From NCBI GenBank assembly GCA_026874595.1, contig CM049306.1, positions 86,565,142 through 86,629,141 on the forward strand: a stretch of DNA of 64,000 bases, in the 5' to 3' direction. Both the position numbers and the translations under genes were made by a program. Source of the stretch: Sipunculus nudus. Lineage: Eukaryota; Annelida; Sipuncula; Golfingiida; Sipunculidae. A model generated the notes under the pieces. It searched no databases. It saw only the letters and a program-made list of their open reading frames with translations, and was not told the origin of the DNA. Below, piece after piece: positions 1 to 64,000 of the stretch; the stretch's first letter is position 1; each line of letters begins with the position of its first letter.

Positions 1-395
1 CTCCTCGACGCCCGTAACTGAGAGATAAATGGGATCGGCTATAGAGTGTACGACCTTCGAAATAAGGTCAAGGAAAAATAAATAAATATCAGATGTTAAT
101 CTGTGTCCCAGGACTAATATCGTGCCCAACTTTCCGCTTTTGAAAATCAGCCATATTGGAGATCTAGCTCAAACAAAAAATGGCAGAAGACATAAAAAAT
201 AAAATTTTTCAAATGGATGTATTTGCACTCGGGGGAACCAAAATAGGTCCACCCACCAAATATGTTTATCCAAATATGAATATAGAAATAAACTCATCAA
301 CCCCTATATATAAGGCTACGTCCTACGGTTGGAGGCAAAAAAAAAAAATTTGTCGTTTGAATGGCTTTTTTTTTAATATAAGGTCTGTAGTCTTG
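1..395. other. AT-rich stretch without a recognised gene
   Basis: I see no coding pattern here. A 77-codon open frame starting at 180 has biased, AT-rich codons and no recognisable motif, and it runs into the LTR of the neighbouring mobile element, so it is not called as a gene. Confidence 0.5.
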
Positions 396-553
396 TGTTA
401 CGGGGTGACATAAAGCGGACCGAACTGTCTCGCTAGGGAAGCTTGCTTTTCTAGCGAAGCGGTTGGTACGCCGGACTTGCATGTGCGCCACCAACATGGG
501 TTCAATCCCGGATCGGCCCAGAGTTTTCCCCTGAGCAATTTGCATTCGTAACA
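396..553 (+). repeat. 5' LTR of the TRIM-like element, with pol III-like boxes
   Basis: This repeat is 158 bp. It contains TAGCGAAGCGG (452-462), matching a tRNA A box, and GGTTCAATCC (499-508), a B box that lacks one G compared with the 3' copy. It carries about 30 bp (roughly 415-445) absent from the 3' LTR and a partial self-duplication of CGCTAG...GAAGC. The LTRs are otherwise nearly identical, so they differ mainly by indels. Confidence 0.55.
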
Positions 554-556
554 AAA

Positions 557-569
557 TGGGGGCTTGTCC
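557..569 (+). other. Putative primer-binding site (tRNA-Pro type)
   Basis: TGGGGGCTTGTCC lies three bases after the CA end of the 5' LTR. It differs at one position from the primer-binding site known to pair with the 3' end of tRNA-Pro in many retroelements. Position and match together support a reverse-transcription priming site. Confidence 0.5.
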
Positions 570-673
570 AACGTGACGGTTAACTTTGTGGCCGAGGGAA
601 TAAGTTCACGCGAGTGTGACTCCTGGGTTATTTCGTGTTGTTCTGATTGCAGAACGCTCTTAAGAGGGGGGTG

Positions 674-806
674 TGTTACGGGGTGACATAAAAGCTTTTC
701 TAGCGAAGCGGTTGCATGCATGGTACGCCGGACTTGTGCGCCACCAACATGGGTTCGAATCCCGGATCGGCCCAGTGTTTCCCCTGAGCAATTTGCATTC
801 GTAACA
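674..806 (+). repeat. 3' LTR of the TRIM-like element, with intact tRNA-like A and B boxes
   Basis: This repeat is 133 bp. The A box TAGCGAAGCGG is at 701-711 and a perfect B box GGTTCGAATCC at 752-762. A CATGCAT insertion (about 714-720) separates parts of the tRNA-like segment that are contiguous in the 5' LTR. It ends at CGTAACA and is followed by ordinary AT-rich DNA. Confidence 0.55.
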
Positions 807-3000
807 TTTGACCTTTACAACATTACCTATATTAGACAGTAGATCTGTGTATAGATTAGCTGTCTTTGATTCAGTTTGATTCTGCAAACGATTATTTTGC
901 TGCAAACAATCATATTATTCTGTCGAAGAGGTCTATATAATAACGACTATTTCCCTGATTATCCTATGATGAACCTTATAATATGCCATAATGATTAATG
1001 CAGACCAAGTATTAAATCGTTACATGTACTACCGCGTACGGATTTCCGGTTAGACAACAGTGCGACTCACTATAAATATACTATGGTAAGCTTCATCACA
1101 TATTTCGCGATTTCTTCATTTTGAACAATTCGCGAGCTTTACATTTCGCGATTGCATCAAAAGATGCATCATCCCCTATTGTTCATCTTAGTTGATGCAG
1201 CATCTTATTCCCGAGGGTTTCATATTCGCGAATATCACTAAATTAAAACCCTCGCGAGTAAAAAGGCAACCGCAGTTGTGTTTCAATGTTTAGATATGAA
1301 TTTGAGAAAGTATGAAAATGTTTGTAAATCAAATTAATCAATAAATCCAATGTCATTAATGATTCCATAATCGATTTATTCCTAGCTGAATCGATTATTC
1401 AGCACATTGCTGCACTAGACGGATCGAGTCTGCATACATATTCTAAGAACTGCAACAAGGATTTTTTACGAAATGCTGGTAAGATTTCAGACGTAAAATT
1501 GGTTCACATGAAGATCGACACCAGCTACTCCGACGAAAAGGAAAAACATACAGCAAAATATGATATTCGATAAATAGATAATTTCGATGAAAATGAAATA
1601 ATCAGTACTGTAACGACTGTTCATTGACACAGCAGATTGTCCATAAACGTGATATGGTTCAGATCTGCATGATTTACTTAACGTCAGTTATCTGAAAATT
1701 AAATCCTTTTATCCAATCTTCCACAAACCAGATAAGTAGAAGGGATATATGGTAGATAATACAATAGGGAATGAGATATTTAAAAGATTCTTATTTTTCT
1801 AGCGAACATATAATTGAATTTTATTGAAGCATTACGATAAGATTGTTTTATGCGAATTTTTTACCTTTGGTTAAGCACAGGTAATTTTATCGAGAAATGT
1901 TATTCCACCCCCCACGCCCCACCCCCTCCGCCGCGGATCAGCTTATAAACACATCAGCTTGTCAAACACATTGTATACTAAAATTTAATCAAAAGCTACC
2001 CCTTTTCTCTAACCATCCTTGCCAAAAAAATTCTATATATTACTATAGTATTCTCAAAGCTGCATTAGTACACAGCAGAGGTTCGACAAAGCGCTGGTAT
2101 TATGTTTATATAGTTGTAAACTATAAGCGAGGCCAGAAATAGCTCGATGCAACTATAAAGCCTCTCAACAAGAGACCAAGCGTATAATTAATCAACACCA
2201 GTTATTACCTTTTGAAATGTCCGTGCGATTATTATTTTCACATTATTGGAGTTTTTCCAGACCAGTTAACAATACGATGATAACGTGTGACAATTAATAT
2301 GAGACGCTGGGAGATATATTTCTTTTTTATCTATAAGACAATCGTGGACCACATCCCATTGCTTATCGCGCGGGCTTTAGGATATCAGAGAATAGGGTAC
2401 AACCCCTCCTCGCACATCTACCAATCTCTTCCAGAGGTCTCCTGCTGCGAGCGGATTTATCTTTTACAATAAAATTATATCTAGAAAAAACTTGACAAGA
2501 CGGGCATATCAACATCGACTTTCTAACCATTTCGTATTTAAAAATTATTAGTTATTAAAAAAAATACCATGTGTTCATTTTTTTAATCGTGTTGTTTTTA
2601 ATTAAAGTTTAAAAATTAAATAACAGTTAATGCACCTAGCCATGTAATTATACACATACATTTGCATATTATTTATAGCGTAGGAAAGTCAAACAAGAAA
2701 AGCCGGGGTCACGAAGTCCCTTAGTAGCTTAGACTCAGTAAGGAGCAGGATCGATCATGGAAGGAAGTGACGTCAACATCCTTCACAACGTCCGGCCCCC
2801 ATGAATTTACTCAAACACATCGAGTTTGTGGCATCAGCTAATGTAAAAACATGCACATTAAAAATTCGATTCCTGAAATGAAGGTTTCATTTTTTATCTC
2901 GATACTATTATTATTAATGTTATTTCTATATAGTTCAATGTAGAAAAATACCTCCGTTCTCTGGGCTCCTTATATTTGTTAGCCATAAAAATGACGAAAG
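807..3000. other. AT-rich intergenic DNA; TCGCGA-rich repeat near 1095-1262
   Basis: I see no gene. Between about 1095 and 1262 there are several TTCGCGA/CTCGCGAG strings and a small palindrome (GCATCAAAAGATGC), unusual for the AT-rich surroundings and probably a degraded dispersed repeat. An 81-codon frame at 1897 and a 61-codon frame at 2287 show no recognisable motif. Confidence 0.45.
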
Positions 3001-3039
3001 ACGAAATTATTCTATTGCGTGTCAACGTTTGCGTCCTGT

Positions 3040-3240
3040 AAGATATCAGACCTACCTACCACCCTTATTATCTATAAGTTGTTTGACCGATTTATACGCT
3101 ACCCCTATAGTGTAGTAGGCAGTCCGGGCAGTCATGGCAGAGGGCCCTTTACTTATTCTTTGGTGCCCTAACTGAGAACTCACAAACGCATGCAGTAGCT
3201 GTCACAGACAAACAGGTTGTCAAGTAGCATAACATTCTGA
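3040..3240 (+). repeat. Dispersed repeat family A, copy 1 (degraded)
   Basis: The order of motifs (CTATAAGT, GACCGA, GCTACC, TAGTAGGCAGTC, TTACTTATTCTTTGGTGCC) matches copies at 17090-17530 and 33860-34290, where the corresponding strings are AACTATAAGTGGACTGACC, AAGCTACCAATATGGTAAAG and TAGGCTGTC. This copy is the most diverged. No coding potential or defined ends are visible. Confidence 0.45.
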
Positions 3241-3990
3241 TAGTAATCGTTACCTCAGATGTTGTCTTTTATGCAAGGTAAACCAAGTTCAGGAAAACTG
3301 GGGCTAGTATTTCTCTGTTTCCCACAATTCTGGCCCAGGGGCCGGGCCAGGCGGGTGGGAATGGGGGTTATGGTGGTTGCAACCCTCTTATTTAAGGAAT
3401 CGAACTCATGCGAGATACTTAATTAGTAAATATTCATACTGTATGAACTTCTTAAAAACCCATCCATTAACGGACGGAAGAACGAATGGTAGTCTACGAA
3501 GTCGCGGACGGACGCCGTCCATGCCATCAAGAAGTCTATCAGACTGACGTACAATAATTTGTCCATGGAGATTCTTTTTATAATCGGAAATACAAAGTCC
3601 AGGGCAATCAAGAGCTAACCAACTGTTTACTCTTTACTGTTCTACTTTGTTTTCTTGACTTTGTGAACGCCTCGTGAATATCAGTGTGAACATGTGACAA
3701 ATTTAGACTGAACGTTCCTGACAAGGAATATCCTGGTTTACAAACTGGACATAACCCGAGGACAAAAACATGAAGATCCATGACCACACGTAACCAATGT
3801 TCACGATTATTCCAGAATAAGACACGGTTTCTCTGACAGGTCTGCAGTCCCAAGGCTCAGCTTCAGGAGGAGACCGCTCGGCGGGAATTTGAGCTTCCGT
3901 AGAGAAGTATGTCCACATTGTCCAGAGTAGTATGATATAATTATATGTTCAATTATCCCCAATCCGGTGACACAAGCTTTAGCAGTAAAG

Positions 3991-4072
3991 TATAACCTCG
4001 GCTATCCGACTATAGTTTGGAGGACATAACATTTTTTGGATAATTGAGCTTTCGGATATGCGAGGTTAACCA
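3991..4072. repeat. Short foldback repeat (about 80 bp)
   Basis: Imperfect inverted arms TATAACCTCGGCTATCCGA (3991-4009) and, reversed, GTTAACCTCGCATATCCGA (ending near 4070) enclose an interior that also partly self-pairs. The AACCTCG...ATCCGA termini resemble those of small pogo/Tigger-type MITEs. It is probably a remnant. Confidence 0.45.
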
Positions 4073-4575
4073 TGTTAGTGTACTACCAGTGTATGTAATA
4101 TGTGTATTCTAAACAAATGTACATGCATGAACACGTGAATACATATAGGGTAAATAATGAAAGGTGTGACTACACTGTAAGGTCACTTACAGCAAATTAA
4201 GCTAGCAATATTTATGCAACCGTGTATGTTCGATTATATGACATTGTATTTTATATAAGATACCCTTATTACTACCATATTATTTTATTTATTACCATAT
4301 TATTTTATTTATTAAGCCATATTTATATAAAAACTCATTTCACCCAAAGAGCTTTAAAAGGTGCTCTTCAATGTACATTTCATATAAAATAATATACATA
4401 AAACATAAATAGCTGATTTTCCGAATAAAATTATACAATTACTAAATCGTATGCAGTTAAAACTAATTATATAAATTTGCAAAAATTAATATACCAGTCT
4501 GTTTATCCATTAAAAACTGATATGTCTAAATTACCATAGGCATAGAAGTCAGGTCATTTCATTTTGACTATAGTC

Positions 4576-5088
4576 TGTTCCACTGTGGGGTGCCCATTAA
4601 GATTTGTTGATCTTTCCTTAAACTCACATATCAGATACTGAAAATAAACTGCAGTGGAGGAATGAGGCTTAGAATGAAACCAAAACCATACCTTGTATTA
4701 ATATTTTAGTAATTCATTAAAATTAATATATGAGAAAACAGTCTATTTTTTACATCATCTTAACCAATCTTATCAAGGCAAAGGTCACTGGTCACTTTCT
4801 CAAACAACTACATTAAAAATTGCTAATAGGTTGTCGAGTGTCATAAATATTCTAAAAATGTAATTGTCAAAGTTGGGCTATTAACCCATGACAATGGCAA
4901 TGTCACTTGACTAAATGATTAAAATGAAACGAAAGGTTGCAAAAAAATTTATGCTGGTTTTTGTTATATAGTGTCACATCTCATATTAGGCCTTTGCTCC
5001 CTCATCAGCTTAAGTGTCAAACTGTGTGATAATATTTAAGTTTCAGGGAATAATCGCCAATTTTCAATGAGCACCCCGCCGTGGAACA
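4576..5088. mobile_element. MITE with about 36-bp terminal inverted repeats
   Basis: The left end begins TGTTCCACTGTGGGGTGCCC and the right end, read on the other strand, begins TGTTCCACGGCGGGGTGCTC. About 28 of the first 36 bases match. The 513-bp interior is AT-rich and non-coding. No clear target duplication is visible, so the superfamily is not assigned. The size and ends fit a non-autonomous DNA transposon. Confidence 0.6.
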
Positions 5089-6016
5089 AACAATAATATT
5101 TATTAGCTACGGAAAGTATAATTCGCGCTATACACATTTACAAAATTAACCAGCAGAACAAATTCATTTGGACAGAAAAGAAGAAATCGCCATTCTTGTT
5201 ACTTTTTATATACCGGTACATCTCTCAAGCGCTCGACATCACCTCCTCAAGGCACTATTATGTCATGTAACACGATTTTTTAGGTTGTTTACGACCTCCA
5301 TTACCAATCCATATTGTTTCTCAACTTAACGGTAGAGTAAAATTAATGTCCTTGACACGTAGGCAGAGTTTCTTTATCTTTTCAAGAAGCGTTTTGCAAC
5401 AATGAAAATTCGTGTCAACAGAGCCATTAACCTCTGCCTTTACTTTTAAGATTGATTTTAGATTACATACATTCTCATATTTTTTTTTGTTTCCATGTAT
5501 AATTATTACAGGTTATATCTCACTCAGTTTTCATTGTATCTTTACCAAGATTTTCCTTCAGAGAGGGGTTGTTTTAGGTTAATGGGAATGTTTAGACCCG
5601 AAATGCATTAGGTTTTATCTCAGAAAATTCAACCGAAGGATGATGTTTTAAGCATCGACCATAGATGGTCATAAGTGGCCTTCAGAGCAGGAAGGCCATG
5701 CAAAATGATATTGGTTTACGGATTCGCCGCTCACATTTTACGTAGATCAAGTCCCTATTTTGCGCATATATGAAGACCAGGTCAATGATGCTTATTTGTG
5801 CTATGGCACAGTTTCTGTAAAAGAATTTCTAAAGGTAATAAGGACTAAATATTGTGTTGATCATGCATGTACACCATATCAAGAATTGTAGCAATTATTT
5901 CTAGTTTCGAGGCAAGTTTGCAAAATTCTAAGTCTATTATAGTCTAATTCTATTATATATATAAATTTATATCTCGACCGGTAAAAGAACAATGACGAGA
6001 AAATCGCCCGCTCCCA

Positions 6017-6061
<45 letters not shown>

Positions 6062-7454
6062 TTTTGGCTTCAGAGTCCGTGGAATAACACATTTTTTAGT
6101 GTGGCCTAAACGGTTTCAACGAGGAGTGAAACCAGTATTAAAAAAAACAATTGCCAGGGTGATGAGATAATATGCCTTAATATGCCGCTTATGCTGTGTT
6201 TTATTTAATCCATATTTGTACATCAGGATTAGCTTGTTTTATCAAATATTAATGTTCAATTGTGATTTATGTTTTGCATGTATGTGACACCAACAGTCCT
6301 TATAAAATGCAAGGCCTGGTCTAATGATATATCTAGACAAAGAACTGAATCTGAATCCTAACTATACAGTCAAAAACCAAACCATCTGGAGCTAGCACAT
6401 TTTTATTTTGATTAATTTGAAGCACTTCCTAACCTTTATACCGAAACGTTCTTTATGCTCTGTTTACATTCAAGAAGATGAAACCTAGCTGTCAGTATTC
6501 TGCTAAATCTGTTGGTTTCTGTCTGATTTTTTTTTTGTATTTGTCTCATTGCAGAAAAAACAACATTGGAAGAATTACTTTTAATTCTAATTCAACATTG
6601 TAAACTCGCAGACGTTATCATGAAAAATATATGATAATGGTACAGTCAATTCAGTATACCTTCAGTATGACAAAATGACTTTATATATAATAGCAATAAT
6701 GCAAGAGACAAACACATCAGGCGCAACCAGCCAAGTAACAAAAGTTGAATGAGGGATGTATCATAAATAAAACTTTCACAATGTATGGTCTTTAAGCAAA
6801 ATAAAAACCGTGAATACAAATAAGGGCTTCATAATTTCCCTTTTGTTTATGAGGTATTAGTTAATGTTGAGAGGAGAATGTGTAAGAACTGACAGCAAAA
6901 GAAAATGTGCATGTAAGTTTAGAATGTGTGCAGGAATAGTACTACATCAGAACTAGAGTTCATCTAGTGCAGGAGAAGAGATAGTCCCAAGCAAATCCTT
7001 GGTCCAAAGCAAATCCTTAACCTCTGGCAAATCTAGTCGTGTTTATATTCCTGAGAAGGACAGCCCCAAGCGTTTCTACATTGATTAATGCTGTAACAAC
7101 GATGGGGTTCATAAACAGCTTTCTTCGTCCAGCGGAGATTAAATACCTAATACTCTGTGTTGAGTGGATGAATTGATCTGGCTACGGACCATTACCAGAG
7201 GGCAAACAGCAAAGAGAACGACGTTTTCTTGGGAATTGATTCAGACAGTGCTTGCTTTCATTTTATTTGCACTTAAGCTGATGAATGAATGCAGGTTATA
7301 TTTTTTTATTGAACCCTGTGACCAAGAATCCAAGATGGCCACCACTGCAGTCTTAACATAGAGATAATTCTATTTAACTGTAATGATATTGGATCGATTT
7401 ATACGTTTTTGAAAGCGTTCTGTCGATTGCAACTAACATTTTTTAGAGTTATAT
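5089..7454. other. AT-rich intergenic DNA with an (AT)n run at 6019-6059
   Basis: No gene is recognised. A 41-bp pure (AT)n microsatellite occupies 6019-6059. A 65-codon frame at 7164 has no recognisable domain. The remainder is low-complexity AT-rich sequence. Confidence 0.5.
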
Positions 7455-8574
7455 GTGTTGTGGCCCCACAAAGAGGGGCGCCATAGGGGACGAAAAGGGG
7501 AAGACATAAAAGAGGGGCGCCACAGAGAAAAAAGAGGGGCGCCACAGAGAAAAAGAGGGCAAGAAAACAAAGAGGAGGGGCGCCACAGGGAGTAGAGGAG
7601 GGGAAGAAAAAAAAGGAGGGGCCCCAAGAAGGGCACCACACAGAGAAGAAGAGGGGAAGTAAAGAGGGACGCCACAAAGAGGTGCGCTACAGGGAGAAGA
7701 AGAGGGGATGAAAAAAAGGAGGGGTGCCACAGAATGGGGAAGAGGGAGGAGAAGATAAAAAGAGGGGCGCAACAAAGAGAGGCGCCACAGAGAGGGGCGC
7801 AACAAAGAGAGGCGCCAAAGAGAGGGGTGCCACAAAGATGGGCGCCACAGGGAGAAGAAGAAAAAAAGAGGGGCGGCACAAAGATGGGCGCAACAGGGAG
7901 AAGAAGAAAAAAAGAGGGGCGGCACAAAGATGGGCGCAACAGGGAGAAGAAGAGGGGCGCCACAAAGATGGGCGCTACAGGAAGAAGAAGTGGGGAAGAA
8001 AAAAATTGGTGGGGAAGAAAAAAATGGAGGGGAAGAAAAAAATGTGGGGAAGAAAAAAAAGGGGAGGGGAAGAAAAAAAGTGGGGAAGAAAAAAAAAGTG
8101 GGGAAGGAAAAAAAAAGGGGAAGGGAAGAAAAAAAAGGGGCGCCAAGAGGGTCGCCACAGAGAAGAAGAGTGGGAGAAAAAAGGGGCACCACAGAGTGAA
8201 GAAAAGGGGAAGAAAAAAGAGGGGCTCCAAAGAGAAGAGAGAAAAAAGGGGCGCCAAAGAGAGAAGAAGAGGAGCGCTACAAAGAGGGGCGCAAGAGAAA
8301 GAAAACAAGGGGAAGAAGATTAAAGAGGAGGGCCACAAAGAGGGTCGCCTTGGAGAGCCACAAAGAAGGTCGCCTTGGAGAAGAAAAAAAAGGGGTGAGG
8401 GGTGACACATGAAGATGAAGAGGAGAGGGGTGACACAGGGAGATGAAGAGGAGAGGGGTGACACAGGGAGAGGGAGATGAAGAGGAGAGGGGTGACACAG
8501 GGAGAAGAAGAGGGGAAGAAAATAGAGTGACGCCACGAAGAGAGAGAGGGGGGCGCCACAGAGAGAAAACTTAA
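7455..8574. repeat. 1.1 kb purine-biased minisatellite with GGCGCC units
   Basis: The + strand is almost entirely A and G, broken by a recurring unit of the form AGAGGGGCGCCACAGAGA. Sub-arrays have slightly different units: GGGAAGAAAAAAA near 7990-8140 and GAGGGGTGACACAGGGAGATG near 8390-8510. Because the minus strand is pyrimidine-rich it is free of stops over hundreds of codons (up to 433), with a repetitive Pro/Leu/Phe/Ser translation. That is a by-product of composition, not a gene. Such tracts can form triplex DNA and expand or contract. Confidence 0.85.
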
Positions 8575-8900
8575 CTACATATATGTACATCTGCAGATTT
8601 CGTACCGGTTTCGGTCTACGTGACAGGGCAGCATCACGTACACGCTTCCTCTCATTTCGCGGATCCACCGAAAGGCGCACTCGTTGTGAATGAAACACGG
8701 CCGTTGGGCACGACCTTCCCATTCCACTGCCCATCTCAATATTATTCGAATACGTTCTAAGCGTATCTTATAACCAGCTTCTGTTGTTTCCTTTGCACGC
8801 GCATTTTCTGGTCGATGCAGACGTGATAGTAGTTTCTCATATTATCATCCGTGGTGATGGTATCTAAATCTTGAGATGTTTGGTTCCGATTATCCGACAT
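8575..8900 (-). pseudogene. Broken unrecognised ORF (about 99 residues in two frames)
   Basis: On the minus strand an ATG at 8900 opens a 47-codon frame (starts MSDNRNQTSQDLDTITTDDN) ending at TAG 8759-8757. A second frame overlaps it after the MRVQRK segment and continues through TEAGYKIRLERIRI... and a cysteine-containing stretch (PCFIHNECAF, LPCHVDRNRYEICRC) to TAG at 8577-8575. The two parts read like one protein split by a one-base frameshift. I do not recognise the family. It abuts the purine repeat, whose expansion may have removed the rest. It could equally be a chance frame. Confidence 0.3.
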
Positions 8901-10788
8901 CACCTACGGGGTTCCTAGGAACATGTATTTGAAAACGCCAGATGCCATTTACATGTACACACTTAAGATTTTTTAAAGGACCGCATCAGTAAAACCCTGT
9001 TGGCGTGCAGATCAGTTGTCTTCTTCTGTCAGGGAAACAAATTTTTCAGTTTTACTATTTCAATCTTTTTGTGACAATTACAATAATAACTGACCTATTC
9101 ACGCCTATATTCAGGTAAACTCAAAAGATATTCAGACAAGTGTACCAGGCGTCTGGAATAGTTAACATGCCATATATTGTTCATGTATCAGGATCAATAA
9201 GGCTGTTTTAATCATTTTTTTACTAACCACACAAATTGATTTGAATATGGTTGTTTCGCATCGTTACTGTTGACGATAAATACTAAGCAATAAATCAGCA
9301 GAGAATCAGCAATATGTGAAATATGTAATACGTACATCAGTTTTATGTTTTAAAGGGGCCCGATCACCTATCTGACCTTTATAGACTAAAGGTAATCCCT
9401 TGGAGATTTCATTCAAAATAGGCCAGAAAACGTTGATATCACGCACACAGGCTGTTTGTTTTGTTTATATCAACGTGTTTATAATATGTGGGGGCCCGCC
9501 AAAATAAAACAATTCGACAATGGCATCGGACAGCAAGTCGGATAGGCGAGAGTTTTGCAAATGGCGTTTTGAAACAAATTACCTTTTGTGCCTCTGCATA
9601 TACGCCACGTACCATGTTAGGTTACATTTTTCCCCCTATTGTCAACATTGCTGTGTTTACAAACATATTTTTGATCAACAAGTTCAAACATCCTTCACGG
9701 AGGTATAATAAGAACTTTCCAAAACCAGAATTACCATTGGATTATTAATATATACAAAGAGAAGCCTTAAATAACAAATTCACTTTCAGAAAGGTAGTTG
9801 AATGGGTACCTTTAAGATCCATTTTAAAACCATATGACAGTATCTTAGCGTAATTTTTTTTTTAAATATTATTTATTATTTTGGCAAGGCAATTAATACT
9901 GTTTACTTTTTGAAAACCATATTACAATATATATGACAGCGTAGTACCCAAGATGTCTATAATGTTATTTTTAAGATCGAAAGTTGGTAAAAAAGTTTGA
10001 CCTTGACCATGGATACCCTCCTTAACCTTTGGACAGCTCCTGGAGAAGTTGGTATTACCAGTACACATTCAAAATCTAATGAATTGATCAAATATTAATC
10101 ATTTTGATGCGATAGTTACAATATCAAAGCAATATCTAGGCTTTTTTTATTATGATGGCGGCTATATTGGATTGGGGGGGGGGGTTAATAAAATTTGTTA
10201 CCTAACTTTTTCCATCAGCTTACACCTAAATGAAGTGAAAACAAGTGCTATCTCAATTTGGGCATTCAATTCCTACGGGATTGGGACTTTGCTACATAAA
10301 CGACTACACTACTAGGTGTGAAAGCTCTTTGCTTTGGCTACCAGCGCTTGCCTATTGCGATTGGCATCCCGCGCGAGTACAATAGGCAGCAGCAATAAAA
10401 CCTCGTGGGCTGCCAGGCATATCCCTTTGATGCTGATCCTCGATCCCAGTAGTTATACTCAATCTTATTGTAACTCCTTGATACTACCTTTGTGGCACAA
10501 ACTTTGCGGAGGTATCCATGTGGTCTATTTTATAATTTCTAATGTCTTCACAACCTATTCTGATCTATACTGCCCCGTGCATATAAACAAAAAAAATGTG
10601 TAGAATTGATAACAACGTCTTTATTACTATGCGGTTTCCGTTGTCTTTATGCAATAAACAGTCGAACGAACAGACCTATATATAGCCTATCTAATATAGG
10701 CCGATAAGGTGGATGTATACAAAGATATTTCGCATTCAATTAAAATACGTTAAACACGGATAATAATACGTTATTGTGGATATTGTTT
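8901..10788. other. AT-rich intergenic DNA
   Basis: No convincing gene. An ATG-led frame at 9520-9708 begins MASDSKSDRREFCKWRFETN and looks briefly protein-like, but it matches no family I know and an overlapping frame is equally long. A run of about 13 G lies near 10176. Confidence 0.4.
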
Positions 10789-11663
10789 TTTTCTGCATGC
10801 AAATAAAAAAAGTGAATCACTTGAGCAACACATGGTCAGATTTGTTATGGAAATTTCAGTGTCCACTTTAGACACATGCAAGAGTCAATCACATATTTTA
10901 GACATGTAAATTAAATCTACTTATTTCTGATTTCGACCATAATAACATATATTTTAGATTATATATTATATTATATCATATATATTATTTTATATCATAT
11001 ATATTATATATTAGATGTAAAATAATGTATGAATAATTGATAAATTTATTGAGTAAATTATTTTCTTTAAAAAACAATAAATGCGGATATATTACGTGTC
11101 TTCTTGATTTTATTGATGAAGTCGTAAGGTAGGGAGTCGCTTCTCTGTTGAGTCAGTCTTCAATGGTCTGCGGGGGAGGGAGAGTTATTATAACGGCGGA
11201 GGAAATGGACATTAACAGACGTGTAATTCTTAAAAATCGTATCTTATTGTGATTCACTGTACATTTCTAAGATTACTTCCACAAATCACTACTACGTTAC
11301 CCTCGTTTAAATGTGTTTAACCTTACACTTAACAGCAGACCCGGTGTGAAGACTCCAACCCACCCCCATTCAAGTGACCCAGAACTTTGTAATCTTAAAT
11401 CGATTTTATATTACCCAAGGGATAGCGTTGACCTGATATCAAGTCACAAATCACCATTAATGCGGTCATATACCAACCTCTGGTTTAGTCAAAACAATAT
11501 TTTTATACTTACAACTTGAGATACATTTAGGGAATAAAATAACACATGATATTTATATTAACGACTTTGTTCGGAAATTGCAAGGATCGGTGCGCTCTGT
11601 CTAATGGGTGCATGACAGCTCATAAGAATTGAATAATACCATAGGCGTGGGAACATCATTTTA

Positions 11664-11760
11664 CATAATATGGCTAATGAACTAAGGCTATTAGAACGTA
11701 GAGATTTTTATACTGCTTGCTTAATGTTTAAAACAGATAATGGACCAGTGGCAGATATAC
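11664..11760 (+). pseudogene. LINE reverse-transcriptase tail remnant (copy 1)
   Basis: A frame reading HNMANELRLLERRDFYTACL then MFKTDNGPVAD resembles the segment near the C terminus of LINE ORF2 proteins. The counterpart in copy 2 (49538-49890) continues into the diagnostic SYRGAVKWN motif, which has been deleted here. It is a short dead fragment. Confidence 0.4.
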
Positions 11761-11921
11761 AACTAACTAACATATACAACTAACTGGAGAGTAAATAAAT
11801 CCTGACTTTTCTCGAGAAAAGCCTCATCACATATCGTTAATAGGTCTTTAAACCATGTCGATAAATAAAACAGGTGAATCCACTTAAAGCTTACATCCTT
11901 GTCAGTTACCTGACCTGTACA

Positions 11922-12031
<110 letters not shown>

Positions 12032-13366
12032 TGAGCGCTAAAAAGTTATTGAAAATTACCTCTGACCTCACAATCTCATCAAATAATACACAGAAAGGAT
12101 ATGATCAGTTTCACTAACCATGACAGAATAATTTTGTCAAACCCAGCTGTGTCACTGAAACGTACAATACACTTGTTAATTTCAGGCCCGTCGACACACC
12201 TGTATGCACTTAAACAAACAAGGTCAACTCTTCTGATGGCTCGACCCCATATACTCCAGGTTCAGGATATTTATCAAAATACTGGAGGCTTAACTCTACA
12301 TAATATTCTTGTTTTAGAAGCACGGTCTAAATTTATTTGTGAGTATAGTAAATATTTAGAGACAAACAAAGTGATCTCTTTAAATGCCTTGAACCCAATG
12401 TGCTAAATGTCCAGGATTTATATATATATATATATATATTTTTCAAAACTGGGGACTTACTCTTCATTATAATCTTGTTCTAGAGGCTGATGATGCCCGA
12501 TGATGCGACCGCTCCGTAATGTTTATAATAAAACATTATACTTATTAATAGTTAGTTAAGCAAATATTTAGAAATACACATTACGATTAACATTAAAATA
12601 ATACGGGGACAAATCGTATCGTCAAAATGTTACAATGCATTAAAGTTTACGAAGAAACAATTTAAGCTAAAGTTCCATTATGACAATAATTCAAATGAAA
12701 CCATTGAATTTAAATTTTGCATGTATTTAATAGTAGAATTGTAATTTGTAAATTGTAATTTGTTAACTATGATATAAAAAGCTGGAGAAAGAGAAGGAAT
12801 CATACCTTTGAAAATGGGAAAAAAAAATGTTTTCAAAACAAGTTTAGGTGGCTCGACACAGTTACAGTTCACATTAATTTCCAGTCATGTGATCAATATA
12901 TCTTTATACTTTGGTCCTTGTAGATGCAGACGTTCCTTATATATTTTTAATGTGAATAGTATGTAACACAAATTGATCGTCAGAATTTTTCTGTCAACAT
13001 CATTTCCATAATAAGTCAACTCAAGTCGTAAACATTTTTTTTTTACCTGAGGAACAAATAGCCTTGACCAGAACTGGCCGTTGTTTTGTGACTTATTATA
13101 CTGACTTTAGGAAAACTCAAATTTCTCGTCCAAACTTATCAATACCTTTTCCTAATCAAGGCCCTCTTTTTACCTAAATTTCATTTAATTCTTTTATTTT
13201 TTATGTATACCGTAATAGATGAACAAAAATAGTTCGACGTCCATTCGCATCTCGATTTGGATATGTAGAGTCTCTCAAACTAGTGAAATTTTATTTATCT
13301 AAGGTCCACCCTCTATAGAAAATTGTGCACAGAAAAGAATTTAAAAGTACTGTATGTATGTGTACA

Positions 13367-13472
13367 CAGGCACTCGTTTCCAGCACTTAAAGTTCTTTTA
13401 CAATGGGAATATTGCCCATACTCAATATGTTTACGGTTTCTAGGCCATTGTAGTGCTGGAAACGAGTGCCTG
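13367..13472. repeat. Perfect 21-bp inverted repeat (cruciform-forming)
   Basis: The arm at 13367-13387 (CAGGCACTCG...CCAGCACT) is exactly the reverse complement of 13452-13472, with a 64-bp loop. Outer sequence (TGTACA at 13361 and TGTACA near 13480) also pairs. It lies about 0.9 kb upstream of POGLUT1 and is absent from the duplicated copy. It is probably a small foldback transposon inserted after the duplication. The symmetric open frames on both strands are artefacts of the palindrome. Confidence 0.8.
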
Positions 13473-14227
13473 TGCATGTGTACAGCTTGCTGCAGTCTTG
13501 CAGCGCTGACATATATAGTAAACAATACAAGCGCTGCAGACTCTGGCGGGGAGAGTCTATACCATCCAAGGTTGTACGGATCCGTACAACCCCTCAGACA
13601 CGTATATGCCTTGTTAAGCGTGAGGACACCAAACAAACCCCACATATTATTATTGTTACAGATGCTTAGACTCCGTTGGGACCAATACTTTTGCTGAATG
13701 ATCAGCATTAATAAAGTATGGGCACTTACTCGGAATGAAGTCAGATATTACTTCGTCTCCGTCAGGCCGCTGGAGTCTTCAAGTAGGAATAGCCAATAGG
13801 AAATTAGCATCATTGACAACACGCGATGTATGATTGGAAGGATGCTTATGAAAATATGGTCTTTCCTATAGTGCACGGACCTGGCATTCCTGGGAAAAGT
13901 CCCCCTTAATTCCTCTTTTGCATAGATTGCCCACCTAATTTGCATGGGATTCCTTTTCCTGCGGTGTCCTGTTGCGCATGCAACAACTGAACTCCGGCAG
14001 TTCAAACAATAAAAAACATTTACAGGCGCACATAAAGGTGATATATATATATCGATTTAATTTGATACATAATACGTTTATTTCAATATATAAATACAAG
14101 ATTGCTTCTCTATCGCACAACAAGCAGTGGTATTTCATGTTACAGGTCCCTCCATGTTCCGCAGGGTGAACTCTCACCGCCAGACGGTCGGACTCCATCT
14201 CACAGATAAATGGAGTCCGTACGTGGC

Positions 14228-14352
14228 GGACTAGTGTACAGCCAAAAGAAACATTACAAAATTTGCATGCTCGAGCGCCCCCTGGCGCAACTTCTATAAC
14301 AGTGCTGCTCTCTTCTGGTGATACTAAGAACTAACCGAAGCCGCTTGTAAAC
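14228..14352 (+). promoter_or_regulatory. Putative POGLUT1 proximal promoter / 5' leader
   Basis: After about 1.1 kb of non-homologous sequence, similarity to the duplicated locus resumes at about 14240 and continues to the start codon. The region contains ACATTACAAAATTTGCA, an AGCGCCCCCTGGCG block (14274-14287) resembling the CTCF core motif, and CTCTTCTGGTGAT, all retained in copy 2. No TATA box is obvious. The transcription start cannot be fixed from sequence. Confidence 0.45.
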
Positions 14353-14491
14353 ATGGGCGTGGGTGTCGTACGGTTGTTAGTTATCTTTGTTTTGTTTATT
14401 AATATCTCATCACAGGGGGAACCATGCGGGGAAGGGGAAAATCAAGACAGCTGTGATCAAGCAACACAAGAGAAGAATAAGTATAAAGAAG
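14353..14491 (+). CDS. POGLUT1: POGLUT1 exon 1: start codon and signal peptide
   Basis: ATG at 14353 is followed by a hydrophobic stretch ([16 protein letters not shown]) typical of a cleaved signal peptide, then an acidic/Cys-containing stem ([10 protein letters not shown]). The exon ends one base into codon 47 at AAG|GTAGGA. The same exon with 4 amino-acid differences lies at 62361, which supports both the start choice and the donor. Confidence 0.85.
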
Positions 14492-17400
14492 GTAGGATCT
14501 CTATAGAATACATATACAATATACACACTGCACTTCGCATCATGTAAAAATCACACCCCCGCGGACCCGGCGACCAGGAACACGTGTACACCGGCGCAGC
14601 GGTTCATCGGGCTATAACAGTAATACTACTAATAACAAGTAAAAAATTACACTCCGTGGTAACATGGATCCACTGAAACTCTTATAGATCTATAATATTC
14701 ATCGGTTAGGTCAGATCAAATCATGAAAATTGGACTGGCACGCTCTTTCTCAAAGCGAAAAGGTCTAAATTATTAATAAGATTGCTTGCAGTTGCATGTA
14801 GCACTAATTATTAGATGGCCCTTGACCCACGGGGCTCAGCAGGCAGTGCACACATTTATTTGTGAATTGTGTTAATTATCTTTCATTTACATGTAACTTT
14901 ATGCAAAATAAGGGAACAACAAGCATTAGGTATGCTAAGTAATAATAAACATTGTTTATGATATGTTTATAAATGTTTATCTCAATTGATTTGACATCCC
15001 TGCGCATAGGCTGTGAAAAAAATATAAACTTATAATGATTATAACTTATGACCAACATAATTTTGAATATTCTTTAGTTTTAAGTGGCTCAAAATTGATA
15101 TATTCATGATTCATGATTCATATAAGCTGTGATAGTTTTAGTTAGAGAAACATTTCGAAATTCAGAATAGCTTTGATGTTAATCTTATATAAAAGTGTTG
15201 TGGCTAGGTAATTTATCTTTACTTTTTACCCATACCCTAGTCAGAGTGCAGGTGGTCTGTACCTGTACTTGGATGTCAGGATTACAAAGTACTTTGTTAC
15301 TGTATCTGGGACTGAAGTAGATATACCTGGTATAATATCCTCCAGATGTAATTGCAGTAATTGCACCAGATAATTATTAATGAGAAATATTTAAACCACT
15401 AAATCATTCATGTAAGCAGGCAGATGATTCTCTCATTGCTATGGTTCAGGCTTTAAAGCCTTTAATTATATCAGAATGGGAAATAAATATCATGCAATTA
15501 AATTTTGTAAGCCTTTGTACTATCAATATTTAATTTGATGACAGCTAGGCTGATTATCACTGATGCTGGTATCTCCATCAGAGCAGCTGCTACATTTACA
15601 GTACTATACTTTTCACAGCAGCCAGGTCAACCTCCTCTGCCAGGTAGCTATGTGTTCATCCCTGTTTGTGTGTGTATGTGTGTTCGTTCACAACATATGT
15701 TACATAACTCTTGCAATCATGAACAGAATTTCATGAAATTTTCTTGGGAGTTTGGGAATGGGCTGAGGAAGAAAAAAAATTTAGATTTTGGTGTGGATCT
15801 GGCACATGATCAGGATATAGGACTGTCATCAAGGAATATGTTAAATCATTATTCGTAACCTAATGTCAGGATTATCAGCTGTTTACCATGATATCAGTGC
15901 GTCATTATAGGTGGGAGCTGCAGTACATTCCCCCATATAGCTTGTATCATGATTTTAGTTAGGCTTAATAGTCCAATATAAATGACTTCTGAGTCATATA
16001 TTCATGGCTTATCAATACAGGGAACAGTTACAAGACTCCATTTACACCTGCTGAAGGGGGCTGAAATCAAAAGCTTGTACAAAAGAGACTTCACACAGCT
16101 AGTCCTTGAAAACAAGATAAAAGACATACCCATAAGTAAACTATCTGTCTATCTGACTATTTACTTGACTTGACTAAAACAGTAGAGTTATCTTGTTTCC
16201 TTTACTAGCAATACAAACTTTGCTGTAAGTATTCAGTCGTTAAGCAGTGTTTCTTCCCTGAGGTCACAAGAAGAAGAATCTTTTCATTATTGTTCCATTA
16301 AACAATCTAATTATTAGATTATAATGTAAAATGTATATATGCATAGCTATTGTCCAAATCTGAATTTTTCAAAACTATCTTCTCTCAGATGCATATATAT
16401 AAGCATTATCAAGATATTTACATGCCAAAAGAATTTTCAAGAAAGATTTGTTCCAAGGTTTACAAAATAAATTTACTTACATAGGCTTCAGTGTTTTAAT
16501 TTTTTAAATCTGGTAAAGGAAACTCGTCTTGTTGGTCTTTGTGGATCATCCATGCATTTTTAACAAAAGTAATAAACATATATGGGTGTCACCGGTAACA
16601 TTTTGAGATACCAAAATGCTACTCAGTCTCTCCAAATGAATTTATGTAACTTAAAGTATGAATTGAATGAAACTGAATAGCAACTTATATAATATCTGAA
16701 CACATTGAAATGAATAAATTGTAATTTAACTGTCATTTCAAAATGACCCACTAGGATCTGTGTGCAATAATCATGTTGGTTAAGGCCCAGATACCTGCTA
16801 CCCATAATCTGCTAAATAGAAATCTGTGTACCCAAATAAATGTTTTTGAGCATCTCAATGATCTGTTTTATCAGTTTTAGGAGACTGGGGGGAACACCTA
16901 TATTTTTAGCTCAGTGATGCTTAGCTTAAGTGATGGGTCTTTGTTCATCATCCTTGGTTCCATGTGTCCCTTAGCAGGGTACAAATCATAACTATTTAAC
17001 TGTGAAAGATCTAAACAAGGTCCAAGGAGGTCATTAATACTCTCTTTGAAATCGGAAACCAGGTGACAGTGACATATTCTAAGACAGAGTTACCTGCCTG
17101 GCTATCACCCCTCTTAACTATAAGTGGACTGACCAATTAATAAGCTACCAATATGGTAAAGTAGGCTGTCTGTGAGCAAGGTGCAAATACATCACTTATT
17201 CTCTGGTTCCTAAATGATCCAGACGTGGGCCCAACAGCCCATTTCTGGGGTGGCACTTGGTTAAGTCACTTTGACATACTATGGGGCAAAAAGTTAATTG
17301 ACATTAGAGGAAATAATTTTTTTACACCTGCTGTAATTGTTATGGCTCCCTGACCATCACTTTAACTAATAGACTGGCAATATATGTTTTGGCTTAGTAA

Positions 17401-20400
17401 AAAACAACCATTCCAAATTCGGACAGACCTTTTGGCTGTTTGTTGCTATAAAATTTAAATTGAGGTGTTGTTCTGTTTCATCTGTGGCAAAAATTCAACA
17501 GTATATTTTATGAGCTACACAGCAAAAACACACTTTAAAGCACCATGAAAGTGAGTCTCTTCTAGATGTTTGAAGTATTGCATATTTTCCCCTCAAGGTT
17601 GATACACAAATTGTTTCAACTGTTACCTTAGTTGAGTTTGAAAAATAGTGATCTTGACCTCTGTCTTAAAGGTCAAATCCGCCAATTTCTAAGATTTTCA
17701 ACCTCATAAGGTTTTAACTGTTGCATATTTTTTTTCTATAAATTTGGTATACAAATTGTTTCATCCAGTTTCTGGAAGGGTTAGTAAATCTAGCTTCAAT
17801 CTACATACATACATGATGAACCACATACATAGCAAACCATGCTTATACTACAGTCCTCACACAATATAACCTGAAGTCATTCTGTATCTCCTTCACTTTA
17901 ACCACTGCCTTGTTAAGCAAGTTTTGGGGTTCAACCACCAGGCCTGGCACATGGCCAAGAATTATAATGAGGCTGCAGGTTGAAAACTTGCAGTTTGATC
18001 CCACGCTCTCTTTGGTCTGAATACAATTTTTCCCCCTGTCAGCAGCAGTTAAAGTGAAGGAGATGTCAAACAACTTCAGTGTATCACCTCTTCATGATGA
18101 ATGTAGATTTATTCATTAATAACATAATCTTTTTTAGACACTAGATGGAGCCACTATTTACAAAAGATCAAGAAAGCTGTGGAGGATTACTCAGAGTGTA
18201 TTCAGGACAATTGCTCATGTCACATGGAGTAAGTAAATTTAATTCCTACACAAGACAAGCTCAACCCACCCATGTGATCAGTCTGTGTGTTTGCATGCAC
18301 ATGGCTTGACCTTATCTGAACCCTTTGGGTGATAATTTATATGCAAACTTCAGATTTATATATAATTTGATGAAAACTGTACATGGGAGTTACACACAAT
18401 TATACTATATAGATATAATCATAAAATCCCAAGTTGACATTTAACTGTTTGTATCTGCTGAAGCCAAGTTTCACAGATGATATGTTTTTGCAGGCTTTTA
18501 TGGAGTCATATGTGAACTGGCACCTTACAAAGATTAATTGGTAGCCTACAATGATCCTTTTTGCATTGTGTCCATCTGTACTTCTTTTTTAGTGTATATG
18601 TGCATATCTCAGGAATGGTTTGATATATTTGGCTGAAATTATGCATGTACCAGTAAGTGCAAATCTGTTGACTTTTAACTTTACTTTTAAGAATGGTATT
18701 CTTTAATTCCAGTGTAATGGATCGGGACTTATCCATTTGGAAGGATGGAATCAGTAAGGCAGACTTTGATTCAGCTTTAAAGAGAGATGTAGGAGTCCAC
18801 TACCAGATCATCAACCATAAGTTATACCGGGACGTGGAATGTATGTTTCCATTCAGGTACAGATGGTCATCTTAACAAGGGTTTCTGGGGTTCAACATAC
18901 ACATGAAAAGTCCACATGACCAATTAGCATGCTGGAAATTTATACTGGTTAGCCCTGGTTGTAGGAAAATTTAAAAGACAACTGTCTTAGCTATACAGTG
19001 AAGTCTTGTTATAGTGAATATGTTTGTTCCATGGGAATTAGTTCTGGAAAACAAATTTCTGTTGTAATGAAATTTCTGCGTACTGTTGCGTGGCAGAAAA
19101 TTGATAAAAGCACACACGCACACATGAACATTCATCCAAAAAGAACAAAAAGTTCAAATCAAATAAAACGTGTTTATTACATAATGAACATATATACAAA
19201 ACAAAATTTACAACTTTAATGTACATAATCTGTTGACAAATTCTCTTGATAGAAAAATCTGTGATGCTAGCCTGTTTATAACCGTATGGTGAATCAAGCA
19301 CTGTGGCGGCATTCCAAAGATTCTCCAGTATGTTTGCCCTATCTGCGGCCTCTGGTTGCTGTTTGAAGAACCTGATTGCGGCCTGAAGACCATCTCTGGC
19401 ATTAGCCCTCTTTACAGGTTTGACCGCCAAATCATTCACGTCTCTGTCTATTTCACCTTCCTCCTCCTGGTCCGCTGCTGCTCCAATGATGGACAGAATA
19501 CTTGCATTGACCATCGCCTTCGGTTTCTGCAGCTGAATCGACCGCGGCATACTGCTCCACCCCCAGTGGCGTTTCCATCCCAAGACTCCTGATGTCTGCC
19601 TCAAGTGCCTGGAAGAAGCAAGTGTTCTTCTCCTCAATGGACCCTTGGTTTTCTGGTGTTGCGCCTGGCAAAAAGAGCATTTCATCATTGATGGAAGCCC
19701 CATGTATTTGCTTGTCAGTCACCCACATGAAGAGTGCCTTCTCCATTTCTCTATGCTACCCCCTGCGAAATCAGATCACCTGGCTTGAATCGTTGGCGAC
19801 ACCTGACCACTTGTCTGCTGCGCTCAGGATATCGGAGACTGTTGAGGTGCGAACACGGACACTCAACCATGACAGGCAGTAAACAGTGGTGACATAACCA
19901 CTTGACTATGGCCTGGGCGTAAAAACCTGCCCTGTCACATATTAATTAGCCTGTCATTGTCGGCTGGGTTTAACAAAGATCAAATGACTGGGGAAACTTA
20001 GACCTGACCGCTGCCACTTAAGTTCATTATAACGATTCTGACTCCATCGGCGAGGTTCATTTTGTTTCATGTAAGTCCGTTCAGATCCGGAACTCGAGTT
20101 TTCCGTTATATCGAAGCCAATTTTAACTTTCACTCATTCGTTCCCTAGAGATTTGTCCATAACTCAAGTCTTCCGTTTTAACGGACCCTGTTATAACGAG
20201 ACTTCACTGTAGATTGTTCTTTGTTTGGATTCAAGCCAACTTTGGAGGGAACAAAGATAATATGTAGAAGGTATACAGTGAAATCTCCCTTAAAGGACTA
20301 CCTGCAGGAACAACCAAAGTTGTGTTTTCTAGAGTTAGGAGGTCATGTTAGCAGGAGGTTTTAAGATAATTTACATTATTCCAGGACCAAAAATAGTGGT

Positions 20401-23400
20401 CATCTCAGTGGAGTGTTCATGATTGCTGGGTGGTCATCAGGAGAGATTTAACTGTATATATTCCACACCAATTTTTGTTCTCTTTTGTCATGAAAATTTT
20501 TATTCCTGTTTAATATTCAACCACATAGTTAAAGAATCATTATACGAAAATGCACAGTAATCAATAGAATGGATGGAATCATTTTTTACCTTTTTGCCCC
20601 ATTTGTTTAATGGTTGATCTGTTAAGTTTTTATGTAATGCTTTTCATAAATGTATGATGAGTTTTAAACATGGAATCAAAAAGCAAGATCTGTTTTCATA
20701 CCATTTATTTTGTTTAACTTCAGAGCTTCACTTGTTTGGATGTATGTTTGAATATGAATAATTCATGAATCATAGTATGAATATATACCCTACTGATGAT
20801 TAAATATTGGTTGCTTTTCTGGTGCTTGTGTCCCTGCATGGTGATAATTAATTTATCATTGTTTAGACTGACTCGATAAGAATTATTATTGCTTTATAAT
20901 GCATTTGATGTTTCCATAGGACTCTGCTGATCAAAAAATTTCATAGTTTGCATATATGGTGCGGAATCTTTTCCCTGTTATCTCATTAACTACTCAACCA
21001 ATTATTACCAACATTTAAACATACTTTTTACAATTTTCATACTTTTTTGTAACCCAAAATGTTTTTTCCACTTGATGATTTACTTTATTCTTTTAAACCT
21101 TCTTCTGCCAATATCTGTGGGTGCCTTTCAATGAATTATAAAGAATTATATGATACACTGTTCTCTAGGTGTGCAGGAGTGGAACATTTTATTTTGAAAC
21201 TTCTTCGGAAACTTCCAGACATGGAATTAGTAATCAACTTCAGTGACTTGCCAATGGTCCACAAGCGCCAGAAACCTGTACCTGTATTCTCATTCAGCAA
21301 ACCCGTGAGTTCTTGTTGATAATGTGGCTGTATCTGATACTGTCTGTACTACAGGTGTAAAGGGGTGGAGTATTTTCTGCTGCGTTTGCTCAAGAAGTTA
21401 CCAGATATGGAGTTGTTAATCAACTGTCGTGACTGGCCACAGTCACCAGTCTGGCAGAAAGCCATGCCAGTGTTTTCTTTTAGCAAACCTGTAAGTACAC
21501 TAGCTGCCAATCCAGTTCCCCAGTTGTTGTGTACCAGTATTTACTGTAAAGGATGTTTCACTTAAACTGTCCATCACCAAACCAATATTTCTTATTGTTT
21601 TATCGAGTCAGCAAGAAGGCAAACATATCTCTTTGATTAGTTCTTATTTTACCAATGCACTTTAAATATAGTTATCTCTCATTATTATTTCATAGGAGCA
21701 TCATTGTTATGATACAAAACAGAGTGTACTCTTAGTCCCCCTTTAGTGAAATATATACGTTATATCATTTATATTATCAGAGACATCAGTAAACTTCTCT
21801 ATTTAAATAATAAAGTAACCAGGGACCAAAGTTTGCCATAAAAATACTAGAGCTTTTCCTCAAAATAACAAATTGATTTATAATAAATTTGTTTTATTTA
21901 AACCACAGTATGAAGAAAATTATGACATCATGTATCCAGCGTGGACGTTCTGGGAGGGAGGACCCGCCGTGTGGCCCATTTATCCAACCGGACTCGGACG
22001 GTGGGATGAGCAGAGGAAGATCATTCCAAGGTCAGAAGTTATATTATTTAAAATCTGTACCGGCTCTAGGACAACTACCCCCAGACAATTATATCCCCCC
22101 CCCAGTCATTTACCCCTTAGACTATTACCCCAAGACCATTATTTCCCAGACAATTGCCTCTCTAGTTTAGAACATACACTGTTATAAGTAGTAGTTGAAT
22201 TTGAGAATAATATGATGGAAGATATTTAATATGTTGCTTCCAATGTGTTTTTCAACAGTGACTTATAAAAATAGAATGTGTACTACTTACAAGAAAAACA
22301 AAGAAAAAAACAGGTGGTATTTAATATATTTCAGAACAAATATTTTTAATGTAAAACCAAAGAAAAACCATTAAATGTTCATTACATGCCAAAAGCCTCT
22401 TCCTAATCCAATACATGTATATCCATAAACGATTAGTTCCATTGCACCAAAGAAATTGTTAGGGGACTTTATTGTTGGAAGTTATTGACCATAGGATTAT
22501 TTTCAAGGGGGGGGGCATTGTCTTGGGGCAGGGTAGTTGTAGGGGGGGGGATTTTTCTGGGGGATGGTTGTCCTTTTGCCCCTGTACCCATTATATACTA
22601 ACTCAAGCTGTTGTATAGCATTTAGATAAAATGATTAGATTAAATATTGAATTGAAAATGATTATAGATTAAATAGCATTTAATATGAACCATAATTCTT
22701 AAACAGAATTGAACAACATCAGGGTGGTACAGAGTTACCAGATTACTTTTAACAAAATCTGGTATGTCAGCACATGAAACATATTATTTTCATTTGTATT
22801 GAAACATTTGAACACATTTGAACATAACCCTGATAGTTTTCAGCTAAAAACAATCAGGAAACATATCCACTAAGCACCATTTCTATTTATTAGACAAAAG
22901 ATATTAATTTAAACAACTGATTGCTAATTCCAGATTAGTGTCAGAGGCTTAAACAATTATAAACTTGGACTATATACAGGACTTTTTCATTCACAGTGAG
23001 GCTGCAAAATGGCCGTGGGAGAAAAAGAAAAACCAGGGTTTTTTCCGAGGGTCACGAACCAGTTCTGAGAGAGACCCACTGGTGTTGTTATCTCGCAGTG
23101 ATCCCCACTTGGTTGATGCCCAGTACACTAAAAATCAAGCCTGGAAATCAAAGGCAGTGAGTTTATCATACGTGCATGGCTGTACAAACTGAAGCAGATT
23201 GAGTGTAGGTGTCTCATGGTGTACAAGAATATTCTGGTGATTGGGTCTGTATAACAGCTACATTTTTCACTTTAATTAGTAGACACTGATGCTTGTTTTG
23301 CTGATATTTTTCTGTCAGTTAGAAGAAAACAATAAGGGTTAAGTGTAGTTTCTACCTTGTCTAGCTCTTCCTAAATATTGTATGACCTTAAGTAGGATAT

Positions 23401-26400
23401 GTGTGATTTATTATGACTGTGTCATTTGTCGAGGTATTACATTAATATATTATATTTTGCTCTTTGTCATTCGGTTAGTCTGTTTGCAACTTTACTCTTA
23501 CAGTCATGAACAGACTTTTATGAAATTTTGTTATTGGTTTGGGTTACATCAGATGCAATATTTAGCTCAGCTGACTGAAAGTCATCTAAGCTATAGCGAT
23601 CACTCTTTGTCCGTCGTCTGTCCACCCATTTTTTTCTATTTATGAGACCTTCAAATTAAGTGGTCATCTATCAAAAAGCCCACTGTAACCCATTCCTAAG
23701 GAGTATTAACAAAATTCATGAATTTTTGCACACTGACAGTCATTTTGCTCTCTGATCAACATTGCTTGAATTCAGCTGAGCGTCATGGCCCATGGGCCAC
23801 TAGTTGTAAACCATATGATGTTTTTCCATTGCTTTACCTTTTTTTTTATAAGGCAGTATCTTTAGCCTTGCCAAGGGATAGGGCCATTCAGTGGAATTAG
23901 TGGCCATCTTTGTTCTAGCACTGGCCTCTGAACCGTATTTGTGAACTTTGACATTGTGCAGAACACAGGAAAGTTTCATAAGGGTCAAGCCAATGCATGC
24001 ATGTAGTTCTTGTGCTGGTATCAAGTTCAAATCTGTGAGACAAACTGCATTGAATTGAATCTATTTTCTCTTTTATGTGTAACATATACCCAGATTTCCA
24101 GTTTTGCTATTTTCACATAATGCCAATAGACATAGCCGTGACAACATGACACCCAGGCCTTCAGAAATAAACTGATAAGGGCCTGGAGTCATGATGGCAG
24201 TCACAACAGAACGCCCATTCTAAGGGTCGGATCAAAATATTTACTGTCTGGTATTTTTTGGCATCACGGGCTTATAAAGTCTTATTATATGTGCTTAATA
24301 TCGAAGAAGAAATGTTGTTACACAAAAATAATAACATTTATTACCTCCTTTCATCACTGTGGCACCGATTCACGTAAAGCGGTACTTCTCATTCAAAACT
24401 AAAGGTGTCTTGGCGCGGTCGTGTATGTAAACTTGGAAGTCGGAAGCCGGAAACCAAGGAATTGTCTTATAAATAAAGCAGTTTAAAGCATGTATAAAAT
24501 GCTAACGCTTCAATACCGTTTTGTTTTTCTCCGATAGAATAAGATCTTTATTATCATTCTGTGGAGAATAATAGTGATCCATTCTTTAATCTGAAAGTTA
24601 TGGATGATTTTGTGCTCGGAAGCCATCATGAGTCAGAAGTGCTGGGATGTGATCCAATGTGTATAACTCGGAAGTCACAGAGACGCACTGGTTAACTTGA
24701 TGTCAGTTAAGAGCCACAGCCCAAATGCAGTTTCATTATAATTATAGTTGCATGCATATATTAAAATTGCTTATGCATGATTCTGCTTTTAATGAGTGTA
24801 TAATACAATACATGATACATAATCAAAAAACTATAACTTCTTAATTTTTTTATTTGTAAATTCAATATATATATATATATATATACATATGTGTGGGTGT
24901 ATTTTCACTTAATATATTTCACCCCATCTGGAGCTATGTTTTTGTTAAAGATATTTATATTTACATGGGGAGGGTATGGGAAGGGAATAATTTTTAAAAT
25001 ATGCAATGTAAAGAGGACATTTTGAGGCACCTTAAACAAATGATTGTGAGGATTTTCTGTTCTGCAACTATTCTCCTACATGTTTTTGAACAATATATTC
25101 AAACTTGAGGTTGTTTGGCTTTAATATTTATATTTCTATAAAATTACGGTATAAACTGAAAAGTCCAAATATTAAAAAATTCGTAACATGTTAATGTCAA
25201 TGATAAATGCGCGTCTATACATTTATAACTTGCAAAATGTCACTATTTAAAGGTAGTACTCGTTGTAAAATAATTGATATGTTTAAGTCTTATGACAATC
25301 TTTTTACCAACTTTTGTGATCTGTGAGCGCCCAGGCTCGGACAGCAGAGCACAGAGCGTGAGTCTGAGTATCAGCCAAGGAGGCGTGAGATTTTTCACGT
25401 TCTATCCCAGCCCAAGCTGAGCTCTGTGGGGAGACCATGCATGACTCGCAGGGTAATGCGATGGGGGGGGGGTGGATTCCTCAATATACTAGAGTATATT
25501 TGAATGCTCTCATAGTGGAGTAAATCACCAACTTATGAATTGGAAAGTAAAAAATATAATAATGAAATTGCTGGGGAATAAAAAAGTAATCTGAAAAATA
25601 AATGAAAATTGATTAAGAAATAATTGGAAAAGAACTCGATAAAATGAGAGATATTACATCTGAATGGGCTTGCGCCCTCTATGGATGCACCACTGAATAA
25701 TAAATATGGTATAATAAACCCTAATACGGCATTAAAATAGTTATAAATTACGATGTCATTCAAAATAAAAACAGTAATATATTTCCCATACGTTGAACAA
25801 ATATGAAAATTCAGTATATTTTGATCTTTATAAAAATCCATGCATCTGAAAATTCCGTGTATACTCACTATTTTTATTTGATTCTTATATTTTTATCCTC
25901 AGAAAACAAAATTAACCGGACTATAGTCAGAATTCTCGATACAGTAGTACCGTGCGCTTTCGGACACCTTCTCTCCGAACTTAATAGTTGCTGGTATCAG
26001 GTTCTTTAATTAAACAGAATTTTTTATATGTATAACATTTGCTCTGTAACAATTTATTTTTAAACTTTTACTGAACTTTTTCCCCCAACATAAAATACGG
26101 TAACAGCGTAAAATATTGTTGAGTTAATATAATCTTGTTTTACAAAATGAAACAAGGGACCTATGGGTCACGGCGCTCAGCTGATCATGATTGAACTATA
26201 AATGTATCACCATTGTGATACTATATTTAGTCGACAAACCTTATGAATATCATGGACCTATTAGGCTATTATAAAGGAATATAATGTAATATGCGAGTAA
26301 ATCATGTATGAAATTACCTGACTGATGGATTAATATGGAGTAAATATAGTGGTTTATTTTTTATTTATTTGGGAGCTGTTGAAAATAGCAATATATTTGA

Positions 26401-29400
26401 GCAAATATGAATGCAATGACAGTACACTAAGCAGTGGTAGAATGATGATAAGGCTATTTGTTGAAGGATCTATAGTGTATAGAAGTCCGCAAGATTTCAA
26501 TTTGACATATATAATGTTATTATTAACTATGCTGAAGAGTGGATTTATGAATTGTGACTGTATGACATGATATCTCTTAGGTCTTGACAAGGTACATTAT
26601 ATTGATGCCCACCACATCTACATATTACACAATATTGACATAATTTCTGGCACGTACATAGGCAACAAACAGTTATACAATATATAAAAATATGAATATA
26701 TCTGATTCAACTTGTTCTCGTTTACTGAGGCTGACATTGGGATGGGGTTCGGAGAAGGAAACAGTGTGGGCAGCAAGGAGGGTTGGATGTAGAGAAAAAA
26801 GGAGATAGAGAGAGAGGGAGGGAGCATTCAACAGTACTTAAACACCTGGAAGGTTAAAATCTAAAATATTATGAAATGTAGATAAAGTCTGAGAGAAAGA
26901 GGTAATCTAGGCTATGGTTGGTTGATATGATTGAAGAAATTGTTGCAAATAATATTTTAAGATCTGACCTTGCGCTTTCATTGGATACCTTTTTGACAGG
27001 CTGTTGACAGTTCAACATTTTACACATTTGTTTTATGAGATCCAATTTTTTTAATTTAAACTTTAATTAAACTGTTTTTTCTATTTTATGATATGTATAC
27101 AGTTGCTATAAAATCCCCACTCCACAGGCGGAAGGACTTGGGGGGGGGGGTTACGATGGGAGTTACAACGCCTCTGTCTCTCTGTATATATTTTCTTCAA
27201 ATAATTAAATTTTATGCTATAGCAATAGCACTATTGTTGACAGTGCGAAGGAGCAAGGACTTAGTGGGGTGGGGGAAGGGGATGGTGGGAGTTACAATAC
27301 CCTTGCATATATGTACAGGATATGAAATTTAATTAATCAGAGCTTTCAGGAAAAAAAAGTTTATTCATAATTATTAAATATTTAAAACAGGCAAGAAAGC
27401 TAGAGAAACAAAGCAAATAATTTTAATTCCCATTCTTCTGAGCCAGGAAATTATGAACAATTTTTACATAAATTCCCTTTTTTATAACATCATTTTTTTC
27501 CAGGTATGAAAATGTAACTATACATTTAGAGTATAACATATATATGTGAATATTTCAGTTGATTCACATTTCTTAATTGCATCAACATATATATCTAATA
27601 AATTAGGTTTATAGTACCTGTCAACATAATGGGGTGGAGGGAGGAAGGGAGGCATAGGGGTGAGAGAGAGAGAAAGAGAGAGAGAGAAAGAGAGCTAGAA
27701 AGAGAGAAAGGGAAAGAGAGAGGAGAAAGGCTCTCTGGTAATTACTGCCTGACCCAGCCTGACCCAGACACTCACAGAAGCAGTAGGCAAGGAGTGAAGG
27801 TGTTATGTAACAGCCTGGAACACTGTTAACCAATGACTTGATGTAAACATTCAAGACATGGTGCTATAAATATGGGTCACTGTGCTCAGCTGAAGTTGGC
27901 CTTGAAGGTAAAAATCTAAAATAATAATGGAGATCAAGTCTAACTCTAAGATGAAAATATATGCCATGGCTGGTTGACATGATTGGTTTGTATTGATGAG
28001 TGAGAAATTGTTGCAAATAATATTTTGTGACCAAACCATGCATTCTCTAATGTCAAAATTGAAGCATGTGAGAAGTTTGTGAACATAAGATGTTTATTAT
28101 TACCATGATCATTGGCTGGCTTTTTGATAGTTTGTTGACAGTTCAGTAGTTTACACATTTACTCAATTGGATCTATTTTACATAATATATATTATTAAAT
28201 ATATGTATTTTTATTTTATAAAATGTATACAGTTGAAATATAACTGATATCTCCAGTCCCCAGATGCAAGGACCTGGTGGTGGTGTTTGGGGGGGGGGAG
28301 GGCTGGAATGATGGGAGTTACAACATCTCTGTATTAACATAGTGTATATACATATAGGATTTCCACTTAATTCAACAATACTTACAGGATTAAATAGTCC
28401 ATTCACAATTACATAATATTTAAAAAAGGACAGACAGACTGTTAGACAAACAAAGCTGATAATATATTTTAATATTTTAAATTTTTTCATCTGCAATATT
28501 ACACATCTGAATACATAAGTTGCTTTCAAATTTCAGACTTTAATGGCTTAAATCCATACACATACAGCATATGAAAGTTATTTCAACAGTGCTTAAAGGA
28601 AAAATTTCATAATAAGTATATATATTTAATGATAATTGAGAGATGATGGACAGACAAGAGCTGATCACTTTATGTTCCATTCTCCTGGGGCAAGAATATG
28701 TTTCAATATTAGATCTTAATTTTTTCTAATCCAATTATCTTTCAAATTGAAAAAATTGTACACATTTGCAATAATAACTAATGTCCCAGTGCACAAGTGA
28801 CGGTGAGGTGCATAAACATTCAGGGCAAACAAAGCCTGATCTCCAATTCTGCTGAGGCTCGAAAATAATGAACACATGTTTGTATTAGATCCTCATTTTT
28901 TTATTTTAAGTTTAATTTGTATACATTTCCAATATAACATATATTTCTGAATATAAACGTTGATTCATAATTCTAAATTGCATCATCATAAATCTCAATC
29001 TTGTCATGTAACACCACATCATGCATACAAACTATATTTATATATTCATGGGGGGGGGGGGGGGGGGGGAGGGGGTGTGATATGAGAACAATTGTACACC
29101 TGTCACAGCAGGGGATATCCCCCAGTGACTGAAACAAATCAGGAACTCTGGCATAGCTGACTTCCAGTGACCTGGAGTGGCCTACCTGCATCTGGAACAA
29201 AGCAAGTGACTACAATAGACCCTCAAGATAAAATTCAATAACTAGCCTAATTTTCAACCTTTTAGTTTCAAATTTCAGATTTAAACACATTAAATACTTA
29301 TGTTTACATTCTGAGAAAATTAAATCAACAGTACTCACAGGGAAAAAATGTGCCATGGTCAAAGTTGGGTAAAATTTCGGGTACTGATTTTATGTTTATG

Positions 29401-32400
29401 CTAATAACTTATAAAATTTACAAAATACAGATCTAATTTTGGGTATACAATTGAATCTTAATTAAACAAAGTTATATACTTAAAAAAAATTCTCTAGCTT
29501 CAATAATTTTCATGAAACCTGAGTAAATATTTTTCCTGATTTTTTACAAAGTCAATTTTGTTTGGGCACATAACTTAAAACAATTACGCAATACTGACAT
29601 CATTTCTGGCATGTGCATAGCGAATGTATAGAAAAATATGTATATTATATATGATCAAAGTCAGATCAGTGGTTTTGATACTAGGCAGTCCTGAAGTGTA
29701 ACAAAGGGTTTTTAATGAAAAAATGAAGTTTTTCATTAATATCTCGAAGGAATTAAGTTCTGGTGACCAAATTCTTGGCATGGTAGGGGATTTTGGAGAC
29801 ATCTTACTGTATGCCTAATTTAAGGAACTTAGAGCTGAAGCTGGGGAGCTGAGCTCTAGCAAACTGCATAACACTAGGTTGATGTAAACAATATGTGACA
29901 TGGTGCTTGAAAACTTGAATAAAATCTACAGTTTTTGATCAACTGGTTTCAAATCTTAAATGTTAACAGTTGAAATGCTAACAAAAACATGCTTATTTTT
30001 GCTAATATTTCAAAAAATTTAAAAGATTTTGATCAAATTTGGGTATACAATTTAATTTTGATTAATAAAAGTTATATTACTGGAAAAAAAGTGCTTAGCT
30101 TTAACAAGTTTTGTGTTAAGTGATCAAATTTTTTTCCTGATTATTTACAAAATGCATTATGTTTGAGCCCATAACTTTTTTAAATTATATAATACAGACC
30201 CAATTTCTGGCATGTACATAGGAACTATATAGAGGATTATTCATGGTAAATATGAGGAAAAACAGATGAGTGGTTTTGATATTAGGCAGTCCTAAAGTGT
30301 GAAAATAGGATTTTAATAAAAAATTGAGGTTTTTCCTTAATTTCTCAAAGGAACGAAGTCGCAAAGACCCAGTTTTCGGCTTGGTAGGAGATCTTGGGGA
30401 CATCTAACATTATGCTGAATTTTGGATTCCTAGGTCTTACGGTTTCAAAACGTGCCACATCTACGGACGGACGGACGGACAGACGGACGGACGACGGACA
30501 ATGGACCACGACTATAGCTCAGATGACTTATAGTCAGCTGAGCTAATAAAATATCAATATAATATATTATAAAAAACAGCATCATGAATGTTAAAAAACA
30601 GATTGAGTTTATGAAAAATATGTCATATTGAAATAATTGAAAATGCTTGACACGTTTGCTGACGATATGATGACCAGTGCATTAGCCATTACTGGCTCCC
30701 GAGTTTTACACATCTGGACCATAACTGGGCATTTCCGAAAAAAAAAATAGTCTATAACTTCGGATGGATAACTTTGATTTTTTGCATTATGATAGAAAAA
30801 ACCTTATTCTATCAATAAAAATAAAATGATACTTTTCATTGATGTAGTAGCATTTTAATTATGCTTCGATCATTGCTTTATTTTAAAAAATCCTTGCTTC
30901 CGACTTCGGACTTCCTAGTTTTACACATAGCCATTTGGGAATCCCCTACCGGAAGTTATGGTTCTCCCACTGACAGATGTGGAGACGAGTTTTTCTAGTA
31001 AAACCAGCCTCGGTATTAAAAACTGCTGCACGAATACATGTAAGTCAACCATGGATGTAATAATTATTATTTTCCCCAACAGAATAACGTCACTTTTTGT
31101 CTTAACTCAGGAAAATGACAGCTCAAGAAGTAGATGAAAATGAAAAAGTAGTGTCCGAAATGGCGTGCACATCTGCACATACTAGAATTGATGCGAACCC
31201 AATAGCTCGTACTGTCACCCCATTGTCTTCAGTATATCTAAAATCGACGTTTGGGGTGACAAGCTGTCGCTAGTTAAACCAGCCTCGGTATTAAAAACTG
31301 CTGCACGAATACATGTGAGTCAACCGTGGATGTAATAATTATTATTTTCCCCAACAGAATAACGTCACTTTTTGTCTTAACTCAGGAAAATGACAGCTCG
31401 AGAAGTAGATGAAAATGAAAAAGTAGTGTCAGAAATGGCGTGCACATCTGCACATACTAGAATTGATGCGAACCCAATAGCTCGTACTGTCACCTTATTG
31501 TCTTCAGTATATCTAAAATCGACGTTTGGGGTGACAAGCTGTCGCTACAATAGACACAGATTATCACCCAGTTTATTCTCAACATATTAGCACAAGTGCA
31601 TGTGTAATGATTTTGGATAAGTTTAATCAGTAATTTGTGAACAGTTAAATACACTGTGTATGATGTCAAATATGATTTTAATAAATTACTATTTTATATC
31701 TGTCTTGAACTAAGTATTTATCAAAGTGCTTAAATTTTGGCTTCTTGACAATTTCTTAACATTTCTGAATGTTAGTTTTGATTGATGTTTAGTTGAACAG
31801 TTGCAAGGTCTGGATAATTCCGACAAATGGATATCTGCTTGAAAGAAACGGTGACTACCTACATTTTATGGAACTAATGTCCTCCATTCACATGGTTATA
31901 TAATGCAATCCACAGCCTGGCTACTCCTCTGCTCATTTTTGGACAAAAGTCTTAAACATATGTATATCAATGCATTTCTATTATTATTCACTTCCAGGAT
32001 CTTCAATGTAATATTAATTATTTATTTTTTTTTAACTTCCAGGATACTCTAGGGGAGGAACCTGCAAAGGAAATTAAGCTGGAAGAACATTGTAAATGGA
32101 AGTAAGTACAATCTGCATGTGAAGAATTATAAAAACTAAATATCAACTGATCAAGTACAGTTTAACATTATATTAAGATTTTCTACCATTACAAAGAAAG
32201 ACTTTGTAACCACAGTGGAAGATCTGCATGGTATGAATTGTTTTTTCTGAAAATGAAGACTGCAATATTTATCAAGATTAGGGATGTAATAGAATAAAAT
32301 TTATATCAATAAAAAACAACTGATTTTCTTGCAGTTAACTTTATAACCAGTGGAGTCATAAATATAAAGTGCTGTATGGAATGTATGGAATGTGGATGGG

Positions 32401-35133
32401 GGGGGGGTTAAAGTCATAAAAGTTGATTTGGACAATTTGCCATCATAGTAAATCAAAACAAAATACTAAGTCTACTTAATAATGGAAAACTCTTTGGTGT
32501 CAGCAACCTATTTTATGCATTGTAAATTGATGGAAGGAGTCACATTGAACAACATATAACTAAAATTGATATTTTTCAGGTTGTTTTTGTTGGTGCAAAA
32601 TATGCTAAATGATGCTGTCCACAATATAATTTGTACATTGTACAGTTATGCATGTCACTATAACTGTTTTTCTGATACCAGATACCTGTTTAACTTCCGT
32701 GGGGTGGCAGCTAGTTTTCGTTTCAAGCACCTGTTTCTGTGTGGATCTCTGGTGTTCCATGTTGGTGATGACTGGCTGGAGTTCTTCTACCCTGCCATGA
32801 AACCCTGGGTTCACTATATACCTGTTCCCAGAGATTTATCAAATGTTAGGTAAGTACCATCTGTATCTTGAGCTGAGGCTACCATAAAGTTCCGCCTTGC
32901 TTAGTGTTTCAAAACTTTGTTTTGCCAGGTTGAGCAATCTGAAGTTTAAAATTACAATGAAACCTGTGTAATAAGACCACCCCTTGGACTGGCCAGAAAT
33001 GGTCTTAATTCACAGTAGGTCTTATCAGACAGGTCAGGTATACCCTATGTGGATGTTTTGGTTCACTCAAGGGTGGTCTTAATGGACATGTGGTTTTAAA
33101 AGACAGGTTGTCTTTCCAGGTTCCAATGGATATTGTTTGTGTTATATTGTAGTTAAACTTTTGTTCACATGGGTTGAAAATTTGTGATATTTGCAAAAAG
33201 GGAATTTTCGAGAAAATATTATCTCTGTAAATAAAACACCCTGTTTACAGAGATTGACAGTCATTAATAGCATAATCAGCTTCTTGGGAGTGTTATTTGT
33301 GTTAGCAGGGTCAAACTTTGGTAGGCAAAAGTTTGGTATTAACTAATATATCATATTATCAATTAAGCAATGATTGATCAATAAAAAGTTCCACTCAAAT
33401 GATTTTCCCTTTATTCCCAGTCAGATTGTTAAGATTTGCTCATATACTAAATAATTAACAAGGTAATGGGTATACTGTATGTAGGTTACCATAAGAACAT
33501 GTAAATGGAACCTTTGCAAAAGACTGTAAAAGTTGAAATTGTGAAAATTTAACCTCACAAGTATGAATCCAACCAGAGTATATGTACAGTAACATCAGCA
33601 TAATCCACAGATTATATAACATGTTCTAGAAAAATTAACCTTGTGTTGACACAGCCTTTTAAATAGTATCTACTATGAATACCATCATGCAACAAGACAA
33701 GAATGTCTACCATCATGCAACATGGTTAGCATGAAGTATCAGTAAACAGTTACCATAAAGACTTAAATAACTAAATTACTCCTCCCATATACAATAAAAA
33801 AAAAGCTTTGTCATAAGTGGATAGGAATCTGCATTGTCTATATCATATTCAAGTGGCAGTGTACGATATCAGGGCTATCTACCACACCTCTTAACTATAA
33901 GTAGACTGACCCCTTAATAAGCTACTCCTATGGTAAAGTAGGCTGTCCTTGGCAAAATGCAAAATTTCAGTTATTTTCTGGTGCCTGAATGATCTAGACA
34001 TTGGCCCAGCAGCCCACGTCTTGGGCAGCATTTTGTTAAGTCATTTTTACATGCTAAGGTGCAAAACATTAATCCACATAAAGCAAAACAGCAATAGCCA
34101 CCATGATTTTTATAGCTCCCAGGTTATCACTATTTTAATTAAAAGATTCACAGTATATATTTTTTTAATTAGTAATAACAACCATTCCAGGTTTGTTCAG
34201 ACCTTTCCACCAGTTAGAGATTTAAAACTTATATTAGTGTGTTGTTCTATTTTATCTGTGAGAAAAATCCTACAGTAGTATGTGTAACACAGATGTGTTA
34301 ATCTTTATCTTTCATGTTCTTAACTTGTAAACATTTTATGTCAGCTATTTCTGCTAGATATTCTCTGAAAGGGATGCATTATCTTCAAAAATGATTGTCA
34401 TATTTTCACCTACAAGTAAACCATGTCTCTTCTCCTGCAGGGAACTGTTGGAGTTTGTTCGAGAAAACGATGATGTGGCAAAAGAAATAAGTGAAAGGTG
34501 AGTGACAATAGAGGGACAGTAGCAGATAAGCCTGTCAAGATTTCATCAGGTATTCAAGATTTCATGTGGTAATATTACCCCATATTTATCTGTTGCATTT
34601 TATGGGGCACTATACCTAAAATCTCTAGGTTTCAGCTTATTAAAAATAATAACTAAGACTAACGATTAAAACCATAATTATTCAGTCACTTATTCCATAT
34701 CATCTACATTTTATTTTCATATCAAGCTCTACTGATTTTACAAATTAATTCTGGGATTAATTCTGAATGGAACTGGAATTGAAGTATAATTGAATTTAAG
34801 GAAAAACTGTACAAATTGGAATTTTATTATTATATTTTAAAATGAAATGAATTGGAATTAATAATTTCCAAAACTGAGAACTGAATTGAATCACAGTTGA
34901 AGTTTCACAGAAATTCTTTACTTGAGATTGAGTTGGAACTGGTGCCAGGTCTCCCATTGACAGTTCTAAATGTTATAATCTTTCTTTACAGAGGTCGCAA
35001 GTTTATCATGGACCACCTGAGAATGGAGGATGTGGAGTGTTATTGGCTGAAGCTGCTAAAACGATACGCCAAACTGACCACGTGGAAGCCAAAACGAGAC
35101 AAGAAGCTTATGCAGATAACCTCATCAACATAA
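14353..35133 (+). CDS. POGLUT1: POGLUT1 / rumi protein O-glucosyltransferase, 10 coding exons
   Basis: This is an ER-lumenal CAP10-domain (GT90) enzyme that transfers glucose from UDP-glucose to serines of EGF repeats, including those of Notch. Exons: 14353-14491, 18138-18228, 18713-18856, either 21169-21304 or 21355-21490, 21909-22030, 22997-23156, 32043-32101, 32682-32849, 34441-34497, 34990s (34992)-35133. All borders are GT/AG and phases agree, giving 1218 nt (405 aa; human POGLUT1 is 392 aa). Residues 1-22 form a signal peptide. Family hallmarks are NCSCH in exon 2, HYQI in exon 3, the catalytic Asp region in exon 4, [20 protein letters not shown] in exon 5, [13 protein letters not shown] in exon 6, and [20 protein letters not shown] in exon 8. 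The end, ...MQITSST, lacks the KDEL-like signal of the human (KTEL) protein. Intron 6 is the largest, 8.9 kb, and full of repeats. Confidence 0.93.
16905..17080 (+). repeat. Hairpin-ended dispersed repeat, degraded copy (intron 1)
   Basis: It begins TTTTAGCTCAGTGATGCTTA and continues with CCTTAGCAGGGTACAAATC. The same order (AGCTCAG hairpin, then GTCCGT..AGCAGGGCACA) occurs at 53612 and relatives at 23560 and 30430-30545. Only the start of the family is recognisable here. Confidence 0.4.
17090..17530 (+). repeat. Dispersed repeat family A, copy 2 (intron 1)
   Basis: It shares long collinear similarity with 33860-34290: CTCTTAACTATAAGTGGACT, CCAATATGGTAAAGTAGGCT, CTGGTTCCTAAATGATCCAGA, GGCCCAACAGCCCA and, further on, TTAACTAATAGACTGGCAATATAT. 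No coding frame is conserved between copies. Confidence 0.6.
18138..18228 (+). CDS. POGLUT1: POGLUT1 exon 2
   Basis: The acceptor is TTTTTTAG|ACACTAG and the donor GGA|GTAAGT. It encodes [20 protein letters not shown] and [11 protein letters not shown]. The CxxxNCSCH cysteine cluster is the conserved N-terminal disulfide region of POGLUT1 proteins. Confidence 0.88.
18713..18856 (+). CDS. POGLUT1: POGLUT1 exon 3
   Basis: The acceptor is TTAATTCCAG|TGTAATG and the donor TTCAG|GTACAG. It encodes [20 protein letters not shown]... and ends with [12 protein letters not shown]. The HYQI and LYR..-CMFP motifs are typical of the start of the CAP10 domain. It enters and leaves with two bases of a split codon. 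Confidence 0.88.
18996..20209 (-). mobile_element. Internally deleted pogo/Tigger-like DNA transposon in POGLUT1 intron 3
   Basis: Ends are CAGTGAAGTCTTGTTATAGTG on the left and, on the other strand, CAGTGAAGTCTCGTTATAACAG at the right, both flanked by TA (18994-18995, 20210-20211), as in pogo/Tc1-mariner elements. Minus-strand frames near the right end encode [17 protein letters not shown] and [20 protein letters not shown], matching the CENPB-type DNA-binding region. Frames near the left end encode [18 protein letters not shown] and YKQASITDF, like the Tigger C terminus. The catalytic DDE region is missing and frames are shifted. It is a 1.2 kb non-autonomous derivative. Confidence 0.8.
20276..20454. 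mobile_element. 179-bp pogo-type MITE
   Basis: The left end CAGTGAAATCTCCCTTAAAG and the right end (other strand) CAGTTAAATCTCTCCTGATG are inverted copies flanked by TA. The interior has no coding capacity. It lies 67 bp beyond the Tigger-like element and has similar but not identical termini, so it is a separate insertion from a related family. Confidence 0.7.
21169..21304 (+). CDS. POGLUT1: POGLUT1 exon 4a (alternative, diverged catalytic segment)
   Basis: This exon is 136 nt, with acceptor TTCTCTAG|GTGTGC and donor CCC|GTGAGT, and encodes 46 residues. It shares 30 of 46 residues with exon 4b 50 bp downstream. Both contain KLPDMEL.IN and end PVFSFSKP. In 4a the segment around the presumed catalytic aspartate (residue 151) reads [11 protein letters not shown], whereas family members read like RDYPQ..KW. 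So 4a keeps the aspartate but loses the neighbouring Arg, aromatic and Gln residues. Splice sites are intact and there are no stops, so it looks functional, perhaps with changed activity or acceptor/donor preference (inference). Confidence 0.82.
21355..21490 (+). CDS. POGLUT1: POGLUT1 exon 4b (alternative, canonical catalytic segment)
   Basis: This exon is 136 nt, with acceptor GTACTACAG|GTGTAA and donor CCT|GTAAGT, the same length and phase as 4a. It encodes [14 protein letters not shown] around the catalytic Asp, close to the human RDYPQVPKW. If 4a and 4b were joined, 4b would be read from GTG TAA, an immediate stop. If both were skipped, exon 5 would be out of frame. Exactly one must therefore be used. 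Confidence 0.85.
21909..22030 (+). CDS. POGLUT1: POGLUT1 exon 5
   Basis: The acceptor is AAACCACAG|TATGAAG and the donor CCAAG|GTCAGA. It encodes [18 protein letters not shown] then [19 protein letters not shown]. The [18 protein letters not shown] signature is one of the strongest identifiers of POGLUT1. Confidence 0.92.
22058..22586. mobile_element. Foldback element with C-rich/G-rich repetitive arms (intron 5)
   Basis: The left arm starts TACCGGCTCTAGGACAACTA and holds several degenerate units of the form GACnATTAnnCCCC. The right arm, read on the other strand, starts TACAGGGGCAAAAGGACAAC and holds the same kind of units. The arms (about 130 bp each) flank an AT-rich centre. No target duplication is evident. 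It is a long foldback or MITE-like element. Confidence 0.5.
22997..23156 (+). CDS. POGLUT1: POGLUT1 exon 6 (nucleotide-sugar site)
   Basis: The acceptor is CATTCACAG|TGAGGC and the donor GGCA|GTGAGT. It encodes [20 protein letters not shown] followed by [17 protein letters not shown] and [28 protein letters not shown] is the conserved motif that contributes to UDP-sugar binding in GT90 enzymes. Confidence 0.92.
23560..23710 (+). repeat. Hairpin-ended dispersed repeat, partial copy (intron 6)
   Basis: It starts TTTAGCTCAGCTGACTGAAA, then GTCATCTAAGCTATAGCGAT and CTTTGTCCGTCGTCTGTCC. The first about 30 bases form an imperfect hairpin. The following segment (GAGACCTTCAAATTAAGTGGTCATC) also matches DNA near 53990-54020. 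Confidence 0.5.
24421..24677 (+). repeat. About 250-bp repeat, copy 1 (intron 6)
   Basis: It is bounded by related strings TGTATGTAAACTTGGAAGTC and TGTGTATAACTCGGAAGTC. An inverted, diverged copy lies at 30693-30928, where both ends read TGTGTAAAACT.GG.AG.C on the minus strand. Shared internal features include GGAAGC...AAGG, ATAAAGCA, AAAATGCTA and GATAGAATAAG..CTTTATT. The two copies could pair across about 6 kb of intron. Confidence 0.45.
26850..30545. repeat. Decayed tandem array in POGLUT1 intron 6
   Basis: Units at about 26850-27420 and 27900-28460 share AATTGTTGCAAATAATATTTT, CTGTTGACAGTTCA, ACAGTTG..ATA, a G-run and GATGGGAGTTACAA (period about 1.05 kb). Units at about 29384-29830 and 29985-30420 share GGGTATACAATT, AATTTCTGGCATGT, TGGTTTTGATA..AGGCAGTCCT and GACATCTTA/GACATCTAA (period about 0.6 kb). 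The array ends with (GGAC)n and a hairpin terminus at 30430-30545. No coding frame is conserved. A GA-rich microsatellite (27650-27735) and a 20-G run (29050-29069) lie inside. Confidence 0.6.
30430..30545 (-). repeat. Hairpin-ended dispersed repeat terminus (minus orientation)
   Basis: (GGAC)n-rich DNA is followed by AGCTCAGATGACT, TAT, AGTCAGCTGAGCT, a near-perfect hairpin (12 of 13 pairs). Read on the minus strand it matches the starts at 23560 and 53612: AGCTCAGCTGACT hairpin, CTATAG, then GTCCGTCGTCCGTCC. Confidence 0.65.
30693..30928 (-). repeat. About 250-bp repeat, copy 2 (inverted relative to 24421)
   Basis: On the minus strand this reads TGTGTAAAACTAGGAAGTCC at one end and TGTGTAAAACTCGGGAGCC at the other, about 215 bp apart. 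It aligns in inverted orientation with 24421-24677. It sits immediately before the 275-bp tandem duplication. Confidence 0.45.
30995..31544 (+). repeat. Recent 275-bp tandem duplication carrying splice-like sites
   Basis: 30995-31269 and 31270-31544 are direct copies with only a handful of differences (for example AAGTAGATG preceded by CTCA or CTCG; TCACCCC or TCACCTT). Each contains a donor-like site (ACAT|GTAAGT or ACAT|GTGAGT), an acceptor-like site (TTAACTCAG|GAAAATG) and an ATG (31115, 31390). This resembles a duplicated short 5' exon, intron and start exon. No further exons are identified. Confidence 0.8.
31390..31590 (+). CDS. Possible small hypothetical ORF in POGLUT1 intron 6
   Basis: The ATG at 31390 lies 5 bases after an acceptor-like CAG and opens a 66-codon frame starting [20 protein letters not shown]. 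The duplicate at 31115 has the same frame but stops earlier, after ...GVTSCR. I do not recognise the protein. Differences between the copies include amino-acid changes (Q/R, P/L). It may be an exon of a nested gene, a transposon fragment or chance. Confidence 0.2.
   Translation: MTAREVDENEKVVSEMACTSAHTRIDANPIARTVTLLSSVYLKSTFGVTSCRYNRHRLSPSLFSTY
32043..32101 (+). CDS. POGLUT1: POGLUT1 exon 7
   Basis: A 59-nt exon after the 8.9 kb intron. The acceptor is TTTTAACTTCCAG|GATACT and the donor GGAA|GTAAGT. It encodes [20 protein letters not shown], aligning with the human segment [20 protein letters not shown]. A decoy CTTCCAG lies 50 bp upstream at 31991-31997. Confidence 0.85.
32682..32849 (+). 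CDS. POGLUT1: POGLUT1 exon 8 (CAP10 core)
   Basis: The acceptor is GATACCAG|ATACCTG and the donor GTTAG|GTAAGT. It encodes [20 protein letters not shown] and [20 protein letters not shown] followed by [16 protein letters not shown]. This is the most conserved part of the CAP10 domain and closely matches the vertebrate protein. Confidence 0.93.
32956..33127. mobile_element. Pogo-type MITE-like repeat (intron 7)
   Basis: The left end CAATGAAACCTGTGTAATAAG and ACCACCCCTTGGA, and the right end (other strand) CATTGGAACCTGGAAAGACAA and GACCACCC, are similar inverted sequences. The AACCTG...AGACCACCC pattern is typical of short pogo-related MITEs. The target duplication is not clear. Confidence 0.4.
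33860..34290 (+). repeat. Dispersed repeat family A, copy 3 (intron 8)
   Basis: It is collinear with 17090-17530 (CTCTTAACTATAAGTAGACT, TATGGTAAAGTAGGCTGTCC, GTGCCTGAATGATCTAGACA, AACAACCATTCCAGG). It ends about 150 bp before exon 9. Confidence 0.6.
34441..34497 (+). CDS. POGLUT1: POGLUT1 exon 9
   Basis: The acceptor is TCTCCTGCAG|GGAACTG and the donor GAAAG|GTGAGT. It encodes [19 protein letters not shown], matching ELLQFVKANDDVAQEIAER of the human protein. It is 57 nt and keeps phase. Confidence 0.9.
34992..35133 (+). CDS. POGLUT1: POGLUT1 exon 10 and stop codon
   Basis: The acceptor is TTTCTTTACAG|AGGTCGC. It encodes [20 protein letters not shown] and then [20 protein letters not shown] up to TAA at 35131-35133. 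RG.KFI..HL.M.D..CYW is conserved. The last residues (QITSST) are not an ER-retrieval signal. The +2 frame over the same bases ends ...NLINIIK, also not KDEL-like. AATAAA overlaps the stop codon at 35133-35138. Confidence 0.85.
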
Positions 35134-35138
35134 TAAAA
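35133..35138 (+). terminator. Possible polyadenylation signal of POGLUT1
   Basis: AATAAA overlaps and follows the TAA stop (TAATAAAATAAAG). It would give an extremely short 3' UTR. Other AATAAA strings further downstream are possible, so its use is uncertain. Confidence 0.3.
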
Positions 35139-38100
35139 TAAAGACATATCACAGACAGGGGATCCAGGAGTTTGGGGATTTAAACCCTCCTTACACTGCT
35201 ATAGTCCGTTTCATCCCCTCATGTCCACCTGTTTTTTGCTATGAAAATCTTTATAAGGTACATTTCAAGGGAAACAGTTATAGTGTAGAGGAGAGGATTA
35301 CAGAACCTAATTTTCAACAAGGTAACTAAATTCCTACCTTACGCCTTATTTGAATAATAGAATTTTCTGAAAATATGAGAAATCAGTCTATATTTTACAA
35401 CATATCAGACCCACTTATGGCGGTCAAGGTCATTGGTCACATGCAAAAACAGTCTCAACTGACAGCTGCTGATTGGATGATCTCATGTAAACACTCTAAA
35501 AAAATTAACCAGCTAAAACAAAGATGGCTACTTATGGAGGGACACACAAAATCTGCCAGATCATGATAAAGAGACTTAAATGTTGTGAAACATAAACCGG
35601 GGATTTATTGTAAAATTCTTAACTGCCATATTAGGTTGTCTCTTCCATATAATGTTTTCTTAGAAAATATTGAAAAATATAAATTTTTAAGAAAATCATC
35701 TACAAAAAACAGGTGGACAGCAGGTAGTGAAATGGACTATAGTTACCAAGAAAAATTATCATTTTGAGCACTGTTTCCTCATAAAGCTAACCCTCACCTG
35801 CCCCCCCCCCCCCCCGAGATGTGGCCTTTTTCTAAGTGTATTATTTGTGAATGGTTACCCCCCCCCCCCCCCCCCGCCCCCTCCCCGAATTCCTGGATCC
35901 ATCCCTGATCATAAAAGTATCAAGACAATTTCTCAGAAGCATTTTGTATCATCTGACCTTGTGAAAGTTCAAGAAATTAATTATGGTATATATGTTTTTA
36001 ATCTTTTTTTTTCACTCCAAGATTTTTTGTGCAGCTCTCAGCCAAAGCTCAATATTTACCACCAGTTGTGAATTATTGTTATGTCAGTATGATCCTGGTG
36101 TCAGTTTAATGAACTAATTTACCAGTATTAAGTTAAACAATAATGAGATACCATAGCTTTTCAAAGATAGGACCCAAATACTGTTATTTCTTTATTTTTC
36201 AACTCGTTCAAGGTTTACTTTAAATTAACAGGAAAGGCTTGTATGTTCTCCAGATAAACACCAGTACAGTTATAAAACATGAAATAGGAATTATTTACTT
36301 TATTATAAAACAGTTGCTTTATATTACAGGTGAATTACATTTATTCTCACTTAATCTCTCAGAATATTCTCAGAATATTCTCAGAATCTCAGTTTTCTTC
36401 CGATAATTCTGTTGGTGCCTCTTCTTTAAGGTTCATGTAATCAACAAGCTTACATATCTCTGAATAAGTATATAAACAAATCTGTAATGTCTGTTTATGT
36501 CTTATATTAGTGAACCTATATCAATTGTGGGATTCTACTAGTAACATACAACTCCAGTAGCCTTCATTTTATTTAATGAAAGACTGAAAAAAATAACACA
36601 TTTTTAGCCATTCATATTTCTAATTCTTCATTTTTGTGCCATACTTTAAAAGATTTTAGATGTACAGTGTACTTAATAAGCTCTTAATTCATAAAACCAC
36701 CAATATCATTCAAGCCAGCAGGATTGTGTGTACTTGATCTAAATCTCAAGGGGGATTCAGAGTGACTTTTCATCCATAAGTGAAATTTTGTTATGTTTAC
36801 AGAGTGTATGCAAGTGGCTATATTGGTTTATAATATTTGCCCTGATATATAGTCAAGAATGTTCTCAGATATAATTCAACCCCTATCCCCACCCATCCAG
36901 ACTAGAAGTGACACATCTGGTTCTACTAGTCATCAGATCAGACACTGTTTTTTTTTTTTGGGCAAAATGCTTAAATTGCAGCCCCATCAACAGTAAATTT
37001 TACAACAGAATTATGAAATGAAGCATTTCATGCAATATCATGCTTTTCTCTCAACAAAATATCTGATAAACTGTAGAACTGTGCAAAAAAGCACTCCTTG
37101 CACCACTGCACATTTAATTCATGTAACAGTATGCTGTTCACATGCATGGTATTTGTGATGCTCTCAGCATTCAGTTCTGAACCACCTTGTTTGCAGTTCA
37201 TGATACTGTATGCACAGAGGCCTTATAGTGTAAGATCTCTTTTCACAGAGTTTAGCTAATTGCTTTGAGATAATGGTGCACCCAACTTCTGTGGTAACAA
37301 ATGTATAATGTGGTCCCACCAAATTTACAGACTGACTTTGCTCAAGCCGTATTAGGCTGAATTTCCATTAACATACACTCAAACACACACATTCATTTTC
37401 TGGTAGTACTACTCTTTTCATATATATTATTAAGAATTTACTGTTATGCAAATTTCTAATTAACATAAGATGTGTAGAAATCACTGGTGCTGCACAAATT
37501 CTGATTTATGGTGCTTCATTTGTAACAAAAGCCAGTGATAGTGACAAGTTGTTGTAATTTTAGGAAAACAGGGTGTAGGGACAGGATATAACTTAGGAAA
37601 AGAAAACAATAGAAATTTTGTCAGTTTTTGATCTGATCATTAAATGCACTTGCAACTGGATTTATATGTTATGAGATTCATAGGACTAGTCTTAAGAGTG
37701 GAGCAATGAGATTTCACAATATTATGAACAAAATTATGAGATTGTAATTAGTGCCGGGATCAGGAGATATGATCCTGTGCAGAATATAAGGGTATGCTTA
37801 TCATTTTGATTAATGAAAGTGATTTGTTGTATGCGAAAAAACATTTCAGTTTATTATCTTAATTTTATATCAACTTAATGCCTCTTTTGCACATTCCATG
37901 TATAATCCCCAGATTTAGAACTGAAAGCAGGTTTCATGGAATACAGTTTTTACTGCAGTTTTATATAATTTTCATCAATTTTTTGCAGCATTTTTAATAT
38001 AACAGGATATCACGGTACATTAAAGGGTAGGTTGACCCCTCTCATATTTGTAACCATTGTGTATTGTTCATAACATGACAGTTGTGTGAATAATATGTAT

Positions 38101-39649
38101 TTCACTTTTACTGTTAAAACCTGATGCATATTTTCACTTTTTAATTAATATTAAGAATGGTCTAGGTTGGCAGGTTGGTTAATTTATATACAGGCATGAA
38201 TGTTCAATCTCATTGGAAATATTAACTTGATTCAAGTCTAGTGCAGGGTACCTGTATTCATATCTGACGTTTCCAGATTTCACCTTTATTTGTGTTCAGA
38301 CCATGTCGTCCACATTCCAGCAATAATAATATAGTGTGCGATACTTGATACTTTGGTTGTTGTTTTTTTATTGGTTGGCCACAAATGCTTGGAGGAGGCA
38401 TGTAAGCCTCGTCTCACCTTATCTTTGGAATATTTCTCTGAATTAAGCTTTATCTGTAAGGACTGCTGCATGTTTGATAAACCCATTATGCCTGAAGTCC
38501 AAGCCAGATTTCACCTTGTATACAACTGTAAAGGGCTCTGAAACCTTTTCCCTCCCATACTTAACCAGTGGATAAAACCTTTGCAAAATTTTACAAGTTA
38601 TGGGGCTTCGCTGTAATTAAAATATTTAATAAACTAATATTGACACTGAATCTGCAGCTCCAGGGAGTAAATGCTCAAGGAGAATTTTTTTTTGTCAGAT
38701 TGTTATCTTTTAAGTTTTAGGGACAAATTACTTTTTTTCAGGTGACAGGATGCAGTGGTTGTTTAGAGGTGAGCCTGATCATGGGGCAGCAACCTCCCTT
38801 ACAGAAATCATGGATCTGGCCCAGGTTTTCATGAATTGGAGAAATGTGTATACAGTTCTCAGACCACATATTTGAATATGGAATATTATCATAAATCCAT
38901 TCACTAGGTCAGTGGTCCTACTTTTCTAAATTCATACTGGGCCTGTACATTTTTATATCTTATATCACATTTATTTGTTCATGTATTTATTTTAAATGAG
39001 AATTTGAAAATTATTTTGAAAAAAAAATACAGATTTATGAGTTTATAAATGGGCTCTAATGGATATTGTTATAATATATCTAATGGATAATGAAGGGAAC
39101 TCACAGAACTGAATTTGATCTTTTACATAAAGAAGTGCTTAATTTGACTAGTTTTTGGAAGTAACCAAGTTTAAGCCATGTATAACACATGCATGAAACT
39201 ACATGCTCAAATGAAGAATTGCTGGCCTTTTTAATACTTGGACAATGTTTAAGAAGTCTTACATTCATATGATACAAGGAGATGGTGTATATTTTGATCA
39301 TGTTACTTGAAATTATATTACTCAATAGAACAATACCAGACTTTAATATTACCAAAGATTCCCTGCCCCCGCCCCCCCTTGAAAGATTTCATGTGCCCCC
39401 TGATAGCTGATAAGAGAAAGGGTCAATTGTGTATCAATCCAATTATTTTATAATTAGTGTGAAGAAATTAAATATTTGATTTCCTCAGTTTAAATGGTCA
39501 GGCAGGAAAATTGAATGCTCCCCCCCCCCACACACACACACACACAACAGGCATAAAAGGTTTGATTTCATTGCAACTGTAACTGGGGACTTTAAACTAG
39601 GTGTTATTAACACCTATGTTTTATTACGTAAACATAATTGTGAGCTGTT
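35139..39649. other. Gene-less AT-rich DNA downstream of POGLUT1
   Basis: I see no coding pattern. Two long C runs stand out: 15 C at 35801-35815 and 18 C at 35858-35875, i.e. G runs on the minus strand. Open frames of 60-114 codons here (for example 35727, 38353, 39101) are unremarkable. The left limit of the DIRS element is not sharp, so its 5' region may begin as early as about 39600. Confidence 0.5.
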
Positions 39650-40002
39650 TCTGTATTAATGAGAATTTTCTCTGTTAAAGTTGATACGCCAGAGTAAGCC
39701 AACCGAAAATTTTCCCTTATTGGGCCTATTATCGCACATCCCACCTCGTTCCCGTGTATCTAGGTCACACTTCCGTTTCCTGTAATCACATTTTTCTTCT
39801 GGCGTCAGCCATGATGGACGTGTGATCTTGCTCTGCGCGATTCGTCCACTGTTTTGGTTTGTTGTCGGGTTTGCCAAATGAACTGTAAGTTATGTTTCTC
39901 ACAATGACTCCTGCCGGGGTCCGGCGGATCCCTGTTTCTATTGTCAGACTTGGTCTTCTGACAAATGGGCCTTGTTTCACGATTGGTCCCTTTCCCCGGT
40001 AG

Positions 40003-41150
40003 TTGGGGGTTCCCCTTCCACGCTCACATTATCTGATCCCGTGGTTACCTCCGGATGGGGGGGGGGGGGGGGAGGGGCCTACCCTGGGTGAACGCAACAC
40101 GGCTGCTGCTGTCCCCCCTTCGGCTTCTTTTTTTCAGCCTCCGGTCGTTCCGGCTCCACGGGTCTCCCTGGATCCCCCTTCCCGGGGTTCTCCAGCGTCC
40201 CCGTCATCTCACGCTGCCGATCCCGCCCTGGCACAAGACCAGTGGTCAGAGATCGCGCTGCAACGCCAAGCTTTGCTACGCGCAAGTCTGCGCTGCTCGA
40301 CCTCATTGCTACCTCCACTCAGGAGGCGCAACCTGATGGTCCGAAGTTCCGTCATTTACAACCTCGGACTTCCACGGCGTCGGCGGCCGGTTCTAATTTG
40401 AATCCGGCCACCCTTCAATCACCTTCCTCCACACCCGCCATGTGTATGGAGTTCACCGATCACACGGTTGATCTGTTGAAAGAGCACCATGCAGTTGCAG
40501 GGCTACCTGCTTTGATCGTCTGATCCCCTTTCCATCCAGCTATTCCTTCGGCACCGATGTGTCTTGAGTCCGGCCTCGAACAGCCATTCGCGGACGGTAA
40601 ATCCTTGTTTTCATCCTCCGCCCCAATCTCCGATCGTCAACTGTCAGATTTGGAGGGGCTCGGCCGGCAGGCGGCCGGGATGGTGAACGACTTGCAGGCC
40701 GTTACTAGCCTGCTCGCCGTCTCTCCTGACCCGCCCACGCTGAATGATATATGGCAGGCTTCTGCCCATACCTGTGCTAAGCTACAACAGGTTGTATGGC
40801 GTCTTGTTGAAAATTGTATTTTGTTGCGCCGCTCGGCATGTCTTCATTCTTTACGACACTTGAAACCGGAACTTACCCAATCAGAGTTGACTGAGCTTTA
40901 CTCTCAGCCTTTTACCGGGTCCCTTCTGTTTGGCAGCCATCTGCGGCCCCTTTTTGACCACGCCTTTGAGCACTCCGATCGTCAGGCCCGCCTCCGCTCG
41001 GCCTCTCTTGCTCCACGGCCATCCTTCCGCCTCCCGCGGTCTCGCCCCTCTAGTGCCGCTCCTGCTTAAACTCTTCGCGCCCCGGCTCCTTCTACCCGTC
41101 CTTCCGGCCCTCCCAGCAGGTCCCAGCCTTTTCATGGTCATTCCTCAAGA
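40003..41150 (+). pseudogene. DIRS gag-like region (frame-disrupted)
   Basis: It is covered by several overlapping + frames (40003-40401, 40242-40523, 40557-41069) rich in Pro, Ser, Leu and Arg. The 40557 frame (170 codons) contains helical-looking segments such as QLSDLEGLGRQAAGMVNDLQ and AKLQQVVWRLVENCILLRRS. This position upstream of RT is where DIRS elements encode Gag. The function is inferred from position only. Frame changes between segments indicate decay. Confidence 0.5.
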
Positions 41151-41159
41151 TGATGTTCA

Positions 41160-42058
41160 ACCAAAAAATGACTCGTTAGGCCCGGTTGGCGCTCGTCTCA
41201 GCGCCCATTTTCCCGCTTGGGCGGGCATCACGTCACATCGTTTAGTTCTCAGCAACATCAATTTCGGTTTCCGTCTTACATTTTTGCACGCTCCTCCCGT
41301 CACCCTGCACCCATTCTACACCCCGCCTCCGTCCGATCCGGTCAAGCGTCTCGCTCTGGAGGAGACAATTTTAATCTATGCTAGCCAAGAGGGCGATTTT
41401 TGAGGTTTCCCCGTCAACCGTGGGGTTTTACTCTCGACTATTTCTTGTTCCCAAGCCACACGGGAGGTGGCGCCCCATTATAGATCTAAAGTGCCTAAAT
41501 TCATTCATCCCCTCACCGCCGTTTCGGATGTTCAATATTCATGCAGTTCTCCGCATTGTCCGTCGGATGGATTGGGTGTTCAAAATAGACCTTACAGATG
41601 CGTATTTTCACATCCCAATCCATCTCTCATATCAACCGTTTCTTCGGTTCGCCTATCAGAACCGCGTTTATCAGTACCTCCCCTCCCGTTCGCGATTTAT
41701 GTGATTTGATTTTAACCATGCTCGTTCACACAGTCACGTGTTACCTCCGCTCACAGAGCATTTCTGTGCTCCCTTATCTGAACGATTGGCTTGTCCATGC
41801 GGCCGATCGCTTTCTCTTACTGACTCATCGTTCCCGGGTTCTCAATTCACTCCAGAACCTTGGCTTTATTGTCAATGCAGGGAAATCCCTTCTCACTCCC
41901 ACCCAGTCCCTGCAGTTTCTGGGTGTCACGCTCGATTTTGCGTCTGGCACTGCGTCTCTCCCGCGCAATTTTGCTATCAAACTCCGCCGGCAGATTCGTT
42001 CCTTTCTCGCGTCTCGCCGTGTAGATTCTCGGGCCGCTGCTTCTCTGCACGGCACTCT
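41160..42058 (+). pseudogene. DIRS reverse transcriptase, N-terminal and palm part
   Basis: Frames in order are GARLSAHFPAWAGITSHRLV (about 41190), MLAKRAIFEVSPSTVGFYSR (41378), LFLVPKPHGRWRPIIDLKCL, then WVFKIDLTDAYFHIPIH, and after a shift SVLPYLNDWLVHAADRFLLL and LGFIVNAGKSLLTPTQSLQF. These match the DIRS pattern (FYSRLFVVPK..G.WRP.IDL.. / DLKDAYFHI / YLDDWL / FLGV..D). The catalytic YLDD appears as YLND. Frameshifts lie near 41690. The reading is cut at ASLHGTL by the LINE insertion. Confidence 0.78.
42048..42058. repeat. Target-site duplication of the LINE, left copy
   Basis: CACGGCACTCT here recurs exactly at 47743-47753. Removing the DNA between the copies restores a continuous DIRS frame (LHGTL joined to NWAATFIPFG). 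Confidence 0.9.
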
Positions 42059-42708
42059 ATCCATCCATCCATAACCGTTACACCGCTCAGGCAATAACTA
42101 GGGTTTCTACGCCGCAGTTTTGCCTCTTCGGGTCCCCCTCATTCTGCACTGAGGTCGCCAGAACTGACACGCCAGCTAGCCAGCTAGGTCCGGCCCGCCC
42201 TCGCCAACCGTCAACCACCGAGGAATCCCCCAGGTGTTCCGGGAGCCTGAGCCTCGCAACCTGCCAGTAATGTCCGAGCGCTACCGGCCTGCCCCTGGAC
42301 TATTCGCAGTCCCGTCATGAGCCTTGTCCCTTTCGACCAGGTACAGCTCTCGTTCGATCGGAGCCTTCTCGGGAGCCTTCTCGGGAGCCTTCTCTGGTGC
42401 TTTTGCCATCATGTCTTGAGCCTTGTCCCTGCTGGTCCTGACCGGACCCCCGGTTATTTTGACGTCTTGGAGCCTTGTCCCTGATCCTTTCGGGATCCCC
42501 GTAACTTTTTCCACCAAACGGCTGGCTCTACAGGGCCAGGTTCCATACTGCCGGCAACAGGCTGGCCTACTCTTCTATCGAAAAACAGTATGGGGTCTTT
42601 TACGTGCCCGTCCCCTTCTGGACACGGGACCGCCATTTAACGTCCTCATCCGATGGACGGCCCGTGTTTGTCTTTTGCAGGCGGGCGCTGCGGTGCCCCG
42701 GAGCCTTT
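42059..42708 (-). other. LINE 3' UTR and ATGG-repeat tail
   Basis: It contains three copies of AGGGACAAGGCTC (minus strand; near 42320, 42420 and 42472) and three to four tandem 12-bp units GAGAAGGCTCCC (about 42358-42400). The extreme 3' end is ATGGATGGATGGAT next to the target site. A minus frame (42281-42517) translates these units as repeated APEK, which I regard as non-coding. Confidence 0.6.
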
Positions 42709-45498
42709 CTACCCTTCCCCCACTTTCTCTAGTGGGGTGATAATACTGGGTTTCCGTCTGCCACTGATCTTTTGCCAGTCGAGCCACATTTTGAGGTCTT
42801 TATAAAACTTCTCTTGCTTCACCTTTTCGACATAGCCTTTGCTCAACCTTAGTATGTGGTCGCTCACATACTCTATATCTGCCTTCTCGTGAAGCACAGA
42901 TATCCGCGTGCGGGGCGGGAGTCTCAAGGCCGTCCTTAAGGCTCTGTTTTGAAGCCGTTGAAGTTTTTTAATGTGGTGCTCTTTGGCGGTGATCAGGGCT
43001 ATGCAGCCGTATGTCATAACCGGTCTGATCCAGGCTTTATAAAGGTATATCAAACTTTGGGTAGACATGCCTCCTGATCCTGCTTTTAGCACTCTTAAGC
43101 AGTTGAGTCTCGCTTTGACCCTCTGTTCGATATCCTCTATATGAGCCGCCCATGTGAGTCTCTTATCAACCGTCAGACCCAGAAATTTTATCTGGTCTGT
43201 GAATTGGATTGGTTCCCCGGCCAATTTCAGTTCTGGCGCTTTGCCGGCCTTACTGCCTTTCAGGTGCCTACCGAATTTACAAGCCTGCGTTTTTGTCGCA
43301 TTGACTCTTACTCGCCATTTGGCGCACCACTTTGTCACCTCGTCTAGACCGGCCTGTAACCTGGGTACTGCCCTCTTGCTATGTGTCCATAGCGCAGTGT
43401 CGTCCGCAAATTGGCTCGTCGCCCCCGTGCGGACCCCTCCTTTCTCGGACAGGCTAGGCATGTCGTTGACGAATATGACATAGAGCAGCGGGCTGAGAGC
43501 TGAGCCCTGCGGTGTGCCTGCGGCGGGTTCGATCTCATGCGACTTAGCGTCACCTACTCTGACCCATAGCTTCCTGTCACTTAGGAAGGACGAGAGGAGC
43601 CTCACAATGCGAGTCGGTAGTTTTGCCTGCGTTGCGATCTTATACCTTAGACCATCCCGCCATACTGCGTCGAAGGCTTTCTCGACGTCTAGGAATACAC
43701 CTATAGTATCATTAGATCGCTGCAGGCATTGTCCCACCGACTGAGTCAACCTGAACAGTTGGTCATTTGTTGACCTGCCCTTACGGAACCCGCTCTGATT
43801 CGGGTTAAAGAATTTTGCTTCCTCCAAGTGACCACTGATCCTGCCAGCCAGTATTCGTTCCAGCACTTTGCCCAGAATTGGCAGTAGGCTGATGGGTCGG
43901 TAGCTTTTCGGCAGCGAGTGATCCTTTCCCGGCTTCGGGATCATGATCACGCTCGCTCTTTTCCATGCCCTTGGGAAGTACCCCAGTTTCAGACACGCGT
44001 TGAACACAGATGTGAGCGCTTCCAGCCCTTCCTCCGGTAGGTTAATCAGCACTTCCCTGGTGAGGCCGTCCTCCCCCGGGGCTTTTCTGCTTTTGAGTTT
44101 TTTCAGCTTCCTGCTGACTTCCGCTTTTGAGATCGCTCTCAGTAGCGGCTCGTCCTCTGCTGTCTGAGCGTAGCAGCTCTCTACCCTTGCCAGAGGCGAG
44201 TATAACTCGTTTGCACCTTGTCTTACGTGCCGATCAACCTCCTCCTGTGTTTGGTCGTCGAACTGGGGTCCCGTCGGGACCTTGTGTATGTTCCGGAGCG
44301 TCTCCGCGAACAAATTTGCCTTGTCCTTTTCCGTACTAGCCACCGTTCCCATCGGGCCTGTGAGGTCTGTAGTTCCGACCGATGGTTTGTTCATCGAGCC
44401 CGTGTATTGGCGGACCTGTCGCCAAAATTCGCCCACTGATATTCTGTGGTCCATACCGCTCGTGAACTTGTACCATTCCGCCTTTTTCTGGGCTTTTATT
44501 GCATTTTTCACCTCCCGACTAATAGCATTGTATTGGGATTTTAACTCCTCAGTTCGGAGTTGGATCTGAAGCCTTCTGATCCTCCTTCTTTCCCTTACAA
44601 GTGCTTTAATCGTTGGGGTGAATGACCACCAGTTACGGTTTTTCCTTTCCACCATCGGACACGCTCGGTCCAGGCAATCTCGCATTTCAGAGGTCAGTTT
44701 GTCGACTAGGGTGTCGATTCCTTCTGGGGTCGATGGTTCAGCGATACCTCGGAGCCTGTCTGCCAATTCATTTTTAAAGAGCCTCCAGTTTGCCTTTCTC
44801 CAAGGCCTCACCATTTTGGGTGGCTTTCTGTTCGCTCTCCAATCGAGCTCTAAATGAATTGGCATGTGATCGCTGCCTATATCTTCCCCTACATGAAATT
44901 TACTGACCAGTCCTACCTCGGGCGATACGATTGCCAGATCGAGTATGTTCGTTCCACCGGTTGTGGGGTTCACCCTGGTCGGGCTCCCATCGTTCATTAT
45001 CACCATACCGTACCGATCTATGCAATCCATCAGTGCTTTCCCGTTCAGATTAGAGGATCTGCTGCCATACGAGGTGTGTGGGGCATTTAGGTCCCCTAAC
45101 ACCACGTAGTGGCTGCTGTTCCTCTTAATCTTGTCAAAGAGTTGTGCCCTGGGCCGTGACTGTGGCGGGTTGTAATATACTATTACATCGATTGCCGGGT
45201 CGCCGCTGTGGACAGGTTCAACTCTAACCGTTAGAGCTTCTATGTCCATCCTTCCTAGCCAGTTTGTTTGGCGGTATACTAGGTTCTCTTTGATCAAGAG
45301 AGCCACTCCGCCTCCCATATTACCGTCTGGCCGTCCCCTGTGTAGCAGGTTATAGCCGGTGAAGGAAACGTTTCTGGTCAGCTTAGACTCGCTGATAGCC
45401 ATGATATCTACGGAATGCCTGTGGATATAGTTGAGTATCTCTAACCTCCTTCCATACAGGCCATTCACGTTTGCGTGGCATAGTTTGAGCTTAACCAT
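42709..45498 (-). CDS. LINE ORF2: endonuclease / reverse transcriptase (929 aa)
   Basis: The start is ATG at 45498-45496, inside the end of ORF1 (ATGGTTAA overlap), giving MVKLKLCHANVNGLYGRRLE. An earlier in-frame ATG (45627) lies within ORF1 and is less likely. The N-terminal ~215 residues are an APE-type endonuclease: HANVNG, AISESKLT, GGGVALLI, VVLGDLNAPHT, NILDLAIV, GSDHMPI. The central RT has KAPGEDGLTREVL, YRPISLLPILGKVLERI, NQSGFRKGRSTNDQL, FLDVEKAFDAVW, GTPQGSALSPLLY and the catalytic FADD (residues 697-700). A C-terminal region with KKLQRLQNRALRTAL follows. It nicks target DNA and primes reverse transcription there. No stops or frameshifts are seen. It ends with TAG at 42711-42709. 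Confidence 0.92.
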   Translation of the reverse strand: MVKLKLCHANVNGLYGRRLEILNYIHRHSVDIMAISESKLTRNVSFTGYNLLHRGRPDGNMGGGVALLIKENLVYRQTNWLGRMDIEALTVRVEPVHSGDPAIDVIVYYNPPQSRPRAQLFDKIKRNSSHYVVLGDLNAPHTSYGSRSSNLNGKALMDCIDRYGMVIMNDGSPTRVNPTTGGTNILDLAIVSPEVGLVSKFHVGEDIGSDHMPIHLELDWRANRKPPKMVRPWRKANWRLFKNELADRLRGIAEPSTPEGIDTLVDKLTSEMRDCLDRACPMVERKNRNWWSFTPTIKALVRERRRIRRLQIQLRTEELKSQYNAISREVKNAIKAQKKAEWYKFTSGMDHRISVGEFWRQVRQYTGSMNKPSVGTTDLTGPMGTVASTEKDKANLFAETLRNIHKVPTGPQFDDQTQEEVDRHVRQGANELYSPLARVESCYAQTAEDEPLLRAISKAEVSRKLKKLKSRKAPGEDGLTREVLINLPEEGLEALTSVFNACLKLGYFPRAWKRASVIMIPKPGKDHSLPKSYRPISLLPILGKVLERILAGRISGHLEEAKFFNPNQSGFRKGRSTNDQLFRLTQSVGQCLQRSNDTIGVFLDVEKAFDAVWRDGLRYKIATQAKLPTRIVRLLSSFLSDRKLWVRVGDAKSHEIEPAAGTPQGSALSPLLYVIFVNDMPSLSEKGGVRTGATSQFADDTALWTHSKRAVPRLQAGLDEVTKWCAKWRVRVNATKTQACKFGRHLKGSKAGKAPELKLAGEPIQFTDQIKFLGLTVDKRLTWAAHIEDIEQRVKARLNCLRVLKAGSGGMSTQSLIYLYKAWIRPVMTYGCIALITAKEHHIKKLQRLQNRALRTALRLPPRTRISVLHEKADIEYVSDHILRLSKGYVEKVKQEKFYKDLKMWLDWQKISGRRKPSIITPLEKVGEG

Positions 45499-47521
45499 GA
45501 CGTCCCCCCACCGACTTCTTAAAACCGTTGCTACCGGCCTTTTTGGATTTGGGCTGCCTATAGCTGCCCTTATCCTTTTTGGATGATGCGTTACTGGCTG
45601 GTACCGATCGAGCTCTCGGCTCCTCACGGTCCTTTTCCGTTCCTCTGTCCGACAGCGCCGTCCACGACAATTCTAGGCCTAGGTGCCTAGTAGCCGACTT
45701 CTTCACCACTGTTACGGCCCGTTCTCTGGGCTCATTGACTTTCGCCAGCTTCAGCGTTTCTGTGATCACTTCACAGAGAAACTTTATCAGTTTCTCTGGG
45801 TTGATCTCTAGCATAGCCTGGCTTTCAGCCACGGCTTGCTCCTCCGCCGGAGCTACCCCTTTTTCCGTTACATTGCGGTTTTTGGCCGCGGCCCGCCCTC
45901 CGGCAAGCCTGGTGGACGTGCTACCGCTAGCCACGACCTGCCCCCTTTCGGGAGCGGGAGCCTTCTGGGTCCTTACAGCCTCTGAGGCCGTGGGTCCCCG
46001 GGAGCCTCTGGTGATTTTGGCGTAGGTCACGCCAGTCTGGTGGGCTTTGCCTTTCCTGCCTTCCGCGCTCTTGCTGGTCGGCTTCCCTTCAGTGCCGTGT
46101 TTAGCCGTTGTCGGCCTCTGCCGGGCACCTTTGAAGGCTGTACAGCCCCTGTACATCGCCCTGTGGTCGCCCCCGCAGTTTGCACATTTTGGCTTGCTCT
46201 TGTCGGCTGCCCTTCGACAATCTTTGGCATAGTGGCCTGCCTCGCCACAGTGCCTGCACTTGCCAGCCTTAGTGCATACTTTGGCCGTGTGCCCGAACTG
46301 GTAGCAGTTCAGGCACTGGATCGGCTCTACGGCCTTCCGGAAAGCCTCGCAGCGTATACGCTCGCTCCCGTACCTGAACCCGTGCTCGAGTGCCCTCGTA
46401 GCGCTCTCGCTCTGCTGAAAGTGCACGAGCACCTTCCACACCGGCTTTTTTCCGTGCCTGAGCCGCACGACCTCTTTGGCTTTTAAGCCCTGTTCATTTA
46501 ACTCCGCCATGATCTCCTCTGTTGAGATATGCGGGCTCATTCCTCTGGCCACCACCGATGTTTGTTGGGTGCCCTCTGGTTTGGCTTGCTTGTTGCCCCG
46601 TGCAAGCTCCACCACTACCTTGGGCCCCGCCTTGATCAGTGGGCGCCAGTCGGGCCTGGCTTCCCTTGCTGTTTCGGGGAGCGTGACCACCATTACTCCC
46701 CTGTCGAACTTTGTCTTACAGGCGGAGGTGCCCGTGCACTCCGTCACCAGCCTGTTCATTTTTCTACTGTTCTGCCTGAGGGCTGCCGGTAAGCCCCTGA
46801 CCCAGTACCGAGCCAAGCCCTCTTTCTCCTGGTCGGCCACCTCACCTTCCGGCTGGCCGTTCTCCGTGCTCCCTGTCCGTACAGGCGAGCTTCGGGTCGG
46901 AGTTCCGTCCGCTGCTTGATTAACCCGGGTCCCCGGTTTGGTGGGCGACCCGCTATCACCTGAGCGGACTGGATTCGAGGGCGTCGATCTCTCGATCGAG
47001 CTCGGGGACAGTGTCCTGAGAACCGTCGGCCACTCAGGCGATCCCACGTCTATGATTGGAGACCCCGACCGTTCGGGCGTCCCCGCCTTGTCCGGCCCCG
47101 GGACCTCCGGGGTGACCACTCCCGGGGTCTGCGGGGTTACCACTACCCTGTATGAATCGTTGCCCCTCTCCGGGGAGTCATCGAATAGCTCGAAACTGGC
47201 GTCCCCTGTCGGGGTGGCCGGTACCGAACTCGGGGAACCCAGCGTAGAGCTTGGCGAGTTCGATGCCCCTTGCATCGCTCCCTCGCCTGCTGGGCTCTGT
47301 GAGGCCGAACCCTTGTTCGCGCCTCGACCCTCCATCTCGGTCCGCACGTCCGCCGCCTGCGCTCTACCGATGCTCTCCGTGATGAGCCCCGTAATCATCT
47401 GGAGGGCGTCAGGCCCGTGCCTTGCTGCCTGCTGCAGCCCACCTGTGATCTGGGTGAGACCCGGGATCACTTCTCTTTCCCTCTGAGAAAGCACCAACAG
47501 CCTGGTAAGTGCTTCCGCCAT
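45491..47521 (-). CDS. LINE ORF1: nucleic-acid-binding protein with three CCHC zinc knuckles (676 aa)
   Basis: ATG at 47521 lies 28 bases from the last 5' hairpin. Residues 1-230 are low-complexity, rich in Ser, Pro, Thr and Gly. Residues about 300-395 form the domain that precedes knuckles in Jockey ORF1 proteins (SPHISTEEIMAELNEQGLKA, KPVWKVLVHFQ, RCEAFRKAVEPIQC). Three knuckles follow near 402-459: CLNCYQFGHTAKVC, CRHCGEAGHYAKDC and CANCGGDHRAMYRGC. The tail is basic and Ala/Lys-rich. It probably packages the element RNA. It ends in TAA at 45493-45491, overlapping the ORF2 start. Confidence 0.9.
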   Translation of the reverse strand: MAEALTRLLVLSQREREVIPGLTQITGGLQQAARHGPDALQMITGLITESIGRAQAADVRTEMEGRGANKGSASQSPAGEGAMQGASNSPSSTLGSPSSVPATPTGDASFELFDDSPERGNDSYRVVVTPQTPGVVTPEVPGPDKAGTPERSGSPIIDVGSPEWPTVLRTLSPSSIERSTPSNPVRSGDSGSPTKPGTRVNQAADGTPTRSSPVRTGSTENGQPEGEVADQEKEGLARYWVRGLPAALRQNSRKMNRLVTECTGTSACKTKFDRGVMVVTLPETAREARPDWRPLIKAGPKVVVELARGNKQAKPEGTQQTSVVARGMSPHISTEEIMAELNEQGLKAKEVVRLRHGKKPVWKVLVHFQQSESATRALEHGFRYGSERIRCEAFRKAVEPIQCLNCYQFGHTAKVCTKAGKCRHCGEAGHYAKDCRRAADKSKPKCANCGGDHRAMYRGCTAFKGARQRPTTAKHGTEGKPTSKSAEGRKGKAHQTGVTYAKITRGSRGPTASEAVRTQKAPAPERGQVVASGSTSTRLAGGRAAAKNRNVTEKGVAPAEEQAVAESQAMLEINPEKLIKFLCEVITETLKLAKVNEPRERAVTVVKKSATRHLGLELSWTALSDRGTEKDREEPRARSVPASNASSKKDKGSYRQPKSKKAGSNGFKKSVGGRHG

Positions 47522-47527
47522 TCTTTT

Positions 47528-47703
47528 ATTCAGTGCCCTCTCACTGAATTGTCTAGATATACTCCCGCTCGGGCAGTATTTTGGTTTCCCGACCTTTCTC
47601 GATATATTCCTTTTGGGAATATATCGGGCTTTTCCTCTCGCCCTTTTTGACCTCGCTCCTCTGTCGGGTCTTATTATTTTATTCCCGTTCGGGCAATAAA
47701 ATA
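47528..47703 (-). promoter_or_regulatory. Four consecutive hairpins in the LINE 5' UTR
   Basis: Inverted repeats: 47528-47549 (ATTCAGTG/CACTGAAT, perfect), 47559-47579 (ATACT-CCCG / CGGGCAGTAT), 47600-47626 (CGATATATTCC/GGAATATATCG, perfect 11 bp) and 47675-47703 (TATTTTATT-CCCG / CGGGCAATAAAATA). The second and fourth share the same CCCG-NN-CGGGC core with one unpaired base at the same place. They occupy the whole region between the 5' end and the ORF1 start, where LINE internal promoters and translation signals lie. Confidence 0.7.
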
Positions 47704-47742
47704 CTTTTGGATTCTCTCTCCGCCTCCTGCCTCTATTTTCGC

Positions 47743-47753
47743 CACGGCACTCT
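47743..47753. repeat. Target-site duplication of the LINE, right copy
   Basis: CACGGCACTCT is identical to 42048-42058. The DIRS sequence resumes here with CAACTGGGCCGCC, which continues the RT-RNase H connection frame. Confidence 0.9.
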
Positions 47754-48613
47754 CAACTGGGCCGCCACTTTTATCCCATTCGGTCGGCTCGTCCTACGGT
47801 CCTCCCATTTCAGCTCACTGGCGGTCCCTTCGTCCCTGGATGGCCCTTCCCTTTCTCATGCAGGGAGTTCCTTTTTCGCAGGAGATCGATTGTACAGTAT
47901 ATACCGACGCGTCTCTCCTCAGCTGGGGTGCCCATATGGCCGATCTTCGCGCCTCTGGGGTCTGGTCCCCGTCGGACTGCCTCCTGCATATCAATGTCCT
48001 AGAAATTCGAGCCGTCCGTCGCGCGATCTCCCGCTGGTCCCACCGGTTACTCGACCGTCACATTCTCGTACGGACCGACAACACCACGGTCATGGCATAT
48101 ATAAACAGACAGGGCGGTACTCGGTCTCCCTCACTGATGCAGGAGACCTACCTCTTGCTCGATCTGTGTCTCTCCCTCCGGACCTCACTCCGTGTGTCTC
48201 ATCTTCCGGGGGTATCGAACATTCTCGCCGACGTGCTTTCCCGTCGCCCCTGCGTCTCCTCCTCCGCCTGTGATCCTTCCGCTCCCAGGTATTCAGGATC
48301 TCTTCACTCGTCTGGGGCGTCTGGAATTCGATCTGTTCGATTTTCCCTTCCTCCAGTTCTCGTGCCTACCACAAGACGTCTACGTCACCCACGCAACCGT
48401 GTCCCCGACACCCCACCGTCTGTGTGGTCTCACCGGTTTCTCTACGCGTTTCCGGTTCCCCTTCTAATCCGCCGTATCCTCCTCCGTCTGTCCCGAGCGG
48501 ACCGGACAGATCTCCTCCTCGTACTCCCGTTTCATCCTGCGGCTCCCTGGTTTCCTCTGTGGCGCTCGCTTATCTCCCGGCCACCGCTTCTTCTACCGCT
48601 CAAGACTTTGAGA
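47743..48613 (+). pseudogene. DIRS RNase H and following conserved region, 3'-truncated
   Basis: One frame reads IDCTVYTDASLLSWGAHM, then NVLEIRAVRRAISRW, LVRTDNTTVMAYINRQGG and LPGVSNILADVLSRR, giving the D-E-D-D residues of RNase H. Downstream, PPSVWSHRFLYAFPVPLLIR and LVLPFHPAAPWFPLW match the segment conserved after RNase H in DIRS elements, although in shifted frames. The sequence ends at about 48613, where DNA homologous to 10789 begins. The tyrosine recombinase is missing. Confidence 0.78.
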
Positions 48614-49537
48614 TTATTTTTCTATTTCTGCATGCAAATAAAAAAAGTGAATCATTTGAGCAACCCATGGTCAGATTTGTTATGAATATTTTCAGTTTCC
48701 ACTTGAGACACAGACACGAGTCAATCACATATATAAGGCCTTCGCACCTCAGAATATGTTAATTAAAGCTACTTATTTCTGATTTTGACCATAAAGCTAA
48801 TATTATATTTTATATGATACATTATATTATACAATATATATATATATATCTTATATCATATCATATATATAATATTATATCATATATATTATATGTTACA
48901 TGTAAAATAATTATGAATAATTTATTAATTTAAAATCCGTAAATTATTTTCTTTAAACAAAACACAAATAAATGCGGATATATTTCGTGTCTTCCTACTT
49001 TTAAAGCTGAAGTCGTTAGGTAGGGAGTCGTTTCTCTGCCGAGTCAGTCTTCAATGGTCTGCGGGGGTGGGAATTAAGAGTTATAATAAAGGCGGACGGA
49101 ATGGACATTAACAGACGTTATGGTCATTCACTGTACATTTCTAAGATTACTTCCACAAATCACTACTACGTTACCCTCGTTTATATGTGTTTAACCATAT
49201 TCGTAACAGCAGACCCTGTGTAAAGACTCCAACCAACCCCCATTTCCAGTTACTTAGAACTCAATATCTTAAACCGATTTTATATTACCCCGGGAATATA
49301 GCGTGGGCCTAATTTCAAATCATAAATCACCATTAATGTGGTCATATACTAACCTTTTGTTTAGTTAAAACAATATTATATTATAATTACAACTAGAGAT
49401 ACATTTAGGGAATAAAATACACATGATATTTATATGAACGACTTTGAATTTGCAGATATGGGTGCACTCTGCCTAATAGCGTGCATGACAGCTCATATGA
49501 ATTGAATGATATCACAGGCATAGGAGCATCATTTTTA

Positions 49538-49890
49538 CATAATATGGCCAATGAACTAAGGCTACAAGAGTTTGGAGATTTTCATACTGCTTGCTTAATG
49601 TTTAAAATAGATAATGGAATAGTGGCAGATTATGTTTACAATTAACAGTAAAATATATATTATTGATACAGGAGCTCTGGCAGAGGAGATTTTTATATTA
49701 AGAGGTCCCTAAAAGACATAGGTAAAAAATCATTAAGTTATAGAGGAGCAGTAAAATGGAACCTCAGCCAACGTATTATAGGAACTGAAATTAGGAACAA
49801 TTCAAATTATTTAATAGAGAGGAATATTTGGTTAGATGCTGGATTGATGTATAATGTTGTATGTCTTGTGCCAAATGTGTTTCGGAGTTA
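49538..49890 (+). pseudogene. LINE reverse-transcriptase C-terminal remnant (copy 2)
   Basis: A frame reads HNMANELRLQEFGDFHTACL, MFKIDNGIVADYVYN, three stops, then SSGRGDFYIKRSLKDIGKKS and LSYRGAVKWN. The SYRGA..WN motif is characteristic of the end of many LINE ORF2 proteins. The stops within about 10 codons show it is dead. It is older than the segmental duplication because copy 1 retains its beginning. Confidence 0.55.
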
Positions 49891-50024
49891 AACAGCAGTA
49901 CTGCACTCAAACGTCATCTTAATACTTCTAGTCTGAACTTAAATGTATTTTATACACGTTTAATTGAATATGTGATATGTTTATGTACTCAGAACTGCAT
50001 CCTTATCTTACATCTTTATCATTA

Positions 50025-50062
50025 GGGCGGGGGTGGGGGGGGGGGGGTGGGGGGGGGGGGTG
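50025..50062 (+). repeat. G-run (potential G-quadruplex)
   Basis: Runs of G interrupted by single T or C residues occupy about 38 bp, with runs of 12 or more. No function is evident. Confidence 0.6.
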
Positions 50063-50120
50063 AATCTATTCTCGGGGCGCAGTGGGGGGATGGTGGTAGA
50101 GGGTTGTAAGATATGTTTAT

Positions 50121-50122
<2 letters not shown>

Positions 50123-50168
<46 letters not shown>
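50123..50168. repeat. (AT)n microsatellite
   Basis: A pure alternating AT run lies in the DNA that distinguishes copy 2 from copy 1. Confidence 0.85.
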
Positions 50169-50173
<5 letters not shown>

Positions 50174-50389
50174 TGGAATTGATTTTTAATCCATTTTGTA
50201 AATAATATTTTCTAAAACATTGGAGGGAAATGACAAATGTATACAAATGTTTAAGAGAAATGTTTAATATTTCAGTAAATTTTACACTATTTTTGATTTA
50301 TGACCGTAAAATATTAAACCTGTTGAGGAATTGTAAGCTAGGGCGATAACATATATAAATAATTGGAGAGTCACCTGAGTAGTACATCA

Positions 50390-50392
<3 letters not shown>

Positions 50393-50457
<65 letters not shown>
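50393..50457. repeat. (AT)n microsatellite, counterpart of 11924-12029
   Basis: It sits at the homologous position in copy 2: both are followed by (A)TGAG(C/T)GCTAAAAA..TTA.TGAAAA and the CCTCTGACCT segment. Confidence 0.85.
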
Positions 50458-50460
<3 letters not shown>

Positions 50461-51997
50461 AATGAGTGCTAAAAAATTACTGAAAAATAACCTCTGACCT
50501 GGCAGAATATCATCAAACAGGATATAATCTATTTCACTAAGCATGACAGAATAAGTTTGTCAAACCCCAGCTGTGTCACTGAAACTTACAAAACACTTAA
50601 GCTTGTTAATTTCAGGCCCCTCGACACACCTGTATGCACATAAACAAACAAGGTCAAGTCTTCTGATGGCTCGACCCCATATACTCCACGTTTAGGATAT
50701 TTATCAAAACAATGGAGGCTTAACTCTACATTATATTCTGGTTTAAGAGGCATGGTCTAAAAATATTCACGTGTATAGTAAATTTTTAGTACCAAACAAA
50801 GTTATCTCTTTAAATGCCTTGACCCCTATGTGCTAAATGTCCAAAATAATTTTTTTTAATTGGGACGTAACTCTACATCTTATTCTGGATTTAGAGGCTG
50901 ATGATGCCCGATGACGCGGCCGCTCCGTATTGTTTATAATTAAACTTTATACTAATTTTTAGGTAATTAAGCAAATATTTAGTTATGGGTATTACAATTA
51001 ACATTTAGATATCAGGGGAACAAATCAAATCGTCAATTTTTACAATGCATTAAAGATCACGAAGACATAAATCAAGCTTAAAGTTCCATTATAACAATAA
51101 TTCAACTGAAACCATTGAATTTTATTTTGCATGTATTAAATAAAAGAATTATAATTTGAAATCGTAATTTGTTATCTATGACATAACAGCTGGAGAGAGA
51201 GAAGGAAGTATACCTTTACAAAAGGAAAAAAATTGTTTTCAAAACAAGTTTACCAAGGTTGCTTCACTTACAGTTCACATTAATATACCAGTCATATGAT
51301 CAATATGTCTCTAAACTTGGTCCTCATAGATGCAGACGTCCCTTATATTTTCTAAATGTGAAAAGTATGTGACAAAATTATCGTCAGAATTTTTCTGTCA
51401 ACATCATTTTCATAATAAGTCAACTCAAGTCGAAAACATTTATTATTTATCTGAGGTAAAAATATTATAAATGCACAGCCTAAAGTAGCCCATAAGAATG
51501 AACTCCTCAATTGCTTTTTCATTGACTGACGCAATGTGGAGTCCATAGATTGCACCTGCAGTTAACTGTGATTATAACACTTCATACTGTTAGATTTAAC
51601 ATATATCCACTGATTAATGTTCAGTACATCTATGTGTATTGTATGTTTGACCACTAGAAAACATTACTGTTCTGTTCTCAGCCCTATTTTGCACCAAGGG
51701 AGTTAAAATATTAACATAATAGTACACAGGCCTAAATCCTTATACAGGACTGCCACCAAATGCAAGATGTCTACAGGGGCTGTTAATGCTTCAATTCTCT
51801 CTGGACAAATAATATCAGTTGTTGATGTTACAGGTGCTTCATGCTTTCCAGAATGGTTATTTTATTACAGGCCTTTCGACATACAACATTATTTGAACAT
51901 TGGTTTGTTAAAACCATAGGAAATATTTTTATTCAATTTCCTTTCTAAGAGTAACAGATCGTATCGTGCTATAACCCCAGTTAGCCCTTTGGTGGGC

Positions 51998-52036
51998 CGG
52001 CGACGCAACAGAAACCTGAAACCTGTTGCGTCGCCG
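51998..52036. repeat. CpG-rich perfect hairpin (14-bp arms)
   Basis: CGGCGACGCAACAG (51998-52011) and CTGTTGCGTCGCCG (52023-52036) are exact inverted copies around an 11-base loop. It lies just upstream of the promoter segment shared with POGLUT1, inside the part that differs between the two duplicated copies. Confidence 0.8.
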
Positions 52037-52080
52037 TCGGCGGCTAAGCCTAAAGATACATTACAAAATTTGCAGGCTCG

Positions 52081-52094
52081 AGCGCCCCCTGCCG
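52081..52094 (+). promoter_or_regulatory. CTCF-like motif in duplicated promoter
   Basis: AGCGCCCCCTGCCG corresponds to AGCGCCCCCTGGCG at 14274-14287 in copy 1. The GCGCCCCCT core is retained in both copies while flanks have changed. It is now separated from exon 1 by the Harbinger insertion. Confidence 0.35.
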
Positions 52095-52134
52095 CAACTT
52101 CTTAAACAGTGCTGACCTCTTCTGGTGATTCTAA

Positions 52135-52190
52135 TGCCCTTCTCACACTGGCGTGAAATGACGCGCGCCTAGTGGCGCTAACGTCAACGC
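52135..52190 (+). repeat. Harbinger left terminal inverted repeat
   Basis: It begins TGCCCTTCTCACACTGGCGT and ends near GTCAACGC. It pairs with 62277-62332. Most mismatches are transitions. Confidence 0.85.
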
Positions 52191-52460
52191 CGGTTATCCC
52201 AAGGGGTTAACCCGAGTCATCGCCAGTAATCTCACTACTCTCCCGGTCTCCGCCAAGTTTTGGGAATGTTAAAAAATTTTCGATTTTAGCGCCTATAGGC
52301 GCATGTCAACGCATGTCAACGCCAATCATTTTGTATCATCGCCTATCATCGCAGGTCAACGCCTAAAAAAATGGCGGGAAAATGTTTGTAAACGCCAAAG
52401 TTTGCACAAGTCAACGCCAATCAATGCAAGTCATCTTCAGTCAACGCCAGTCATGTTAAT
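52190..52460 (+). promoter_or_regulatory. Subterminal motif array (TCAACGC/TCATCGC)
   Basis: About a dozen copies of GTCAACGC, ATCATCGC, GTCATC and variants occur within 270 bp, for example GCATGTCAACGCATGTCAAC and CATCGCCTATCATCGCAGG. Similar motifs (AATCAACG, GATCAACG, inverted GTTGACTC, GCGTTGG) lie at 62095-62280. Such arrays bind the element-encoded DNA-binding protein and transposase in related DNA transposons, so this is the likely role. Confidence 0.55.
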
Positions 52461-52659
52461 GCCATAGCGTGATGAAGTGATGACACACTTTGATTGGCTT
52501 TGACTGGGGATGATAGGCGCCAACATAGACGGCTATGATTGCCTGCCAATGCCATGTATGGCGATGCTTGACTCACGCGAGGCAGACGCCAAACTTGAAT
52601 TCACCTCACGCGGGCCATGATACTGCATCATCGCGGATCAAGCGAACGCGTGGCGTCTG

Positions 52660-52666
52660 TATAAAA
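52660..52666 (+). promoter_or_regulatory. TATA box of the Harbinger MADF/Myb-like gene
   Basis: TATAAAA lies 69 bases upstream of the ATG at 52735 in otherwise GC-richer DNA. The spacing fits a short 5' leader. Confidence 0.5.
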
Positions 52667-53611
52667 ACAGCCCGCACCTCGTGGTCGGTCTCACTTTCAC
52701 ACAGTCTTTCACGCGCTACACAACAGCAGTCATCATGCGCAAGAAAACAGCAAAGAAGGGGGCCAGTACAAGCAAGGCCAGCAAGGAGAGGGAGACCATC
52801 ATAGTGGAGTTCTCCACCACCACCACCTCTGACCACCGGTCTGTTTCTGATGAGGGGGATGAGGATGTTATGTCCCCCACACAACTCCAACCCCGCCCTG
52901 ACATGCCTGCAAGCCTTCCTGCACTGGCAACACTGCCTGACACGTCTGCGACCCAGCCTGTTGAGGAGCCAGCAACCCCACCGCCAGCAGCCCTGCCTGA
53001 ACCTGAACCTAGATCACCCACACCTCCGCCAACCCAGACCCAGACCCAGTCTCCGCAGTCAGAAGCAGGGAGCAGCAGTGATGAGGTAGAGGAGAGAGAG
53101 ACCAAGCGGATGGGGAGGCGCAAGAAGGGACACCTCAATGAGCGCCTCTTCAGATTCACAAAGGAGATCAACGAAGACATAATGACGTGGGTGAGGGAGC
53201 ATCCCTGCCTGTGGAAAACAACACGGTCCGATTTCCACGACCGTGACAAGAAGAATCGGTTGTAGGAGGGCAAGGCCCAGGAGATAGGCTGTACTGGTAA
53301 GTATTGAAATAATAAAAAATGTAAATTTAATACAGTATTGTTCAATGTATTTTTTTAGATATTATTGTAAACAAAATTCACAAATAAATATTTTGCCTTT
53401 TAAAGCAGGGAAATTTAAGGAATGTTTTCACAAAATGCTATTAAAATTGGTGGCTTAATGAAATGTTCATTTTTTTAATATTGTAAAGCCAAAAATATTT
53501 GTAATATTAAATAAACATTGAATGTACATCTTTTAAATTTAATGTTGCCAATTTCTCATTCAAAATCAAGAAAAAAATCCAGGAAATTAGTGGCCTACAA
53601 TAATGTTTAAT

Positions 53612-54040
53612 TTTTAGCTCAGCTGACTGTAAGTCAACTGAGGTATAGGTATGGCGCTTTGTCCGTCGTCCGTCCGTTAGCAGGGCACATATCGTAACCG
53701 CTGACCCTAGAAACCTGTAACTAAAGATCCAGGGAGAATGATAAAAAAAATCTCCCAGGAAACCCAAAATTAGGTCACTGTGACCCATATCTTCCGAGCT
53801 ACGAGGTCCCGAAGTACCCCCCAGAATAATGAAAAATTTGATACACAAGCTCAAGTATCTGAACAACTAATGCATTGATCACCATGATTCTTTGCATGGA
53901 CATTGATCATGAAGTGTTTCATCAATTTTTGAAGACTGGTGGCGCCACCTGTATTTTTTCTCAATTTATAACGAATTATTATCTCTATTTTTGAGACCTT
54001 TAAAGATGTGGTCATCTGTTAACAGGGTACAAATCCTAAC
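53612..54040 (+). repeat. Hairpin-ended dispersed repeat inside Harbinger intron 1
   Basis: It begins TTTTTAGCTCAGCTGACTGTA with AGTCAACTGAGG closing an imperfect hairpin, then GTCCGTCGTCCGTCCGTTAG and CAGGGCACATATCGTAACC. A second start-like string (TTAACAGGGTACAAATCCTA) lies at 54018. It is the longest copy of the family in this window. Confidence 0.6.
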
Positions 54041-55925
54041 AACTGTAACCAGATAATTTCCATGTGATTGGGTCTTGTAACCTTGACCAAATTATTTTAA
54101 AAGATTATGTATGCATTTTAAGCCAAGCTTTTCATCCCAAACCTCCCATCTTACGCATATTGCTGACCTGCTAATAGTAGAAGATTATGAATAAATTTGG
54201 GGTCACAAGGTAAAAGGTCAAGTTCACAGTGCTCATCTGACCACAAGTTTCCAGATGACAACACAAGTTTGGTTTGACATATTTGTTCACGAACTGAACT
54301 TTTATATGGCCCATCATTAAAGTAAGAAAACTGTATATGGTCGACCATAAGGTCAAAGAACCCATTTCTTAGAAAAGAATGTGTATGCAATATTAGCCAA
54401 GGATAGTTAGTTTTTAGATTTTTTTGTCTCAAGGTCATTGGTTCAGGTCATAGGACCCACATTTTGTAAAAGCTTATTAAAATAAGACTTGAAGACAAAT
54501 TCAGCTGAAGTTCCAGACCCTCGGGTCCCTAGTTATGTTAAAAATGTATTTTGTCTGTATTTTTTCAGCACAAGATTTGAAGGCCAGAATTAAGACGCTG
54601 AGGTCAGACCTGGGGCGCATGCTGCGAGACACTGGGCCAAGCGGGAGAGGGGCAGATGGGGAGTTGGACCCCAAACTGTTCTTTGGCAAGCAGAAGTGGT
54701 TATATGATAACCTTGAGTTTCTGGTGCCCTACATCAGAGCAAGGCAAACCCAGTCCAATGAACAGGTAAATAAAAAATAACCCTTTTTCAATTGTTGTTC
54801 TATTTACAAAAAATATTGAGAGTATGTTTACTGCAAATTTATTTTTATATAATATGTACATTATTTACAATCAAATTTTAAAAATTCAAGAAACTCAAGA
54901 CTCTTTCATGCAGCTGGTAGTCTAATTTCTACTCTATGGCCTTGTATCTGAAACACATGAAAATAAAATGTACATATTAATATACATTTTTATTTTTGCA
55001 GTTTGGAGAGTTGCCAGCTTCCTCAGGGGATGAATCAACAGTCAGTGGGCCCTCAACCAGTGTTACCCCCTCAACCAGTGGTACAGCAGCAAAAGCACCA
55101 TCTGCAGCGACTCCTACAACCAGTAGTACCAGAAGGGAGAGCAGCACTTGTAGGAAGAGGAAGCAGGGGAAATAAAGTGAGGAGCTGCAGATGATGAAGC
55201 GTGTAAGTTATGAGTTTTATTCTATTTTTACATTTTACATTTATTTTAAAGTTTTAAATATTGAATTTACCTCTTTACTGAGGCTTTAAATTAAGTATAA
55301 TTGATTTAATTCTAATGTTAAATCATTATTTTTATTTTAAATTGAATATTTTATTGTAATTTACAGAAATTTTATTTTAATTTTAATTGTCATTAATTTC
55401 TATGTTAATGTAAATTTCAGGTAAATTTGACTGTCACAATGATATGTATAATTTTACAAATGATATATGAATCAAGTGTGATATGTTTTTATATATTTCA
55501 GTTGTCTGCACAGATAGAGGCCAGGGCTGCTGCCAGGCAAACACTGCCAAAGGAACCAGATAGGCCCCTCACAGAGGCAGAGGTTGCAGTCAGGGATTTT
55601 CATAATTACATCCGCCCTAAACTCCTGCGGCTGCGGGCGGACATTGAGAGACAATGCAAGACTATATGGTTGACATCTTAAAGGAGGCAGTGATGGCACA
55701 AGATGACCCCAACCGGGGCTACTGGGTCCCCCCACCTTTGTCATCTTTTACCCCTGCACCCAACCAAGCCTATACCTACCAGGGGTACGGGAACTATGGA
55801 AATTATGCGCAGCCTCAACCTCACAGATACACTACTAACGTGACCAGTTTCAGCCCCAACCTGATGTCGCAGCAAGGCATGGGACAAGGCATGGCGACTT
55901 ATCACACTCAGAAGGGCATGGCATA

Positions 55926-56037
55926 AGGCACAGGCATGCAGAACTAGGGCACAGGCACGCAGACCCAGGACACAGGCACGCAGACCCAGGGCATAGGCAC
56001 GCAGAACCAGGGAACAGGCACGCAGAACCAAGGCTCG
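55926..56037 (+). repeat. 21-bp coding minisatellite
   Basis: About five units of GGCACAGGCACGCAGACCCAG (with variants) encode repeated GTGTQTQ in the tail of the MADF/Myb-like protein. One unit has acquired a TAG stop (GAACTAGGGC). Confidence 0.7.
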
Positions 56038-56812
56038 GGAATGTCTTCTCTGCAGCAGGGGGGCACGCAGGCACCACCTACACCTAGCTCATCAGAAATA
56101 TCTGAATTTGCTAGTGACTTGCCCGACTTCGCCATGAATGCAGGCATTTATTGAGAAACTTATTGAGAAACTTATTAAGAAAGTGTAAATAACTGTAAAT
56201 ATTTTTTGTTACATATCTTTGTATATAACTATTGTAAATATGTTAATTTATTTGTTTATTAAAGTTTTTTTGTTGCAGAAAATCTCGTTTTTATTCTATT
56301 AAATGCAACTACAATATTTAAATCTTTATATCTTAGGACAATATCCCTATAAACAAGGCCTACAGGCCTAATGCGAACCTGTGCATTGGGAAATACACCA
56401 GGTATAATGCTTCAATGCTTGACCATTACTTTTCATGTATAAGAACTATGCAAGTACTAAACATTTTTAATAAGAAACAATTACACAAACATCACTGCTG
56501 AAATTCTGGTATAGGTGCACACAACACTTAAAAGATTGTAGCTGGCACCACCAGTCTTGTATACAACGAAGCTATCAGAGATATATACATAAGCCCAATT
56601 TCAGACTGATATATCAAACCCCTCCTGAGAAAAACGTGTGCAAAAGTCATGGTAGGTGGCGACACCTGTCTTGTGAGCGAGAAAGCCATCAAAGACACAT
56701 AGACAGGTCAAAATATTAGGACAATACATCAAACTTACCTTGAGTCTGATGCATGGGGCTGACAAGGCTAAGGTGAGAAAGGCTGTTGCCCCGAGTGAAC
56801 TGTGACAAATTG

Positions 56813-57365
56813 CTTGCTCAGACTACTGCACTGAGTGAACTCATGACCTGCACCTGGCTAGACTGAGTGAACTTTTGACCTGTACCTGGCTGCACTGAGT
56901 GAACTCTTGACCTGTTGCATAATCTGACACAGTTGGCAGTCTGCCAAAGCTATAAATAGAATGCAGCTACTGCACTGAGTAAACTCCTGACCCATACCTG
57001 GCTCCACTGAGTGAACTCTTGACCTGTTGCCTAATCTGATACAGTTGGCAGTCTGCCAAAGCTATAAATAGATCCAGACTGACCTCTAGCCTGTTGCCAA
57101 ATCTGAAATAGCAGCCACACCATTGCATAAACTCATGCAGGTGCCCTGCCCTGAGGGGCTTGACACCCATGAAGTGATCACATGGTGCCCATGAGGTGTT
57201 CACATGTCACCCATGAGGTGAACACATGCCATGTGCTTGGCTGCACTGATTGAACTCTTGACCTATATCTGGCTGCACTGAATGAACTCTTGATCTGTTC
57301 CCAAATCTGAAACAGTTGGCAGTTTCTCAGCCTATTTAAAGATACAGATTCAATCTTGGCCTGTT
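56813..57365. repeat. Tandem repeats with CTGCACTGAGTGAACTC units
   Basis: Units of 26-30 bp containing CTGCACTGAGTGAACTCTTG recur six or more times. A larger unit of about 105 bp repeats CAGTTGGCAGTCTGCCAAAG plus CTATAAATAGA (near 56930 and 57038) and includes the palindrome TTGGCAGTCTGCCAA. Three ~24-bp units (CCCATGAGGTG..CACATG) lie at about 57166-57227. Confidence 0.75.
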
Positions 57366-57799
57366 GATATATTTGTTTACACATACTGAAAGACTTTGGT
57401 TAAAATTTCTTTTTTCAAGCCGACATATTCATAAACTTTTTATCAAAATATCTAGAATAATAAAAGAAGCAGTACTTTCATTGTTAAAGGTCCAATAGTT
57501 CTGCCAAAAATTATTCTAGTAAACTTGAACAAAGGCCACCTAAGAATAATTTTTGTGCAATGTTACAGAAGATACAATTGAAATAATAATTTTGTAGAAG
57601 AACACTATTGAAGTCCTCAGTTTGAAAAAGACATAATAATGGCCATAAGACCAACTTAAGCTTTCCCAACTCAACCAAAAATCAACAAACTCAGTATAAT
57701 CTGATATGATTGAAAGAACCATGTCCTAGGATAATTCTTTTGAAAAATTGAACAATTCAACTTGACAGTTTCATCATTAAGCTAAAAGAGGCTAAAATT

Positions 57800-60030
57800 A
57801 TGAGGTTTTTTGCCCATAAAAAAACAGGTCAATGTAGGTGGCACCACTAAATCTACAACTTCAAATATGAGTTATGTGACCAACATTTGCACAATACCTG
57901 GTAATGCTAGCTTCTGTCATTCTGAGAGTACTATGTCAGTATGCTTACTTGGCCGAATGACTGTTCAAATTTGTGTAACTCCTCTAAAATTCATCAAATG
58001 CAAACCATTTGAACAAACTTGAGAGGGCTTGCCTCTGGGATCATTAATGTAAAACATTTAACAATTTGGCTGGACCGTCTACAAGAAGACGACTTTTAAA
58101 ATATTGTCAGCTTTTTCCTTATAAAATCTAAGTAAATGCAGATAGCAAAAAAATAAGCTGAATCCCACAAAATTTGATATGTAACAGATTATTGCATAAA
58201 ATCTGGGAATGGTAGCTCCTGCTATTCCTGAGAAATTATGGATTAATGTACAGATGACCAATGACCCCCGTACAAAAACAGGTCAATTCAGGTGGTGCCA
58301 CCAATACCTGAATTTCATATATGACTCATGTGACCAACACTGGCAAAAAATTTGGTGATGATAGCTCTGGCTGTTTCTGAGACTGTCATTTTAGTATGCT
58401 TTTTTGGACAGATGACTAAGTTCAACTTCCTGAACAAAATTGAGGGAGATGGTTAAAAAGATTATTTCTGTGAAATATTAAACAATTTGGCTTGAGTGTT
58501 TCGGAGGAGAAGATTTTTAAAGGTTTTTTTTTAGCTTTTTCTCTATAAAATTTAAGAAAATTTTCAGATGGCTAATTTTTGCATTAAATTTCATGATGCT
58601 AGCTCCAATCATTTTCAAAATAGTATGGGTAAACGTACAGAAGACAAACGCCGCCACACCATCGCATTAGTTCACAGGTTCACTAAAAATTAATACAGAT
58701 GCATATTGAATGCAAAATTGTAATACAGATACATCTCACTGATGGCAAAATCTTGTATTAATTTGGCTATGGATACCAATTATTTATAATCCATGTACAG
58801 CCGTCTTTATATACCCACAGAGAGCTGTATAGCTGTGATTGTAAACATTGCCCGGCATGAGTAATATCTAAAAATCATAAATCTACATTTTTTAAAAGCT
58901 TTTAAAAAACATTCTTGTCAATATTAACCATAGATAACCTGAAATCTAAATGTCTAGAGCCATGATGTAATAAATGCTGATAAACTGGTGCCAGTCTAGA
59001 TGTATCTAGATGTATCTGTGTATCTGCTTCACACTGCTAACATATATGGTAAAATGACTCAATTGAACCTTTATAATTCAGCCAAAATTCATTCTTTGGA
59101 ACCATAAAAGACAGTTATTATAAGAATTATTCAGGGGATTATTCTTGTAAAATATTAAACAAATTGGCCTCAGTAGGGTCAGTCAAAAAAAATTTTACAG
59201 GTTTATAACTCATATGGGAAAATACAGCAAAATGGCTAAGTTAAGCTTCCCATAACTCAGCCAAAAATCACTGAACCAAAACCATTTGAACAAACTTGAA
59301 TTATCAACATCTAAGGATAATTAATGTGTGAGATTTAAGAATTTGGCCCAGTGGTTTTTGAGGAGAAGATCTTTGTAGCCACTGAGCTAAAATGGGCTGT
59401 TACAGCATATGACTAAATTCAGCTTCCCATAACTCCGCCAAAAGTCACTGAACTTAGACCATTTGAACAAATTTCAGAAAGCACTAGCCTAGGATCATTT
59501 CTGTGCGATATTAAACTATTTGGCCATATGGTTTCAGAGAAGAAGTTTTTTGTAGCCGTCAGTATGACCTCAATTTCAGATATGTCTCATGTGAACAACA
59601 TTGGCATAAAATTTGGTGATGACAGCTCCAGCCTTTTCTGAGATTGTAATATTAGTATGCTTTTATGGACAGATGACTAAGTTCAACTTCCTGTAACTCG
59701 GCCAAAAATCACCGAACTTAAACCATTCGAACAAACTTGAGAAAGATTATTCCAGGAATCATTTCTGTGAAATATTGGACAATTTGCCTAAACAGTTTTG
59801 GAGAAGAAGATTTTTAAAGCTTTTTTAGCTTTTTCCCTATAAAATCTAAGAAAATGCAGTTAGCCAAAAAATAACCAAAATCCGATATAGTTTTTTAGAT
59901 GACTACTTTTTTGCATAAAATTTGGTGATGCTACCTCTTGCCGTTTTCAAGATAGTATGGGTTAACGTACAGACGACGGACGACGGATGCCGGACGACGC
60001 CACACCATCGCATAAGCTCACAGGTTCGCT
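57800..60030. repeat. Tandemly repeated dispersed element inside Harbinger
   Basis: Units starting with CAGGTCAAT..AGGTGG.. and TCATGTGACCAACA, GGTGATG.TAGCTC, CTAAGTTCAACTTCC occur near 57820, 58275 and 59560. Two units end with the same terminus: CGCCACACCATCGCAT.AG, CTCACAGGTTC.CTAAAAA (58640-58690 and 59990-60035). The ACAGACGACGGACGACGGA string before the last end resembles the other GACGG-rich repeats here. No conserved coding frame. Confidence 0.6.
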
Positions 60031-60394
60031 AAAAAGAATGATGACTCCACCCACCCATGATAAAGAAAAAGGAATTGGAAAGGAAATGGAAAAAAATTAA
60101 ATAGACATTTAATAAAATAAATACACATTTCATTATAACAAAGTATAAAACATTTAGCAACAAATGAATACACTATTAAAACCAAAACTTTAAAAATAAC
60201 CAACTGAAATTTAATATATTAAATGATATAATTATCTTTACAAGTAAATGTATTTTTTCAATAAACTATTATTTATAACAACTTACAGTATCTGTTGTTT
60301 TTTTACATGTACTTAATAGTTAATAATTATATATTACTAAATACATTCCTTTAAATACAAGATTAATTTTAATTATATATAAATATATCTACCT

Positions 60395-61897
60395 TCAACG
60401 CAAAGCCACACGCTCCTGCCAGGGGACTGCTCCATGTGTACAGACAAAATGTCGCAGGATGTCACGTTGCATCTTGGCCACAGTGAGAGCATTGTTACCG
60501 CGGAGTGGACCTATTGGTTCCAGAGGAGGGTCCCGCTGACAAACTCCAGGAACCACTGTTTTGTCGTCTGCCTCCACGTCAACAAGGTTGTTGGTAAACG
60601 CTGGTAGTTTGACTCGCAGCCAGTTGTGTAGTGCACAACAAGCAAAGATGACGTCAACAGATTTGTCGGGGCACAGAAGAATCGGGTTCAGCAGTACCCG
60701 CCACCTGCAAGCATCAATTGAATGTTTTATTACAGACACTTTACATGAATGTTTATATGAATCTACAATAAATGATTTCATCACAGCAAGTTGTCCTCTG
60801 TTGAGTTTTTCAGCCCAAAGGAAAAAAATACCATATCTGTTTGCCATGATCCCAAAGGCATTCTCAACCACTCGTCTAGCCCTGCTTAGCCTGTAGTTGA
60901 AAATCCTCCTAGTGTCGTCCATGTTCCGCTGCGGATACGGCTTCATCAGCCAATCACGTAAAAGGAAAAGCGTCATCACCCACAAAGAAAAAGGGCACCT
61001 CGTCAAGGTCACCAGGCGCACCAGGCAACCGCGCTGCCTCTGGCAATCCTACTCTATTTTGTTCCAAGGCCTTGGAGAGTGTGGTATGGGCAAACACGCC
61101 CCCATCAGAGATCCTTCCCTGGCATCCTACATCAATGTACAGGAACCTGTATCAAACACATGAAAAGTTGAACATTCAGAAATTTCCATTTCTTCCACTA
61201 CTAATATTGTATTCTGAACTGAATATTAGAGTGTAAACAAATTTTATTTCACTTACTTGTAGTTACTGTCGACAACAGCCATCAACATAACCATGAAAAA
61301 CTGTTTATAATTGAAGAAATATGAGCCACTGTTCGGGGGTGGACGACTCCGTACATGTTTACCATCAGTCGCTCCCATGGTATTAGGAAACTGCCACCTT
61401 TCCCAAAAGTTTGAAGCCACTTCCATCCATTCTTGTGCTTTGTTGGGACAATGCATGTACTTGTCCCGCAGTACTGAATATATGGCTCTACAAGTTTCTG
61501 GAACAATCTTCGAAATCGTATTGTTCTTGATCCTGAAGGTAAACTTTAGCGACATGTATGAACTCCCTGTTGCCAATTACCTCAAAGTTAGCGCCAACCT
61601 GGCTCCCGGCGAGATTGCTTGGCGCATCTGTGTATCCTGGTGGGCAATAAGAGGGCCCACCTTCGCCAGCAGTTCTCCAAATAACTCTGGGTCCATCCGT
61701 TGGAAGGCAATGTAATCCTCCGTTGATTCATCGGCTAGCTCTACCATCAAGCCATCGTATGCTCCAAGCTGATGTCGACGAGTGAGCCAGGGCTTGACCC
61801 AGCAGGTCCTGGGACGACGTTGAACTCGGGCCTTGCTCTTCCTGAAACACCTCAGCAGGACCAAAATAGCTAAATCTTCCAACGTGTCATCGTCCAA
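60395..61897 (-). pseudogene. Harbinger HARBI1-like DDE transposase gene (broken)
   Basis: The first coding segment, 61897-61257, encodes YIAFQRMDPELFGELLAKVG and ISPGARLALTLR, then a TAA (61579-61577) in place of the aromatic codon expected before LATGSSYMSLKF. It continues through TMGATDGKHV (first catalytic Asp). The donor is CAA|GTAAGT and the acceptor ACAG|GTTCC at 61146. The second segment encodes FLYIDVGCQGRISDGGVFAH (second Asp) and VGDDAF, then one extra base in the A run 60960-60963 shifts the frame before LRDWLMKPYP. RVVENAFGIMANR holds the catalytic Glu. The next exon starts at 60704 (WRVLLNPILLCPDKSVDVIF, CCALHNWL). Its donor appears as CAG|ATATGG instead of GT. No ATG precedes the first segment (TTG at 61897). 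The active-site residues are all still present. Confidence 0.82.
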
Positions 61898-62276
61898 CGT
61901 GTCTAATTAAGGACTCCTCCCACCCCACAGACAAAACAGATGACATCGCAAGCAAATGAAACAGCCAAAATGACACATGTAGAATAAGCGCCTGACGCCG
62001 ACCTGAACCCGCGAGACGATCGCGCATGCGCGATGCCAACGCCTTTAGACGCGAGTAATAGCCTGTAATCTTATGGTAGGCCTATGTGTTGACAGGCGTT
62101 GGCTGTCGTTAAAAAACAACGCGAATCAACGTGGATCAACGGCATATTATGCAATGACTGGCGCAAATGTTGGCTTTGACCCACGTTGACTCCCGTAAAT
62201 TGGCGCCAGTCATCCCCAACCAACGCGATCACTACTTTGCATGGCGTAAAAAACGGCGCTAACTGTGAGATGACAA

Positions 62277-62332
62277 GCGTTGAATTTAACGCCACCAGGT
62301 GCGCGTCATTTTACGCAGGTGTGAGAAGGGCA
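62277..62332 (-). repeat. Harbinger right terminal inverted repeat
   Basis: On the minus strand it begins TGCCCTTCTCACACCTGCGT and then AAAATGACGCGCACCTGGTG. It is followed by TTAGAACTAACCGAAGCC, the continuation of the host target. Confidence 0.85.
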
Positions 62333-63482
62333 TTAGAACTAACCGAAGCCGCTTGTAAACATGGGCGTGGGTATCGTGCGGCCGTTTGTTATCTTTGTTT
62401 TGTTTATTAATATCTCATCACAGGGGGAACCATGCGGGGAAGGGGAAAATCAAGACAGCTGTGATCAAGCAAAACAAGAGAAGAATAAGTATAAAGAAGG
62501 TAGGATCGCTATAGAATACTTATAAAATGCACATACTACACTTCGCATCATATAACAATCACACCCCCGCGTACCCGGCGACAAAGAACACGTGTACACC
62601 AGCGGTTCATCGGGCTATAACAGATATAACAAGTAATATATTACACTCCGTAGTAACATGGATCAACTGAAACTCTAATAGATCTGTAAGGTTCATCGGT
62701 TAGGTCAGGACTGGCACGCTCTTTCTCAATGCGAAAAGGTTTAAATTATTAATAAAATTGCTTGCAGTTGCATGCAGCACTTATTATTAGATGAACCTAG
62801 GCCCACGGTACTCAGCAGGCAGTGCACACATTTATTTGTGAATTGTGTTGATTATCTTTCATTTACATGTAACTTTATGCAAAATAAGGGAACAACATGC
62901 AGTAGGTATTCTAAGTAATAATAAACATTTTTTATGATATGTTTATGTTTATCTCAATTGTTTTGACATCCATGCATATGGCTTTCAAGTGAAAAAAATA
63001 TTTACTTATAATGATTGTAATTTTGACCAACATAATTTTGAATATTCTGTAGTTTTAAGTGGCTGAAAATCGATATATCAATGATTCATGTATATAAGCT
63101 GTGATAGTTTTAGTTAGAGAAACATTTCGAAATTCAGAATAGCATTGATGTTAATCTTATATAAAAGTGTTGTGGCTTGGTGATTTATCTTTACTTTTTA
63201 CCCATACCCTAGTCAGAGTACAGGTGGTCTGTACCTGTACTTGGATGTCAGGATTACAAAGTACTTTGTTACTGTATCAGGGACTGAAGTGGATATTCCT
63301 GGTATAATATTCTCCAGATGTAATTGCAGTAATTGCACCAGATAATTATTAATGAGGAATATTTAAACCACTAAATCATTCATGCAAGCAAGCATGGGTT
63401 TGATTATCTCATTGCTATGGTTCAGGCTTTAAAACATTTAATTATTTCAGAATGGGAAATGAATATCATGCAATTAAATTTA
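62333..63482 (+). repeat. Segmental duplication, copy 2, downstream part
   Basis: It matches 14320-15508: leader GAACTAACCGAAGCCGCTTG, exon 1, and intron 1 through TGGGAAATGAATATCATGCAATTAAATTT. Differences are scattered substitutions and small indels. Homology to copy 1 stops at about 63482. Confidence 0.85.
62361..62499 (+). CDS. Exon 1 of a second POGLUT1 copy (partial; remaining exons outside the window)
   Basis: The ATG opens a frame reading [20 protein letters not shown] then [20 protein letters not shown] and NKYKE, ending at AAG|GTAGGA exactly like exon 1 of POGLUT1 (139 nt each). Four residues differ (V5I, L8P, L9F, T38K). L8P falls in the hydrophobic signal core. There are no stops and the donor is kept, so this could be a functional paralogue whose exons 2-10 lie beyond 64000, or an orphan fragment. 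Its promoter is displaced 10.2 kb by the Harbinger insertion. Confidence 0.7.
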
Positions 63483-64000
63483 TAATTCAACAGAGCGATC
63501 CCAAACCAAGCTAGCTTCTATGGTCATGCTCAAATTAGAACATCAAAACCAGAAGATAGCAAGTTCAAGTTTTAGCTAAGGAGCAGTGAGATTTTTCATG
63601 GTCAGCCATCTTCCCAGGTTGAGTGTTCTGAAGACTAACCTGAGAGGCTATGCCCCTTGGCCTTGTTCAGTCACAAATTAGTGTACTTTTTGGGGGTTAT
63701 GGGGATGATTACTCACCTAGCACCTGCAGGTGTGGTAGTCACTCAGCCTTGTTACCAACAAGGTTTAATTAAAGAAAGTATGCATGTGCTACCGCCCTGT
63801 CATGTAATCTATAAAACTGTTAAACTGAAAAAGAATCCTACAAAAGTACATAGTTTAAGATAGCAATAAGATACAAAGGCAATTACCTCCTCCAGAAATA
63901 TATAAATAAAAAATAAAACAAAAGGAATGGTCCTCTTGCTTGGAATGAGCCACAGTAGGATTTTTCCTTTCATTGTAGCTCACAGATGCTGCTATTCTGT
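63483..64000. other. Unassigned sequence at the window end
   Basis: There is no homology to POGLUT1 intron 1 or other parts of the window that I can see, and no recognised coding segment. It would fall within intron 1 of the second POGLUT1 copy if that gene is complete. A 68-codon frame at 63657 has no recognisable domain. Confidence 0.4.

Follow-up and report, generated by a model that had tools for sequence, protein, structure and literature searches.

Notch depends for its function on O-glucosylation by POGLUT1, an enzyme generally regarded as a single protein with a single specificity. The locus studied here raises the question of whether one POGLUT1 gene encodes two forms of the enzyme that differ in the segment carrying the catalytic base. 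The window, a stretch of 64,000 nucleotides (G000:C1:86565142-86629141) in an assembly of 1.43 Gb, contains an intact POGLUT1 gene of the GT90 family (gene W, window 14353-35136, plus strand), in which ten exon positions were rebuilt (Table 1). The fourth position is occupied by two similar exons, 4a and 4b. Judging from sequence, we consider it likely that they are a genuine mutually exclusive pair derived from a tandem duplication of POGLUT1 exon 4.

The original prediction had named the gene as POGLUT1, and comparison with solved structures confirmed this. The W protein with 4b matches human POGLUT1 (5l0r) with an E-value of 1.1e-157 and Drosophila Rumi (5f84) with an E-value of 3.2e-129, whereas its match to POGLUT2 (9w47, E 5.8e-36) is far weaker than that to POGLUT1. 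In addition, the Glyco_transf_90 domain (PF05686) is matched by the exons of W. Based on these matches, W was assigned to POGLUT1 and not to POGLUT2/3. A C-terminal KDEL-like ER retention signal is a trait of POGLUT1 and GT90 proteins. The C-terminus of W (...MQITSST) lacks such a signal. Of six homologs whose ends were inspected, P0002, P0003, P0024 and P0036 are without a KDEL-like end, P0022 ends in HDEF, and P0001 looks chimaeric. In human POGLUT1, Asp133 acts as the catalytic base (PMC5543122). The catalytic Asp and the substrate-contact residues of human POGLUT1 and Drosophila Rumi, which belong to the same family as W, are kept in W (PMC5543122). All 14 of the 14 human sites, the catalytic Asp and the named contacts, are present in W with 4b. 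With 4a, Asp133 and Arg107 are present, and the remaining 12 named sites fall in exons common to both isoforms. The W product is a putative O-glucosyltransferase acting on EGF repeats.

Table 1. Exons of genes W and T and other features of the window and the assembly. Positions without a contig name are those of the window.
Feature	Position	Strand	Remarks
W exon 1	14353..14491	+	Start codon; N-terminus signal peptide-like by eye; donor gtagga
W exon 2	18138..18228	+	
W exon 3	18713..18856	+	Phase-2 end (AG of Arg107 codon); carries CMFPFR segment
W alternative exon 4a	21169..21304	+	136 nt, 45 whole codons
W intron between 4a and 4b	21305..21354	+	50 nt, GT-AG; stop codons if retained
W alternative exon 4b	21355..21490	+	136 nt, 45 whole codons; family-like RDW
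W exon 5	21909..22030	+	Phase-0 start; acceptor loop (A172, W174, human numbering)
W exon 6	22997..23156	+	R218, Q240
W exon 7	32043..32101	+	
W exon 8	32682..32849	+	Donor-sugar turn FRGVAASFR
W exon 9	34441..34497	+	
W exon 10	34992..35136	+	Range has two consecutive stop codons; the first terminates the protein
T exon 1	62361-62499	+	Other T exons beyond the window, same contig, to G000:C1 ~86657142
T exon 4a	G000:C1:86647036-86647170		Beyond the window
T exon 4b	G000:C1:86647219-86647353		Beyond the window
POGLUT2/3-like gene	G000:C11:73634158-73651836	-	Only other locus among 12 PF05686 matches
LINE-type element	42712-45672	-	Between W and T; reverse transcriptase and endonuclease domain
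CCHC zinc-knuckle frame	45494-47752	-	Adjoins the LINE reverse transcriptase frame; element span 42712-47752
DDE_Tnp_4 transposase fragment	60398-61048	-	~1.3 kb upstream of T exon 1
Further frames	61256-61906	-	

The anatomy of the pair and its consequences for the reading frame agree with the original prediction. The two exons are each 136 nt long, share the same phase and are separated by a 50-nt intron. Both have AG acceptors, and the donors read GTGAGT (4a) and GTAAGT (4b); the splice sites were judged by eye and are unscored. Joining 4a to 4b leads to an immediate stop (...FSFSKPV*, at GTG TAA), and reading through the retained 50-nt intron meets stops too. Skipping both exons shifts the frame, with exon 3 ending in phase 2 and exon 5 starting in phase 0. 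A productive message therefore contains exactly one of the two exons, and either choice gives a single open frame of 405 residues. The 30 of 46 shared residues that had been claimed correspond to identity at 29 of the 45 whole codons (16 differ) plus the Arg split across exons 3 and 4. When 4b was used as the query in a six-frame search of the whole genome, 4a was recovered at an E-value of 4.3e-11, indicating that the resemblance between the two is beyond chance.

The swapped residues were described, in human numbering, from an alignment of the isoforms with listed homologs (120 listed of 1,275 found), of which 119 were used after the chimaeric-looking P0001 had been dropped. The catalytic Asp itself is encoded in both exons, and Asp133 of human POGLUT1 aligns with the Asp of each. 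In the surrounding segment 4b reads RDWPQSPVW and 4a reads SDLPMVHKR, as had been noted. The differences had been described as clustered after the Asp. Changes are indeed found there, but they flank the Asp on both sides (131, 132, 134 and 136-140) and also occur elsewhere in the exon. Ten residues that are invariant in the 119 listed homologs (G110, E112, L122, N130, D133, P135, P146, S149, F150 and S151) are kept by both 4a and 4b, and neither isoform of W deviates at any of the 142 columns that are at least 95% conserved among these homologs. R132, W134 and Q136 of 4b are found in 89, 51 and 108 of the 119 listed homologs, while S132, L134 and M136 of 4a are found in 0, 0 and 1. At three other positions the frequencies run the opposite way: H113, I115 and P143 of 4a are found in 113, 103 and 109 of the 119, and the 4b states in 6, 14 and 2. 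F131 (4a) and C131 (4b) are both absent among the listed homologs. By this comparison, each of the two exons retains family-common residues that have been lost from the other. The loop also differs in charge, with a net +3 in 4a versus +1 in 4b over 11 residues.

A query restricted to 4a (residues 126-170) matched one protein, and the 4b control query likewise matched one, so that both searches are uninformative on relatives. P0121, the sole match of the 4a query, was rejected as carrying a 4a-type exon; it reads NTRDHPMASKW. No second species with the pair came up in the searches, which were hardly able to reveal one. The protein database is reduced to representatives at 90% identity, a level at which an isoform that differs at 16 of 405 residues would be concealed. 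As a possible source of 4a, the POGLUT2/3 gene on C11 was examined and rejected (INLGDWPLEKRK). At the exon 4 position, this POGLUT2/3-like gene has LPDMEFFINLGDWPLEKRK.

Both 4a and 4b are apparently under constraint at the protein level. Between them, pS is 0.78, with synonymous sites saturated, and pN is 0.25. We simulated drift of the pair in which one copy evolved neutrally while the other was under constraint. At settings of at least 0.5 substitutions per site per copy, identity at 29 or more of the 45 residues was reached in 0 of 2,000 runs per setting; at lower settings it was reached in 5.4% of runs (0.3) and 52% (0.2). Simulated 4-fold sites differed by 0.54 or more at settings of at least 0.5, and the 6 of 9 such sites that differ between 4a and 4b match these higher settings, nine sites being few. 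Since both exons appear to be selectively maintained, the animal can probably make two forms of POGLUT1.

The neighbouring gene T provides a second view of the pair. T is a tandem paralog of W, and its own 4a/4b pair lies ~61 kb downstream of that of W. Counterparts of every W exon were found in T, which has an open frame of 408 residues with 4b. The presence of the pair in both genes indicates that exon 4 was duplicated before the gene was. In the tree of the exon-4 segment (110 rows), 4a groups with W-4b and T-4b with a support of only 51, which leaves the duplication undated. In a tree of the remaining protein (49 rows, mostly chosen from the listed homologs), W and T join caenogastropods on a long stem and with an SH-aLRT of 87, a placement that would be compatible with a molluscan origin. 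A genome search for a retrocopied spliced message, with exons 2-3-4b-5-6 as the query, found none; its matches were confined to the individual exons of the two genes.

Comparison of the two genes also bears on selection within the pair. In 4a, W and T differ by 4 synonymous changes and 1 replacement, and the probability of at most 1 replacement among 5 changes under neutrality is 0.008 in this small test. In 4b there are 2 synonymous changes and 3 replacements, with no sign of constraint (P 0.29) in a test that is equally small. Across the 319-nt block of 4a, intron and 4b, 10 of 319 positions differ, compared with 10.7% in the neighbouring part of intron 3 (931 aligned bases; binomial P 4e-7), and none of the 48 aligned bases in the 50-nt intron is substituted. 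The low divergence of the block could be due to selection on the exons and the intron, or to gene conversion between W and T. The coding sequences of W and T with 4b have a dS of 0.195 and a dN of 0.040. With this gene-wide dN/dS of 0.21, T looks more like a case of functional divergence than of plain decay.

In T, three bases have been deleted at the 4a donor, including the GT. Of the GT sites that are left, some would shift the frame, and the others lie in frame within the exon but look weak. Because of this loss, T is hardly able to use the full 4a, and it follows that 4a is not needed in every copy.

T also carries changes elsewhere in the protein. Asp133, Arg107, Arg218 and Arg279 are kept. 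Five contacts that are invariant or nearly so in the family are changed (F104Y, A172K, W174R, Q240K and V274K), along with N239K and F271I, and some of these changes involve several bases, such as A172 (GCC to AAA) and V274 (GTG to AAA). The 5 changed among 14 named contacts compare with 22 among 338 other positions (Fisher P 0.002, a post hoc value that is descriptive only). Three of these five contacts, 172, 240 and 274, were named for contacts of the backbone (PMC5543122). T with 4b misses 9 of the 142 conserved columns, while the maximum among the 119 listed homologs is 6. T is no more basic overall than W, with a net charge of +2 versus +3. T-4b reads CLDLPQSPVW, in which R132L and W134L produce a DLP like that of 4a. 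This similarity may have arisen by convergence, or by conversion from 4a over a very short tract.

How could the splicing machinery choose one exon of the pair? Introns of about 50 nt are spliced in many invertebrates. The intron between 4a and 4b contains two branch-point-like motifs (yTnAy), and in the later, better-placed one, the candidate CTGAT, the A is located 33 nt from the donor. In mammalian test introns, a distance from donor to branch point below 47 nt impaired splicing by ~90% or more (PMC11291888). The 50-nt intron would probably discourage direct splicing of 4a to 4b, although the 47-nt limit is mammalian and may not apply here. Residual mis-spliced messages would be removed by nonsense-mediated decay. 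The two isoforms are expected to have a common fold and catalytic machinery. By the known fold of the family, the exchange would affect a helix, a strand with the catalytic Asp at its end and the loop that follows. The most likely role of the swap would be a tissue- or stage-dependent change in how active an EGF-repeat O-glucosyltransferase is or in which acceptors it prefers, which is a guess based on position alone.

The interpretation in the original prediction is supported in part. The POGLUT1 identity and the productivity of single inclusion alone hold, both exons show constraint at the protein level, and the pair also occurs in T. The deleted donor of T 4a speaks against a strict need for 4a, and it is the best single argument that 4a might be dispensable. 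Taken further, 4a in W could be a relic exon that is now rarely or never productively spliced, with 4b doing all the work. T, with its 4a donor lost and its frame with 4b intact, would fit such a history, as would the loss from 4a of the family-typical R132, W134 and Q136 that 4b retains. However, 4a of W has GT-AG sites, no stop, the exact length and the ten invariant exon-4 residues, and it is nearer to the consensus than 4b at H113, I115 and P143. The ratio of 4 synonymous changes to 1 replacement between W and T also speaks against a relic, if it is not a product of gene conversion. We think this history fairly improbable. A different possibility, unlikely but deserving of serious attention, is that both exons are used and that the 4a enzyme is catalytically weak or inactive, acting as a decoy or dosage regulator with no new specificity. 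4a lacks two features that flank the catalytic Asp: an aromatic neighbour, which is Y or W in 117 of the 119 listed homologs, and a polar or basic residue on the preceding side, which is R, H, K, Q or N in all 119. Yet the catalytic base is retained, as are Arg107, Arg218, Arg279 and every one of the 142 columns that are at least 95% conserved.

The pair could also serve as a switch of expression, in which regulated joining of 4a to 4b or skipping of both yields stop-containing messages destined for decay. Both non-exclusive outcomes are indeed stopped or out of frame. A poison exon, however, needs no conserved amino acids, and 4a keeps them; the 50-nt intron probably discourages the joining as well. 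This makes such a switch very improbable. That the pair is an assembly artefact or a product of collapsed haplotypes is hardly credible. No sign supporting it was found, the synonymous sites between 4a and 4b are saturated, the window contains no N, and T has the pair too, with flanking introns that differ from those of W by 9-18% in their aligned parts. We therefore continue to favor a genuine mutually exclusive pair.

Exclusive exons of this kind are already known in other enzymes. One of these is human KHK, a sugar kinase. The catalytic Arg of KHK lies in the swapped one of its tandem duplicated exons and is kept in both isoforms, like the Asp of W (PMC9741552). The exons 6a/6e of coq-2 in C. 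elegans, parasitic helminths, annelids and molluscs are, like those of W, homologous, mutually exclusive and equal in length (134 nt in C. elegans versus 136 nt in W), and they remodel the core of an enzyme (PMC7434440). Unlike W, coq-2 encodes a polyprenyltransferase, and its swap changes the choice of substrate; its splicing was established by RNA sequencing and its effect by exon deletion in C. elegans, whereas for W we infer both (PMC7434440). Drosophila pgant9 encodes a glycosyltransferase in which the choice between exons 8A and 8B alters a charged loop near the active site and the substrate preference (PMC6115407). That swap is located in the lectin domain of a GalNAc-transferase, whereas the swap in W is located in the catalytic domain of a GT90 glucosyltransferase (PMC6115407). 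In OGDH, exons 4a/4b are kept exclusive by an intron of restricted size, in which the branch point is located too close to the donor (PMC7969005). The OGDH branch points were mapped and are distant from the acceptor, whereas the intron in W is 50 nt overall and its motif is only predicted (PMC7969005).

In line with the original prediction, no exon switch in POGLUT1 or Rumi was described among the literature matches listed, a set with subscription papers mostly outside its scope. Two papers naming both POGLUT1 and 'mutually exclusive exon' were, by title and the start of the abstract, about Crumbs isoforms and estrogen receptor beta, and the main text of one review (PMC7803782) contains neither 'isoform' nor 'splic'. 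The best reading is that the kind of exon pair is known, and that for POGLUT1 none is described among the literature matches listed.

If the mutually exclusive pair is genuine, swapping the segment that carries the catalytic base would allow Notch and other EGF-repeat proteins to be tuned according to tissue or stage. The pair would also be a natural experiment on the residues that set activity and acceptor choice, with T as a second natural variant. A broader scenario, which we hold to be unlikely if still worth considering, is that the acceptor site of POGLUT1 has been made switchable in this lineage and that T has fixed a related change. In this scenario, 4a would remove the polar residue 132 and the aromatic residue 134 beside the catalytic Asp and provide a basic loop. 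The locus would then supply O-glycosyltransferases of three kinds, directed at different EGF-repeat targets or at new ones, with one switch operating by splicing and the other by gene duplication, through the altered contacts of T.

Several other features of the window and the assembly were observed. A LINE-type element and its adjoining zinc-knuckle frame lie between W and T, and the transposase fragment upstream of T exon 1 is Harbinger-type (Table 1). The assembly includes bacterial contigs (C60, C61, C62, C66, C72, C74, C75, C89 and C123), which may belong to strains of an associated bacterium not yet described. COX1 matches of 419-420 bits occur in nine places on eight contigs, and three that were translated are nearly identical. 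Among the matches listed, the best relative of the bacterial COX1 is an Oligoflexia record with 59% identity, followed by Myxococcota-like and other records. C123 has another bacterial-looking oxidase, of the cbb3 type. Besides the bacterial genes, the search of the assembly for an animal COX1 returned one fragment of 51 amino acids with a TGA on C5.
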